Assembly: GCA_029706075.1 (NCBI GenBank)
Contig: JAINUG010000004.1
Span: 3,595,413-3,659,412 of the forward strand
Source of the DNA: Aldrovandia affinis
Taxonomy: Eukaryota; Chordata; Actinopteri; Notacanthiformes; Halosauridae
Length of the DNA stretch: 64,000 bases
Reading direction: 5' to 3'
The translations under genes were made by a program, and so were the position numbers. Below, one piece after another: positions 1 to 64,000 of the stretch; the first letter of the stretch is position 1, and the number at the start of each line of letters is the position of its first letter. Under the pieces are notes generated by a model, which did no database searches, was not told where the DNA came from, and worked only from the letters and a program-made list of their open reading frames with translations.

Positions 1-3000
1 GTAGGTTTTAAACAAATTTTGTGAATAAAATAAGGATCTAAGCATCGAAAAGAGTCAGTGTAAAGAAAGATAAATTGGTTAATTTTTAATGATAGACGAA
101 TGAGTAAGAACTATTTCAGAGATTCCATAATAATACGTGTTAATAATTATAAGTAGGTCTAATAATATTATTATTATTACTATTATTATTAAATATAATA
201 ACACGTTTGCTTGATAAAATATGTAGTTTTGTGATCGCATTAAATGAGCTATATTTTACATGTAAAAATCATATAAAAATCATGCTTGCAACATTTTTGG
301 GGTCATTAAAAATCACTCGCCGCGCCAAAGTTAGGTGTAGTTTGAGTTCGGGAAATACACTGTTCAAACAGGGATACGTTGATTGGCCACTCTTGAGCTT
401 AATGCTTAATGAGTTGTAGTATAATGTGTGTTTTGAACCCTGCAGGGGCGCTCGTACAAGAAGTAGAGCACAAATCCCAAATTAAGTCTGATTCAACAAT
501 ACAAATTAAACTATAGGTAGGTCTATACCTTTAAGTATAAATTAAATGTATTGTTACTGCATTCGACAAGTAGGAAGTTTTCAACCTATAAAATATTTTT
601 GAACAAATCCTATTTCTCCATTCCTTTATATGTGTGCATTTCAAATTGACTTGACTTAAAATAAAAGATGGCTGAAATGTAGCCTATCATTCACTATTGC
701 GTTTGCAAAAAGTGATTTATGAGATAACCTTCTAATCTGACAACTTTTTTAAAGTAAAAACAAAATGTAGGACTTCTCCGTATACTGACTTCTATAGGGA
801 TCAAATTCAAAATTGATTAAACGTAATGAACTCTCTTTCTGGTAGACATGAAGATAGTTTATTGAATGACGTGACTAAACCTCAATATGTAATTTGCACT
901 CCAATGAATTTGTTGCTGTTTTATTTTTTTAAAGGAGTCAGGTGTTCTTAATTTATATAAACAATATATATCAAATACTTTGTAAATGCTCAGTGTCAAT
1001 TGTATGTAGGCCTATGTTCGGGATTTGACACCATTCATGTTCTTAATAACTACTGAGCATATTGATTCGTATTGCTTATCTCGGCGTAGAAGACATGCAA
1101 CTGTATTTTCCACAATACAGTAGGTCAAATTTGCTTTTAATTCATATTTAAAGCTAAATGGAGTCTATGGAGCCCGATAAATAATAGCCTACCTTTGAAA
1201 AGTAGAAAGGAAACAGATTTTAAATTATTAATACCCCCAGTTCTCTTTTCCACTTGGTCTTTGTAAGAATTATAATTAGAAGATATTTCTAATTAAGGTC
1301 TTATTATGATGCAGGGGTTGTTTTATCGCCTGCTATCTATTTGTATTTCAGTACAAGGAAGGATGCTTTTGAATATTTGATGTTATGTTTATCTGTCATA
1401 CAATGATCTTTACAAAACAATTGCATTCTTAATCTTTTAAAAGATAGTGTAGTATAGTCTTAGCATTATAGAGGCAATTAACAAAGATAGTTTACATTTA
1501 CGATTTCACGTTACACAGTATCCACCCAATACTGGAGCGGTCTAATATGTGTGCCATCAGATGATGCTAGACCTTGTTCAAATGAAGGAGCCAAACTTTT
1601 AGCCTTGAATTACAGCTTTGGCTCCACAGCCATTACTGCACGCTGTCCCTTGTATTTGAATAGAGTGAGACTCCGCATAGAGCAACTCCGACTATTTAAC
1701 TTTTAAATCAATATATTATGTACCACTGATCTCTTGCCGGGTATCACGCAAAATATGTAGGTCTATTCTGTTCTCGTTTTGAAGTGCCTGGGGAAAGTAA
1801 ACTTCATCTTGATAATGTCTGAATATTTGGAATATTAGGCTACTGGGAAATAAAGACAGAATGATGACGTATTATGTTTTTTCCATGTATGTTATGCCGG
1901 TAGTGTTAGGTAACTGCTCTCAACCTTTTTTTCGCGAATGAGGCGTTTTCACTTGTAGGATATGTATTTCCAACACCTGTATTTACACTCAATTTGTGGC
2001 ATAATGGCAGTCATGCTTTTCCTGTTTCTTAATACACGTAATAATTACTTGATATAAACTGCTCAAGCACAGACATAGGCCTACATGAATAAAAACCCCA
2101 TCCCCCATCCCTTTTACAAGTCACGTTTTGCGAGAGAATAAAAATATCGACCTGTGAGAATGAGAACAGATGCATTATGCTTGGTTTCTGCAACGTGCAT
2201 TTGTTATTTAAATAGTTGTATCATTACAATGTCCTCGTGGCATATATACATACTTATCGGATTTTTTTTATACCAATGTATTAATATGTTGTTATAATCT
2301 AGTAATTTAACGAGTTTGGTCAGGTAAAAAAACAAATGTCTACAATATAAACTTACAGTGTGACTTGGTTGTTGAAAGAAGAATATACTGTGAATCTATT
2401 CCTTTTGAATACATCTAAACTATTTCGGTAAATTATCATCCGATTTTTACATTAAAATGTTCTATATATATATATATATATATATATATTGCGGGGACTA
2501 TTATTTAATTATAGGACCACTTGATAGTAAGCATTTTTGTTCTGAAAGTTTATTTTCGGTTAGCAAAACATTACATTCTCATGTGTGGAAAGTTTTTTCT
2601 AAATCACTAAACTGAATTGCATTAGGCCTATTCGTGACCCTAACAGATGTATATGTGTTTTTGTCATCGGGCAGGTCCTCAAGAAAGTATCCAGGGAAAA
2701 CTCGTGAAAAGTTAATCTGGTCCCTCTGCAGCTGTTAGTTTTGGAGTCTGGATGCGTCGCCTTTGACATTTGTCCTATTCAGATGAAGGGACTTCAAGCG
2801 ATGACCACTGCAAGCTGTCACCGGTGTCCGACGAGACGACTTCTTCACTCCATAAACTGTTCTCCTAACGTCATCAAAAGTTGCCATATTTGCTGGCATG
2901 TTTGAAAAATGCAGTATGCTGAAGGTCATATCTGACTGTAACTCAAATTTCATTTTCTATGTATTTTTTATGTTTGGACTTTTACAATAAAATATATACC

Positions 3001-3960
3001 CCACCCCATGTTTTAAGTCATCATTTCGTCATTGTTATTTGTGAAGTAGCCAAGCGTATATAGAATATCAATATTTAGGCCTACTTGTTTACTGCAGACT
3101 GCGAGTGAGTTAATGGATATATTTAGACTTATTTGAATTAGTAAATGCATTCATGGACTTGATTATTAATATACGTTTTTATCTCGTATGTGTACATAGG
3201 CCTAATCATCTTTTTAAAATAACTTTATGTGATAACTCCTGTCAGTTTCTGATAACTTTTTGGGTTCCTTGAAGATTTCTGTTGTTGCTGCTGCAGTAGC
3301 ACTATTTCTGTATACGTGGAGACAATAAACAATAATGCTGTGTAGTCTTCATTGTTGTCTATTAAAATGATTGTAGTAACAGTGAAATCATTGTTGTAAT
3401 TCATTTTGTCTGATTTGGTTCGCAACGTGCCCAAATATATTGTTTTATTCGCATACGGAAATGGTCGTTTTCAAGAAGATTTGATTTGAATTTAACGATT
3501 AATTTAGTGATGGAACAACCCGTTAACCAAAACCTAGGCTATATAGGGTGCAATCGACATTGAGGTATATATATAGAAACCAAACGCTGGCCTATGTTGG
3601 TAATGATTGGTAAACAATAATGTCAGAATTTACTGTAAGCCATAGGCTACTACATTATTTAGAGGATATAGTAATATGTAGAGTAGACTCTAAATATGTG
3701 TTTGTTTAATAATGTGGTTGCAATCATCATTTTGGCCAAGTCTTTGGTCAGAATTTCGGATGTCAGCAAGCATGTCGCCACTTCGCACCAATTGTCTGAT
3801 AAAAAATAGGTAAATGAGAACCAAAGACTTTTACTACTGTATATTTGCTGTTTTAAACAAAAAAAAGGAAGGAGGGTCACAAAAATCACGTTTTGGCTAT
3901 ATATATATATGTATACTTTCCGTTTCTAATCAATATTTGAAAGATTCGTTTTTCACTTAA
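1..3960. other. AT-rich non-coding region upstream of onecut1
   Basis: No open frame here looks like protein, and no RNA gene is recognisable. The stretch is AT-rich with a short TA microsatellite (2463-2489). Five of the window's seven TAGGCCTA octamers lie here (1007, 2076, 2623, 3076, 3197). Perfect matches to the ONECUT consensus occur at 809-821 (+) and 1703-1715 (-). By synteny it is the start of the interval between onecut1 and its other neighbour (WDR72 in mammals), and it may hold distal enhancers, but nothing in the sequence proves this. Confidence 0.6.
2463..2489. repeat. (TA)n microsatellite
   Basis: Uninterrupted TA dinucleotide run of about 27 bases in the region upstream of onecut1. 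Confidence 0.9.
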
Positions 3961-3967
3961 CGTTAAG

Positions 3968-4213
3968 TATAAAAAATCAAGTTGATGATCAACCAACAAG
4001 AAGAACCCCAAATACTGGAAGACGAGCCGATAGCTCATCTATATTCAACTTCCTTATTAGGTGACGTCAGGCGAGAGAAGTGGCGTGCGCCTCTCCGTGT
4101 TGTGGGAGGAGACGCAGTGCATCTAGTGCGCATGATTCTTCTTTTGGAGCCGCAGCAGCAGAGCTGTGGCCAAAGAGATCCAAACAGCACGAGACATGGC
4201 TAGAGATGGCGGC
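3968..4213 (+). promoter_or_regulatory. onecut1: Probable onecut1 promoter region
   Basis: A cluster of promoter-like motifs lies 280-525 bp upstream of the onecut1 start codon. There is a TATA-like TATAAAAAA at 3968, a perfect 13-bp palindrome GTTGATGATCAAC at 3981-3993 resembling an HNF1 dimer site, a full CRE (TGACGTCA) at 4062-4069, and a YY1-type GATGGCGGC at 4205-4213. GC content rises sharply from about 4060. Whether transcription starts near 4000 (TATA) or near 4150-4200 (CRE/YY1) cannot be decided from sequence. Confidence 0.45.
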
Positions 4214-4286
4214 GAGGGATGCATCCAAATTGCGACCGCCGCTGCCGAAACTCTGGTAGATGAACGGGGGCCTTAAATTCATATAA
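4206..4286 (+). promoter_or_regulatory. onecut1: Two abutting upstream ORFs in the onecut1 leader
   Basis: An ATG at 4206, inside the YY1-like motif, opens a 17-codon frame ending in TAG at 4257-4259. A second ATG starts at the very next base (4260) and opens an 8-codon frame ending in TAA at 4284-4286. Both end before the onecut1 start at 4493. If the transcript starts upstream of 4206, both would be scanned first and could lower translation of the main frame. Confidence 0.45.
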
Positions 4287-4492
4287 TAAGCGTTTAAAAT
4301 ATTTTTTAAAAAACATGTTAAAAAAAACTCAAAGAAAAAAAGAAACGACGACTTAATATTAAATAGTACCCAACAAGAAAAAGCAACTAAAAATAAAATA
4401 AAAAAGAGCAAGACGCCTCTGTTGTGAAGACTTTTTTTGGACCTTTCTCAAACAGATCAGATAGATGTTTTGTCCACAAGATTGCACGTATA

Positions 4493-5576
4493 ATGAATGC
4501 TCAGCTGTCGATGGAAAGTATTGGCGATCTGCACGGAGTGAGCCATGAACAGGTGCCCGCCACGGCTGACCTGATGAGCAGCAACAGCCCTCATCACCGG
4601 AGCCCGGTGGCCCATCGCAGCAACCACTTGTCAGTCCACGCGCGCTCAATGGGCATGACCTCAATCCTTGACAGCGGCGACTATCATCCTCACCGGCCCC
4701 CGGACCATGGTCTGGCCGGTCACCTGCACCCGGCAATGACCATGGCTTGCGAGGCTCCCCCCGGCATGAACATGAGCAGCACCTACACTACGCTGACTCC
4801 GCTGCAGCCGCTACCTCCCATCTCGACAGTCTCGGACAAGTTCCCCCATCACCACCATCACCATCACCACCATCACCACCCCCACCAGCGGATCCCGGGA
4901 AACGTGAGCGGCAGCTTCACCCTGATGAGGGACGACAGGGGTCTGGCTCCGATGAACAATCTCTACGCTCCGTACCACAAGGATGTTACTTGCATGGGAC
5001 AAAGCCTGTCCCCCTTGTCTGGATCCGGGTTGGGCGGTATACACAACTCCCAACAGGGACTGCCGCCTTACGCACACCCGGGTGCCACCATGCCTGCGGA
5101 GAAGATGCTAACGCCCAACGGATTTGAGGCTCACCACCCTGCCATGCTGGCCAGGCATGGGGATCAGCACATGACCGCGTCCTCGGCGGGCATGGTGCAG
5201 ATTAACGGTTTACACCACCACCCTCACGCCCATCTTAACGCGCAGAGCCATGGCCAGGTCCTGGGCTCCGCCCGGGAGCAAAACCTGTGTTCTGTGCCCG
5301 GATCGCAGGTCAGCAACGGAGGCAGTTCAGGGCAAATGGAAGAAGTCAATACCAAAGAAGTAGCGCAGAGGATCGCCACTGAGCTTAAAAGGTACAGCAT
5401 CCCCCAGGCCATCTTTGCCCAGAGGGTGTTGTGCCGATCGCAGGGGACCCTCTCCGATCTCCTAAGGAACCCCAAGCCTTGGAGCAAGTTGAAGTCCGGC
5501 CGGGAGACTTTCCGGAGAATGTGGAAATGGCTGCAGGAGCCTGAATTCCAAAGGATGTCTGCTCTCAGGCTCGCAG
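4493..5576 (+). CDS. onecut1: onecut1 coding exon 1 (N-terminal region and CUT domain)
   Basis: This exon encodes residues 1-361 and the first base of codon 362. The N-terminal 280 residues are rich in His, Ser, Pro and Met, with the stretch from TYTTLTPLQPLPPISTVSDKF to the His run nearly identical to mammals. The single CUT domain (EVAQRI... to ...RMSALRLA) fills the 3' end. The exon is CpG-rich against its AT-rich flanks. It ends GCAG|GTGAGC; reading through the donor would add only about ten unrelated residues before a stop at 5609. Confidence 0.96.
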
Positions 5577-6858
5577 GTGAGCGAACAATAGGTAATTTAC
5601 CCTTTTTATAATGGTCTTGCTACTTTGCGTGCTTGGTATGTTGTTTGGTTCCAAAATCAAATGCAAAACATGTAATGTCAAAAATGTATCGAGTGGGTTT
5701 GTTTTGATGCAACGTTGAGCGTTTTTTGTTCTTTTTGACATGTGATAGGTAGCTGCCGTCCAAATAAAAATGACATACCCTCTTAAAGCTCTTATATGTG
5801 TTTTCGGTGCCGTCCTTCTAGCATTTCTGGAGACCAGTCCAATTTGCAATATAGACTAATCTGTTATTTGTAAAGCGATGCTGAAAATGGTTTGAAATGT
5901 GTTTGTTTTGTGCACCCGGATGCTTTGGAAACATTTCGAATAGCCACTGTTTTGGCTTGTATGCTAAATACAAATTTTATAAACAATTTATTTGTGTTGA
6001 TTTTGTACTAGCGGTTCGGTGTGTATATTCTAATGTAAACACTTCACACTTGACTTGTAGCTGTGATGTGAAGCTGTGACCTCTTGGGATTACCACAGCT
6101 CTATTGTCTCCATATGACAATGTGTAATAGAAGCCAGTAAGGGGTTTCCATTTTGGTTTTTAATTTAAACACTTTTTCCATTTTATATGTCCTGCATTTT
6201 ACTTTAATGTTTCAATAAGAGGAAGAATGAAATGTTCAACGTGTATGTCAGATGGTTAATACATTTTACAATTTTGAATATAAGACTGCCTTAGAATTTA
6301 CTAGATAGACATACGATTAACTATGTGCAAGATCCTGGGTTGTGGAAAAACTGTTTTCTGCAGCAGGAATACATATCTGCTAAACACCGTTTTTGTACGG
6401 CACTGGGGTCCGTGGCTGTGCGTTTCCCCCATTCATTTAATATCTTTTTGAATTACACTTCATTAATTCAATTCATTTTGCCCCGATTTCATGTTGTTTT
6501 GTTTCTGTGTGAAACATGCTAGGATCCAGTGACGCGGGCCTGAGTGAGTTTTTGTTAATTAACTGATAGGTCTCCATTAATTCGTCCCTGGAGATTGAGG
6601 GAGTCAATCCGTGCGCGAGTCATAGGCACTGATCCGTTTCACAGACAGGCAACGTGATCCTTTCTCCTTCAAGTGCACAAAGGAAGTACTTGAAAATGTA
6701 TAGCCTAAATTATGCACGTTGTCCGCTTGTGGTTTTCGAAGAATACCCACTTTCCAATAAGTGTGCTTGATTACACTTTCTACAGTAAATCTCAATTGAT
6801 TATTTGAAGTTGTTTATCCCTGTCTTGCAATCTGTTACTTTTGTGTGTTTGTGTGTGC

Positions 6859-6929
<71 letters not shown>

Positions 6930-6996
6930 GTGTAAACCAAGACAATGCTTGAACTTAATGATTATTTTCGCTATAGCTTTCATCCGTATATTAGGC

Positions 6997-7044
<48 letters not shown>

Positions 7045-10000
7045 TTCTACCACTACTACTCTTTACAATAATAATAATAATACTTCTTTATTATTACTTT
7101 CTCCGTTCATAAATTTGTAAATGTAATATTTTGGAAAGTCATGTGAGAAGATATGTCAGATATGTCGAAGTATGGAATGCCATGAGAAATATGGAGTTTT
7201 GATAACAGACAGTCGATGTTAAGAGGACTTTTACTGCAGTTTTATCCACCCGAAACTTCATTTGCATGGATCGATACTGGAAAGAACCACTTGAATTAGA
7301 GGATGTTGTTGGGGAGCCCTCTCCATGTTATCCTAAGTTAAGCGATGGCAATTCGGAGCAACTGTCCCGGTGTTTAATTGAAAAACAGAACGTGTCTTTG
7401 ACGAATGTATGACAAAATAATTTCTTTGTTGACAGCTAATTAATATGAAGTTTGTAATTTAGGTGTTTCATTATTTATGCTAAATGTTTAATAATAGGCC
7501 TACACCATACAAATTAATTACACTCTACCAAACATGTATGTTTTGTGCTTTTTCTTTGAATGTATATAAACATTCTTATAAGAGTTTGATTTCTCGAACT
7601 TATTTAAGTTGATATTAAAATAATTGAAACACTGTGCCATTATTCACAAAGAGACATTATTGAGAGCGGCATATGTCAAACGATTTCATAAATATAATTT
7701 TGCCTAGTAATTTCAGAATGCGAATTCTGTACTTTTTAAATGTAGTTAATTAAATTTACATCAGCCACTAGTATACATGCTGAATAAAACAACACTGAAT
7801 TATTGTGAGAAGTAGACATTGGCTGAGTTACTTTATTGATCCGTTATAGGCTACATGGTTTGGGACGTATGTGATCGGCTTACTAATAAGTGAAATATTG
7901 AATTAATATTGATTATTCAAATTCGCAAATTCGATTTTTTCATGTTACAGTAGTCTCGCTGCCTAAAGTGATATTATTTTTTTCTTTCCCGGCAGAATTA
8001 TTTCAAAATTGCAAATCGTCCTGGCAATATTTTCATATTTAAGATTTTCAAAATATTTTTCAAGTATAATGTCCTTAGCTATTTAGTCTGCACTTTTGCT
8101 TAATGGGATTCCCTATACTTCCAAGATTGCATACACCAATGTATTTATGCATATATATATATATATGTATATATAATTATATATTTTTAATGTATGCATA
8201 CATACATTGAATTATGCAATCTTGGAAGTATAGGGAACCCCATTAGGCAAAAGTGCAGACTAAATAGCAGGCAGCCGATGCTAGGACTTTGAATAAAACG
8301 TGTATGTATGTATGAATATATATATACATATATTTTTAATGAAGATGAAATACGTTATGTCCTACATCTACATTAAACCGCCCTGTATGCTGTATTTTTT
8401 TGAATGTTTCGTTTTATTTGTAACCTTCAGTTGTACATGTCTGTAAATGCTACCGTCCACTAAGTTATATATCACGGAGGGAAAAATGGACATTACTAAA
8501 TACATACATCTCCAGAAATGTATGAAATAGGTGAAAGGTATTTTCACAAGTGTTGGATTTATGTGTCTCAACCATGAGTTACGTTAGCTATAAGGTAGGC
8601 TAATATTATTTGATCATTTTTCTTTTATCCTTTTGGTAAATTGACTGAAACAAAAATCCACACAATAGGCTAGTCACTATGCAACATCTATACTGGTAAA
8701 TTAACGCTTAAAATAATATATATAATCCGCGTACTCGCATACGCATTCATTGGTAGATAGTATAGGATATTGATTGTAATATTGTGATGGTAGTTTGTGC
8801 GATCCTATTTGTCTTGCATTAAGGCCTAACTATGGAGCACAGCCACGAGACACGTGTGCCTGCAAACACACAAACACATGCACACCTCTGTTCCCCAAAG
8901 TTTTTTTTCTTTTCTGGATCCAGATTGTAAAATGTATGGCTATGGTAATGTCATTATACGTTGTGTGTGTGACGTTATCTAATGTCTGTAGAATGATTTA
9001 GCAGGAGAACAGTAACGATCTGATTGGTTGTGTTTGAGTGAGTGGACGATAAAGAGGCGATACCAAGGTTCGTTGATATTTGAACTTGATAACGGGGAAA
9101 TTTCCCCACTTGGAAGGTTCCGAGAGCTTCTCTTGTCATCGTGTCCTTGTACGCTGTTTGATTTATAACAGCTGATATACAGCCTCATTTACCTTTTTGT
9201 TAATGTTTTTCAAAAGTGGAGACATTCGCGCAGTGCGTTTTCAAACTGCATGAATTAGATCTCTATTCTTTAAATAACTTGTCATGGACACACACAGGTC
9301 CAAATAAATATGCACTGAAGGTAGTAGATACGGTAACAGGAATTGATTCGATATCTGGAGTAAAATAATATGAAACACAAAACGTCATAATACAATGACG
9401 ACATCATTTCTGGTCCAGTTAAAGGCGTAACTGTTTATTGCTAGTTGTGTGTGAGACATTCATTGAAATGATATCGAATTGACCAAATAACAATATACGT
9501 AAGAGCAAGAGACTGTTTCGGCAGTAGGCTACACGAGCAGCGTGGCCTGACCACTGATTCGGGTGTTAAAGCTATATAGGCTACGCTATAGCCTATATCA
9601 GTGGGTGGGACATTCTGAGATTATATTATCATTGCTGATGATTTTCTATTGGCTAAATTGTTTGATTGACTTTTTGTTTATTGCAATAATTGGTGTAATA
9701 GCTCAACGTTGTCTAATTTTATTTTATTTTTTTATGCATGTTACGCAAGAGACATAATTTCGCACTGTTAAATCGCGTCATACATTGCATGTTAATTATC
9801 ACATTTCACATTTCAAAAGTAAGACCGAAGGGAAAGTAGATGCAAAAGGAAAATTGTTTACACCAACCTAATGATGTTCAATGCAATTTCAATTGTGAAG
9901 AGTTCTTGCATTTTGAAGCCCGTGTCTGCCCCCTTTTGGCAGCATGGTGTTATTGAGAGGTTTACGCGGATAAAAAACTGTACAGGAAAACAATTTGATA

Positions 10001-12506
10001 CAATACATTCGTTCTCGATCGAGTCTAAACTATATTGATATAGTCATATAAACTATATTGATATATATTGACTTTTTTAATATGGAGTGTATGAAGATAT
10101 GCATACATGTATTTTTTGTTTTGTTTCAAAGAACGACGTAGGCCTAGCACTTTCAGAACCATGGCCAGCACTTTATGACTACAAAACAACAGACCCTTTT
10201 AAAGGTATATAATACATAATTTCCGCGAAATATTTGGGATTTCCGTTGTTTTCTTAATTGTCCTGCGTCCAGCTCCATAATGTTATACGGCGGCGCTAAT
10301 AATAATAATAAATAATAATAATAATAAATTGCATTCTTATTCAATATTATTTAAAATTACGATTATTGACTGACCCTTTTTTGTTTTGCATTTTAATTTA
10401 CTAATGCATCCAATGTCGCTTGTATCACCTTCATTTGTTTATTGGAATGTAACGAGGACACATTTAAAAAAAGACATGGCCACAAGTATCCAATAAATTT
10501 GCTTCATAGAGCAAAAAAGCATACATACATGGTAAATAGTAATGATTTGAAATCTGCCAGGTTCTCCTTATATGGAAAGTGTTGTCTTACGGTATGACAG
10601 CCATGTTGGATGACGTATTCTTACTTCAGGAATGTAACAGGCCAGTAAAATTGAAAAGGTAATGCTTCTGCATTATAAAATAGGCCCTCTGGGGGTTACA
10701 CAATTTTGCACACAGATATGGTCCTTCAGTAGCCTGCTGAATCAGTGAAGACTACACATAACACATATATGGATATGTTACACAACAACATAAAGTGGCA
10801 TTCATTGGAAGTTGAACTATAAGTTGCTGAGTCACATGGTTTTGTGGCCATAGTATGGTGGGAAGGCAATGATATTTCACCATTAGATGTCTCCTTCTTT
10901 CAATATAAGCTATTGAGGGTTCTTGTAACCTTTAGTTCAGTCCTAATATTTCTCATCCCAATGAGTTGCTGCTGCTCATTGTCATGAAGTCTGGGTACCC
11001 TTAACAGTCTTTTTTGGACACACTCTGTGCCGGACAGAAGAGAATAGTCTCCCCTCTTTAGTCTGGTTCCTCCCAAGGTTTCTCCCTATCATTTTTACCA
11101 AGGGAGTTTTTCCTTGCCACTCTCACCTTAGAGTGGCTTTTGGGGGAGTTTAGGCCCTATACAAATCAAATGTATTTGATTTGATTGAACAACTCTACAT
11201 GTATATTGTATGGATGTGTACACTACGTGCTGTTTGCAGTTCCATACATTAAATTAGCAGACCTGTGCAGAACAGCTTAAAAAGCAAAGAACATAAGTTC
11301 ATACAATAGGACTGAGAGGGCAACAGTAACTACAGAAAAAGGACAGTAACACCTTTACTATAGAGCTATAGAACCAGTATACAGTTGAATGATTGTGTTA
11401 AGTGTGCTTCTATGGAGAACTTGTGTCTAACCTGATGCCATGCTAACATATGGTAGCATAAAAAATGACATTGTGAGTTTCATCCACACTTTCTGCCCTG
11501 CAGTAGCAGGGTGTTTACCTGAGTAAAGGTGAACAGCAATAAAATTGCATTCAGTATCTCACATTATCAGTGCCTGGCAATTTGCTTGTGACTACAAAGA
11601 TCAGTTATGCCGTTTCTATCAGGTAGCTCTTTAATTGGCTCTCATCTTTCAGTTTGCCCTATTTTCCCATGTTTGGTTTACAGTTTTCTTTGTATTAGAA
11701 AGTACTGTACTATTGTACAGTGGATATGCACTGCTTCCAGTCTAAACCATGTTTTTAGTTTTTTTTGCTGAGTCAAATCAGTGCATATCTTTCCATCTGC
11801 ATATTTTAAAAGTTCATAGAAGACTCATACAAATGGTTTTCCATTGCTATTCAACATTTTGAGTGTGTGTGTCTGTCTGTCTTGGGGAGGTGGGGGGGCA
11901 GGGGGGTGTAGGGGGTGTTAATTATTAATACATTTTACTATTTTTAAAATGTATTTTTTTCCTTTATTTAACCAGGTGGGGAAACTGAGAATTTAATTTT
12001 GTAGTGATGACATGGTGAATAAAAGTGGGGAGGGAATGCAAGGGATTGTGTAGTCAGTTATCAGTGGTGGAAATGATTAGGTGGGCAGATGTAGAAAGAC
12101 AGTTTTGTTGTTGTTGTTGATGGGTGTGCACGTGCATTGGTCATAAACATGTTTTTTGTGAAGTCTGACATGCCTCGTCTGTTTCTGTCTCTTGTTTTTG
12201 CGCCCTGCAGCGTGTAAGAGGAAGGAACAGGAGCAGGGGAAGGGAGAGAGGGGCAGCATCTCCAAGAAGCCCCGGCTGGTCTTCACAGACGTCCAGCGCC
12301 GGACTTTACATGCAATATTCAAGGAGAACAAGCGGCCGTCCAAAGAATTACAGATCACCATCTCGCAGCAGCTGGGTCTGGAGCTCACCACCGTCAGCAA
12401 CTTCTTCATGAACGCACGGAGGCGGAGCCTGGACAAGTGGCTGGACGACGGGAGCTCGATCTCAGCCATCTCCTCATCCTCATCGAGCACTTGTACCAAA
12501 GCATGA
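4493..12506 (+). CDS. onecut1: onecut1 / HNF6, CUT-homeodomain transcription factor
   Basis: Two coding exons, 4493-5576 and 12211-12506, join in phase 1 across a GT-AG intron (donor GTGAGC, acceptor CCCTGCAG) to give 459 aa; human ONECUT1 is 465 aa by memory. The protein opens MNAQLSMESIGDLHGVSHE and ends SSTCTKA, like mammalian HNF6. It has an 11-residue histidine run (119-129), a CUT domain (about 281-361) and a divergent homeodomain (about 381-440) with the F-x-M recognition-helix signature (NFFMNARRR). The family binds ATTGAY-type sites and drives liver, biliary, pancreatic and motor-neuron programmes. I chose the ATG at 4493 over an in-frame one at 4424 because conservation begins there. 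No frame breaks are seen. atosa follows on the same strand. Confidence 0.97.
6863..6928. repeat. (GT)n microsatellite
   Basis: About 33 uninterrupted GT units, preceded by an imperfect GT-rich lead-in from 6841. Open frames across it (poly-Cys-Val, poly-Thr-His) are artefacts. Confidence 0.95.
6997..7042. repeat. (ATT)n microsatellite
   Basis: About 15 ATT units, followed by a short interrupted continuation of TAC and AAT triplets to about 7097. Confidence 0.9.
8078..8268. repeat. Long near-perfect inverted repeat (hairpin or MITE-like)
   Basis: The left arm (from 8078, GCTATTTAGTCTGCACTTTT) is matched by the reverse complement of the right arm (ending 8268). About 55 bases pair with only two mismatches; weaker pairing continues inward through ATGTAT/ATGCAT stretches to a central loop of TA repeats. 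It is either a small palindromic transposon or a structure able to form a long stem in DNA or RNA. No flanking target-site duplication is obvious and I recognise no family. Confidence 0.75.
10033..10076 (+). promoter_or_regulatory. Cluster of ONECUT/HNF6-like sites
   Basis: Three TATTGA cores lie within 44 bp: TATTGATA at 10033 and 10056, and a perfect match to the HNF6 consensus DHWATTGAYTWWD at 10064-10076. The first two fall in a short imperfect tandem duplication. The location inside the onecut1 intron suggests possible autoregulation, but AT-rich DNA yields such motifs by chance. Confidence 0.3.
11030..11190 (+). repeat. Teleost dispersed repeat fragment
   Basis: The text TCTGGTTCCTCCCAAGGTTT, followed by GGGAGTTTTTCCTTGCCACT and an end in TATACAAATCAAATGTATTTG, matches a very common interspersed repeat of teleost genomes remembered from many fish loci. 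Its class is not resolved here. Confidence 0.55.
12211..12506 (+). CDS. onecut1: onecut1 coding exon 2 (homeodomain)
   Basis: This exon completes codon 362 (GCG) and encodes CKRKEQE..., a basic linker, the divergent ONECUT homeodomain (RLVFTDVQRRTLHAIFKENK onward) and a serine-rich tail ending STCTKA, with TGA at 12504-12506. The homeodomain is virtually identical to mammalian ONECUT1; the tail (DDGSSISAISSSSSST) has small substitutions only. Confidence 0.96.
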
Positions 12507-15366
12507 TAGGGTTAAAGACTGCAGACTGAAACCACGGTGGAAAAGCTTTAAAAATAAAACACACAGAAGCCTAACTCTAGACAGTCGGTTTTTGTCCTCA
12601 AAATCGTGTCTGAGGGGAAAAAAAGTGACCATACTGATGACGTACCGACGTCCAAAGAAAACCCAAAAGACTTAAAAAAAAAAAACCAAAGACTTCTTTC
12701 ACGCGCATTAGAGACTTTGTTCTGCAATGCATTTCAGCTGGACACCTTGCAAAAAAAGAGGAGATACGTTCAGAGAAGAAAAAAACACTGGTCGTACACC
12801 TTTGAACCTCAAACTCTCAGCCCCCCTCCCCCACTCTCCCACGTGTCATTATTGTCTAACATCATTGGAGGTTTAAACGGAGGCTCACAGTGGTGTCCTT
12901 ATTCGTCACTGATTGGTCATTATTTCTGCCCATGGTGTTTATATAGCTTTCTCATAAAAGGTGTATGATGCAGAGGGTAGAATAAAACACTGTGTGAGCC
13001 AGTGGGAAGGGATCATGTAGGACTCGCCTATATGACAGGAACTGTGCAAAGGCACGGTCTGAATGCTGTGCAGCCGTTAGTGTTCTTTTTCAGTATCCCC
13101 CCCACCCCACCCCGTCTGTCGGGAACTCAGAAACACCTGGGAGCAGAAAGATCCATGTTTCCGTCTTGAGAGTTCCGTCTTGGCGAAGGTTGTTTTGAAT
13201 GAACACAGACCAAGTAGTGCTTTCTTCCTAATTGTTGGAGACATATACAAGAAAACCAAAAAGCCAAAAAAAAGTACCTACACACAGAAACACTCCTGTA
13301 TAGATTGGGAAGTTGTTTCAAAATTACACAATATTGTATTAAAAACCAAAGAAGAAAGGAGTTATATTTTATCCAAAGAGTATTTTTACAGTGTTCTGTA
13401 ATACAAATCATCATGACTGTTAAACTAAATGGTTTAGGGTCCTCCCCATAGGACACAGAGCGATTTAGCAAAGTTGTGCTTACTCATAGCTTATATTTAA
13501 ATCACTTTACAAATCTGAAACTCAACTTGAAAGGAAGGAACCTAATTCATGTCTGTATAAAATGTGATTTATCTGAGCTTTTATTTAGTTGTGTCGCCTT
13601 CTTGTAGAAATAAAGTAAAAAACATTTTCATTCTCCTCTTGAAATAGATTTTAGAGCGCAAGTAACATAATAGTGAGCCTTTACATGTGGTGTCAATTTC
13701 AGGAGTGCATCCTTTAAGAAGCACTGTAGATTATGGAATCATTTGAAAATAATTCCTCAAATGGCTTTATACGATAACATTCAACAAATCTCGTTTTAAC
13801 CTAACTATATTAAGTACATTTAGATTGACTGACATACTGTAGCATTGATCAGATCAGTTTATAAATTAAGCCCTCGGAAATGAATTAAGCCCATATTTTC
13901 AGAACATACATTCACAAGGTCCAATGTTTCAACAGAGAGGAAAAAAGGCATATCAAGTCAGCGAGAAAGACCTTCACTTCCTTTGCCTGTCTCGTCAGTG
14001 AACTGTGCCACTCGTCACTTCTGCGTTAGTGGGATGTTTGCATATGTCATCGTTATTATTATCATTCCCGCTATTAGACATTTAGACGATACTTGATATT
14101 TTCAGGGAGAGCAATGATGCCACATAAGCTTTACAAAACATCCTTTGCATAAGATGTGTTAAAATGCCAGCTGCTAAGAACCAAAGATTGAATCTTACCG
14201 AACAGCATTTTGTATATACAGTATGTGCTCTTCTCTCACCGGGTCTGTAATACAATTCCATTGTTCTGGTTCCCTTTCTGATTCAGGGACTGTTTGAACA
14301 CCACCAATACAGAAATATCATTCAGCACGTGTAAAAGAAGAAACGTTTGAAAATGACAATGAGTTGCTTAAAATTGACATCAAGAGAACGGGTTAGGCTG
14401 CATACAATTCGGATGCTTTGCGTTCTTACATTTCATACTGCCGGGGGTCGGCATCTGTAATGTGTGATGTGCCCTGTGTCTTAAGAAGATATATCAGACT
14501 GGTTTAGCACACAATGCTAGGCACAGCCTGCCTCAATTGCATAACCAGCCCAAAACCTTAAGCAGAAATGTCAGACTGACCACAAGAGGGAAGAGAGCGC
14601 AGAGCTGCTTGTGTGTTTCTAGGAGCCTCCAGCTGTTCTGTCGCTGGGAGAAGACGCAGTAGAGCTCTTTCAAACGTAGACTGCATTTGCAGAATCACAG
14701 TGCATCGAAACACCAGCCTCTGATTCAGTGCCACCCCGCCATTCTTAGCCCTGTCCATGTCACGAGTAAAACAGTGACAGCAGACTTTGTCATTATCATA
14801 GCAGTGTGTGTTTTAACCTTTTAGAATTTCAAACTTGCATTATATCCCCCCAACTTTAAGCTTTTTACAAATGGGATATGATGCAGGGTCCGTCTGTCTG
14901 TCATCGGAGTTATCTCGGTGAAACAGCTTTGTAGGAGCTGCCTGTCCAACTTGCGCATCAATCAAGCAGATGTAAGCGCCGTAGGATTTGAGCTTCACTT
15001 GTTACTGTCTTTTTACTTGCTACTTTCATCTGTCACCTAGAAGAGCGAATGGAAACTATGCATTTCACAACTGGGAAGAAAGCACTGCGTGAACCTGTCC
15101 AGAAATGGACCAAGTGGTTCATTATCTATAGGCCTGCTGTACGGATGGTTGTCCAGTTTGTTACCATATTTCTGGCCTTGTTGTTTCCTGTGGCGTTGTT
15201 AGCTTTAACATGACACACTTGGTTACCATGTACTTGTATTACAATGATTAAGCAAAGTCATCTTAAAAAGCAGCTAGCTGCTTCCACGTGTAAAAACAAT
15301 AAAAAAACAACCCCCAAAAAAAGGAAAAACTAAATGTGTAAAGACCCTCTACTATTTATAGTGTGA

Positions 15367-15441
15367 ACCAAAGATGCTACCTCACTCTATTTCCATTCGT
15401 GATTTTAATCACATTAATGATGATACCAAAGATTACCAAAG
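15367..15441 (+). promoter_or_regulatory. onecut1: Dense microRNA site block (three miR-9, one let-7)
   Basis: Three miR-9 8-mers (15367-15374, 15424-15431, 15434-15441) lie within 75 bases, together with a let-7 8-mer CTACCTCA at 15377-15384. The last two miR-9 sites start only 10 nt apart, too close for both to be bound at once. A miR-124 7-mer GTGCCTT lies downstream at 15651-15657. Confidence 0.5.
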
Positions 15442-17133
15442 ATTTTTTCTTGCACGGCCTACACGAATGATGTGGTGGATATTTGCTGTTTCTGCTCTTT
15501 GCCCCCTTGCCCCACTCCCCACCCCCACCCTAAACACACACCATTCAGCCCCTCCCCTCCAGTTCTCAGCTCCACCCCTTTCTTCATTAGTAATCTAATA
15601 ATAAAGGTATAGGCAAACATGTTGCAAACTTTGTAAAACCCACTGGACGAGTGCCTTGCTTGAACCAAAGTGTTGAACCGCTGTCGACCTCTATGATCTC
15701 TCACCTTTTTCTCTTATACCTCAGCCTCTCGTAGGGCCACTATCGAAGAAAAAAGGAATACTTCTCTCACCTTGGTGCTTTTGCCAGCGCAATCATGCAA
15801 TGAAAGCATACCAAAGGAATTTCTTTTCTCTTTCCACTTTTTTGCTGACAAACCAAAGCTTTCCCCCATGCCCCCCCCCCAACCCTCTTTGCACCCACAC
15901 CCCCAACACCCCCACCCCCACCCGAGTCCTCCTCCCACTGTCTGTGTCATCCCTAGGAATATCCACTGTGCAGGTCATGCATCTCTTTTACCAATGTCTC
16001 TGAATACCTCATAGTAATAATTCTTTAGGGTTATGTTGTATAGAGAGTCTATGTGATTAAGGCAAAAACTTACCTAGTTTGATAACTGTTATCATTACTT
16101 CAAAAAGCATTACAATTATTTATTTGGAAGTTTTGGTCGGAACCACTCTGTTTTGGTCACGGGTGATGTGGTTTGAGGAAATGCGGTGGAGGTGTGCAGG
16201 AGAGAAAGAAAAAACAGACTTATTTTTTATTAAGATATTGTGTTATTCTAATATTGTAATGATGGTAGACTTGTTTTTTTAACAGGGTAATACCAACTGC
16301 TGTGATAATGTGTTCATATTTCCTCCTTTCTCTACTTCTGTGTTGTGATTCAATTTAATTTAATCGCATTTTGTATGGCTTAATCACTGTTTTAATTTAT
16401 GCATTTGTAGAAAATATAGATTTGTATATAGCAGGTTTTGGGGAGAAAATCGACATTTTATGTTACAACCTTATTTTTCATGCTTAGATATGTTGAAGGA
16501 GTAGGATTTTTTACTGTGGGGGTAACCTTCACAAATATCTTAGCAGGCACTTCGATGTGTTCTAAACACTGCCAAGTACCAAAAAAATGTTGACCGCCGA
16601 TGAAAACACGGTTTTAAGGTGTTACCATGTTACTCAAATGGCAAAAAAAGCAGTGTATGTGTTTTTTGTATTATTTTGACTTTTTAAAAGAAAAAAATAT
16701 GTTATTTTATGGGTATTACTGCACATCCAAAGATTTATTGAAACAAATGAATAAACCAAAAAGGAAAAAAAAGAAAAAAAATGTTTAATGTTGAAAAGCA
16801 CTGGCATTTGTGAGGTAGAATTGTTGAGTTTTAATTTGCCATTCGCACGGGTATAGAACTTAGAAGGGTGTAGGACTATGTAGACGAGCAAACTCGACCG
16901 TTTGGGATGTTCTGTCAAGTGTACAATCTGCGGGTGTTTAAACAAGGGCTGCAAGCCCTGCTAACTTTGCTGTCTCATGCACAGAGTAAGATGGAGTCTA
17001 GGCTGGGCAGCAGGTCTGCCGGGGGCTGTGTCACATTGCTGGGTACGTTTTTATTCATGTGGCACCGCTGTCTAGTTCCATCGAGTATCTGTTATTTTGG
17101 TGCGTACTCGTGTAATGACAATGAGCAAAGTCT

Positions 17134-17139
17134 AATAAA
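17134..17139 (+). terminator. onecut1: Candidate distal poly(A) signal of onecut1
   Basis: This canonical AATAAA is the last one after the miR-9-rich stretch. A CA/GT tract beginning about 90 bp downstream could supply a GT-rich downstream element. Proximal alternatives exist at 13609 and 15600. Confidence 0.4.
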
Positions 17140-17227
17140 TCTCCAAAGAAACTTATCAAGGAATCAATCTGTGTCAGTCTATGTGCAATGCCGCAGCACA
17201 TGGCCTGTGTTATCAAGTGGTTTATTT

Positions 17228-17230
<3 letters not shown>

Positions 17231-17320
<90 letters not shown>
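17231..17320. repeat. (TG)n microsatellite
   Basis: About 45 uninterrupted TG units just beyond the inferred end of the onecut1 3' UTR. Frames across it are simple-repeat artefacts. Confidence 0.95.
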
Positions 17321-17325
<5 letters not shown>

Positions 17326-20300
17326 GGGTTTGACCTGAATACCCTGAAAGCTTTCCTTGATTTCAGTGAAATGTTAAGACATAGCCTGAAAGAGGAACTG
17401 ATCACCAAGTAATGGTGCTGCTGATTCAGACACTCAAATTCATAGTAGTGAAAACATTACTTAAAACATTACAGTGCTTATAACACTGTTTCCCCCCTGT
17501 TATTGCATTCTTTCGCCCTCGATAATGGGGGTAAACACTCACTAGTCTTGTCATTTAATGAGGAGTCAGTGTGACATTTTCCACCCACCTGTTTCTGAAA
17601 TAATTGTATGGTGGATTTAAATCCATATTCTTTCAAACCCTGATATGTTTAAATTACCCACAATAGTTTTTTCCCCTTAAAAAATAAAATGGATGTGCAC
17701 TTTGGAGGAAAGAAAACGAATTTGGTGGCCCAAAATAAATGAAAGCTGTGTGAACATTATTACGTCTAAAGTCCATATTGGCTTTTATTCCAAAAACAAT
17801 ATAAGAATCAATAAATGTGAGTGACATTTCGCTCATGGAAGAAGACTTTCATAAAATATGTGGAATTTAATTTGAAATGACTTTTTCAAAAATTGGAAAG
17901 AAGTAAAATTGAGTTTTGAGAGAATGAAAAAAGAGGCATGACAATTTCAGACCTGATCTGAAGTTACAACCATTATCTAGAATGCTGTTTTCCTTTATAC
18001 GTATGAGTACATTTTATCACATTCGGTAGCAACTGAGCCAGAAAGTCCATAGCAATATTTTGTTAACAAAACATTTAAAAAAATTAAAAACAATATTATA
18101 CAATATTGTCATCATGGTCTAGGTTTGAATACACCTCTTGCATGTTCCTCCACAACAACACGCTGCTCACTTGGGGGCATTCCATCCCAGCTAACACAAA
18201 ACGCTATTGGAACTTTTTACAACATTGCAGTAAGGTTGTCTATGGTTGTGGAAGGTAAAAACATTTTTTTTACAGTTTTCTTTTCTTCCCACCCTCAAAT
18301 CATAACTTTCCAGCTATGCTGGAAATAGGCATAAGTCAATATTATTTGGTTGCTGGAATATAACATCTACAGCAATTCTCGAATGAATTTGAAGAATGAT
18401 CAAAATGTTTCTCACATTACATATCATCAATGAAATAATTCAATTCAATTAACGAGACATATTGTGTTAGAATAATACAGGTAAAAACGAATTGAATTTG
18501 TGACTCAGAATAGGTCAAGGGTCATAGCAGTTTAACCTGAATTCCCCCCTTTAATCTGTTATCTGTAAATATTTTCCAGTGGGTAATCTAACAGTTTGGT
18601 GTTTCACTATGTTTTGCCAACAGGTAACTGTAACCTTACTATAGATTGTGATGTCAGCTACAACACAGTTTCCTCAGAAGTTGATTGCTCCCATATTAAA
18701 GTCAATGGGATATATTGTGTTTATCTGAAATATTCTATATCACAAGATATTGCTAATTTGCTAATGTTATAAGTTATAAAAGCATTACAGTTTGGATATA
18801 CCCTTTAAAGGTAGAAGTGAGTTCCCATTGCTAGAGATAGCTTAGCTAAAAGAATCACCAAAGACAATTGTGAAAAATGAAAAATAACCTCTTGACATTT
18901 TCCATATAAGTCCGTATTGTCAGTAACATATGTATTGTGTATGCATTTCACAGCACCACCACTGATATTGTTTTTTGTTTTAACTCTCTTGTTTGCAATT
19001 ATTTTACAATGTACTGCAAAAGAACAAAAAAAAATAGAAGCCATGACATCATCAGGCTTTTTCAGTGTTAAAATGTATCTAGGTCCTGTGATCAGAAACA
19101 AAATGCAGAGATTAAAATGTTATGTCAATTTGTACATTACGATACAATACCTTTTTAATACAAGTGGTGCATTTATCTAATACAAAATGTGTAGTGTGTG
19201 CTTGGTTTGTGCCTGGTGGCCTGGGAATGCAAATATTCATTAAGTATGTCCTTTGTCTTAAGACTGCTCAAGACACATTAACATCATTGGAGCTATTGTG
19301 ACCGTTTTAAACCTCTCAAACCTTTGCATTGGAAAGATGCAAGCACCACAGCTCATGCCAATACGATAATAAGGTCAGCTGAAAATGTATTTATTTATTT
19401 TAAATGTTTGACTTATCTTGGTTTGTATCACAAGTTCTGAGGACGTGTCGGTGCAAATTGCAACGTGTCAGTGCAATTGTACTGTAAATCCCTTGTGTTA
19501 GACCTATTACAGTTATTAACCACTAGATGTCACTGTAATCCAGTGTAAGGCTGAGCCATATATAATTACAGTTTGAAGAGGGGCCCTTCAAATAATGCTG
19601 TTGAAACTAAAATATAATTACAGATTTGAATGTTGCCAATAAATAGCAATGGTGTCTGAAATGCAAGGAGGGAATTTCTCCTCCCTCTTTCTCACCATGT
19701 AAAAGAAAAGGTCAGGAAAAATAAATTGCCAAATTCCCTAGTCAGCCCTGTTCGTGATTTCCACTTGCCCTTCACAAATGGTAAATACGAAAGATGTTTT
19801 TTTACACTTTGGATCTTCTGCCACTAGGTGGGAGCAGACAACCATTTGAGAACTTTCCTACTTTGCTTATTTTGTTGTATTAGGATTATGATTATCATTA
19901 AATATTAACGTAATTAAGTGCAGGATTGGAAATTATTAATTGAAATGAACTGTTCTACGAATAAACAAATCTTGTACCGATTGACTTTCTTTCTAATGAC
20001 AAATGTGTTCTTTGGCACGGAAAGAACTCGATTAATTTGTTCATAGACCGCTTGAATAAACAAAACAGCTGTGACAATCGTGATCACAATCACAATCACA
20101 CGTGGTGTTTTCCTTATTTGCATGCGGAAATGCTCTTTCTTTTATCAAGCATTACATAAAAAGGTATGTTTCCAGTTTCTGGCGAATCTGTTGCTTGGGC
20201 CTCATATATGTGGAAAACAGAATTAGATGCAATATATTACATGAATGTGATATAAACGACCCATAAATACAAACCGGTTTATCCCAGCTTTATTGTTAAT

Positions 20301-20690
20301 TAAATATTGTATTGTTTGTTTAAGGGCGAGGCATTGAAAGGTATTATCTGTTAATGAAATGGCAATTTTATCCACTTCTTAAGTTGCACTTTGTAGTTAA
20401 TTTTAATTAAATAATGTGATTTAGCATAAATGTTTTGCAATGTGTGTTTATTGCTGAAAGTGATCTAAAGCTGTGAGAACCATGTCAACATTTTTAAAAA
20501 TTGGACTCTTGTTAAACAATTAAATATCATACAATATATTACAGTAATGTTAAGCATGTTAAAATGTCATATTATGATAGACCATTATATAGTGTGATTA
20601 ATATAATATTATGACCTCGCTGAATACATTTGTACCTGTAAATGTACCTTTTTTTTTTAACCTCAATCATTATGACAATTATTGTATAAT

Positions 20691-20890
20691 AATTAGTGAT
20701 ACCCTGTTCTTTAAATCAATATAGGTTAAATGATGACACACCTTGAAACCACAACACAAGCTAATTGGGATACCTTGCAGTCACCAATTTAACCATAATG
20801 TGATCAATTTAGTGAATTGAATAAGTGGAGGAGGTGTCTGTTTAGACTAAACTTGTAAATATCTCAGAGAGGTCACCACCACAAAAACTA
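20691..20890. repeat. Dispersed repeat, copy 1 (pair with 23858-24051)
   Basis: Strongly similar along about 200 bp to a second copy at 23858-24051 in the same orientation. Both share AATTAGTG, CCCTGTTCTTTAAAT, ACACACCTTGAAACCACAAC, ATAATGTGATCAATTTAGTG and GACTAAACTTGTAAATATCT. It has no coding capacity and I do not recognise the family; it is SINE- or MITE-sized. Confidence 0.85.
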
Positions 20891-21879
20891 AATGGTAACA
20901 TTTTTATAAATTGAAACTACTTTTTCTTCAAGAAAGATTCCACATAACATATCTATAAAATATACTTAAGACAATTAATAACTATTAAGGATATATGTTT
21001 TGATCAAATATGTGTGTGTGCTTCACTTTTTGGTCTATTTAAAATACCACAAAGTACAGCTACATAAATCACCCACAATATTAAAGTGGCACAAACATGT
21101 TAAGGTTTTTCCTTGCATCCCATGCTGAGAGTCTTGAGATGGCTACACAATATGATTAATTATAAAAAGAATACCTCAATAAACCAAAATGATCATGTCA
21201 GTGTCAGCATGTCAACAGATTAAGTTTACAGGACGATTCCACGGTTCAATCGTTCAATTAGATGTATTTTCCTATTAGACATTTGAGCTTTTATTGGACG
21301 GACAGAAAAACCATTCATTTTTTCCCATGAATTCTAAAAAATAACTTAAAAATGATTCGCAAGAGCACTCCTTTGTGTCACAAGATTAATGTTATTGTAC
21401 ATATGCTAATCATGCATGGGAAACATTAACAGTTCACCTTCTTTTCAGGTGACGTTTAACTAGGAGCATTGAAATTCATTTTGAATATGCAAAAGTTGGA
21501 TCTATTGAATGGAGCTGTGGTTTATTACACACGGTATGCTATTACATATTCAACACGTTCTTTATAATAAGTTGCCCCTTATTATAGTAAGACTTCATTT
21601 TATACTGTACCAGTGTATGTGCCAGCTGGCAAGTCAGTAAGTTATATGGAGTGTAATCTTGCAAGAACAGGCCATTCAGCTGCATGCACGCGCACCCAAG
21701 GGCACAAAGAATTGGCAACTCAGCAAAGCACGAGCTCTTGTTCTTGCTCTGTAACACTAGCTTAATCGGTAGACACTATAATATGCCATTGAAATGACGT
21801 TATTTTCTGTAACGTAAGTAAAGTTTGATCAACGCACAGTTAAAAAAGACAGTCAAAGTTGGGCGATTGTGCGGTTGCT

Positions 21880-23017
21880 ATGACAGCAGGTTCACCCCAG
21901 GGCTGAGTTAGGAAGTGACGAGAGGAGGCGAGTAGTTGTTGGGACACGTGACTGAAAGGCTGCCTTCATCTGTTTTGACAAGCGATGGAGCAACTCGGAT
22001 CAGTGGAGGCACTGCCTGAGACAAGGGGGCTGAGCGAAGGAAATCGAGTTTCGCGAGATATGCTTTCTATGATAGTATGCGTTGTTGTGAACGCCTAGCC
22101 TTGTAGCAAAGGGAGACGTGTCCAGCAAATGATTTCTTTAAGACTCTTTCGTTGGTGTCGAGCTAGCGAGGTTAGCTAGTTCGAAGTTCCGAGGTCATCA
22201 GTGTATCGCAGCAGCATAACGAGCTAACGTCGGCTAGCTAGCTAATGATTACGAGGAACAGTCGAGGGCAGAGCCACCTAGCTAGACTTGAAATGGGAGC
22301 TTGCAGAGAGGACAGATACACAGCTCCTAGCTGGCAAAGCTAGGCAGACGAGCGATGGTCATCTAGGCGGAAGAGGAACGTGGTGGTTAGCCAGCTATGT
22401 GTAAAGTAACATAGCACCTCTTCTTTTGGATATGGTTCTTTTGAGTTTGAGTAGTGAGAGGGTTTAAACAAACACTGTCAGAGTTTAGGCGTTTGTTCTA
22501 CAGGGACATTGTTGCTACCCAGATGCCCGACTATTTGGATAGTTAGCTAGTTACCTGGCTAGCTTGCAAAGTTACGTGGATAACTAGCGAGGAAATGAGA
22601 CGTGAACGAACATCGCGAGTGGAGGACAGTTTGGGTTCAGGTGGGATTCACTAATTGAGACGTGTAGCGAGCTAACGTTAATTACATTATTTATGGTTAA
22701 TGTTGGTAAGCTAAACAGCTGGTAACCAGATAAGGAATGAACTACATAGTGTGACACTAAGAAGGAAATGTTGCTTTGTTTGTTAGACAGCTAATAATAG
22801 GTTCACCAGGGTCGAGACTGATATTCTGGCTACTCGGTGGAAGCTCTCGAGGAGTTTTTTGTACCAATGAAAGGTTTGTGTATGGGGGGATTACTAGTCT
22901 ACAGTCAGTAAAGATAATACTAAAAAATTAAAATAAAAAGACGAACATAGCTGGCTACAGAAGGCGGAAGACAGAACAGTGGGAATTTTGGAGGACATCT
23001 CTTCGACAGTGGCGAAC
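21880..23017 (+). promoter_or_regulatory. atosa: atosa promoter and 5' leader
   Basis: Composition changes here to moderate GC with several CpGs. An ETS-type GGAAGTGAC (21911-21919) and an E-box CACGTGAC (21945-21952) sit close together, as in TATA-less housekeeping promoters. The DNA from about 21960 to the start codon at 23018 would be leader exon(s). It contains several ATGs without long frames, and I cannot tell whether it is spliced. Confidence 0.45.
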
Positions 23018-23033
23018 ATGAAGCCAGATCGAG
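23018..23033 (+). CDS. atosa: atosa coding exon 1 (MKPDR)
   Basis: ATG AAG CCA GAT CGA G followed by GTAAAT encodes the five residues that open human FAM214A. The exon ends in phase 1, and the next exon starts AT GCT GCG GAG GAG to give [19 protein letters not shown], which matches the family. It is only 16 coding bases long, so ordinary gene finders miss it. Confidence 0.85.
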
Positions 23034-26000
23034 GTAAATATAACATGACATTAGCTCGCTGTTCCTGACTTAATTTACAGACGTCTGACCTTAGCTGTGT
23101 GACTTAATAGGTGGCTGTTTTGTTTTTTGCCACATTACAGTTATTGCAGTCGACGGGGACTGTCTATGTAGAGGAATGCCTTTATTCGTGTGGTTCCCTG
23201 GAGAAATCGTAGGGGAGAGAATGATGTAACAGCTGGTTAACTATTCCGCCTAATGTATGTCAACAATGAAGCCTTTGTCATAGAATCAGATCTGTTATAT
23301 AAAATGAGGACAGAATTCGTGCAAATGTCATATCTTAAAGCCTTCGTTTTGCCAGGTAAACAGGGAAAGGGGAAAATATGTCCATGTGTATACCCTTATT
23401 AGTGTCAATCCTCGTGCGTTTATTTTTTCCTCTTGTGTGGATAAAAAATGTGCATTTGACGTGGTGTTTGCTACAGCGGCTCAGCTGAACAGCTGAGCAA
23501 CATGCTTTCTCTCAGCCACAATGTAACCCTTGTGTAGCGTTTCTTCGCAATTCAGTCAAGATGTTGCATGGTTTAACCGTTAACTTGGCTAAGTATGATA
23601 CACTTTTGAACCCTAACTACAAATATCTACGTTGTTTCGATAGCCTAAATACATTGACATACCATGTTGTTTGTGTTGAATTGTACTATACTGATTTACA
23701 CATAGCCCAAAACAATAAGAGTTTATCTCGATTCAAACATCTTCGTCTTTTTTAAATGTATATTTAAATGTGTTATTTTTTGTTAACGGTACAATCAAAC
23801 CAATACGTTTACTGGCTGTAGCTAAGTATTTTATATCAATTGTCATGAAAGTTATTTAATTAGTGCTACCCTGTTCTTTAAATGAATGTAGGTTAAGTTA
23901 ACACACCTTGAAACCACAACACAAACTAATTGGGATACCTTTTCACCAATTTAGCCATAATGTGATCAATTTAGTGAATTGAATAAATGGAGGAGGTGTC
24001 TGTGTTTAGACTAAACTTGTAAATATCTTAGAGGTCATCACCACAAAAACTGCTGATACGACTTTTTGACACAGATGTGCTACTTCTCCCAGACTCCCAG
24101 ATCTTCACCTGATCATAAGGGTCATTTCAAAGTTGTATGACTTTTGCAGGATGATGTGGGTGATTGTCATGTTATCTCATCCACACCTGCAAAAACAATC
24201 ACTGTTAAGCATCGTGGGACGGGTTGCCTCAACATTTAGCTGAAATGCTAAATATTTCCACACAACTGACTGAAATTTGATGCGGTGATCCCTGATGTAG
24301 ATTTAGACCAAAATAGCTGTGCTCAGACCACCAGCCTATTGTAGCACAGCAGACAGGCAAGATTATTTTGAACAGCCAATCGTGGTTTACAGTAAGCAGC
24401 GTTCCCCATCGCATGCATGGCTGTGTTTTTTACATTTTATTTTTTACTTTCTGTGAGATCAATAATATTGTTTTATAGTGTTCATTTCAACCCTGGCTCA
24501 TGCTGCGCTCTTAGAGATTCCTCTTGGCTTAGTTCTTGGCTTGTTCCATTTCTTGGTTCTATTAATAAAACCCCTGAATACAGTTGAAATGGTGCACTGT
24601 AGAGTCTCCTATATCACAGAGCTCTGTGCCCTTGCTATTCGGAACATATTGTTTCCCAAGCAGGAACTGCAAGCCATGCTTTTCTTGGACTCCTTTCCTG
24701 TCTCACTTATTAGTGTGGTTGGTACAGCATGTAGCTGTTTGTTTAAGCACAGTCGGCAGTGGTGTGTAAGTTAAAGCCCAATGTGTTCATAATTTGATGC
24801 CTCTAAGACCAGCCACTCCACACCCCCACCCCCTTCAGCACTAATGGGTGAGTGTGATATCTCCAGCTGAATGATATATCTCACACATGTTAATAGAGGA
24901 GTCAGTGGAGGCAACTTTTCAGTGCACATCACCTGATGGGGAGACTTGCTAAACAAGGGACTTTCGTGGCATTCATAACAGGAAACAACGCTTCAAGAGG
25001 GAGTTGCCTCTTAGGTTTGAATTTCTGCTTTGTGTAATCTCCCTTGTCTTAGTAGAACAAGATGTCATACATTGATCATTAACTATCGTCTCAACAGCTT
25101 TTGTACAATGGCCTGTGGTATTATTTTTGATGGAGGAAATCTACACAGCCTGCCTTCTTTATGGCTTTCAAAAAAAAGTGTTTGCCACTCTAAACCGTAA
25201 TTGTGAACATCATGCCCTGAATTTTTACTCATGCTAGAAGCAGCCAGTTGTGGTTGTTTGTCACGGGGGTACAAAGCACATTATAGCTAGCAGAGATGAC
25301 TAACGCGTGGAGGCCATGTGGAAAAGGTGTTAGCTCGGAGAGCAGCTGTCAGATTAAACAAATGATGTCAGCCTTAGTCAGAGTTTGCGAGGTCGCGAAA
25401 ACCTGTCAGCATCGCACTGAGTGGCTAAACAAAGTCAGCTGTGAACAAAGGCGATTTTGACCACCTCGAGATTGCAGCCCTGTTTGTCATGAAGTCGTTT
25501 TCCTCTCAATCAGAAACTGGATGTTTCTTGGGGGCGTCCCGCGGAGAGAGCGATTAAACTCATTTATTGTCGCTAATGTTCCGGGTGGAACTTAACTGAC
25601 GGTCAGGACTGAGAGAAGGAAACACTCAACTCTCCCAGTTCTGTTTTTTGTCCAACAGTGGTTTGTGGATGAATTCCCATTGAAATGGGAGCGTTTTGTT
25701 GTATGTCACACTGTCAGGGTGATGCTCATCATCTGACTTTTAAATAAAGGAAGTTCACTTTAAAATAGTGCCAGTGGCATGTATGTCTTTTAGGCAGAGC
25801 ATATCAATGTATTTTATATGCAGTTTGACCCAGAGAACTGCAACTGTGGTTCTGTGTGGCTCAGTAGGTAGGGCATGGCGTTGGCAACGCTTAGGTTGTG
25901 GGTTCAATTCCCACTGGGACGACATACTGAAAAATACGTTTACTACTGTAAGTCGCTTTGGATAAAAGTCTGCTAAAAGGCGTATATTATTATTATAGAA

Positions 26001-29000
26001 GCGAGCAAGTCATACGGAAAGGTGTGTTAAAGTGTCTAATAGAGCAGCACTGTAGCCGTACCAGCAATCCTCTACTTCTCCTTTTTTTGTTTTAGATTTC
26101 TTATTTCTTTTAACTGGAAGTTTAAAAGCTTTTGCATGTGTACACAAGATTTTAGTCCCATGTTCTAGACACTGCCTCGCTTGGTGTAGGAAAAGGGTCC
26201 GAGTCAAATTCTCTTTATTTATTTATTTTTATATCTGGCCCATGTGGGCGAACCGCTGCTACTGTTGTGTAAACATGACTTGTTTGCAGTGAAAAGGCCT
26301 GCGGGGAATAGAGCGATTTGGTTATAAACAAACACTGCTCGGTCTGTTCCGTGTTGGAAAACACCAGTGGGACACGAGGGCACTTTACACCAGCGCGGCT
26401 TACGACTATGTCGTGCAAAGAGGGCCTCTGCTCATCTACCGCAGCATTGTGCTCATCTCCAGCAGCTGTCAAAACAGATCATCACATGGCCGGCAGGTCG
26501 CTCTTCATCGAGATTACCCCGACGTGTGATTATCATAGGGCAGCACTTCCAGCGCCGCCCCAATGCCGAAGACCGGCCGCCGCTCTTGAAAGTCGACCCG
26601 GCGGCGGGTATTTTTAAGGTATCACGGCAGGACCATCTGTGCCAGTAGGTTTCTCCATGGGAGTATGGCGGCCTGGACGTGCCCTGCACAGAGTGCGTGC
26701 TGGCCGAAAGCTGGCCCTCGCAACAGGCCAGCGCACCCAAGGGTCGGAGTGGGGGCAAGTGGATATAAATGGAAACGGTGCTGGAGCTGTTTGTTTTGGA
26801 AAAAGTGGCAACTGTGCACAGCGGCTCTCATTTCAGAGTTTTATTCCAGAACTATATTTAATTCCCACAGCATGATATGTTGCCTTTTTTTCCATTTTCG
26901 TTTCTCCAAACATTCTAAGATTAGCACCGTCCGTTGGCCAATGGCTCTCGTGTCGGCTTGAAGCCCATGGAAAGTTTCTGCTGTGTTTTCTTACTTGGGG
27001 ATCTGTTGACTTTGAAATATGTGAGTGTGCCGCACATCAGATTATTCTGTGAAGCAGCAGGAAATTGAATTTTTGTTGTTAATTTATCAGCTTGTTGAGT
27101 ATTTTATGGAGGTAAAGCACGCACATGTTTAGCTTGGGAAAATCTTGTGTGTGTGGTGGAGTTGGCCAGATATTTCAAGAAAATTTCCAGGTTATTTCCA
27201 GCAGACCTCTTCAGACTCCACTACCACTGAAATCTGTAAATTTAAGTAATTGTTATCACCACTGCTTACATGTTTAATACTGCTTTTTGTAATATGTATC
27301 CATGTTTAAAACTGTCTCAAAAAATAAAAAAATAAACTAATACAGGTACAGGTATGGTATGCAGCTGCCAACAACAATGTCTATCGCTGTATTACTGCAC
27401 TGATCTCTTGCGCGAACAGTGAATGATCATACAGTACTATGTATTAATGCACATCTTGTAAGTTGCTCTGGATAAGAGCGTCTGCTAAATGCTTAAAATG
27501 TCAAATATAGACTGGACACAGTCCGGTGAAGTGGTTGAGTTAAAATAATGGTAAAGCTCGGAGACTTATCAAGCTAACTCTTCTTGATAAGACTAGAGGT
27601 TTATGTTAAATTTTTTGACAGAGTCAGACTGAAATCTGCCTGGGTCACGTTACAGAAAGACCGGGAGCATGTTTGTGATAACAGTGCGTTCCACGTATAG
27701 GAATCAGTCACAAAATAATTGAACGCATTTAATGACGGTAAAATCACTCTAGAAAAAACTATAAAAGTCCACACTTGTAAGTACCCCAAAAAAATCTGAC
27801 ATTGTTCGATAAAATGTATTCCCGTAAGAGGAGCACGCTGTTTGTTGAAATGGTCCTGGCCTTGTGAGGCTGAAAGCACAGGGCCAGGTGTCTGGTCTCC
27901 ATGGGGAGGACGCAATCTTATCAGCCCTGAGGCAAAGGACAGGGGCATTGTGTGGTATCTTCAGTTTTGTTTCCATTCAAGAGTTTCCACGGAGCATTTT
28001 CTCACACGCACAAGGAGTGTTTGCCTTTTGTTCAGCGCCGCTCAGATCGGGTTTAAAAGCTGCAGTGGAACTGAACCGGTGTGCGCAATGGAGGCCGTCA
28101 CAGTAAGAGGATACCCCGTTCTTCCTGATTACAGAGCTCTTATGCAAGGACTGATTCGCACACAACAGGCAGTATGGCCAAGATCTCTCTCTGCCCGTGA
28201 CTCAGACATGGACCTGTTTATAGGGAGCCCTGGGAAACGGACATTGTTCATTATTTGCGCTCTGTACGGTTGAGGAATCGCACCCGTTCATGGGTCGGGG
28301 CTACATATATCCAGATGTTTTACCGTGTGGAAATTATATATATATATATATATATATATTTTTTTCATCATTTGTGTTGGCATCCGCATTCCTGTACGGT
28401 CTCTGCACTAGGGTACATATTGGAACAGTACATTCATTCTGAATCCTGAATAATGTGCTTTGCAGATTGGACACAGACGCTGCCGATCTCCAGTCCAGTG
28501 AACTTTAATTAATGCGGTGGGTCTACATGGTCCACACTGTTATTGTCAGTGCACATGGTGGTGTCCTGCATATATCCACCACCATATGAGGGTGTCCTGT
28601 CATTTCAGAGGGTGAAGGCGGTGTGTAAAGGACTGCAAAGCTGGGGCAGCTGACGCAGGAGTATAGCTGTGTATAGCTGAGGAGGTGTGTAGGAGGATAG
28701 CTGAGACGCTGGGGGCCAGTGAGATGGGGGGGGGAGGGGTCACCCTGCTGACCGAAACTGTCCATCCCCGATGACCCTATGGTCATTTCCACATTGCCCT
28801 TCGGAATCCCAGCCGCAGTTGGCGTTGACACAGTCCGGCAGTTGCAGCAGGGCCACAGGAACACACCACAGAACCGAGCAGGAGTGCATTGGCCGGATGC
28901 TGTCCTCCGCTCCTTTTGATGAAATGGTCCGGTTTGTTTGCCAAAGCAGTGTCGCAGAATCGCTGATCCAGAGCAGTGCTGTCGTAGCCTGGTTGTGGAA

Positions 29001-32000
29001 GAATCCTTGCTTCCCCCCAGTCATAGTCTTCATCAATCAAGGTAATTTAAGACATTAATTTAAAGGCTTTCGTGAGTTTGTCTTGGAACCGATTTTGACA
29101 GAACGCAGGTTTGCCTGAAGGTGTCTAGTTTCAGCGACCTAGTGTCCACACATTGAACATTTAGCCCAAGACTTCCCCCTGACTGCCTGCAGGCCTTTAT
29201 TTCTGTCTGTCCATCAGTCAGTCAGTCAAAGAAATGCAACCCGTTTCTAAAATAATTGGCTTTAGGCAATGGAGCGCATCACTGCAGTTATCTGAGAGCT
29301 GACCCACTTGACCAGAAAGTTATTTAATAAATAATGTTGCACAAATAAACACAAAGAGCGAGTCATTTTAAACGGGATAATCCACACTGGAGCTTCATTA
29401 AAAGCTTGGGTATTCACATTTTCTGTTTGAATGGACACTGGGGCCCTCCAGGACAATCCGGAGGATGAGCACACAGATTAAAGTCAACGGTGGTCTCGTT
29501 GGCCCGACCGACCGCACCCTCTCCTGCTACCTCACCTGTCCTCCGCCTCACACATATCCATCTCCTTCACCTCACCCTGAATGTCTGTCCAGTCCTCTTT
29601 GGGAAAGATAACTTCTACATCTCCCCCTTGCTGAGCGTGTTTGATCAGCCCATTCTTTCTCTCAAAGACAGTTTGTACACCCCACCCTTACTGTTATGGC
29701 CCCAGCTTATCTCACACTATCACAGATGGATCCTTTTCTGTGCTCTGGCTGGGTGTGATTGGGCCTGATAAGCAAGCTTTGGTTTCCCAACAGCGCCTCT
29801 GAGATGGGGGTTAACATTGTGTAATTGCATCTGTGTAAATATTGGTTCTCTTTTTCATCCTCTGTTAAGTAATCTTCAGAAATGGCAAAATGCAGGGCAT
29901 TATTTTGAGGACATTTTTAATTGAATTTAGATATGCTTTGCCTCAAATGGAGTAAATATTTGTTTATAAGTTTGGTTTAATTTGAGAAAATGCTGGGATT
30001 ATGTTGGTTTTGAGTTACAACTGAAAATAAGCTGGTTTTATCAAGAGGTGCTGTCACCTTCAGCAAACAAGCATGTTTGTTCTGTGACAAAAGTGTCCAT
30101 ATGTTCTTATACTTGGTTTAAGATTCACCAAAGAAAAGGTGTACTACATTGTACATTGTCTTTTGAACCTGAAATCGAATCAGTTGAAGAATCAATTAAC
30201 ACACAGCCTGTCATTTTTATAATGGTTATAATGGTAAATACCTTTTTTACAATTATTTTGAACAGATTTCACAGATGATACCGATGAAGGTGTTGGTCTC
30301 CCTTTGCATCAGTTAATTATTCTGACTGCTCATCAGACCACAAATAACAAATAACTCAGTAAATGAACTGAACTGTCTAAATTGCATCATGGTGCTCACA
30401 TGATAAATGCTGAACCCAGCAAGCTGTGACACTCTTCTCTCTGAACCAGAGCAGAGTCAAAGTAACTAGGCTATATTGTTTTGAATGACGGGGTATACTG
30501 TACACCCTTACGTACAGCAGCTCACTGTGACTCTTACCAACTTTACTTTGATTATGATGGAAATTGACTGCTCCCAAGTGTAGCTCGTGACTTTATTAAA
30601 ACTGTCAGATAAAATCAAATTATTGGACCAACGAAATAAATGAAATCCTGAAAACGATCGTCTTTTGCTGTGCACCCCTGGAATAAGCGTATTCTTTCTC
30701 TGTTTCGACATGCCTGCAACACATATCCCGCGCGCAACACAAACCAAGACAAAGTTTAGTTGCACGTGGACATTCAGTGGCTCGACACGCCTTGTTTGTT
30801 AGCTGCTTCTTTTGATCCATGTCGAAGTTCGGCTCAGCTTCATTGGACCCCCCTCATTGGCTCGGTATGTCACCAATAGCTTACGTTATGCAACCCGGCG
30901 CAGACAGAGCAAGCTAACCCAACACATGGAAAGTGTTGAAACATGCAGGGTCTGGACCACTGGCGGCGTCCCGTTCCAGTCTTTAGCCCCGCGTACAGAA
31001 CGCACAGCCCCCGTCCTGCCCTGTTCCCAAATACAGATCAGATGGTCCTGAAAGACCCTGCTGGTCCTGCTGGGGGATTCCTGCGCCGTGCTGGCGGCCC
31101 GTGAGTTGAGAGTTATGTAATAGGAATTAGAGTGAAAACAAACGGATTCTCCGTGAAGCCGGCGGGCCGAGGGCAGACCAGTGAAAGTGTACAGTGTGCT
31201 CTGATCTGATTTAATACGTGCCAGGCGATTTTCTCAGGGCTGGACGTGATTTAATGCATGAAGGCTGGCCAGGGCCGTCCCTGAAATGTGAGCTACTGTA
31301 CCAGGCACAGACTCCAGAGCTGTGAACCTTTACAGTGGGCAAACAGTGCGGGCGTTTTTTTTTCCGCTAGCACACCACTCGTGCACTTTGGTCCTCGGAG
31401 GTCACTCCGAGGCTGCTCACAGTTTATTTGGCCTGCGTGAATTTAACAATGATTCACTGGTTTGTCACATTAACTTTTAGTCTGTTTATGCAAACTAGGT
31501 TAGTCGAATGGATGCTGGTTCAGTCTTCCCGTCTGCATATGTCTCTCAGCAAGGTTGATTTTGGTTTTGTTAACATAAGATAAATACGTATATGTGTGTT
31601 TGCTTTTCCCCCATTTATTTGTATTTTTAAAGCAGTGAGGGTGAGATAAAAAGCTAAAACTGGAACGACAACTCTGTGTAGGTTCAAAGAATGAAGAAGT
31701 GCCAAGACTCATAGAGAACAGTCATAGGAGGGATGGGAGCAGGATCAGCTGGAGTTTCTGTTGGACAGAATCCAGATTTCCACAAAGGTTCCCAAAGCTT
31801 GATGGTTGTTTTCAGGGATCTTTGGAGTGGGGCTTTTGTCTGGATAGTGGCTGTGTCAGACACCAACCCGCTTATCCTGTTATGGCAGAACACAGCCGTG
31901 GGAATAACACAGTCCATAATGGCATGAGAAGGGGGCTTCGAGTCTTATCTAGGGTTTTCTCCCTCTCTCACACCATTAACCTGCACAATATCAGGTAATT

Positions 32001-33825
32001 CGGTTTATGACACTGACAATTTGAGCCATTTTTTCGTTGTTCATGGCTTCAGAAAATGGGGAAGAGCTTTGTGGACTGAACATGGTTCTGTGCAGCTCAG
32101 TAGGTAGAGCATGGTGCTGACAACGCTTGGGCTGTGGGTTCGATCCCCATTGGGGCCACATATACTAAAAAATGTATGCATTCACTACCGAAAGTCGCTT
32201 TGGATAAAAGCGTCTGCTAAATAGCATGTATATAACATCCAAACATTTTTATGTGGCTGCTTTTTTTTGTAGTTACACTGTTACGACTGTAGTTTATAAT
32301 GTGGACTGGCTAGATGGTCTAGTCACTATACATCTTTCCACAAACAAAACCAATACTGCAGAAGATAACTACTGTCTGGGGCCCTGTGACCATTACTCAG
32401 ATAAACAATGTTTAATTCAAAGGCATTTATCATTCCTATGTAACGCACCAATTAGTGAACCTTCATTGAGATGATTAAAAGCTTTTACCAGCTTTAAAAT
32501 GGGCACAATTCAAACCGCTGAGAAGATATCACTTTCAGATTATGCTTTCATAACAAATTCCTTTTTTTAAATGCCCCTGCCCCCCTCCCCAAATCCCTAA
32601 AGTTTCTAAACTTTTTAACAATGCTAAAATGGCATGCTTGCCCTGCACATTGAGGCACAGAGCAGCTGAGTTTACAAGTGCTGAGCGAGGAGTTATAGTC
32701 CCAGCCTGTGCTGCCAAACAGGCAGGAAACCATTCCGGAGGTTCCCGGCCAATCATATCAGAGGGCTTGTTGCTATGTGAGTACAGAGTCTGCCTCCTTT
32801 GTATGGGTGGGGGGAGAAAAAAAGCAAGGATCCCATGCCTCGCCCTGCAACAACAGTGCAATAGCAGTAAAGGAACACAAGGACTTCTGTAGACATCTGG
32901 ACACCTCAGATTACAGAAGTACAGTACTAGCCAAAGTACAGCTGGGAGGTGGGGGGTAGACTCAATTAAAACGGAGCAAAGTTGTTTGAGTTCTCCTCTC
33001 TCTGTTTTTTATGAACCACTTTTTCACCAGGCAAGCAAGCATAATACACTAGAGCGTCTATTTAATCAAACACTGATCTGAATTTGACGTCACTCGGCTG
33101 TTATCTGCGATAAATTCACAATGTAGCCAATGTTTGGACTGCAGAGTCTGTGTAAAATGATAAAGCAAAGGGAGTTTCTTACTTATTTTTTGGCGTCTGC
33201 TACTCAAATGTGTGTGGCAAGTGGTCTCAGCTGATTAAGCCAAACTAATTGTTTAATTGGCCCTTTTAACCCTACAGATACAAATTTGCTTTGGTACTAA
33301 ATCTTTGGTTTGCTTTGGTACTTTGGTACTAAATAGACACCTCTCCCAGAAAAGTATTTCTGAGATGTTGAATCCAGAGCAGCAATCAACTGCTCAATCA
33401 GCCTTGGCCAATTAAGGACATTTTTCAATTAAACCCTACGGTCAACTGTGGTCAATGGTCAACCGTGACCAGGGTGTAGAAATGGCAATCCATTAACGTT
33501 AGTGAGATGGTAAGGTGTAGATTTCTGTACCGTCATTTTTCCATCTTAAGAGAAATGTGAGGAGTGGCGTAAGAGGATCAACCTTGTAAGAAAAGGAGAA
33601 GAGTGCCTGTAGCCGTGAATGTGAGAAGTGGCTTTAGAGGAGGAGCATTAGGAAAGAGGTGTGGTGTGTGTGTGCGTGCGTGCATGCGTGTGTGCGTGTG
33701 TGTGTGTGTGTGTCTGGCTTCCCTTGGAAGGGCCTAGAGCAGAACTCTGCAGCTGATTGCTGAAGACGGTCGGGTTGAGATAAGGACTCCAGGGAGAGGG
33801 GAGAGAAAACAGCCCTGCCCTCTTT

Positions 33826-33907
<82 letters not shown>

Positions 33908-33908
33908 C

Positions 33909-33949
<41 letters not shown>

Positions 33950-36900
33950 CCTCCCCTCTCTTTCTTTCTTTCTCTCTTTTAATCATATCAGCTGTGCGCT
34001 AGATTCAGTACTTTTCCTAGGTGAATAGTTGATGCACTGGAATCCTGACGAGCTTCTCCTCCCACCGCACGCTTCTCTTCTGTTTTCTCAGACAGAACAA
34101 GGCAAAGAACAGCTTGCCTTCTCCCTTTGTGTTCCCTTTACTGCATATGGGTCAGATTTCCTTCTCCTTTTTTTGACAAGCAGAAGCTGAACACTAAGCC
34201 TCATCTCAAATGGGATTGGACCTCCCTGATCGTTTTAATGAGGCGCGATCCCACGACGTTGTGATTGTAACGCCGAATGGCAGACCCCTGTACCGAAAAG
34301 TAACAGAAAGCCGAACATACAAAAGGTCTACCCCAGTTGCTCAGGAATCTGTATAGTAAAGGACATTGTAAGAGCACACAGACAAAGTCTGTGCCTCCTT
34401 GTTGCTCATCACCATCACTGACCTGACAGATTTCTTCCCCCTTCTGTATTTTACCAAATGCTATAGTAAATGTCCTGACCAAAGCGCCCGTCATCACAGT
34501 AGAGGGATTCAATAAGGGCAGCATAAGGAAAAGTCCCATTTTCCCGGGCGTACACATACAGTAGGAGTCATGCTTACCTGTCATTGTCATTTAATAGGCC
34601 GATATTTTGTTCCGCGTCTCGTTTGGTATCTGGAAGTCAGCCCAGTTTTTAAAAAAAGGCTGTTTATGACTGAGCGATAAGTCTGTCAAGGCTCACGCAA
34701 CTAAAACAAAGGCCACCCACATACGCGTAAGTGCTTCTGGCCATCGTCAGCTCCCTGCATTGTGAGAAGGTGCCGATGAGTCAGAGAACGAACAATCCAT
34801 TAATTATGATGGGCGAGTTTCTGCCTTTAGTTTGTTCTGTTTCTTTTTTTTGTCCTGCTAAATGCCACGACAATGCCTTTGTAATTGACATGATAAAAAC
34901 CTTTGTGTTATACATTGCCTCAGTGTCTCTCCTGTTCTCCTTAAGGTGTTTCTCAGAAGTGAATTGGAAATAACCAGTGTGTCATAGGAAGGATCTATTT
35001 GAAGTGATTCCCTTAATGCCAAGCTGTTAAATCGGGCCTATATTCAGGGGCACCTGAGTCGGCCAGGGGTTTCTGAGGTGGGGGACTGGGGAGAGAAAGA
35101 GGAGACCTAACCGGGACACAGGCCCTGTCCTGACCAGACTGGGTAAATTCCTCACTCCCCTCCTCCCTCTCTGCCTTGCCCGGTGCCCATGGGCAGTCGC
35201 TGGCTCAACCGGGCCTTCTCTGTGGTTTCAAGGGTGTCCGTGTTCTTCCGCGAGGGCGTATGTGCCGGCGGGTCAAATTCCAGATTTCCGCACGTTCCTC
35301 GTGTGGAGTTACACGACCATGAGGCTGTCCGTTTGGAGCTCAGCTGTATTCCAGAAGCCGTGTTATTGTTTTTGTTTACACCGAGAGGACACTGGCTGCT
35401 TTTGTGTTTGTATTTATGTGTTTGTGTTTATGATAGTGGAAGCCAGATTCAACCGGGCTCGGTTTCAGCACTAACAGACGTTTTTTCCTTTCTATTTAAC
35501 GACACTCGTGCTATTTTACCCTGGCATTATTTGTAGTAATAACGTATTGTAAAGGGGGTAATGGCTGAAGTAACAGCATTAATCACTTTACAAAAGACGG
35601 ACAGTAGAACACTCGGTATGCCCGTTTGTAGCTGTCTGGGGCTGCCGGCACTGGATCACACCAAACACGGTGGATCTCTGGGGCCCGGCCAGAGAACCCT
35701 TCAAGTTGGGTTTTGTGGCCCCATTGAGAGACTTTGCAGATTGCCGTCAAAAAATAAACACTGAAGCCCGACAGCGTGCTCGCTGCTTTTGGGTTAGTGG
35801 GACAGGGACCTAGATTGTGTAGAGCGAGTTCTTTGCTCGTTATTTCCAATCTAATGATGGGTTTGTCTTCTGTTCCACATTTCTGTTCCATTTTTCTGCT
35901 TGGGTATGGGAACAGTGACGGGAATGACATAGACATGCCGTCATGCACAGAAAATTTGATTGTTTTGATAATCTGCAGATTTATTCTTACTAATGCACCC
36001 CATCGGCCCCTATGTATTGAGTGTATTCCCTTATCTATGCTTCATGCGTGGTTGTTCCACCCATTTGTGGTATAGTGAGCTGTTTGGGCGGGATCTGTGT
36101 GTATATTTATCTCTCCAATGCCTACAGTAAGCCGCTTTCCCATGTAGGAGCTGCCTATAATCTCTCACAATTGCTTCGCCTCAGCATGTGCATGTGTATG
36201 TGGCACAGGGCACATAACTCCCAGCATTCGCCTCACAGTCAGTAATTACGACTGTCAACGACGTACCTATTCAGTGTTCGATCGTAGGCCGAGACACTAC
36301 GCACTCAATTGGAGCTCGCAGCTACTTCATTTCATTGGCTCGCAAGTTGAGTGCCGCCAGTGTAGGAGTTCGAACCCGGGACATTGTGCTATCATGTGGG
36401 CAATGGTGGGCTAATACAGGCCTGGGACTCTTACAATAGACCTTTAGCAATGCCCAGAAAATTAGATTCAGTGCCATCAACAGTTGATTAGCCTATGCTC
36501 ATAAAATTAGCTTGGGACCAGCCACCTGCCTTGTGATTAAGCCCAGCATGTCTTAGCCTTTGAAATAATTGAAGTAACTGAACTGTGTCAGACTGAAAAG
36601 GGAGGTTGGGTGAGTTTCTAATGGTGAGTTTAGATTTTCATTGCCTGCCGTTATTTCTGTGGTGGTGTGTTGATGAGATCAGAACCCAGATTCTACCTTA
36701 TTTTTAAGACCTGGGTACGTTTGGCATCGATTTTAAACAATGGTGATTCTTCTGGGGAAAACGTTGGTGTCGGCTTTTTTTGAAATTTTTTTCCAGAAAA
36801 CCAATAAACCAAAGAATGGGTTAAGATGGTATTGGCACTAAACAATGGTCTTCTTCTAAATTAACCAATAAACCGAAGATTTCTTACTAGCACACACTAT

Positions 36901-39900
36901 GAAGATCGGTCTTCACTGAAGTTAAATGGATAACTTCTCATTCTAGTAGTGGAAATGCATAAGCCATAAGCAATGTGTGAGGTTGTGCAACTACAGATTA
37001 AGTGTGAGGGGAAAACATGCCATTGTGCTAAATTATTTTTAAAAACTTGATGATGATAATAATAATAGTTATTTAATATCAGAAGAAGAAGGGATTTTGC
37101 TTTCGGATAAGGCTGGTTTTTCATTAGAAAACAGCATGTTTTTTCCCGAATGGCTGTAGTTATATAAACTGAAATCTCAGTACTTCTATGTAAATCTGTG
37201 GATTTAGTGGGGGAAGAAACCACACAGTACTATTTGATTGTGTCCACAGTAAAAACAGATTATTCAATAATCGTATTTTATGGCTGTGTGTCTAAACAAG
37301 ACCTGCATTATCTATTGATGCACAGCCTTCCCTGGAGCACGCATGACACTTGTCTGTTTGTCTGGCTCCCAGAGGATGCTGGGAAGGGACAGCTGTATGG
37401 AGCACGTGTGTGCAGGATTATGTAAGTGGTGCATTATCACAGATGCCTGTGAACGGCAGGATCTCTTGGTACAAATGTTTCATAATTAGTAGCCATTATC
37501 TCATGTTCTAAAAAAATTTGGGAACCAGTCTCTGGAACCACATAGAGTGCCCTTTTAAAGTCTAAACCCCAAAATGACTAAACAATGTCACCTTTTGTTG
37601 CCTTACAGTCTGAAATTAAAACATATTAAATCAGACTTTCCACCTTTATTTATATATTTTACCCTACAACTTCCAAGTTAAAAAACGATTTTCTACATTT
37701 CTGAACATTAATTAAATATAAAAAAAGTAGAATAACTTGAATTGATAAGTCTACATCCCGCTAAGTTAGTACTTGGTAGAAGTACCCTTTGCTTGAATTA
37801 CAGCCATGAGTCTGTTTGGATATGTCTCTACCAGCTTTGCACACCTAGATTGGGCAACGTTTTGCCATTCTTCCTTACAGAACTGTTTAAGCTCAGTCAG
37901 ATTGCCTGGGGACCGTTGAAGGACTGCCCTCTTCAAGTCATTCCCCAGGTTTTCAATACGGTTTAGGTCAGGGCTCTGACTAGGCCACTCAAGGACATTC
38001 ACCTTTTTGTTTTATAGACACTCCACTGTTACTTTAGCTGTGTGCTTTTGGTCGTTGTCATGCTGAAAGGTGAACCTCCTTCCCAATTTTATCCTTCAGC
38101 AGGTTTTCCTAAAGAAAACTATCCTTTTGCTCCATCCATTTTCTCTTCTATCCTGACAAGTGCCCCAGTCCCTGCTGACGAGAAACACCCCCATAACAGA
38201 ATGCTGTTCTTTGGGTGATGTGCTGTATTGGGTTTTCACCAAACTTTTTGCATTTAGGCCAAAAATGTATATCTTGGTTTCATCTGACCACAACACTTTT
38301 TGCCATGTTTTTTTTTTTTTGCATACCTCAAACGGGACTGAATATGGACTTTGAGTAGTGGCTTCCTTCTTACCACCCTACCATACAGACCAGAATTGTG
38401 CAGAGCTTTCTGTATTGTTGACACATGCACACATTGACCACTCTTTGTCATAAAGTCCTGTAGTTCCTTCATAGTTGCCATTGGCCTCTTGGTGGGCTCT
38501 CTGATCAGTCTCCTCCTTGCTCGGTCATCCAGCTTGGACGGACGGCCTGATCTAGGCAAGGTCCTGGTGGTGCCATGCACCTTTCACTTCTTAATTATGG
38601 TCTTGACCATGCTCCAAGGGATATTTAGTTTTTTTTAAAGCTCCTTGTTGCTCATGGTGGATTCTTTGCTCTGAAATGTACTACCTAGCTGGAACAGCTG
38701 GAACAGCAGGTAAAATGTGTAAATAAAGATAAGAAAAGTCTGATTTAATACACTGCCTGGCCAAAAACTAAGCAAATAGGTAAGAGCCTTCCATTGGATA
38801 ATTACTGCAGTGATTAATATGTTTTAGCTGGCAACAAGTTATTTAACCCTAACTGATGCAGTGAGTAGCTTCTCATTTCTTAAACAACCATGTCGGAAGA
38901 CATATCCTGTGGTCGTGGAAAAGATGTTAATCTGTTTCAGAAGGGTCAAATTATTGGCCTGCATCAAGCAAAGAAAACAACAAAGGAGATTGCTGAAACT
39001 ACTCAAATTGGGTTAAGAACTGTCCAACATATTATTAAAACCTGGAAGGATAGTGGTGAACCATCATCTTCGAGGAAGAATGTGGTCGGAAAATTTTTTT
39101 GAATGATTGTGATCGGCGATTGCTTAAACGTTGGGTGAAATTATATCGTAAAAAATCAACAGTAGAACTCACGGCTATGTTTAATAGTGAAAGTAAGAGC
39201 ATTTCCACACGCACAATGCGAAGGGAACTCAAGGGATTGGGACTAAACAGCTGTGTAGCCTTAAGAAAACCACCTGTCAGTGAGGCTAATTGGGAAAAAA
39301 GGCTTCAATTTGCTAGGGAGCATAAAGATTGGACTCTGGAGCAATGGAAGAAGGTCATGTGGTTTGATGAGTCCAGATTTACCCTGTTCCAGAGTGATGG
39401 GCGCATCAGGGTAAGAAGAGAGGCGGATGAAGTGAAGTGCCTATACATACAAGCCTGTGGGGGCAGTGTTATGATCTGGGGTTGCTGCAGTTGGTCAGAT
39501 CTAGGTTTAGCAATGTTATGTGCCCAAAGAATGAGGTCAGCTGACTACCTGAATATACTGAATGACCAGGTTTTTCCATCAATGGATTTTTTCTTCCCTG
39601 ATGGCACGGGCATATTCCAAGATGACAATGCCACGATTCATTGGGCTGAAATTGTGAAAGAGTGGTTCAGGGAGCATGAGACATCATTTTCACACATGGA
39701 TTGGCCACCATGTCCAGACCTTAACCCCATTGAGAATCTTTGGGATGTGCTGGAGAAGACTTTGCGCAGCGGTCCGACTCTCCCATCATCAATACAAGAT
39801 CTTGGCAAAAAATGAATGCAACTCTGGACGGAAATAAATGTTGTGACATTGCAGAAGCTTATCGAAACAATGCCACGGCGAATGCGTGCCGTAGTCAAAG

Positions 39901-42900
39901 CTAAAGGCAGTCCAACGAAATATTTGAGTGTGTGACTTTTTTTTGGACGGGCAGTGTATGTTTTAATTTCAGGCTGTAAGGCAACAAAAGGTGAAAATCT
40001 TGAGATGGGGTGTAGACATTAAAGAGGCAATGTAAATGTTTGCTGTTTGCTGCAGACAGGGAAATCAATAAGCTTGAAGTGATTTAAGTTCTATCTCAGT
40101 ATTTAGTTGTAGCATTTCCCCATGACCCTATAGGGCACTTCAATTCTATCGCTGTCTCTTCGCCATTAACTTTGAGTAATTAATTAACATTTTAAACATG
40201 TTTTCCATCCTTACACCTTAAATTTGACTGACACATAAATTAAGGAAAAATTGCACAAGAATGGAAAAAATGAATTCAATTTGTTACTCAAAGTTGAGGC
40301 TAAAAATACCACAGCAGTGGGAAATGTAATATTCCTCTTGTGTTGTTGGAAGTGGACAGTCACCAGTGAGCGGAGGTCTGGACTCGTACTCAGTGTGACA
40401 TTGGAAGGCCTCTGCTCCCGCTGACCAGCCAGCTGGTCCGTGGGCTCGGCTCCAGTGCCTCGCAGGGACAGCACTAATATTTTTATGCTGCATTTCTCAA
40501 AATAGCCTCTCGTTACATAAACCCCTGCAGGCATGGGACAGGCACCAGTCAAAGCTCAGATTGAGAAACGTACAGAGGCCCCAGCATGTGTGACACAATT
40601 CAGCCCCCTAGGCGCTCAAAGCCACAAGCTGACGTTTAAACAAACCGGCCTGCATTCTTAGCATCTGTGTTCCTTCTCCCAGGGCTGTCTTCTCGAAAAC
40701 CAGGTGAACTTCTGAGCCAAGACGGCAGCGAAAGGTTGATTGGGACAGGTCCAGGCAGTTCGAGCCTGCTTTCATGCTGTGCTCATTTTTTCATGGCCTG
40801 TTATCTCCTCCTGCCCCAAATGCATCAACCAGGTGGATGTTGCCCCGAGTGGTGGAATGTTCTGTTGACTACAAAGATTCTGATTATATCTATGCAAATT
40901 AAGTCCTGCTTTATGTCTCAACAGCCAATTAGTCATTCCCCCTTTGTCGTCTCTGGTCTCTGCCGCATGAAAGAACAGCTATCTGAAAACATCCAGGCCC
41001 GTGCTGTGTTTTGAACTCCTCCAATATAAGTCGTGCCTTTGTGCCACATCTTTCCTCCTGGTGCCTGAGAGATCTTTTTTCCCAATCCCTATTCCTTCTG
41101 CCCATCTCTTTTCTTCCATCTAATAAAGCTTTTACCTTTAACCCAGTTCACTGAAAGCGTAGGGGCCACAGAGACCCCAGACTGGGAGTGGGGAGTAGCT
41201 GTTTTGTATTTCTGTTTTGCTTCTCTTTGTTTTTGCGCGCGCTCTCTCTCGCAGTCTCTCTCTCTTTCACTCTCACTCTGTCTCTCTCTCCCCCCCTCTC
41301 TGGATGCCTACAGCTGGTCGTCTCTTCCCCCTGTTCTTTGTTGACTGCCTGTTCCACCACGTGCAGGCAGCACGTGGGAGGAGTTCCCTGTGGGAGGAGT
41401 TCTCAGCTAGCATGGCTCCCTGGAACAGGGGCCGGACATGCAGGATTCCTCCAACCAATAGCAGCCACCAAAGGCCTTAGCCTGCAGAGGCAATGCACTC
41501 TGCATGTTGCTCCGTTATAAAGCAAAGATACATGAGCAGCAGGACGTTTCGTGCTGGCTTAAAACAATACAACGTTAAATGAAACGAAAAGTGTTACAAA
41601 TAATATAAACTGTGTTAAATTGTTTAAAAAATAATAGTAATAATAATGAAATCACTAGTGGAGGCAGAGAGTAGGGCCCCTTAATCTCTGACCATTGAAA
41701 GGTTGTGGGTCTTTTAATCTCGGCAGGGCTGGTTGATTTACCTGTACAGTGGCCACAAGTGTGTCCACTCGCTAAGCCAGGCCCTCTTTGACCTGCACCC
41801 GGACTTTATCTAAGTCTTGTCTACTGCGTGTGCTCTCTATGCTTGTTCTTGTTCAAAAGAAGGTCCCCTTTGTTGGGGAATAACGAGGCCTTGGTATTCA
41901 ACCGCGAATAGCTTTGGGTGTTCTGCCGCTTGCCACTGTCAACAGTCCTCATGCTGGCACATAAATGGATGCTTTGTGCTGGAAAGAGAAAAACGCATGC
42001 CTCTGCTTTATCCTACAGCCAGAGAAATGTGGCCTCCTGTATTCATCTTTAAGGTTCATTCTGCATTTTAGTTTGAGGTCAGGATACTTTTGACACAGTT
42101 GTTCAAGAGATGTTCTGATTTTGCTGCAGAAAGCTCAATTTGAAATGACTTTGAATGGGATTTTTCTGCCCCTACACTGGGTGACTTAATTATTCCATTG
42201 AAATTCTTAGGAAAGTGTTGATTCAGTTCTGAGAGTCTGTAGAGTCCCCTGGCAGCTCATTTATCCCGTTCTCGGTCTGAGGCTGTTCTAATGAAAAAGA
42301 TGTACTTACGGTGGGTTATTTTTTAACCTAGCTCCCACATGGTTATATTTTTGCTGCCCCACCCAAAGTCAACAGGAAGACGGTTACTGCGTTACCGAAA
42401 TAACACGTTCACACTGTATCCTGTGTGAATAGTCATGTAGACCGTGCATTAAGCACAGCTGATGATTAATGGCTAAAATTACAAGTAGAATGGGAAGTTG
42501 GAAAAGTGAGGTTCTTCATTTGTACTCTCCCATCGGATCAGTATGACATAATTACTCTGCCTTGTGGTCTTGCTATGGATTTTGGTGTATTAAATTGCTG
42601 CTAAACCCACGCTGAAAGTATACATCCTATTGCCACTATTGTTTGTACAGTAATTTTGGTGTCTCAATGTCTCGTTTACCACATTCAGATTGTCTCTAAA
42701 ATACTGAAATAAATCCTAGTTTGTTGTTTTGAAGTGATGCAGAGTATGATCTGAAAAGGATGTCTGCAGTTAAGCCCGTGATTATGTTATGTAAGGTTAT
42801 GATTTTGATGGCTTGTATTTAAGTGTATTCTCATGGCTCATTTTGTTTACTGGATCTTCACTACAGTCTTCTAAACAAAGCCATATGCTCTCAATAAGTA

Positions 42901-45900
42901 TGATGGTGAACTGGAGTGTTTTAACAGATTTTGACTGATGGCATATAGACAAAGGTGCCACAGTTTGTCAGAAAAAGGATAGCTTCGGTATATTTTTCAC
43001 TGACATAAATACAAGTCTCACACCAGGAATACACAGGGGTTCAGTTGTACTTTTAAATGAAGGATGATGCCTGAACAATGAAGGTATTGCCTCGCTGTAT
43101 TTAGTGAATTTAGTGCCTCGGAGTATTTAGTGAATGTTGCACTGTCCTAGACCTTTGTACGACACATAAAAAGGCCCCGCAGCTGTGTTTGCAGATTGAA
43201 GCTGAATTTTCTATTCCTCCTGCTGGCTCTGAGTACTTGTTACCTCTTTTTACAAAGGGGACACTGCATATGTTAATGCGGGACAAACAACAAAAAATCA
43301 AAGGATGCTAAATCACTTTGATTAGGCTTCCAAAGGGACGGTGTGTAAGAGAATGGATAAAAGGTTGGAAAAACAGGAATGAGCGCCTTCATTGAAAAGC
43401 ACTGCAATAACCATGCTATCTGCCTAATTAGATTTTCAACACCAATGCTGCTATAACAAACAGGCCGTTAATGCATCATACTAACCACTCTTCTGTTGTT
43501 CCCACTGGTGCCCTGGCTTTTAGTTTTTTTGGGGTGGGTTTTTTTTTGTTATTCAAAATGGGAATGTGAGCAAAGAGAAGGAGAACAGTTGGGTGTAATT
43601 AATCACAGGTTTCTGTGGGATCCTAAAATAAGTCAGGGATAGCTGCTTTTGTTTCTCTCGTGATTGCCGCAGTGTCAATATGTCAGCAGTTGTGAATTAC
43701 AGTAATTTATACACTGTTGTTAGAAAACAGCAGAGAGACCTCACTTATGGAGAGACTCCATAAATGCCATAAAGCACTCCTGTTAAGATCTTTCTGTTGG
43801 AGAACAAGGGAGAAATTATTAAATGGGTCAACTGATGATGACTACCGATGATGTGTATGGATTTTATTTGTCTGTGTGTGTGGCTAGGGTTTCACTTAGG
43901 ATCTAATCTCTGAACACAGAGACAATGGCTATCTGTGACAACGAGGATGGTTTGGAAACACAAATCCTCCAAAGAAGTTACCCTTAACTTAAAGTTTCCA
44001 TCGGCAAAGACTGTACAAAACCCGATAGTTTGCGCTGTCAGGTTGTAACTTGTCCGGGCTTCACGAGACAAAGGGTGTTGCGTACAGGCAGCCGCACGTG
44101 GCGCGCGGCCGCGGCAGTTGGCGTCGTATCAAGGCAACGAGCGTACGTCAACAGTACTTTTCACCTCGGAGGCCCAGGATAGCTGGGAGTGAAAGGTTGC
44201 GTAACACAGAGGAATGTCAGCTCCGCTGTCTCTCTCTCTAACTGGGTCCATCTGTACGGTCTGCCCCCAGATGCTGCGGAGGAGTATTTTGAGTACGATG
44301 CAGAGGAGTTCCTGGTGCTGCTGACCTTGCTAATCACGGAAGGCCGCACGCCGGAATGTTCTGTCAAGGGTCGGACAGAAGGGCTCCACTGCCCCCCGGC
44401 ACAGTTTGCACAGCCGGTCCAGCCCCGGCACGAGTGCAGCGACAAACTGCCACAGGTACGGCTCATCTCCTCAGAGGCAGGGAGCGTAACAAGGTGTTCA
44501 GGAGGGGTGCCTACAATTTTGATGTGTTATCCCTATCCTAAGCAAGACATGAAATACAGGCCTCTTTATATAGCTTTTGTTGGAATTTGTCTATGAGCAT
44601 TGAAACATTGAACATTGCACTGTATTTCCATCTGTCTCTCAGATTCACATTCTGATCTCGCCCTAAGCCCGTCAGCCTTCCCTCTGTGTATCCGGGTTTA
44701 TGCAACATTAAGAAAGCTAACTGCGCGGCTCATCCTGCTCTCCACAGTGCCGGCAGGCGAGGAGGATGCGTTCTGAGGTCATGCTCTTCTGGAGGAACAA
44801 CATTCCCATCATGATCGAGGTGATGCTGCTGCCCGACTGTTGCTATAGCGATGAAGGACCTACCACAGACGGGACTGACATCAACGACCCCGCTATTAAG
44901 CAGGACGCTCTGCTGCTGGAGAGGTGGACCCTGCAGTCCGTTCCCAGACAGTAAGTGTCGCACAGCTCTGGCTGCTCTGTCTGGGCAATGCACAGAATAC
45001 TAAAAGCGATGCCGTCCATCGCCAGTGCAAGTCTGTGAGGGTTCGTCTGTATGGTACTTACCATCAGACTCACTCCGCTGCTTGCTGTTTCTTCTTTTGA
45101 TTGCTCAACTTGAAATGAAACCTAATCTTATTCTTATTAAGAAAGAAATGTAAATGTAAAATGTAATTTCAGAATGAATCTTTCTCCTTATTCAGAGAAA
45201 GGTATACACTTAGCACAGGGACTCGTATGAATCCATTCCATTTCACAAAATGATTGTGCTAATGAAAGAATTCTGATTGATTTCCCCTTGTGTGTCCCTG
45301 ATCAGCAGTGGGGATCGCTTCATCGAGGAGAAGACCTTGCTGTTGGCGGTGCGGTCCTACGTGTTCTTTTCTCAGCTCAGCGCCTGGCTTAGCGCTTCTC
45401 ATGGCATCATCCCCAGAAACATCCTGTACAGGTGAGCCCCTGTGGGACCACAAACCAGACACTGCAATTTAGATACGACTTGAGAAAAACTTGAGATGTG
45501 ACTTATAAATAGGTGGATATATGTTGGATACTCTTCAGAGGACACATTGGGTCTTTCCCTGAAAGTTTTTTGGTTGGACACACCAAACATTTATAAATTG
45601 GCATTATAAGTACCTGCTGCTTCCTGGGTGATTGTTCATGTCCAATCAGGCACTTTCATCAGGTTTAATATTCAAATACTGACTTTTTTTCCAGAGAGCA
45701 AATCATTTTTTATGTATTATTTGTTGTATCAATTATTTATGTACCTATTCTATTCTGATAGTATGGTGTAAGTACTAATAAGGTAACAGCTCAAGGTGCA
45801 CTCTAAAGCAGACAGTGGACATAAAGGGCTGTTTGACCCTCCCCTGTTCTTTCGCTACCTGCTGACTGCTACTCCACCCTGCTGCTTGTCCTGTTCCAGG

Positions 45901-48900
45901 GTCAGTGCAGCTGATGAGGAGCTGGTGTGGAATTTCTCCCAGCCCCCGGCCGAGCACGCCTTCCCGGTTCCCAACGTCTCCCACAGCGTGGCCCTGAAAG
46001 TCCAGGTCCAGTCCCTCCCCAGACAGCCCAACTACCCGGTCCTGAAATGCAGCATCCATGCCAGCCTAACCCTCTTCGGAAAGAAGGGCTATGACCAAGA
46101 GGAGAGGCCCGTCCAGCGATGTGATGTCACCGATGCCGGCCAGCATCGATCGCGAGACCCTGCGTTCACCAACCCCGCCCACCCCCCATCCCTTACTCTG
46201 TCGTCAATTCAAAGAAATGCCAGCTCCCAGAAGCCCTACCTCCCAGTAAAGCAGCTAAGTGGCTGTACTCCAGACTGAACAGTAGCTCTGATGTCAGGCC
46301 CTTGGAGGGTTACGTGACATCAGGGAGCGGCGCAGAGGGGTCAAAGATGGCCGCCCCTGAGGTGCCGGTCAGAGCTTTCAAGTCCCTCTCCCTGGTGGAT
46401 CCGATGTCGGCGTCCACCTCCAGACCACTCCTTGGTGAGACCAGCCCCTTGATTGGTTCCCTGCTCCAGGAGCGACAGGAAGTCATTGCCCGCATTGCCC
46501 AGCATTTGAATTACTGTGACCCCACAGCCCCGCACATCCCCGAAAGCCTGTTCGGCGGGCCTGAGGCCCAGGCCCCCAAATCCCCCTGGTTCCCGCAGGA
46601 AGAAGCCGGCCTCCTCAAAAAGTGCAAGGAGCCCCTTTCCTCGAGCCCCGAACATGCCTCCTTGCAAGAGGGCTCCCCCCCAGAGAACGAGCGTGAGAGG
46701 AGGAGCAGGTCCTCCTCCTCTGACACCCCCCTCGGCTTCAGCAGCAGAGCCAAGGCGGACGGCGACCTGAGGTCTTCCCCCAAACCGGCAGCCTGCAGGA
46801 AGCTGCTCCTGCCTGACCCTACAGAGGGCTCTACAATATCAGAGGCTGTGCAGGACATCTCCAGGCTAATCCAGGACACCTTCCAGAAGTCTCAGAGCAG
46901 GTGCACAGAGCTCTTGCACCACACCTACAAGGTCTGCAAAGAGGACGGCGTGCCCAGAGTGCCGAACAGGCCGGAGCGAGAGCGCTGCAACCAGAGCGGG
47001 CAGGAGCACAAGGGCCACGCGCCGTGCCAGCACAGCTTCAGTTCCCATGTGACAAACAACGGCAGCGGCTCACACATTTGCACAGACTCGAGAATCAGCG
47101 GGATAAAATCGACCGACAGCGTTCAACAAGATTGTTCTCTCAAACCTCAGAGCGAGGCCCGTGTGAAACACGAAGACCCGACGGCTGAACCAGAACCAGA
47201 GCTGAAAACCTCACACAAAAATGCCAAAAAGGACGGGTGTGACTCCTCGGCTGTCGACTGTAAGAGGCAGGCGGCCTGAAATTCACAGACGGCTCCCTCC
47301 TCGAAGAGGCCAAGAGTTTGAAAGCCCAAAGCCAGCCAAGTACACAGTATAGCCATCTGCAGGATGAGAACCATGACCCTTCAGCCTCTAGCACATCAAC
47401 CAGCCTTCCCCAGAGGGACCTCAGAGTCTGCCCTGAAACAGCACAGAATGGGACCATCCTGGTAAGTCCCCATATTTGCAGAGCGGTACAAATGACAGGA
47501 AGTTTTTAAATATGTCATTTTGCAACATCACAGATTTGACTAATTAGTACCGAACGCGAAAAAAATTAAGTATATATGTATATACAGTGTATATATACAA
47601 TATTTTCATATATATATTATCTTTTTTTCCATCTAAAGTTCGACTTAGGTTTTGTAGGTATAACATTTGCCAGCCAATGATTGCCATGAACTTAATTCAA
47701 CGCCTTTTATTCAGCTAGTTATTATATTTGAAGCCAATTCAGCATCACCTGTTTGTTGTTGTTGGTGTGTTATGATTTGCTGCGGTTTTCACCACACACT
47801 CTTTCACACAGAGAGCAAATGGCCAGGTTCCTCTGAAGTCATGCAATATTTGGAAGAAGCAGAATCGTCACTCCATCGACGGGACGGCAACAAAAGCTTT
47901 CCACCCTTGCACCGGTCTACCTCTCCTCTCCAGCCCTGTGAGTGCCTCTCAAACACAGAGTATATTTCGATCACATTAGACATTAGACTGTTCATCATCC
48001 TCTCCCATTTCTATCTCACTCACATTAGACATAGCTAAAGACTACTTTTACGCTAGTTTTTTTCCATTTTGGCACACACAGGCACACATTTGGCACAAAT
48101 CATTTAGATTTTTCATTGTCTTTTCCCCTCAAATAAGACTTTTATACGTTTACTTTCATCATTCCTTCTTCCTTACGTTTCAGATACATCAAGACATAAA
48201 GACCGATTTTTATCTAGCTACGTCTCTTGTCCCTTTATTGCCATAGCTAATGTACTGTACTTCAATATTTACTTGAATAGAGCTTCTATGGTTTTGTGTT
48301 AATGACTCAACCTTGGAGTCATCGGTTTACCAGCAACCGCTCACAGTCCTCCCCTCCTTATGGCGTGGCGGTTTAGCTGAGCAGCAGGGGAAAAAGGGCC
48401 TGTGCATCCCTGCCAGTTTATTGGTGCAGCCGAGTCAGACCCCGTGACTCACACGTCTTCGCCCGCCAGGCCAAGAGAAGCTGTGACTAACTTCCCGCTG
48501 GAGCCGTCACTGTCCAAAGGCAGAAAGCCCCAGTAAAACTTCCATTTCCTGCCTTTTGTTGAGCACCCCGTTTGACGGGCGAGCGCAGAAGCCCCAGCTC
48601 TAGTGCAGCTTTTTATGGACTCTCGCCCGTTTCACAGCGAGTTAATGAATAGCAGACCCTTCATCCGGATGTCGCTCGGGAGGGCCCACGTTTCACGGCT
48701 AATTTTCTCCGAGTTATCCATTTCAATTTACTTGGAAGCGTTTTAAAACAGTAGATCCCTTCACATCCAGTTATTAGTCCGTGTTTATTATCGTAGCGCA
48801 CGCTAACACTGTGCCCTTTGTTTGTTTCTTGCACTCGTACCTGGAAACGTGACAGGGAGTTTATCCACTTCCCCCATAGCTGCCCCTCTATAGGAAATAT

Positions 48901-51900
48901 GAGAAAAAATGCACACCAGGATCTAGTAAATTAGTTTGGTCTTACCACAGGCTGACCCACGTGGAATCTATTTATATTAAATGGACATCTGTACTGAAAC
49001 ACCTGATTATTCAAGTACATTACTGTAATGTAATGTGTATTTGAACACGAATTATACAAATTCTAAAGGTATTTACATTGGGCGCTTACTGTTATTTACT
49101 TTTTTTTAAACGTAGCAGTATTGGAATGTGAAAACTCATATTTGTTGGGAGTGTATTGGTTAATAGATTTTAGTATTTTTTTGACTGAAGGACATTTTTG
49201 TATTTTGTTTTTTTAGGTTCCTCAGAGAAGAACTCAGACTGGATACTTTGATTTAGACACATCGCTCACCCGCTGCAAAGGTCTACCATGGGCTGCCAGC
49301 AGAAGGTGTCGCACAGCTCTCATTCACCTTTTAAACCACTAGCGTTGTGTTCAACACATCAATTAATTTGTTATTTATTTATATTCATTTGGGCGGAGTA
49401 TTAATTTTCTCCCTCATTAAACTGCCATCTGTTGTTGCTAATGAGGTACTGTCACAGTGTTCTAAAGTGATATGCAACCAAAGTCACAATTGTCTTACTT
49501 ACAACCGTTGTCTTACTTTGTTCTGGTGTTGTTATGTGCATTTTATCCATGCACTGCAATAAGAGGATAATAAGGGGGTTTCCTTATCAATGTTGTTTAT
49601 AGCAGCATGGTTATGCCATTGTTGTGTTGAATTCAGCTTTGGGAGAAGGATGTAGGATTTCAACAGGGTGTGTACCGATTTCAGTCCTAAATTAAACCAA
49701 GGAGGTATATAAACCTCCTTGATTTCTATAAGGTATAATTTAGTATATCTATATCTATCTATTTCTATCATTATAAATTGTGTTCACAATAGCAATTCTG
49801 TTCACATGATATAAAAACCTAAAGCCTCTGTGCTTTGTGAACATGCATTTCACAGGACACCCTGTGGTATTTTGCATGTTCTGAATGTGTGGCTTTTCCA
49901 TGATCTGTGTTTTCAGAGTCTTTCTGAACGGCGAGGGTGATGTAGATGACTCAGGCCAGCAACTGTTCAGCACCAGTGCTCCTCCAGCAAGCCTCAGCCT
50001 TCTGGGAAACTTTGAGGTACACTTAGACGCACACACACATGCATTCATTCACACACACGTGCACAGGCACACGCTGACAAACAGATGTACACATACGTGA
50101 GCACACACACGCACGCACACATTTGCTCAAACAGCTGCATGTGGTTACCTAATTCTCACAGGTCCAAAATGCAGAGAGGGCACATAACTGCGAAGTAACG
50201 AGTTCGTTGGCCGATACATTTTTACATGACTGGTCTGTTCTGTGCCTACAGGAGTGTGTGCTAAACCACCGTCTGGAGGCACTGGGGACAGTTGAGGGCT
50301 TCATGGCCGAGGTGGGCGCAAGTGGAACCTTCTGCCCCAGTCACATGACCCTACCCGTGGACGTGTCATTCTACAGCGTTTCCGATGACAACGCCCCTTC
50401 CCCCTACATGGTGAAATGTGTTTTCGATCACCAGCAGAAACAAACAATGAGTGAATGACTTAAAAACAGCCACGGCTAATATTCCAGGATGTTTCTATTT
50501 AGATCTCGGTACAGTGAATAAAAACAAATTGCAACATTTTGCAGCTATTTTGACTGCACCCACCTCCCAGCATTTGTAGTAGTATTAAAGGTATATAAAT
50601 GCCAGCCTTCACTGAATGTGGATGACAGCCATACAATTCTGGCAGTTTTATATTAGCTTGTGTGTTGATGAATAAACACTGCATGTTGGTTATGTAGACT
50701 GAATTAATTTGTTAATCAAAGGGCTCCAAGCAAAGCCTTCAGGGACCACCTCAGCTATGCTGCATTATGAACTGGGCTCTGAATGTGATGAATTATACTA
50801 TGGAAATTTTATTTTAGCAATAAAGAATTCCCCATGTGCCAAGTGTCACCTTTAATTTATGGAGTATTTTGCGAGTATTTGCTAGTGCATTGTAAAATAC
50901 CAATACTATGAGTTTATTCGTAGTCATTATTTGGCAGATGCTGAAATATAGAGAGCAGCTAATATGGAAACAACAACAACAATAATTTGTACCGATCAGC
51001 CAGTTTGCAGGCAGCTTTGCGGCTTTGGTCACTGATGTGAATGGTAGTCAGTGTACAATGCTGGTGTTTCAGTGCAGCCATTTTGCCTGTGCTTGTGGGG
51101 AGAGGAATGGGTTTAGATAGCAGACTTGTTCTGCAATACTACACTTACAAGCAGTGTGTATCTTTCCTGTGTGTATTGATCTAATTTTGGTCTTACTGTA
51201 TTTGTCCGTAGGGTGTTATAAATTTGGAGTCCCTTGGTAAAAGGGGTTACCGAATACCTCCTTCAGGAACAATTCAAGTGGTAAGACCCATGTTTTTCAA
51301 GGTCTACTGTTACCATTTAAGCATTAAATAATGTAATACTTTCAATCTGTGATCCTTTTTTTCTTCTTCTACAATATGCTCATTGATGCAAATAAAAAGG
51401 CATAATAAAATTCAAATAAGAAAACTGAAGTTCCAGATGTTGGTGTCTAAGAGAATGCATCTTTGGGGCTGAAAACATTGTAGAAAAGCAACCAGGGAAG
51501 AGGGAATTATTGGTTGGCATTGATTTGATTGATTTGATTTATAGAGATACCGTAGCCCTTCACCTGCATTAGCTGATGTCTTATTGGACTTGGTTTTTAA
51601 TGGCCAGAACACACTTATGTATACAGCCTGGAGAACAAAGGGAAGAGAACAAAGCACTGCTTTACCATTCCAGCAGTGAAAGTGCAGTACAGTCTAGTCA
51701 GACAGGATGAAATTCTGCCCCCTTGTGTTATGTGGAGAAATGCTGATTTGAATTCTGGTATATTTTTGAATTTTAAACCAAATTTAATTTAATTCGTCAG
51801 CCACAAATGTCAATTCTTCAGGAGAGGTTTTATATTTAGTTTAGAATTCTTTAATAGTTTCAAATTAAATAATAATAAATTATTATTATTTATTTAAACT

Positions 51901-53148
51901 TATTTAGGTTATAACAGTGAGCTGAAGAGCATTATTACTTGTGTATTTCTGTTTTCTGTATTAACATGCAGCCTCTGACCTTTGTTCCCTGACAGACCTT
52001 ATTCAATCCCAATAAAACAGTGGTGAAAATGTTTGTGGTGGTCTACGACCTGAGAGAGATGCCGGCCAGTCACCAAACATTCCTGAGACAAAGGACTTTC
52101 TCTGTCCCTGTGAGACGAGATGCCAACAGACACACCGACAGGAAGTCCCTCCCCCTGAGCCAGGAGCGAACCCTGCGCTACCTCATTCACCTGAGGTGAG
52201 GATTCCAGCAGGCTGGGCTCTCTCCTTAACAGCACCGACCCAGAAGCCTCTGCTGCCAAACGCTGCGTTTCACACATGTTTTGGCAGCACCCAAATGCTT
52301 CTCGTTCATCCATTTCATATGTTTACACGTGACATCATGTCAGCTTAAAAACTGTGCATTTATCTCATTGTTGTAGGTATCATTTTTTCTATATTTTCTA
52401 ATGGAAATGATACATTTCCTGATATTGATATTGTCCTACTTATGAGCAAAAAAATAATTGTCTAGGAAAGTTTGCAAACAAAATCAGCGATAAAGAATAA
52501 GAATAAAAATAGTACATTGCAGAAAAACCTGTGGGTACATCAGTATTACAATTGCATTGATTATTCTACTACTCACATTCATTCTTTATTTAATATTGTG
52601 TCTTTCATGTGCAACATTCGTGAACAATTGTGCTGCTCAGTAAACTGCCTGCATAACAAGGGAATCTCAAAGCATATTAAAGGGGACCTAAAGACAAAGA
52701 TTTTCACATACCCCAAAATGGACAGGAAATAATGATGTATGGTATATATGGTCTGGCAAACATATGCAACTGGAAATGGTGTCTATAGAGTTTATAAAAT
52801 GTAAAGTTTTGTGACATACTACCACACAACCCTCCCCATCCTTAACATGTCCCCCTATACATTTTTCTCTGGAACATAAAGAATGCTAGGTTTCCTTGTT
52901 TTATGAATTTGGCGAGGGATAAGAATTTGTCTCTCCACAAGCGTCACTTTTTCGCTCGGATGGCACTTTAATATTGAATCGATGTCCCTTTCAGGTTCCA
53001 GAGCTCAAAATCTGGAAAGATCTACCTCCACAGAGACATCCGACTCCTGTTCTCTCGCAAATCCATGGAAGTGGACAGTGGTGCTGCCTACGAGCTCAAG
53101 TCATTCACAGAGTCACCAGCCAACCCGCCCTTCTCTCCCAGATGCTAG
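23018..53148 (+). CDS. atosa: atosa (FAM214A), Atos-family nuclear protein
   Basis: Twelve coding exons: 23018-23033, 44271-44455, 44748-44950, 45306-45431, 45900-47461, 47812-47937, 49217-49305, 49917-50016, 50252-50410, 51212-51280, 51996-52195, 52995-53148. All junctions are GT-AG with agreeing phases. The sum is 2989 nt, two short of 997 codons, because exon 5 shows two single-base losses. The expected protein is about 996 aa against roughly 1076 in human. It follows human FAM214A from MKPDR through [11 protein letters not shown] and RQERQ-type repeat to SPR-C at the end. The conserved C-terminal part carries the DUF4210 and 'chromosome segregation' Pfam regions. Drosophila Atossa is a nuclear protein promoting macrophage invasion; the vertebrate role is little known. 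Confidence 0.93.
23858..24051. repeat. Dispersed repeat, copy 2 (pair with 20691-20890)
   Basis: A direct second copy of the roughly 200-bp repeat at 20691, with scattered substitutions and small indels. It lies about 800 bp inside atosa intron 1, so the two copies bracket the atosa promoter and first exon. Confidence 0.85.
25854..25980 (+). mobile_element. tRNA-derived SINE with L2-type LINE tail
   Basis: The head carries a pol III A box (TGGCTCAGTAGGTAGGGC) and B box (GGTTCAATTCC). After a short body it ends in GTAAGTCGCTTTGGATAAAAG..TCTGCTAAA, the tail used by L2-clade LINEs such as eel UnaL2. It looks like a tRNA gene but lacks cloverleaf integrity and has the SINE body. It is slightly degenerate: one base of the AAAGCGTCTGC tail is missing. 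Confidence 0.8.
26370..26640. other. GC/CpG-rich patch within atosa intron 1
   Basis: Local GC and CpG rise well above the surroundings (for example GACCGGCCGCCGCTCTTG and GACCCGGCGGCGGG near 26570-26610). Open frames run both ways across it but resemble no family. It may be a regulatory element or simply a GC-rich old insertion. Confidence 0.3.
27450..27506 (+). mobile_element. Isolated SINE/LINE 3' tail
   Basis: TTGCTCTGGATAAGAGCGTC followed by TGCTAAATGCTTAAAATG is the L2-type LINE/SINE 3' stem-loop tail. No tRNA-like head is recognisable upstream, so this is a 5'-truncated copy. Confidence 0.7.
28334..28359. repeat. (AT)n microsatellite
   Basis: Uninterrupted AT run of about 26 bases in atosa intron 1. 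Confidence 0.85.
32083..32226 (+). mobile_element. tRNA-derived SINE with L2-type LINE tail
   Basis: Same family as the copy at 25854: head with A box (CAGCTCAGTAGGTAGAGC), intact B box GGTTCGATCCC at 32137-32147, body GGGGCCACATATACTAAAAA, and tail GTCGCTTTGGATAAAAGCGT. The tail is better preserved than in the 25.9-kb copy. Very similar elements are common in salmonids and other teleosts. Confidence 0.82.
33660..33975. repeat. GT-rich tract followed by long (CT)n microsatellite
   Basis: An interrupted GT/GC-GT tract (33660-33712) is followed, after about 115 bp of unique DNA, by an almost pure CT run (33829-33946, with a short CCCCTCTCTTT interruption) and a CT/CCCTC tail. Long 'ERERER' or 'LSLSLS' frames here are artefacts. 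Confidence 0.93.
37766..38640 (-). pseudogene. Broken DD34E transposase of the outer Tc1 element
   Basis: Three minus-strand frame pieces (from about 38580, 38296 and 38002) give an N-terminal helix-turn-helix region ([20 protein letters not shown]), then SDETK with the first catalytic Asp, [10 protein letters not shown] with the second, and [14 protein letters not shown] with the Glu. I count 34 residues between the second Asp and the Glu, the classic Tc1 spacing. The reading frame changes near 38290, and there is an in-frame TAA between the second Asp and the Glu, so it cannot make active protein. Confidence 0.85.
38751..39956 (+). mobile_element. Inner Tc1/mariner element inserted in the outer one
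   Basis: This 1206-bp element begins CACTGCCTGGCCAAAAA and ends with the inverse of CACTGCCCGTCCAAAAA. It is flanked by TA on both sides (38749-38750, 39957-39958). The flanking DNA rejoins exactly into the outer element's terminal repeat (GTCTGATTTAA-TA-TGTTTTAATTTC), which matches the inverse of the outer left end at 37610-37635. The TA duplication and both ends are thus visible to the base. Confidence 0.92.
38890..39935 (+). pseudogene. Broken transposase of the inner Tc1 element
   Basis: An N-terminal helix-turn-helix ([20 protein letters not shown]..., 38890-39102) continues after a frame change near 39085 as a 238-codon frame with WFDESRF (first Asp), FQDDNATIH (second Asp) and DLNPIENLW (Glu). 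The C-terminal end ([19 protein letters not shown], stop at 39933-39935) is in yet another frame after a premature TGA at about 39813. The usual QSP before DLNP is reduced to CP. I count 35 residues between the second Asp and the Glu in this copy. At least three frame breaks make it inactive. Confidence 0.88.
44080..44160 (+). promoter_or_regulatory. atosa: CpG-dense patch upstream of atosa exon 2, possible alternative promoter
   Basis: About a dozen CpGs lie in roughly 75 bp, including a NotI octamer GCGGCCGC and an E-box CACGTG (in GCCGCACGTGGCGCG), in an otherwise ordinary intron. It ends 110 bp before exon 2. It could be a second promoter giving transcripts that lack MKPDR, or a methylation-free element; neither is shown. 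Confidence 0.35.
44271..45431 (+). CDS. atosa: atosa coding exons 2-4 (conserved N-terminal region)
   Basis: Exon 2 (44271-44455) encodes [20 protein letters not shown] to ...HECSDKLPQ. Exon 3 (44748-44950) encodes [20 protein letters not shown] to ...LQSVPR plus two bases. Exon 4 (45306-45431) encodes [20 protein letters not shown] to ...IPRNILY plus two bases. Each junction has consensus splice signals, and the residues match human FAM214A almost position by position. I placed the exon 4 acceptor at CAG|CAGTGG because it preserves the human length (RQNGDRF versus RHSGDRF); using the second CAG would delete one residue. Confidence 0.92.
45900..47461 (+). CDS. atosa: atosa large central exon 5, with two apparent -1 shifts
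   Basis: It begins [20 protein letters not shown] and carries the family's [18 protein letters not shown]. It shows one copy of the [20 protein letters not shown] motif near residue 355 (human has two, from memory), then a low-conservation Ser/Glu-rich region. The frame shifts twice in the same direction. Near 46242-46244 YLP must pass to [12 protein letters not shown]; near 47265-47276 CKR must pass to [15 protein letters not shown]. One extra C in the CCC run at 46242 and one extra G near 47270 would keep a single frame to the donor CTG|GTAAGT at 47461. Either the assembly lost two bases or the gene is disrupted. Confidence 0.85.
47812..50016 (+). CDS. atosa: atosa coding exons 6-8
   Basis: Exon 6 (47812-47937) encodes [20 protein letters not shown] to ...TGLPLLSSP and matches the human VWRKHNFHSLDG / TGLPLLSSP segment. 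Exon 7 (49217-49305) starts [20 protein letters not shown] and ends in phase 2 at AGAAG|GTGTCG. Exon 8 (49917-50016) encodes [11 protein letters not shown]... [13 protein letters not shown]. The exon 7 donor is weak (GTGTCG) but is the only one that joins exon 8 in frame with family spacing. Confidence 0.88.
50252..53148 (+). CDS. atosa: atosa coding exons 9-12 (conserved C-terminal domains)
   Basis: Exon 9 (50252-50410) encodes [20 protein letters not shown] to ...[10 protein letters not shown]. Exon 10 (51212-51280) encodes [20 protein letters not shown]. Exon 11 (51996-52195) encodes [20 protein letters not shown] to ...LRYLIHL. Exon 12 (52995-53148) encodes [20 protein letters not shown] to ...NPPFSPRC and stops with TAG. 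This is the most conserved part of the protein, close to identical to human, and contains the DUF4210 and C-terminal 'chromosome segregation' domains. All splice sites are consensus and the frame is clean. Confidence 0.95.
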
Positions 53149-53689
53149 CTCAGTTCCTTCCAATCCAAGGGTCATGCTGAATCAGAACCAATAAAAGAAC
53201 AAGTGATCCCAATCCAAACATATATCTTGGGAGAGAAAATCGATTTAGCATAAACTGCGATTAGCTCTCAGACCAAGTTGGATCAGAATTTTGGTATAAT
53301 TGCAGGTTTTTTTGGGGGAGTGTTTTGAAAAGAGCTACAGCAAATGTATCCAACCATGGACCACGGTCATAAAGAAAAATTTACAATCAATCGAGCAAGA
53401 GAGAAAGCGAGGCAGTATCAAAAGAGCACTGTGTATTTCCAAAATAACTGGAAATTAGTAATATTCAAATATTTCTTTTGTACTGTTACAAAACCACTAT
53501 TGGAAGTGTTGCAATAGAAAGAAAATTACCTTACTAGCGTAGTGTTTACATGTTTATTTTGTCAGTTATTTAATATTTAATTTTAATATTTCATGTACTG
53601 CACATGTGATGTCTGTCATGCTAAGCATTATGATGTAGTGCAACACTATGTAAATCATACTATGTATTTTTGACATTAATATTCAGATC

Positions 53690-53691
<2 letters not shown>

Positions 53692-53740
<49 letters not shown>
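53692..53740. repeat. (AT)n microsatellite
   Basis: AT dinucleotide run of about 49 bases with one C interruption, 550 bp downstream of the atosa stop. Confidence 0.9.
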
Positions 53741-53741
<1 letters not shown>

Positions 53742-54014
53742 AAGAAATCTTTAAACATGCCTGTGTCTGTATTTCATCATTGTAATCAAAGAGGTCTGAA
53801 AAATAAGGCTGTGGAGTTTTAAAACCATTGACTTGTCCTGTATATCACACATACTTTTTATTACGTAGGTTATGTTGTTTGTTAAATATCCACATGCAGT
53901 CTTATTGTCGTTACGTGTTCACTTTTATACTGTCCCAAATCACCCTGGAGTCTGGCATTACCTTCACAAAATAAAGATAAAAATGTATCATTCTTTTTTT
54001 GACAATAGCAACAT

Positions 54015-54130
54015 CACAAGTGGTAGCGTGGCTTGGAAGTAATGGAACTGTACTTCTAACACAAAGGTTGCAGGTAAAAACCCCACCTGTACTCTTGATG
54101 GAGGTTCTTAACCTGAATTGTTGAGGGACA
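54015..54130 (+). mobile_element. Degenerate V-SINE-like copy
   Basis: GTGGTAGCGTGGCTTGGAAG ... CACAAAGGTTGCAGGT ... TTCTTAACCTGAATTG follows the layout of tRNA-derived V-SINEs (A box, B box, then the conserved TACTTAACCTGAATTG central domain). It has many substitutions and no recognisable 3' tail. Confidence 0.5.
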
Positions 54131-54655
54131 GTAAGAATGTACCCACACACTCTTTTGACTATCCCAATGATTTTTCTTTTTTTGTACAAACAAAACGGTC
54201 TTCATCGGGTTACCAGACCTTTTTAAATAAACATGTCAGCTTATTGGAGGGATGTGACATAGTCTGAAACAGCACAGTTGTCCTACATACAAAAGTAAAA
54301 ATGTTTACAGTAAATTATCTTGGATGAGGTTGTGTGCAAAGACAAATTATACAGATATATTTCATTACACATGGGACATGTTTATAGTTCAAGTTCAAAC
54401 TTTAAGTAATTATACAAATATTTTTTTCAAGGAACCAAATACTTGTTTTTTCATTATTACCAGTAGGTGCTGGAAGGTTATTTCAGGTAAAGCAGTAACC
54501 ATTTTCCAGCTCTTGCAAATCATTTGTGTCCCTTTTTCAAGAACTGAGAGCTGCAGTGTTGGTACTACCTGCAAGCAGTGGTTCTTTCAAGACTCAATAA
54601 TAAAATCTAATTAACAAGAAATCTTTACTGTGCATCAAGGTGCTTATTTCAAGTG

Positions 54656-54816
54656 GGGTGACAGTGTAGTATAATGGTTAGGGAGCCTTGAGCAAGGTAC
54701 TTAACCTGAATTGCTTAAGCAAATATCCAGCTGTATAAGTGGATAGTATGTACAAAAAACGTAATTTGGTCTATGGTGTATAGACGCTGGATAAGAGCGT
54801 CTGCTAAATGCCTAAA
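54656..54816 (+). mobile_element. V-SINE-like element lacking its B box
   Basis: The head ACAGTGTAGTATAATGGTTA (A-box part) is joined directly to CCTTGAGCAAGGTACTTAAC, the V-SINE central domain, then AATATCCAGCTGTATAAGTG, and ends in CTGGATAAGAGCGTCTGCTA, the L2-type tail. The tRNA portion between the A box and the central domain, including the B box, is deleted, so it could not be transcribed by pol III from its own promoter. Confidence 0.72.
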
Positions 54817-55559
54817 TATAAATATAAACCCTTACACCAGTTTGGTTGTATGTGTTATTGGTACTGGTTATAGTACCATGAGAGGACACTGAATCATAAG
54901 ATGATTGTATAATGTTAATGTATTTGATCAGTGCTGTGTTGGTTTTCCGCATGTTCACCATGGGTCGACTGATACCATTCATTTGCTCAGAATTTGAGCA
55001 GGAATTAATTAACTTTATAGTGTTTAAAGAATAGTATTAACATGTTATTATTGAAAAGAAAAATATATTTTAAACATGGCTATTGTGTTATTTTCATGTT
55101 CTCATTGCTTGTGTTCCCATCCTAAATTGGACGGTCTGTTTTAACTGTTCATAAAGCAAACATAAAACATGAATTAGTAACAAATGTTGTGTAACACCTT
55201 TTAACCAACGTTATTATTTTTGACTATAGTTAAGACCAGAGGAAAACATATTGAGGGATTATCATGGACTGGTATCTGTCAAAGTTCAGCCAGGATACTG
55301 TTTTGAAACCATTTCAAATTTTGTAATGGTACCACATAATGACATCTATTGTGTTTCGATTTGATTTTACTCACAAAGATCAGTCAAAACTTATTTCCAA
55401 ATTAACATTTATTTTATAAATCATAATCTAATTTTTTTACAAAGAGAAAATATCCTTCCAAGAAAGACTTTAAATCTTACTCTTGCCTCAAGGACCTTTA
55501 TTGGAGAATTCCTGTTAGCTATTTGCCAAGCTATCCAGGGTGTTTAGTAAGGGCAGGAT

Positions 55560-56190
55560 AGTAAAAAAATATATACTACACGGCGGGCCAGCCAGGAAAG
55601 GGTGGAACCCTCCTGCATGTTGCAAACTCTTCAGCTATCGAACAATTCAATGAACTGTAACCCAGCCCATCATGCAGCAATCAAAGGATGAAATCAACAC
55701 ACAAGACTGGTTTCAAGACCTTTGAAAGTTCTCATCAGCTACATTCAGGTTCTCATACCAGGGAAATCTGAAGCTGCACGAGCACAGGCTTCCTATGCGC
55801 AAAGGGAAGCAGAAATGATGAAAGAGCAAGCATACATAGTCAAGTCAAGTCAAGCTAGAAAGGAAGCAGAACTTTCTACATCTATAAGGCACTGCTGCCT
55901 CAGCTTTAGCTAAAGCTGAGATTTTAGAAGCAGCTATTGAGAACGATAGTGGAGAACTACGTCGCCAGATCAAAACCAAAATGTCGCCCCTTAAACCAGC
56001 TCAGCGGACCAGTGAGTATGGGCAACAACATTCTATGGAAGACTATGTACAGCATGCGTTCCATCTCACAAAGCCACAAGAACCTACCGGTACACCAATG
56101 CACCAGACACCCATTGATGACAGTGAGACAGCTAAACGCTACACAGGGGAAAGTGATGGAGTGAAATCAATGACCATGGGTTATTATTAT
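55560..56190 (+). mobile_element. Possible LTR-kin retroelement fossil fragment (gag-like)
   Basis: Broken plus-strand frames here are rich in Ala, Glu, Lys and Gln, with coiled-coil-like heptads. They resemble the N-terminal gag region of BEL/Pao-type retroelements as I remember it. No LTRs, protease, polymerase or integrase are visible nearby. It is a short, broken, probably old remnant. The family assignment is a guess. Confidence 0.3.
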
Positions 56191-56220
56191 TATCATTAAC
56201 TTCCAAACAGAACAACTTAT

Positions 56221-58043
56221 TTACAAATGAACATATAAACATAATAAACTCAACTTAAAAACAGAGTGGCAGTGAATGATCATGTTGGCATGTGCCTTGC
56301 AAATGTATGCTTTGCATTTGTGGCATGTGAGGCTGGTTTTAATGTCTCTTGGGGCACAGAGCTGGCACCTCTTCCTTTTGTTCTTTTGTTGGTCGGGGGA
56401 GCGGCTGAGGAGGTGGAGCTTGCTTCCAGGGCTTTCACGTCCCTAACCATACTGGCAGAGGCTGGTGTGCCGGGAAGTTGCTGGTGTCGTTGAATGAGAG
56501 GAGTCACCAGAGCTCTCCCAAACTCCTCCAGGAAGATCCTCCTCTTGTTGCACTACCCCCGATTCCAGGCTGGGTCAATCTCTGTCCACACTACAAAGGC
56601 GCTGTAGGCAGAGACGTCCAAGATATTATGGAACACCACCATGGGCCAACGAGCTATCATCTGCTTACATGTGCCAGTAGCCTGCAATAAAAGAAACAAT
56701 CAATAAATAAAACGTTGAAAATATAGAAGTGATATTTAATTTGTCTTACACAGGTATATGTACAGCCGAAATACATGAAAGATGAATACCTTATTAAGGT
56801 TGTCAACTCCCTCTTTGTTCTGGTTGTAGTCCAGGATCACATTGAGCTTCTTGTCTTCCCTGGTGCTGAAAGTGGCATCACTGTGCAGTGTGCTCATCAG
56901 GACATTCTTGTGTTTTTTCAAACAATATGAGACAAGGGTATGCATGCTTGTGAAGGCAAATATTGAAGAGAATTGAACCCTATCTGTTGTTGCCAGCAGT
57001 GCAGTGCAGGGGGAAGCTCAGGTTTGTTTTTTCAGACTGTCCCCACCATGGTTAGTTTTCTTCATAGCAGCTCCTGGCTAAAGGCATATGAAGTGAAGAA
57101 GTTGTTGCATGTTATGTTTTGCCCCTGGAGACCAGCTGTCATGTCACATACCACACGCATACCCTGATTTGTTTATGGCCTTCCGTCAACAGGTTTGCCG
57201 GTGTACACCTGCATATTCCAGGCATAGCTGGTCCTGGCAGCACATGCTGCCCAGATATTTTTGCCATATTTCCCTGGTTTACTTGGCATATACTGTTTGA
57301 AGGGACAGCAACATTTGAAAGGCACCAGGTGCTCATCCACTGTAACTTCAGTACCTGGATTGTAAATGAGTGGCAGGCGCTCAACCCACTTGTCCCAAAC
57401 ATCTCTAATGGCAGAGAGGTTGTCTCGCTGACGGCGTGCAGGTCTTGTGCCCCCATTGTCAAAGCATATGACTCTTGAGACGATATGAAAGGTCTGGAGT
57501 GACATAGTCGCTGGGAAAATTGCCCGACCATACTCAGCATGCCATAAGCTAGCGGTGGCCTCATTCCTTGATCTGTCTACGGCAGCTAGAATCAACAGCC
57601 CCATGTATGCTTGCAAGTCTGTCCGGTCCAGCTCACTCCAGCTATCGCTGTACACACGTCTCCCCTCCAAGTTTGTCATGTCCAGCACTATCCATTCAAT
57701 TGACTCCGGCAGAAACAGTTTGGACTTTATATCCTGAACATAGGACAATGCATATCTTGTTGGCCCTGGGGTCATCCTCACTATATTCTTGGCTCTCGCT
57801 CTGCGTCCTCTGTCAGGGGGGATGAAGACCACAGCACGTTCCCATTCTTTGACTGGAATGTAGCTTCCACCTAAGCACGGGCCTCTTCCTCAACAGTTGA
57901 TTCTTCCTCATCAGTTGAGTCATGGTCTGGATCATGTTCAGTGTTGTCTTCAATTTCGTTCTCCTCATCAGTGCCATGATCAAGAATATGGTCGAGAGCC
58001 TCTTGCACAGTAAATCGTTTACTCGTTGTGCTGTCGCAAGATT
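56221..58043 (-). pseudogene. Dead piggyBac-type transposase copy
   Basis: Read on the minus strand, this begins with an acidic N-terminus (KRFTVQEALDHILDHGTDEE, near 58020), then QSKNGNVLWSSSPP and an open 219-codon core (57832-57173) with the first catalytic region VTVDEHLVPF. It continues to TCNNFFTSYAFSQELL (57070-57110), DYNQNKEGVDNLNK (third Asp region, about 56800-56830), ARWPMVVFHNILDVSAYSAF, and a C-terminal Cys/His cluster RCQLCAPRDIKTSLTCHKCK. It has several in-frame stops, at least one frameshift, no start Met, and Asn in place of the second catalytic Asp. Terminal repeats and TTAA target copies were not convincingly found. Confidence 0.85.
56682..56789 (-). other. Candidate 108-bp GT-AG intron within the piggyBac copy
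   Basis: On the minus strand, the coding match breaks exactly at DNLNK|GTATTCATC and resumes at TTATTGCAG|GCTACTGGCACATG, still in frame (phase 0) with ARWPMVVFHN. The interval is AT-rich with a T-rich stretch before the AG. It looks like a spliced intron, not an unrelated insertion. Confidence 0.55.
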
Positions 58044-58549
58044 AATGTGAGCAATGCCCCAAGGAAGCTTTATTTATAGCGAAGAGCTGCGAGAAAAAAA
58101 GTGCGATAAGTTGATTGGAGATTCATTTGTTCAGAGTTGCGAGAAGAAAAAAATTGTTTTTTTTGTGTGGTTCCCGTGGAGGAGGGGGGGTGGGATACAT
58201 TTGTTTGAAGATGTGGTTCCCGTGGAGGGAGGGGGAGATTCGTTTGGGGTCAGGATTACAGCTGTAGCTTTGCAGGTAGGTGTATGTGTGCGTGTTTTCC
58301 ATCTGCTGGATGGGCGTAATACATTAATTTCCTATGGTCATTTTTGACCAGACACACCACAGATGTACGAAGTTTGAATAAAACATTTACAATTCAATGA
58401 AAGGTGTGATTATTAATTTTATATGTTCATATGCCTAGTGTGGGGGAAATACATGAAGCCTTAGGGCAATCAGATGAAAGAAACCATATTTCTGATAGGC
58501 GAAGGTTGTAAATCGGCCAAATTTGACCGGAACACAATACAATCTGGCA

Positions 58550-58557
58550 GCCATCTT
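58550..58557 (+). promoter_or_regulatory. arpp19: YY1-type motif at the arpp19 promoter
   Basis: GCCATCTT (inverse of AAGATGGC) lies 95 bp upstream of the arpp19 start codon in CTGGCAGCCATCTTTTTGCG. This is the usual place for YY1 sites overlapping the start of transcription of TATA-less genes. No TATA box is seen in the preceding 60 bp. Confidence 0.4.
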
Positions 58558-58651
58558 TTTGCGGGAGGAGGTGGTGTGTGATAGAAGGACTTGGCACAAG
58601 GGTGGAAGCACTTGCTTAATTTAGTCTGATTCATTTCTGTTTATTTACACT

Positions 58652-58711
58652 ATGTCCGAAGAAATTGAAGAAACAACGACCATCGAAGAGGCATCAACCG
58701 ATGAACGGAAG
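58652..58711 (+). CDS. arpp19: arpp19 coding exon 1
   Basis: Twenty codons, [20 protein letters not shown], end AAG|GTAAAG. It is acidic and poorly conserved, as usual for this family's N-terminus. The ATG is the first after a CG-containing leader and lies 95 bp below the YY1-like motif. Confidence 0.9.
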
Positions 58712-61700
58712 GTAAAGACAAGTTTTAAATATCCATGGTTAACTCAAGACTAACGTTGCTAGCTAACGTTAGCTAATTTCCAGGTAGCGAGCTAAAACGA
58801 GTGAAGAGTGGGAATGCAGCCCGAGTGGGTCACTAAATGGGTATGGTCCGTGCAGTTCACTGGCAGTTGCATCGGGAGATGTCTAGATAAATTGCAATCT
58901 GTTGTAGCGATGGTCTGGAACACACTTACTGCTGGCAGGAAGACAGACTTGGACCACAACTCGTGCTGTAAATATGTAGCCATGGCAATGAGCACTTCGC
59001 TAACGTTGGCTAAGCAGCACCAGCTAGCGAAATGGCAACTTCTGTCAGGTTGACCACCACTCGCACTTGGCCTATTTGTTGTTCATTTCGCGAATGCAAA
59101 ACATTGTTTGCTTGCTACCCAACGTTAGCTAGATGGTTTACTACATAGAATGTTTGCTAGCGAGTTGGGGGCGATAGTTAGCTAGCTAGCAAAAAAGCGA
59201 TAATTGGAGGCCAGTTCGGTAGCCAGCCTTAACATGTCATTGACATTGCAAATAACTAACCATTAGCCACGCATACGATCAAAACTTTGACTTGTTAGCT
59301 GATGACTTGAATTGGCTTTTTTCACACCATGGCCAGATAAGAATAGCTAACTTTTTAGATTTTATAGCTACTGCTAATTATGCTAGCTAGCTAATAAACA
59401 CGCCAGTGTAGATGTTGGCTATCCATGTAGCTAGTTACAGAGCATGGGTCGGGTTGTTCCTAGCTTTCTTGATGGGGAAAGAGTGACTGCTTGACATTCT
59501 ACGAATTTTGCATTACTGTTTAGCTAGTCGTATTGCCATAGAACTAACGTTAATTTACTTGGCTAGCGAATGCGTATGCGTTTGTAAAAGAAAAAAAGGC
59601 AAGATAGCCACTGCTTTAAACTGGAACGTTAACAAGCTAGCTGTCGCAATCCGACGTCATGCGCATTCAATGCGCACTTAGTGAGCTAGCAGCATCAATC
59701 AAATAACATTAGCTATCAATCAAACTACACGGTGCCAATGCTGGCAGTGTGTGGACGGAAACTAGCTAGCTTGGTAACGTACACTCTCCGCTCAATAAAT
59801 TTTTTTGTTCGAAAAGGGTAGTGCTAATTGTCGGTACTGTCTTTGGTGAGTATTGCAGAACAGGCATGCATGGATAATATTAGTTACTGTTGAGAAACTG
59901 TTACGTGTTTTCCATGTAATAGACTGAAACATCTAGCATTTTATTCTACCAAAATCGTTACAAAAAACGAAACCAAAAAAATGTTTGTGGGGAAAAGCAC
60001 TGAATTAAAACATTTAACTTTAGGATTTTTTTTTTAATGTGGCTGTTTACTGATGTCAGTGTATATCTAACTAAACAAGGTATATGACATGTTTTCATAA
60101 CGTCTCTGCTTTGTGATTGTACCTCGCTAATTCGATGCTGATTTGAAGCCGAGACAATTTGGTAACGTTAGTCGGGAGCCTTGCACTTGCTAAATCGACG
60201 ACGTTTCTCATACATGTGGTTATTGTATAATGACTTCTTAGATTGGCAACAAGGATTCTCTGATTCAACGAAGTGGAGAAATAAAAGGAAAACGTGCAAC
60301 CACCTGGTAGCTAGATCCTATGCGTAAGAACAAATCCAGCTGCATGTATTAGATTTTGATGATGTTCGGTCAATTTGGGCATTCTTGAAATTCATCATAG
60401 TGTGAGCGTTGCATGGTGTTTCAGACTAAGGTTTATATGAAGAGGCCACGAGGCCATATCCCCCTCACCAATACTGTTCATGCTCCTCAACAGGCATTGG
60501 AACAAATTGTATCATCTTTAAAACATAGCCTCTCCCATAATACATGACTCAGTAGAGTAACCGTAGAGAAACCTTGAAAAGCATATCTAATGGGTGAATA
60601 ATACAGGGTTAGTCCTGGTGTGCCAGACAGGTTTCTAAGTTTTGTTCCAACTGGTAATTATGTAATTGTGTCAACCACTATGCTGAAACAAGGCTTCTCC
60701 TAGCATTGCTAGTACTCAAGAACTAGGGCTGGTTTAATATATGAGCATCAATCTTTGCAATTGTGCAGTGAGCTCATGGCGAAGAAAGATTAAGCGAGTT
60801 ATGATTTGGCAAAATTATGTCAAGTTTTTGGGACAGGAACCGTCTTTGGTCTCGCGTGCAAACCCGTTCCCTAGTTTCTGTAGTTATCCCTACAAAAGCC
60901 CTGTCATGCTCTCATTAATTGATTATTGGTTATGTCTATGGACTTTGTAGGAAAGATGTAGGCACATGGGTGTAATAATTCTGACAAACATTTGTCATAG
61001 ATCAGTGTATGGCTGTTTTGTGCTCTGGGCGTGTGAACATAAAGAACTGTATTGTCAGTTCTCTATCTGAAAATGGATCCTATTGGATCTTTGTGCTGGC
61101 ATTTTCAAAGAGCCTTATTCATTCGCCAAACTTCCCTCCCACCTCCTTTTGTCAGAGCACAAATGTGTTGTCTGTTTTATTTTCTTCTTTATTTCTTTAA
61201 TACGCCTCAATTTCCCAAGTCACATGCTAGTTACTATTTTATATTTACCACTCAATATGCTGCTTGATATATCCCTTAATCGTTATGCTGTCTCCTTTTA
61301 TACACCTTTTTGGTCATAACATTAGTTACTTATTAAGTTGCAACCTTTAGCTTTTCTCCTGAATAGCTTCTGTGGGTGGTCCTTATGTTTTAAATTTTTG
61401 TATAATTATTATTTTATTTTTTTCCAAAGCAGAGTAAATGAGCTTTGTTGTAGCTAATTTACTAAAGGTCATTGAGTTTGTGTCAGAGTTTGTGGTTCTT
61501 TTCCTCTGTGTGAAAGGATTTGGATGGTTATCACAGAGTTGTGAGGATGATACATTCATGCACTATGATGCATGAGGATGTCACAGAACGGATGAACATT
61601 AACTTCCTATCCTGTTTTGGTTTCCTCTGTGTAATGATTAGGCTCAATGGATAACAGCCTTCTGACCAGGACATGTTGTTTTTGCTGAGCTACTGTATGT

Positions 61701-62651
61701 CTCTGTTCACCTGATATTGGCCTAAATAGTGCATTCAGTGCCATGTTTTCTTTCATTTGTCTTTTCCATATGTGTTAGTTATGTTGCCCCCATATACAGG
61801 TATCATATTATCAGCACAGAGGAAGACATGCGTCCTGATATAAGTGATTTAGAAGTTGGTTTGGATGACTGGGGTGAATCGCCTAGCCCTGTTCCCTGCA
61901 GTAGAGTGTGTGATGATGCAGCAGGCAGCATTGATGCTTAGTATTTGTGCTGATTGGCTCCCTTGTGTTTCCTTGTGATTGAACCCCTTTGTGTTCCCCT
62001 CTGACTTCTGTGTGGCCCCTCTGTCTTACTGCAGGAAATGGAGGATAAGGTGATCAGTCCAGAGAAGGTAGAAGAGGCTAAGCTGAAGGCCAGGTACCCC
62101 CACCTTGGGGCCAAGCCTGGTGGCTCTGACCTTCTCAGGAAACGACTTCAAAAGGGGGTGAGTTCTAACCCATTCCTCTGTCTGTGAAGTCTAGATGTGC
62201 CAATACTACAATGTTCTGTCCATATTCACTCCTGTACACCTTTCAGTAGTTGTCTTTATGATAACACTTTTGCTTATTTTTATTGACCTCATTCTTAAAT
62301 AACACTGTAAATTTGAAACCGGTAAAGCGTTAGCAAATTAGTGCAAGCTGTGAACATCATGTTTGATGGGAAACAAGGGAAATCTCATTTCATTTCAGTC
62401 AGAACATTTGAGTACCATTGTGCATCGGCAAGTCTGTTAATCCTCTTCTCCTGACTTTGCGTGTTGCCACCCCTCCACAGCAAAAGTACTTTGACTCTGG
62501 TGACTACAACATGGCCAAGGCCAAGATGAAGAACAAACAGCTGCCTGCTGCCACAGCGGAAAAGACTGAGATCACCGGAGACCACATCCCTACCCCTCAG
62601 GATCTGCCACAGAGGAAACCCTCTCTCGTGGCTTCCAAACTGGCTGGTTGA
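58652..62651 (+). CDS. arpp19: arpp19, Greatwall-activated PP2A-B55 inhibitor
   Basis: Three coding exons (58652-58711, 62035-62157, 62481-62651) are all joined in phase 0 at consensus GT-AG sites. They give 117 aa, against 112 in human ARPP19. The endosulfine-family core is essentially identical to mammals: [19 protein letters not shown], then [20 protein letters not shown]. Ser67 in FDSGDY is the site phosphorylated by Greatwall/MASTL, which turns the protein into an inhibitor of PP2A-B55 at mitotic entry. The PKA site RKPS (Ser109) lies in the C-terminal [12 protein letters not shown]. The protein is cytosolic and intrinsically disordered. The acidic N-terminus ([20 protein letters not shown]) is five residues longer than the human one. 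The frame is intact. Teleosts often carry two paralogues (a and b); which one this is cannot be told here. Confidence 0.96.
58712..62034 (+). other. arpp19: arpp19 intron 1
   Basis: 3.3 kb. Its first 1 kb is unusually rich in GCTAGC and AACGTTAGC words, as often seen near teleost promoters. An acidic open frame (about 61804-61941) near the 3' end is treated separately. No transposon is recognised. Confidence 0.65.
61804..61941 (+). other. Unexplained acidic open frame in arpp19 intron 1
   Basis: A coding-looking stretch reads [20 protein letters not shown] then [20 protein letters not shown] and stops at 61941, just 93 bp before arpp19 exon 2. It starts at an ATG (61828) or could follow a good acceptor at CCCCCATATACAG|G (61799). 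It does not join exon 1 or exon 2 in frame by any obvious splice. I recognise no family. It may be an alternative first or terminal exon, or chance. Confidence 0.25.
62035..62157 (+). CDS. arpp19: arpp19 coding exon 2
   Basis: Forty-one codons, [20 protein letters not shown] to [10 protein letters not shown], with acceptor ACTGCAG and donor GTGAGT. This matches the human exon [20 protein letters not shown] with few substitutions. Confidence 0.95.
62481..62651 (+). CDS. arpp19: arpp19 coding exon 3 (Greatwall and PKA sites)
   Basis: Fifty-six codons plus [23 protein letters not shown] to [12 protein letters not shown]. It contains both regulatory serines and the invariant FDSGDY motif that docks into the PP2A-B55 active site after phosphorylation. 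Confidence 0.97.
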
Positions 62652-63552
62652 TGCCAGCTTCAAAAACTGCACTGCTTTGTTCTCATTTCTCTCTCACCTC
62701 CTCCTTCACCCTTTGTGTTAGTTTATTTTCCTGGTTTCCCCCCCCCTTTCCCCTTCTCATTTTACTTCCATGTGTAAGTGCCCTGATAAGAACATTTTGG
62801 AGAGGTAGACAGACTCCAATTTAAAAAGTGCTGCTGTGGGGAAGGTTTTTGTCTTTTAAGACTGGAATAGTTGTCTTGAGGCAGAGGAGAACATACAAAC
62901 AATGTTTCAAAATCTACTCAAAGATTGAAGCATACTGTAGTTCTCGTAATTGAAAGTGTACATATTTCCTGGTGTTGGAGTACTGACAAGATTCAACATT
63001 TTAGAAAGTTTTACATTTTTACTGTATCATTCCTGATGCTTTCACCTAAATTTTGAAGTAACGTGCTTGAATGATTTAAGATGACCCTCGATAATGTCCA
63101 TACCCTCTTCCTCCTCTCTGTCACTGCTATATTCTTTATTTTATATACACAAAAAGTCAAAGAATGGACCACTGAGCTACTGCTAGAAGGTGATGTTTTA
63201 AAAAAAGAAAAAAAAGCATGTGTGACACTATGTCCTAAAAGGCTGCCCTCTGCTTGCCTCTGATCTTGGATGAAAAAATGGCCTTAAATTCTCGTTCAGC
63301 TTTATCAGCCGCAATTTCTCTCGGGCAATATTTGTCCACCCCATCCTTCCCACCCACCCACATCACTCCCCCCGCCTGGGGTAAAACCATGTCTTTGAAC
63401 CAGAATGTGTGCTAAAAATGAACCGAAACCAGTCAAGTAGGAATTGTTGTTGGGTAACTCACTAAATGGTGTTTCGAAGGTGCACGTGCATCGACTGTGC
63501 AGTCACTTTTGTGCCATTTGTTTTGTAAATAAAATAGTTTTGCACAAATGTC
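62652..63552 (+). other. arpp19: arpp19 3' UTR
   Basis: About 900 bp without coding frames, ending after a canonical AATAAA at 63528-63533 (TTTTGTAAATAAAATAG). T-rich DNA follows the expected cleavage region. Short frames inside, such as the one at 63081, are not gene-like. Confidence 0.7.
63528..63533 (+). terminator. arpp19: arpp19 poly(A) signal
   Basis: AATAAA, 877 bp past the stop codon, is the first well-placed hexamer in the 3' UTR. Confidence 0.65.
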
Positions 63553-64000
63553 TACCTTTTCATCCTTCCATTGTCTGAAACCATGTGATTTTGATTGCTT
63601 TTATCAAAGTATCAATTAAGTTTCTCAGGTTTGAAGGGAGCTGGGGGAGACGTGACAAATTAAGTTAGGGGAGAACTAATATGCTAAGGTAAAAATGACT
63701 ATGACAAATGTGATGACAGCAGTCTGTTAGCAATGAGGTGGGTATGGAACTATAAACAGAATTACAGCTACACAAAGTAAAATTGAAAAAAGTAATGGTT
63801 TATTAATTAAAACCAATGTGTTTCGGCATAGTCTTTGTCAGGGTTTCAACAAACTGAACAAAAACTGCCTATAAAATATAGCCTAACGCATTAAAAAATG
63901 AAAAGGTGTGGAACTACACATCTGTTTACTGTAAGATGTACTAAGAACAGCATTTAAATGTAATTGGCACAAGTGGAACTCAGTGTCAGATAGGTATACA
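63553..64000. other. Flank downstream of arpp19
   Basis: No gene is seen. Around 63795-63850 the text TGTGTTTCGGCATAGTCTTT followed by GTCAGGG resembles a widespread teleost repeat motif (TTTCGGC...TTCATCAGG), class unresolved. The rest is AT-rich unique-looking DNA. Confidence 0.4.

Follow-up and report, generated by a model that had tools for sequence, protein, structure and literature searches.

A conserved predicted miR-9 target 3′ UTR in a fish onecut1 gene and a let-7/miR-9 cassette shared in part with its sister genes

The window, by which we mean the whole stretch of 64,000 nucleotides that was analysed, carries a onecut1 (HNF6) gene on its plus strand. The coding part of exon 1, which includes the CUT domain (Pfam PF02376, E 5.8e-34), spans positions 4493-5575 of an ORF at 4397-5611, the exon end being approximate. 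The coding part of exon 2, assigned by translation, spans 12211-12506 and encodes the homeodomain, ending with a TGA stop codon at 12504-12506. The protein exhibits one CUT domain and a divergent homeodomain that are closest to HNF6 (best PDB match 2d5v, E 8.5e-89), in agreement with the onecut1 assignment made in an earlier note on this DNA. The 3′ UTR (12507-17160) follows, and its end is placed on the basis of an AATAAA poly(A) signal at 17134-17139 that is conserved in an alignment with the onecut1 duplicate (contig C613), where near-identity surrounds the signal and decays shortly downstream. The same note proposed that miR-9 sites mark the extent of the UTR, which fits both the conserved signal and the disappearance, in the next 10 kb, of the sense bias of the word CCAAAG (1 sense, 4 antisense). 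Proximal AATAAA copies are also present within the UTR, for example at 13609, 15298 and 15600, and these could give rise to short isoforms that lack the cassette described below.

Seed matches to miR-9 were counted between 12508 and 17154, an interval that extends from the stop codon to just past the conserved AATAAA. The 8-mer ACCAAAGA occurs 6 times, ACCAAAG 9 times, CCAAAGA 10 times and CCAAAG 13 times, always in the sense orientation and never on the antisense strand. Among 2000 dinucleotide-preserving shuffles of this interval, the same words averaged 0.18 (maximum 2), 0.65 (maximum 5), 0.61 (maximum 5) and 2.25 (maximum 9) occurrences, respectively, and no shuffle matched the observed count for any of the four. 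Sense seed matches are thus present beyond chance, as is characteristic of canonical miR-9-5p targets. When the seeds of 70 miRNA families were screened against the UTR, miR-9 exhibited by far the largest excess (9 versus 0.63, Poisson P 2.5e-8), with miR-203 ranking second (P 0.025). Over the whole window and both strands, ACCAAAGA is found 15 times against a shuffle mean of 3.7. Beyond the UTR, CCAAAG is distributed 24:24 between the two strands of the window, whereas the four onecut1 and onecut2 UTRs pooled (with estimated ends for those of onecut2) give a sense to antisense ratio of 62:4.

The earlier note had listed six 8-mers and six 7-mers, all of which are present on the plus strand, except that the 8-mer pair it placed at 15424 and 15434 actually starts at 15425 and 15435. 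Its total of 12 seed sites should be 13, since CCAAAGA at 13373 was overlooked, and its estimate of about four ACCAAAGA elsewhere in the window falls short of the five found on the plus strand (3820, 5351, 18857, 30127 and 36808) and the four on the minus strand (3741, 33302, 59840 and 60843). Its view that the 8-mer exceeds chance is borne out by the shuffles.

Conservation was assessed with the eight onecut genes of one genome, and therefore among paralogs. In the onecut gene tree, where three of the eight genes are represented by the homeodomain exon only, with the CUT part unparsed, the support for separating the two onecut2 copies from the rest is only 0.87. Between onecut1 and its duplicate, 10 of the 13 miR-9 sites are kept in register (ACCAAAG in 8 of 9 cases, CCAAAGA-only sites in 2 of 4), compared with a baseline of 657 of 4622 7-mers (14%). 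A control using 7-mers of the same composition, 15 of 56 of which are kept (Fisher P 6.7e-4), is too strict because it includes CCAAAGA; this word is itself kept in 7 of 10 cases, and the remaining 7-mers in 8 of 46.

Retained sites, all on the plus strand, comprise the 7mer-A1 sites CCAAAGA at 12652-12658 and 16727-16733, the 8mers at 13345-13352 and 14180-14187, the 7mer-m8 site ACCAAAG at 15852-15858, which is absent from the aligned onecut2, and five sites that are invariant in all four onecut1 and onecut2 UTRs. The latter are the 8mers at 15367-15374, 15425-15432 and 15435-15442 and the 7mer-m8 sites ACCAAAG at 15664-15670 and 15810-15816. Out of register are the 8mer at 12685-12692, an ambiguous, A-rich case in which the duplicate has one at about the same distance from the stop codon, the 7mer-A1 site CCAAAGA at 13373-13379, and CCAAAGA at 17143-17149. 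This last is a doubtful site that reads GCAAAGA in the duplicate; given this loss and its location 3 bases past the AATAAA, it may sit at or beyond the cleavage site. The cognate mature microRNA is encoded in the same genome, where six miR-9 loci exceed the Rfam cut-off and all six contain the 23-base mature sequence. Together with the sense-only clustering and the retention of ACCAAAG in the duplicate, these loci support the proposal of a conserved miR-9 target cluster with which the earlier note began.

The best match between the onecut1 and onecut2 3′ UTRs corresponds to window positions 15334-15460 on the plus strand, a conserved cassette with 79% identity to onecut2 that is shared in part with onecut3. 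It consists of the miR-9 8mer at 15367, a let-7 8mer CTACCTCA two bases on (15377-15384), 40 further bases and the near-overlapping pair of miR-9 8mers, whose starts are 10 bases apart in onecut1 and 9 in onecut2. The let-7 8mer is invariant in all four onecut1 and onecut2 UTRs, and it is similarly placed in both onecut3 UTRs and in one of the two onecutl UTRs. A search of the 1.22 Gb genome for the miR-9 triplet found four places, all of them onecut1 or onecut2 UTRs, and none for the reversed pattern. A let-7 8mer followed by a miR-9 8mer at a gap of 25-55 bases is represented by 23 rows at 21 places, not much commoner genome-wide than its reversed form (16 matches); seven of the 21 places are onecut UTRs, which cover seven of the eight onecut genes.

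The full triplet was not found in onecut3 or onecutl. In onecut3 the upstream miR-9 site is lost and the pair is reduced to a single site, and in one onecutl copy CTACCCC replaces the let-7 site. By BLAST, the cassette is the best match of one onecut3 copy (C1) to both onecut2 copies (E 2.5e-5 and 5.2e-4), and onecut1a matches the same copy there with E 0.018. The other onecut3 copy (C1943) gives E 0.5 or no match against onecut2 at the cassette, and neither onecutl copy matches at this location. On the strength of these matches, we consider cassette homology to be fair for onecut3 and unproven for onecutl.

Stronger matches between onecut1 and onecut2 lie far downstream, beyond the assumed UTR ends (for example onecut1a p14699-15003 and onecut1b p8513-8962), and are assumed to be repeats. 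A structured RNA element was considered for the cassette and rejected, given that its folding z was -0.77 and 41 of 200 shuffles folded equally well. An overlapping-site pattern, ACCAAAGACCAAAGA, likewise gave no signal, with 23 matches genome-wide against 27 for the reversed pattern and none in the window.

Downstream of the cassette, the plus strand carries a miR-124 7mer-m8 match (GTGCCTT, 15651-15657) and two let-7 7mer-A1 matches (TACCTCA, 15717-15723 and 16005-16011), each invariant in all four onecut1 and onecut2 UTRs. The genome encodes both microRNAs, with 21 of 23 let-7 rows and three miR-124 loci over the cut-off. An excess of let-7 sites was not observed in the onecut1 UTR (one CTACCTC versus 0.18 expected, P 0.16), and miR-124, with a single site, is not one of the 12 most over-represented seeds there. 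It is conservation alone that marks the let-7 and miR-124 matches as candidate sites. Neither these matches in the conserved blocks nor the sharing with onecut2 appeared in the earlier note.

Within the three blocks conserved between onecut1 and onecut2, seed matches make up 13 of 46 invariant 7-mers, whereas among the 666 7-mers that vary there are 10. With permuted seeds the mean number of invariant matches is 1.0, and at least 13 are reached in 4 of 5000 trials; when miR-9 is left aside, five invariant matches remain versus a permuted mean of 0.58, a number reached in 85 of 5000. A miR-9, let-7 or miR-124 seed match is present in 8 of the 10 invariant runs of at least 7 bases. The other two, ATTTTAATC and GACCTCT, match no listed seed, and microRNAs are therefore not the source of all constraint.

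With these characteristics in hand, we judge the long onecut1 3′ UTR to be, with high probability, a conserved miR-9 target as predicted from sequence. The sites, their enrichment, strand and conservation, and the microRNA genes are read directly from the DNA, and from them we infer binding, repression and timing. In neural cells, both the onecut1 transcript and its protein would be lowered by miR-9 and Argonaute acting on roughly twelve canonical miR-9-5p seed sites. The core of this arrangement is probably an old composite let-7/miR-9 cassette, supplemented on its 3′ side by the putative miR-124 site, two further invariant miR-9 sites and the two let-7 7-mers. All three microRNAs, let-7, miR-9 and miR-124, rise with neuronal maturation. 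The mechanism we favour is that let-7, miR-9 and later miR-124, as they increase in the course of neurogenesis, would jointly silence onecut1 as an early temporal factor, a shut-off to which we assign an even chance.

We consider it unlikely that the UTR serves mainly as a sponge, buffering miR-9 and let-7 for other mRNAs without being repressed itself, and an argument against this function is that transcription-factor mRNAs are rarely abundant enough. Such a role has been put forward in PMC10356556 for human ONECUT2, whose 3′ UTR of 14.6 kb contains as many as 26 miR-9 sites and whose mRNA is reported to be resistant to miR-9 in 22Rv1 cells. However, according to the relevant section of PMC10914762, UTR reporters are repressed by miR-9, which in 293T cells also reduces the mRNAs of OC1, OC2 and OC3.

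Somewhat less probable still is that the conserved block functions as a DNA-level enhancer or as a platform for RNA-binding proteins, with the seed matches being incidental. Invariant runs do extend beyond the seeds, and two of the ten contain none, but the seed matches in the other eight argue against this reading. The 62:4 sense bias is furthermore unlike that of orientation-free DNA sites, although it is no argument against an RNA-binding protein. The weakest readings, to each of which we give almost no credence, are already contradicted: an origin by chance from base composition, for which one might cite the 30% A content of the UTR and its commonest 8-mer, AAAAAAAA, conflicts with the shuffles, the retention of sites in paralogs and the genome-wide restriction of the triplet to onecut1 and onecut2, and a recent, functionless tandem duplication, suggested by the 10-base repeat that the 15425 and 15435 sites constitute, conflicts with the presence of the pair in all four onecut1 and onecut2 UTRs, by which it must be old, and with the spacing of most other sites (tens to more than 1000 bases, with unlike flanks).

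Returning to direct microRNA control, the site set looks older than the onecut gene split because it is partly common to sister genes, and the cassette itself probably predates the separation of onecut1 and onecut2, which would make miR-9 control older than that event as well. A bolder proposal, which we regard as equally apt to prove right or wrong, is that one ancestral onecut gene already had the let-7/miR-9 timer cassette before the vertebrate genome duplications, that onecut1, onecut2, onecut3 and perhaps onecutl inherited it, that onecut1 and onecut2 kept miR-124 and the double miR-9 site, and that the first step of the vertebrate neural temporal transcription-factor code is thereby brought to a close directly by heterochronic microRNAs. 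The shared cassette suggests that let-7, miR-9 and miR-124 are coupled to the earliest temporal factor, and its core (15367-15442) offers a 76-base target for a clean test in zebrafish. Control of Onecut genes by miR-9, including a role in the timing of neuron birth, is already published; what would be new, if true, is the ancestry of the cassette, together with let-7 and miR-124 acting jointly with miR-9. In searches of one open-access library, no description of the shared cassette appeared among the matches listed.

That miR-9 targets ONECUT mRNAs in human and mouse was reportedly described by Plaisance (2006) and Luxenhofer (2014), and Madelaine (2017) is said to have treated miR-9 and onecut in zebrafish. 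The last of these works is cited in passages of PMC9641661 and PMC10515288, and PMC9641661, on zebrafish neurogenesis, terms Onecut a validated miR-9 target, a likeness to the present case. A table passage of computed targets for retinal microRNAs (PMC2821300) pairs ONECUT2 with let-7/98, miR-9, 27, 29, 96, 485-5p and 503, and thus shares the combination of let-7 and miR-9; it differs in consisting of predictions for ONECUT2, with ONECUT1 not included in that passage. Human ONECUT2 as described in PMC10356556 is similar in its very long UTR, dominant miR-9 sites and the presence of miR-124 among its microRNAs, whereas that passage concerns prostate cancer, interprets the transcript as a competing RNA and does not mention site sharing with ONECUT1.

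A close likeness is also found in the human and mouse ONECUT genes of PMC10914762, where the same microRNA acts on the same gene family through multiple 3′ UTR 8mers; the section on miR-9 and ONECUT makes no mention of let-7 or of sharing among paralogs. Reporters with the human OC1, OC2 and OC3 UTRs are repressed by miR-9 there. Mouse OC1 is reported in the same section to be without miR-9 sites, and the link is therefore not universal. In human OC2, sites 7 and 8, with seeds 2 bases apart, are the strongest PAR-CLIP sites of that gene, whereas the seeds are 3 bases apart in the fish onecut1 pair described here. The shared cassette may bear on the prominence of such a near-overlapping pair in the human OC2 CLIP data.

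The window (G000:C1911:3595413-3659412), part of a 1.22-Gb genome, carries a two-exon onecut1 gene on the plus strand, with an exon for the CUT domain (Pfam PF02376, E 5.8e-34) at 4493 to roughly 5575 and a homeodomain exon that ends with TGA at 12504-12506. When joined, the two domains match PDB entry 2d5v (HNF6; E 8.5e-89) better than 8t0f (ONECUT2; 4.3e-81). A cluster of miR-9 sites had been proposed to mark the true extent of the 3' UTR, and this extent is supported by the near-identity of both onecut1 copies, the window copy and its duplicate on contig C613, around an AATAAA at 17134-17139, with likeness fading a few dozen bases past the signal. Upstream AATAAA copies in this UTR leave room for shorter isoforms. 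A long TG repeat (17228-17320) lies just past the inferred UTR end.

Several other features are evident in the window. An open frame at 46125-47279 (384 residues; Pfam search without match) may be FAM214A/ATOSA, which neighbours ONECUT1 in mammals. Another at 39060-39815 encodes a Tc3-type HTH (PF01498) together with a DDE_3 transposase domain, one at 38254-38583 (minus strand) is transposase-like by eye, and a frame at 57173-57889 (minus strand) matches DDE_Tnp_1_7 (PF13843) and is presumably a piggyBac-type transposase. A UnaL2 LINE 3' element (Rfam RF00436), of a family first known from eel, is present at 27446-27498; taken with the eight onecut genes of this genome, it may point to a teleost lineage that branched off early. 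The tRNA-like sequences at 25857-25914 and 32084-32158, both scoring over the Rfam cut-off, are perhaps SINE-derived.

Within 12508-17154, miR-9 seed words occur in the sense orientation 6 (ACCAAAGA), 9 (ACCAAAG), 10 (CCAAAGA) and 13 (CCAAAG) times, the last count including 17143 just past the AATAAA, and none of the four occurs antisense. As the earlier note had proposed, these numbers were set against dinucleotide shuffles, and 0 of 2000 reach any of the four; elsewhere in the window, CCAAAG is found 24 times sense and 24 times antisense. Among 70 microRNA-family seeds, miR-9 stands out with 9 sites versus 0.63 expected. All sites named in that note are present; the two tandem 8-mers begin at 15425 and 15435 rather than at 15424 and 15434, and a CCAAAGA at 13373 had been overlooked. 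In both copies of onecut1 and of onecut2, the coding sequence closes with ACC AAA GC. (window 12495-12501), which places a miR-9 7mer-m8 just ahead of the stop; neither copy of onecut3 or onecutl has it. MicroRNA sites so near a stop codon are usually considered weak.

Conservation was tested on paralogs within this one genome, where eight onecut genes form four pairs: onecut1 (contigs C1911 and C613; support 0.996), onecut2 (C2466 and C2200; 97% identical, separated with support 0.87), onecut3 (C1 and C1943; 0.990) and onecutl (C1794 and C2467; 0.998), in a tree that, for three of the eight, uses only the homeodomain exon. The best PDB match of the C2466 gene is ONECUT2; the names onecut3 and onecutl are assumed from likeness. 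The aligned onecut1 UTRs are 64% identical, and we take this as a sign of an old duplication. The duplicate keeps in register 8 of 9 ACCAAAG and 2 of 4 CCAAAGA-only sites, and lacks the final one (17143). Across all 7-mers, 657 of 4622 (14%) are kept, giving Fisher P 1.3e-6 for ACCAAAG; in the better-conserved distal part the figures are 6/6 versus 526/2205 (24%; P 1.8e-4).

The strongest onecut1/onecut2 match inside the UTRs (79% identity) is a block at 15334-15460, here termed the cassette, that comprises a miR-9 8mer, a let-7 8mer (CTACCTCA) and a near-overlapping pair of miR-9 8mers. Its E values against onecut2 are 9e-23 and 2e-19 for onecut1a and 3e-19 and 2e-17 for onecut1b; longer matches far 3' of the UTRs are taken for repeats. 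Invariant in the four-way alignment are GAACCAAAGA, CTACCTCACT, ATTTTAATC, ACCAAAGA and TACCAAAGAT, and the other two collinear blocks contain GAGTGCCTTGCTTGAACCAAAG (miR-124 plus miR-9), ATACCTCAGC, ATACCAAAG and ATACCTCATAG. A seed match lies in eight of the ten invariant stretches at least 7 bases long, and seed matches make up 13 of 46 invariant 7-mers versus 10 of the 666 that vary (Fisher P 4e-11, the 7-mers being overlapping and non-independent). In 5000 trials with permuted seeds, 13 matches were reached 4 times. With miR-9 excluded, there are 5 seed matches versus 0.58 for permuted seeds, which reach 5 in 85 of 5000. Genome-wide, the arrangement of the three miR-9 8mers occurs in four places, each an onecut1/2 UTR, and its reversal has 0 matches. 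The pattern of a let-7 8mer and, beyond a gap of 25-55 bases, a miR-9 8mer yields 23 rows at 21 places, with 16 matches for the reversed pattern. Seven of these 21 places are onecut UTRs (onecutl of C1794 alone is missing), and the onecut genes themselves are the excess over the reversal.

The sequence TAGTGAGAACCAGTGTGGCTACCTCACTGA...TGATACCAAAGATTA in the C1 onecut3 UTR resembles the onecut2 cassette with its first miR-9 site decayed, and when this UTR is compared by BLAST with each of the two onecut2 UTRs, the cassette is the top match (E 2.5e-5 and 5.2e-4). For the C1943 onecut3, the cassette is visible by eye and the BLAST match there is not significant; BLAST of the onecutl UTRs gave no match at the cassette. 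Because of these graded likenesses, we consider a cassette older than the onecut1/2 split to be well supported by sequence, and one older than the onecut3 split to be fairly supported. The onecut splits date to the early vertebrate genome duplications.

An Rfam search of the genome identified six mir-9 loci above the cut-off (10 of 12 rows, with both strands reported per locus), and the mature 5p sequence is present in all six. Three mir-124 loci and at least 21 of 23 let-7 rows also exceed the cut-off, counts for large microRNA families being lower bounds. On C2467, a miR-9 gene and an onecutl gene lie about 250 kb apart (G000:C2467, 1205772 and 1456324).

Such dense, sense-only and conserved seed sites are best explained by miR-9/Argonaute repression. 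Jointly, let-7, miR-9 and miR-124 may shut off Onecut, which would fit reports from retina, early neurons and motor neurons. Luxenhofer 2014 reportedly tied miR-9 to the early-to-late motor neuron switch via Onecut, and the retinal let-7/miR-9/miR-125 finding presumably originates with La Torre 2013. These three microRNAs increase in retinal progenitors and their overexpression hastens development (PMC7961372), and Onecut factors serve as markers of the earliest neurons throughout the nervous system (PMC8612522).

The timing role of miR-9 is already published. miR-9 represses via ONECUT 3' UTRs in human and mouse cells (PMC10914762), this repression served as a control reporter in a frog study (PMC3361082), Onecut is termed a validated miR-9 target in a zebrafish study (PMC9641661), and predicted ONECUT2 regulators already include let-7 (PMC2821300). 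A let-7/miR-9 cassette common to onecut paralogs was not found in the portions of the largely open-access literature that were searched. In human ONECUT2, sites 7 and 8 nearly overlap, with seeds 2 bases apart, and are the strongest PAR-CLIP sites, which the authors read as cooperative binding (PMC10914762). At 9-10 bases there may be no room for two Argonautes side by side, and rebinding at a double miR-9 site could likewise increase occupancy. The gap in fish onecut2 is also 2 bases, whereas that in fish onecut1 is 3. Given these near-equal gaps, the fish onecut1/2 pair and human ONECUT2 sites 7 and 8 are probably one ancestral pair.
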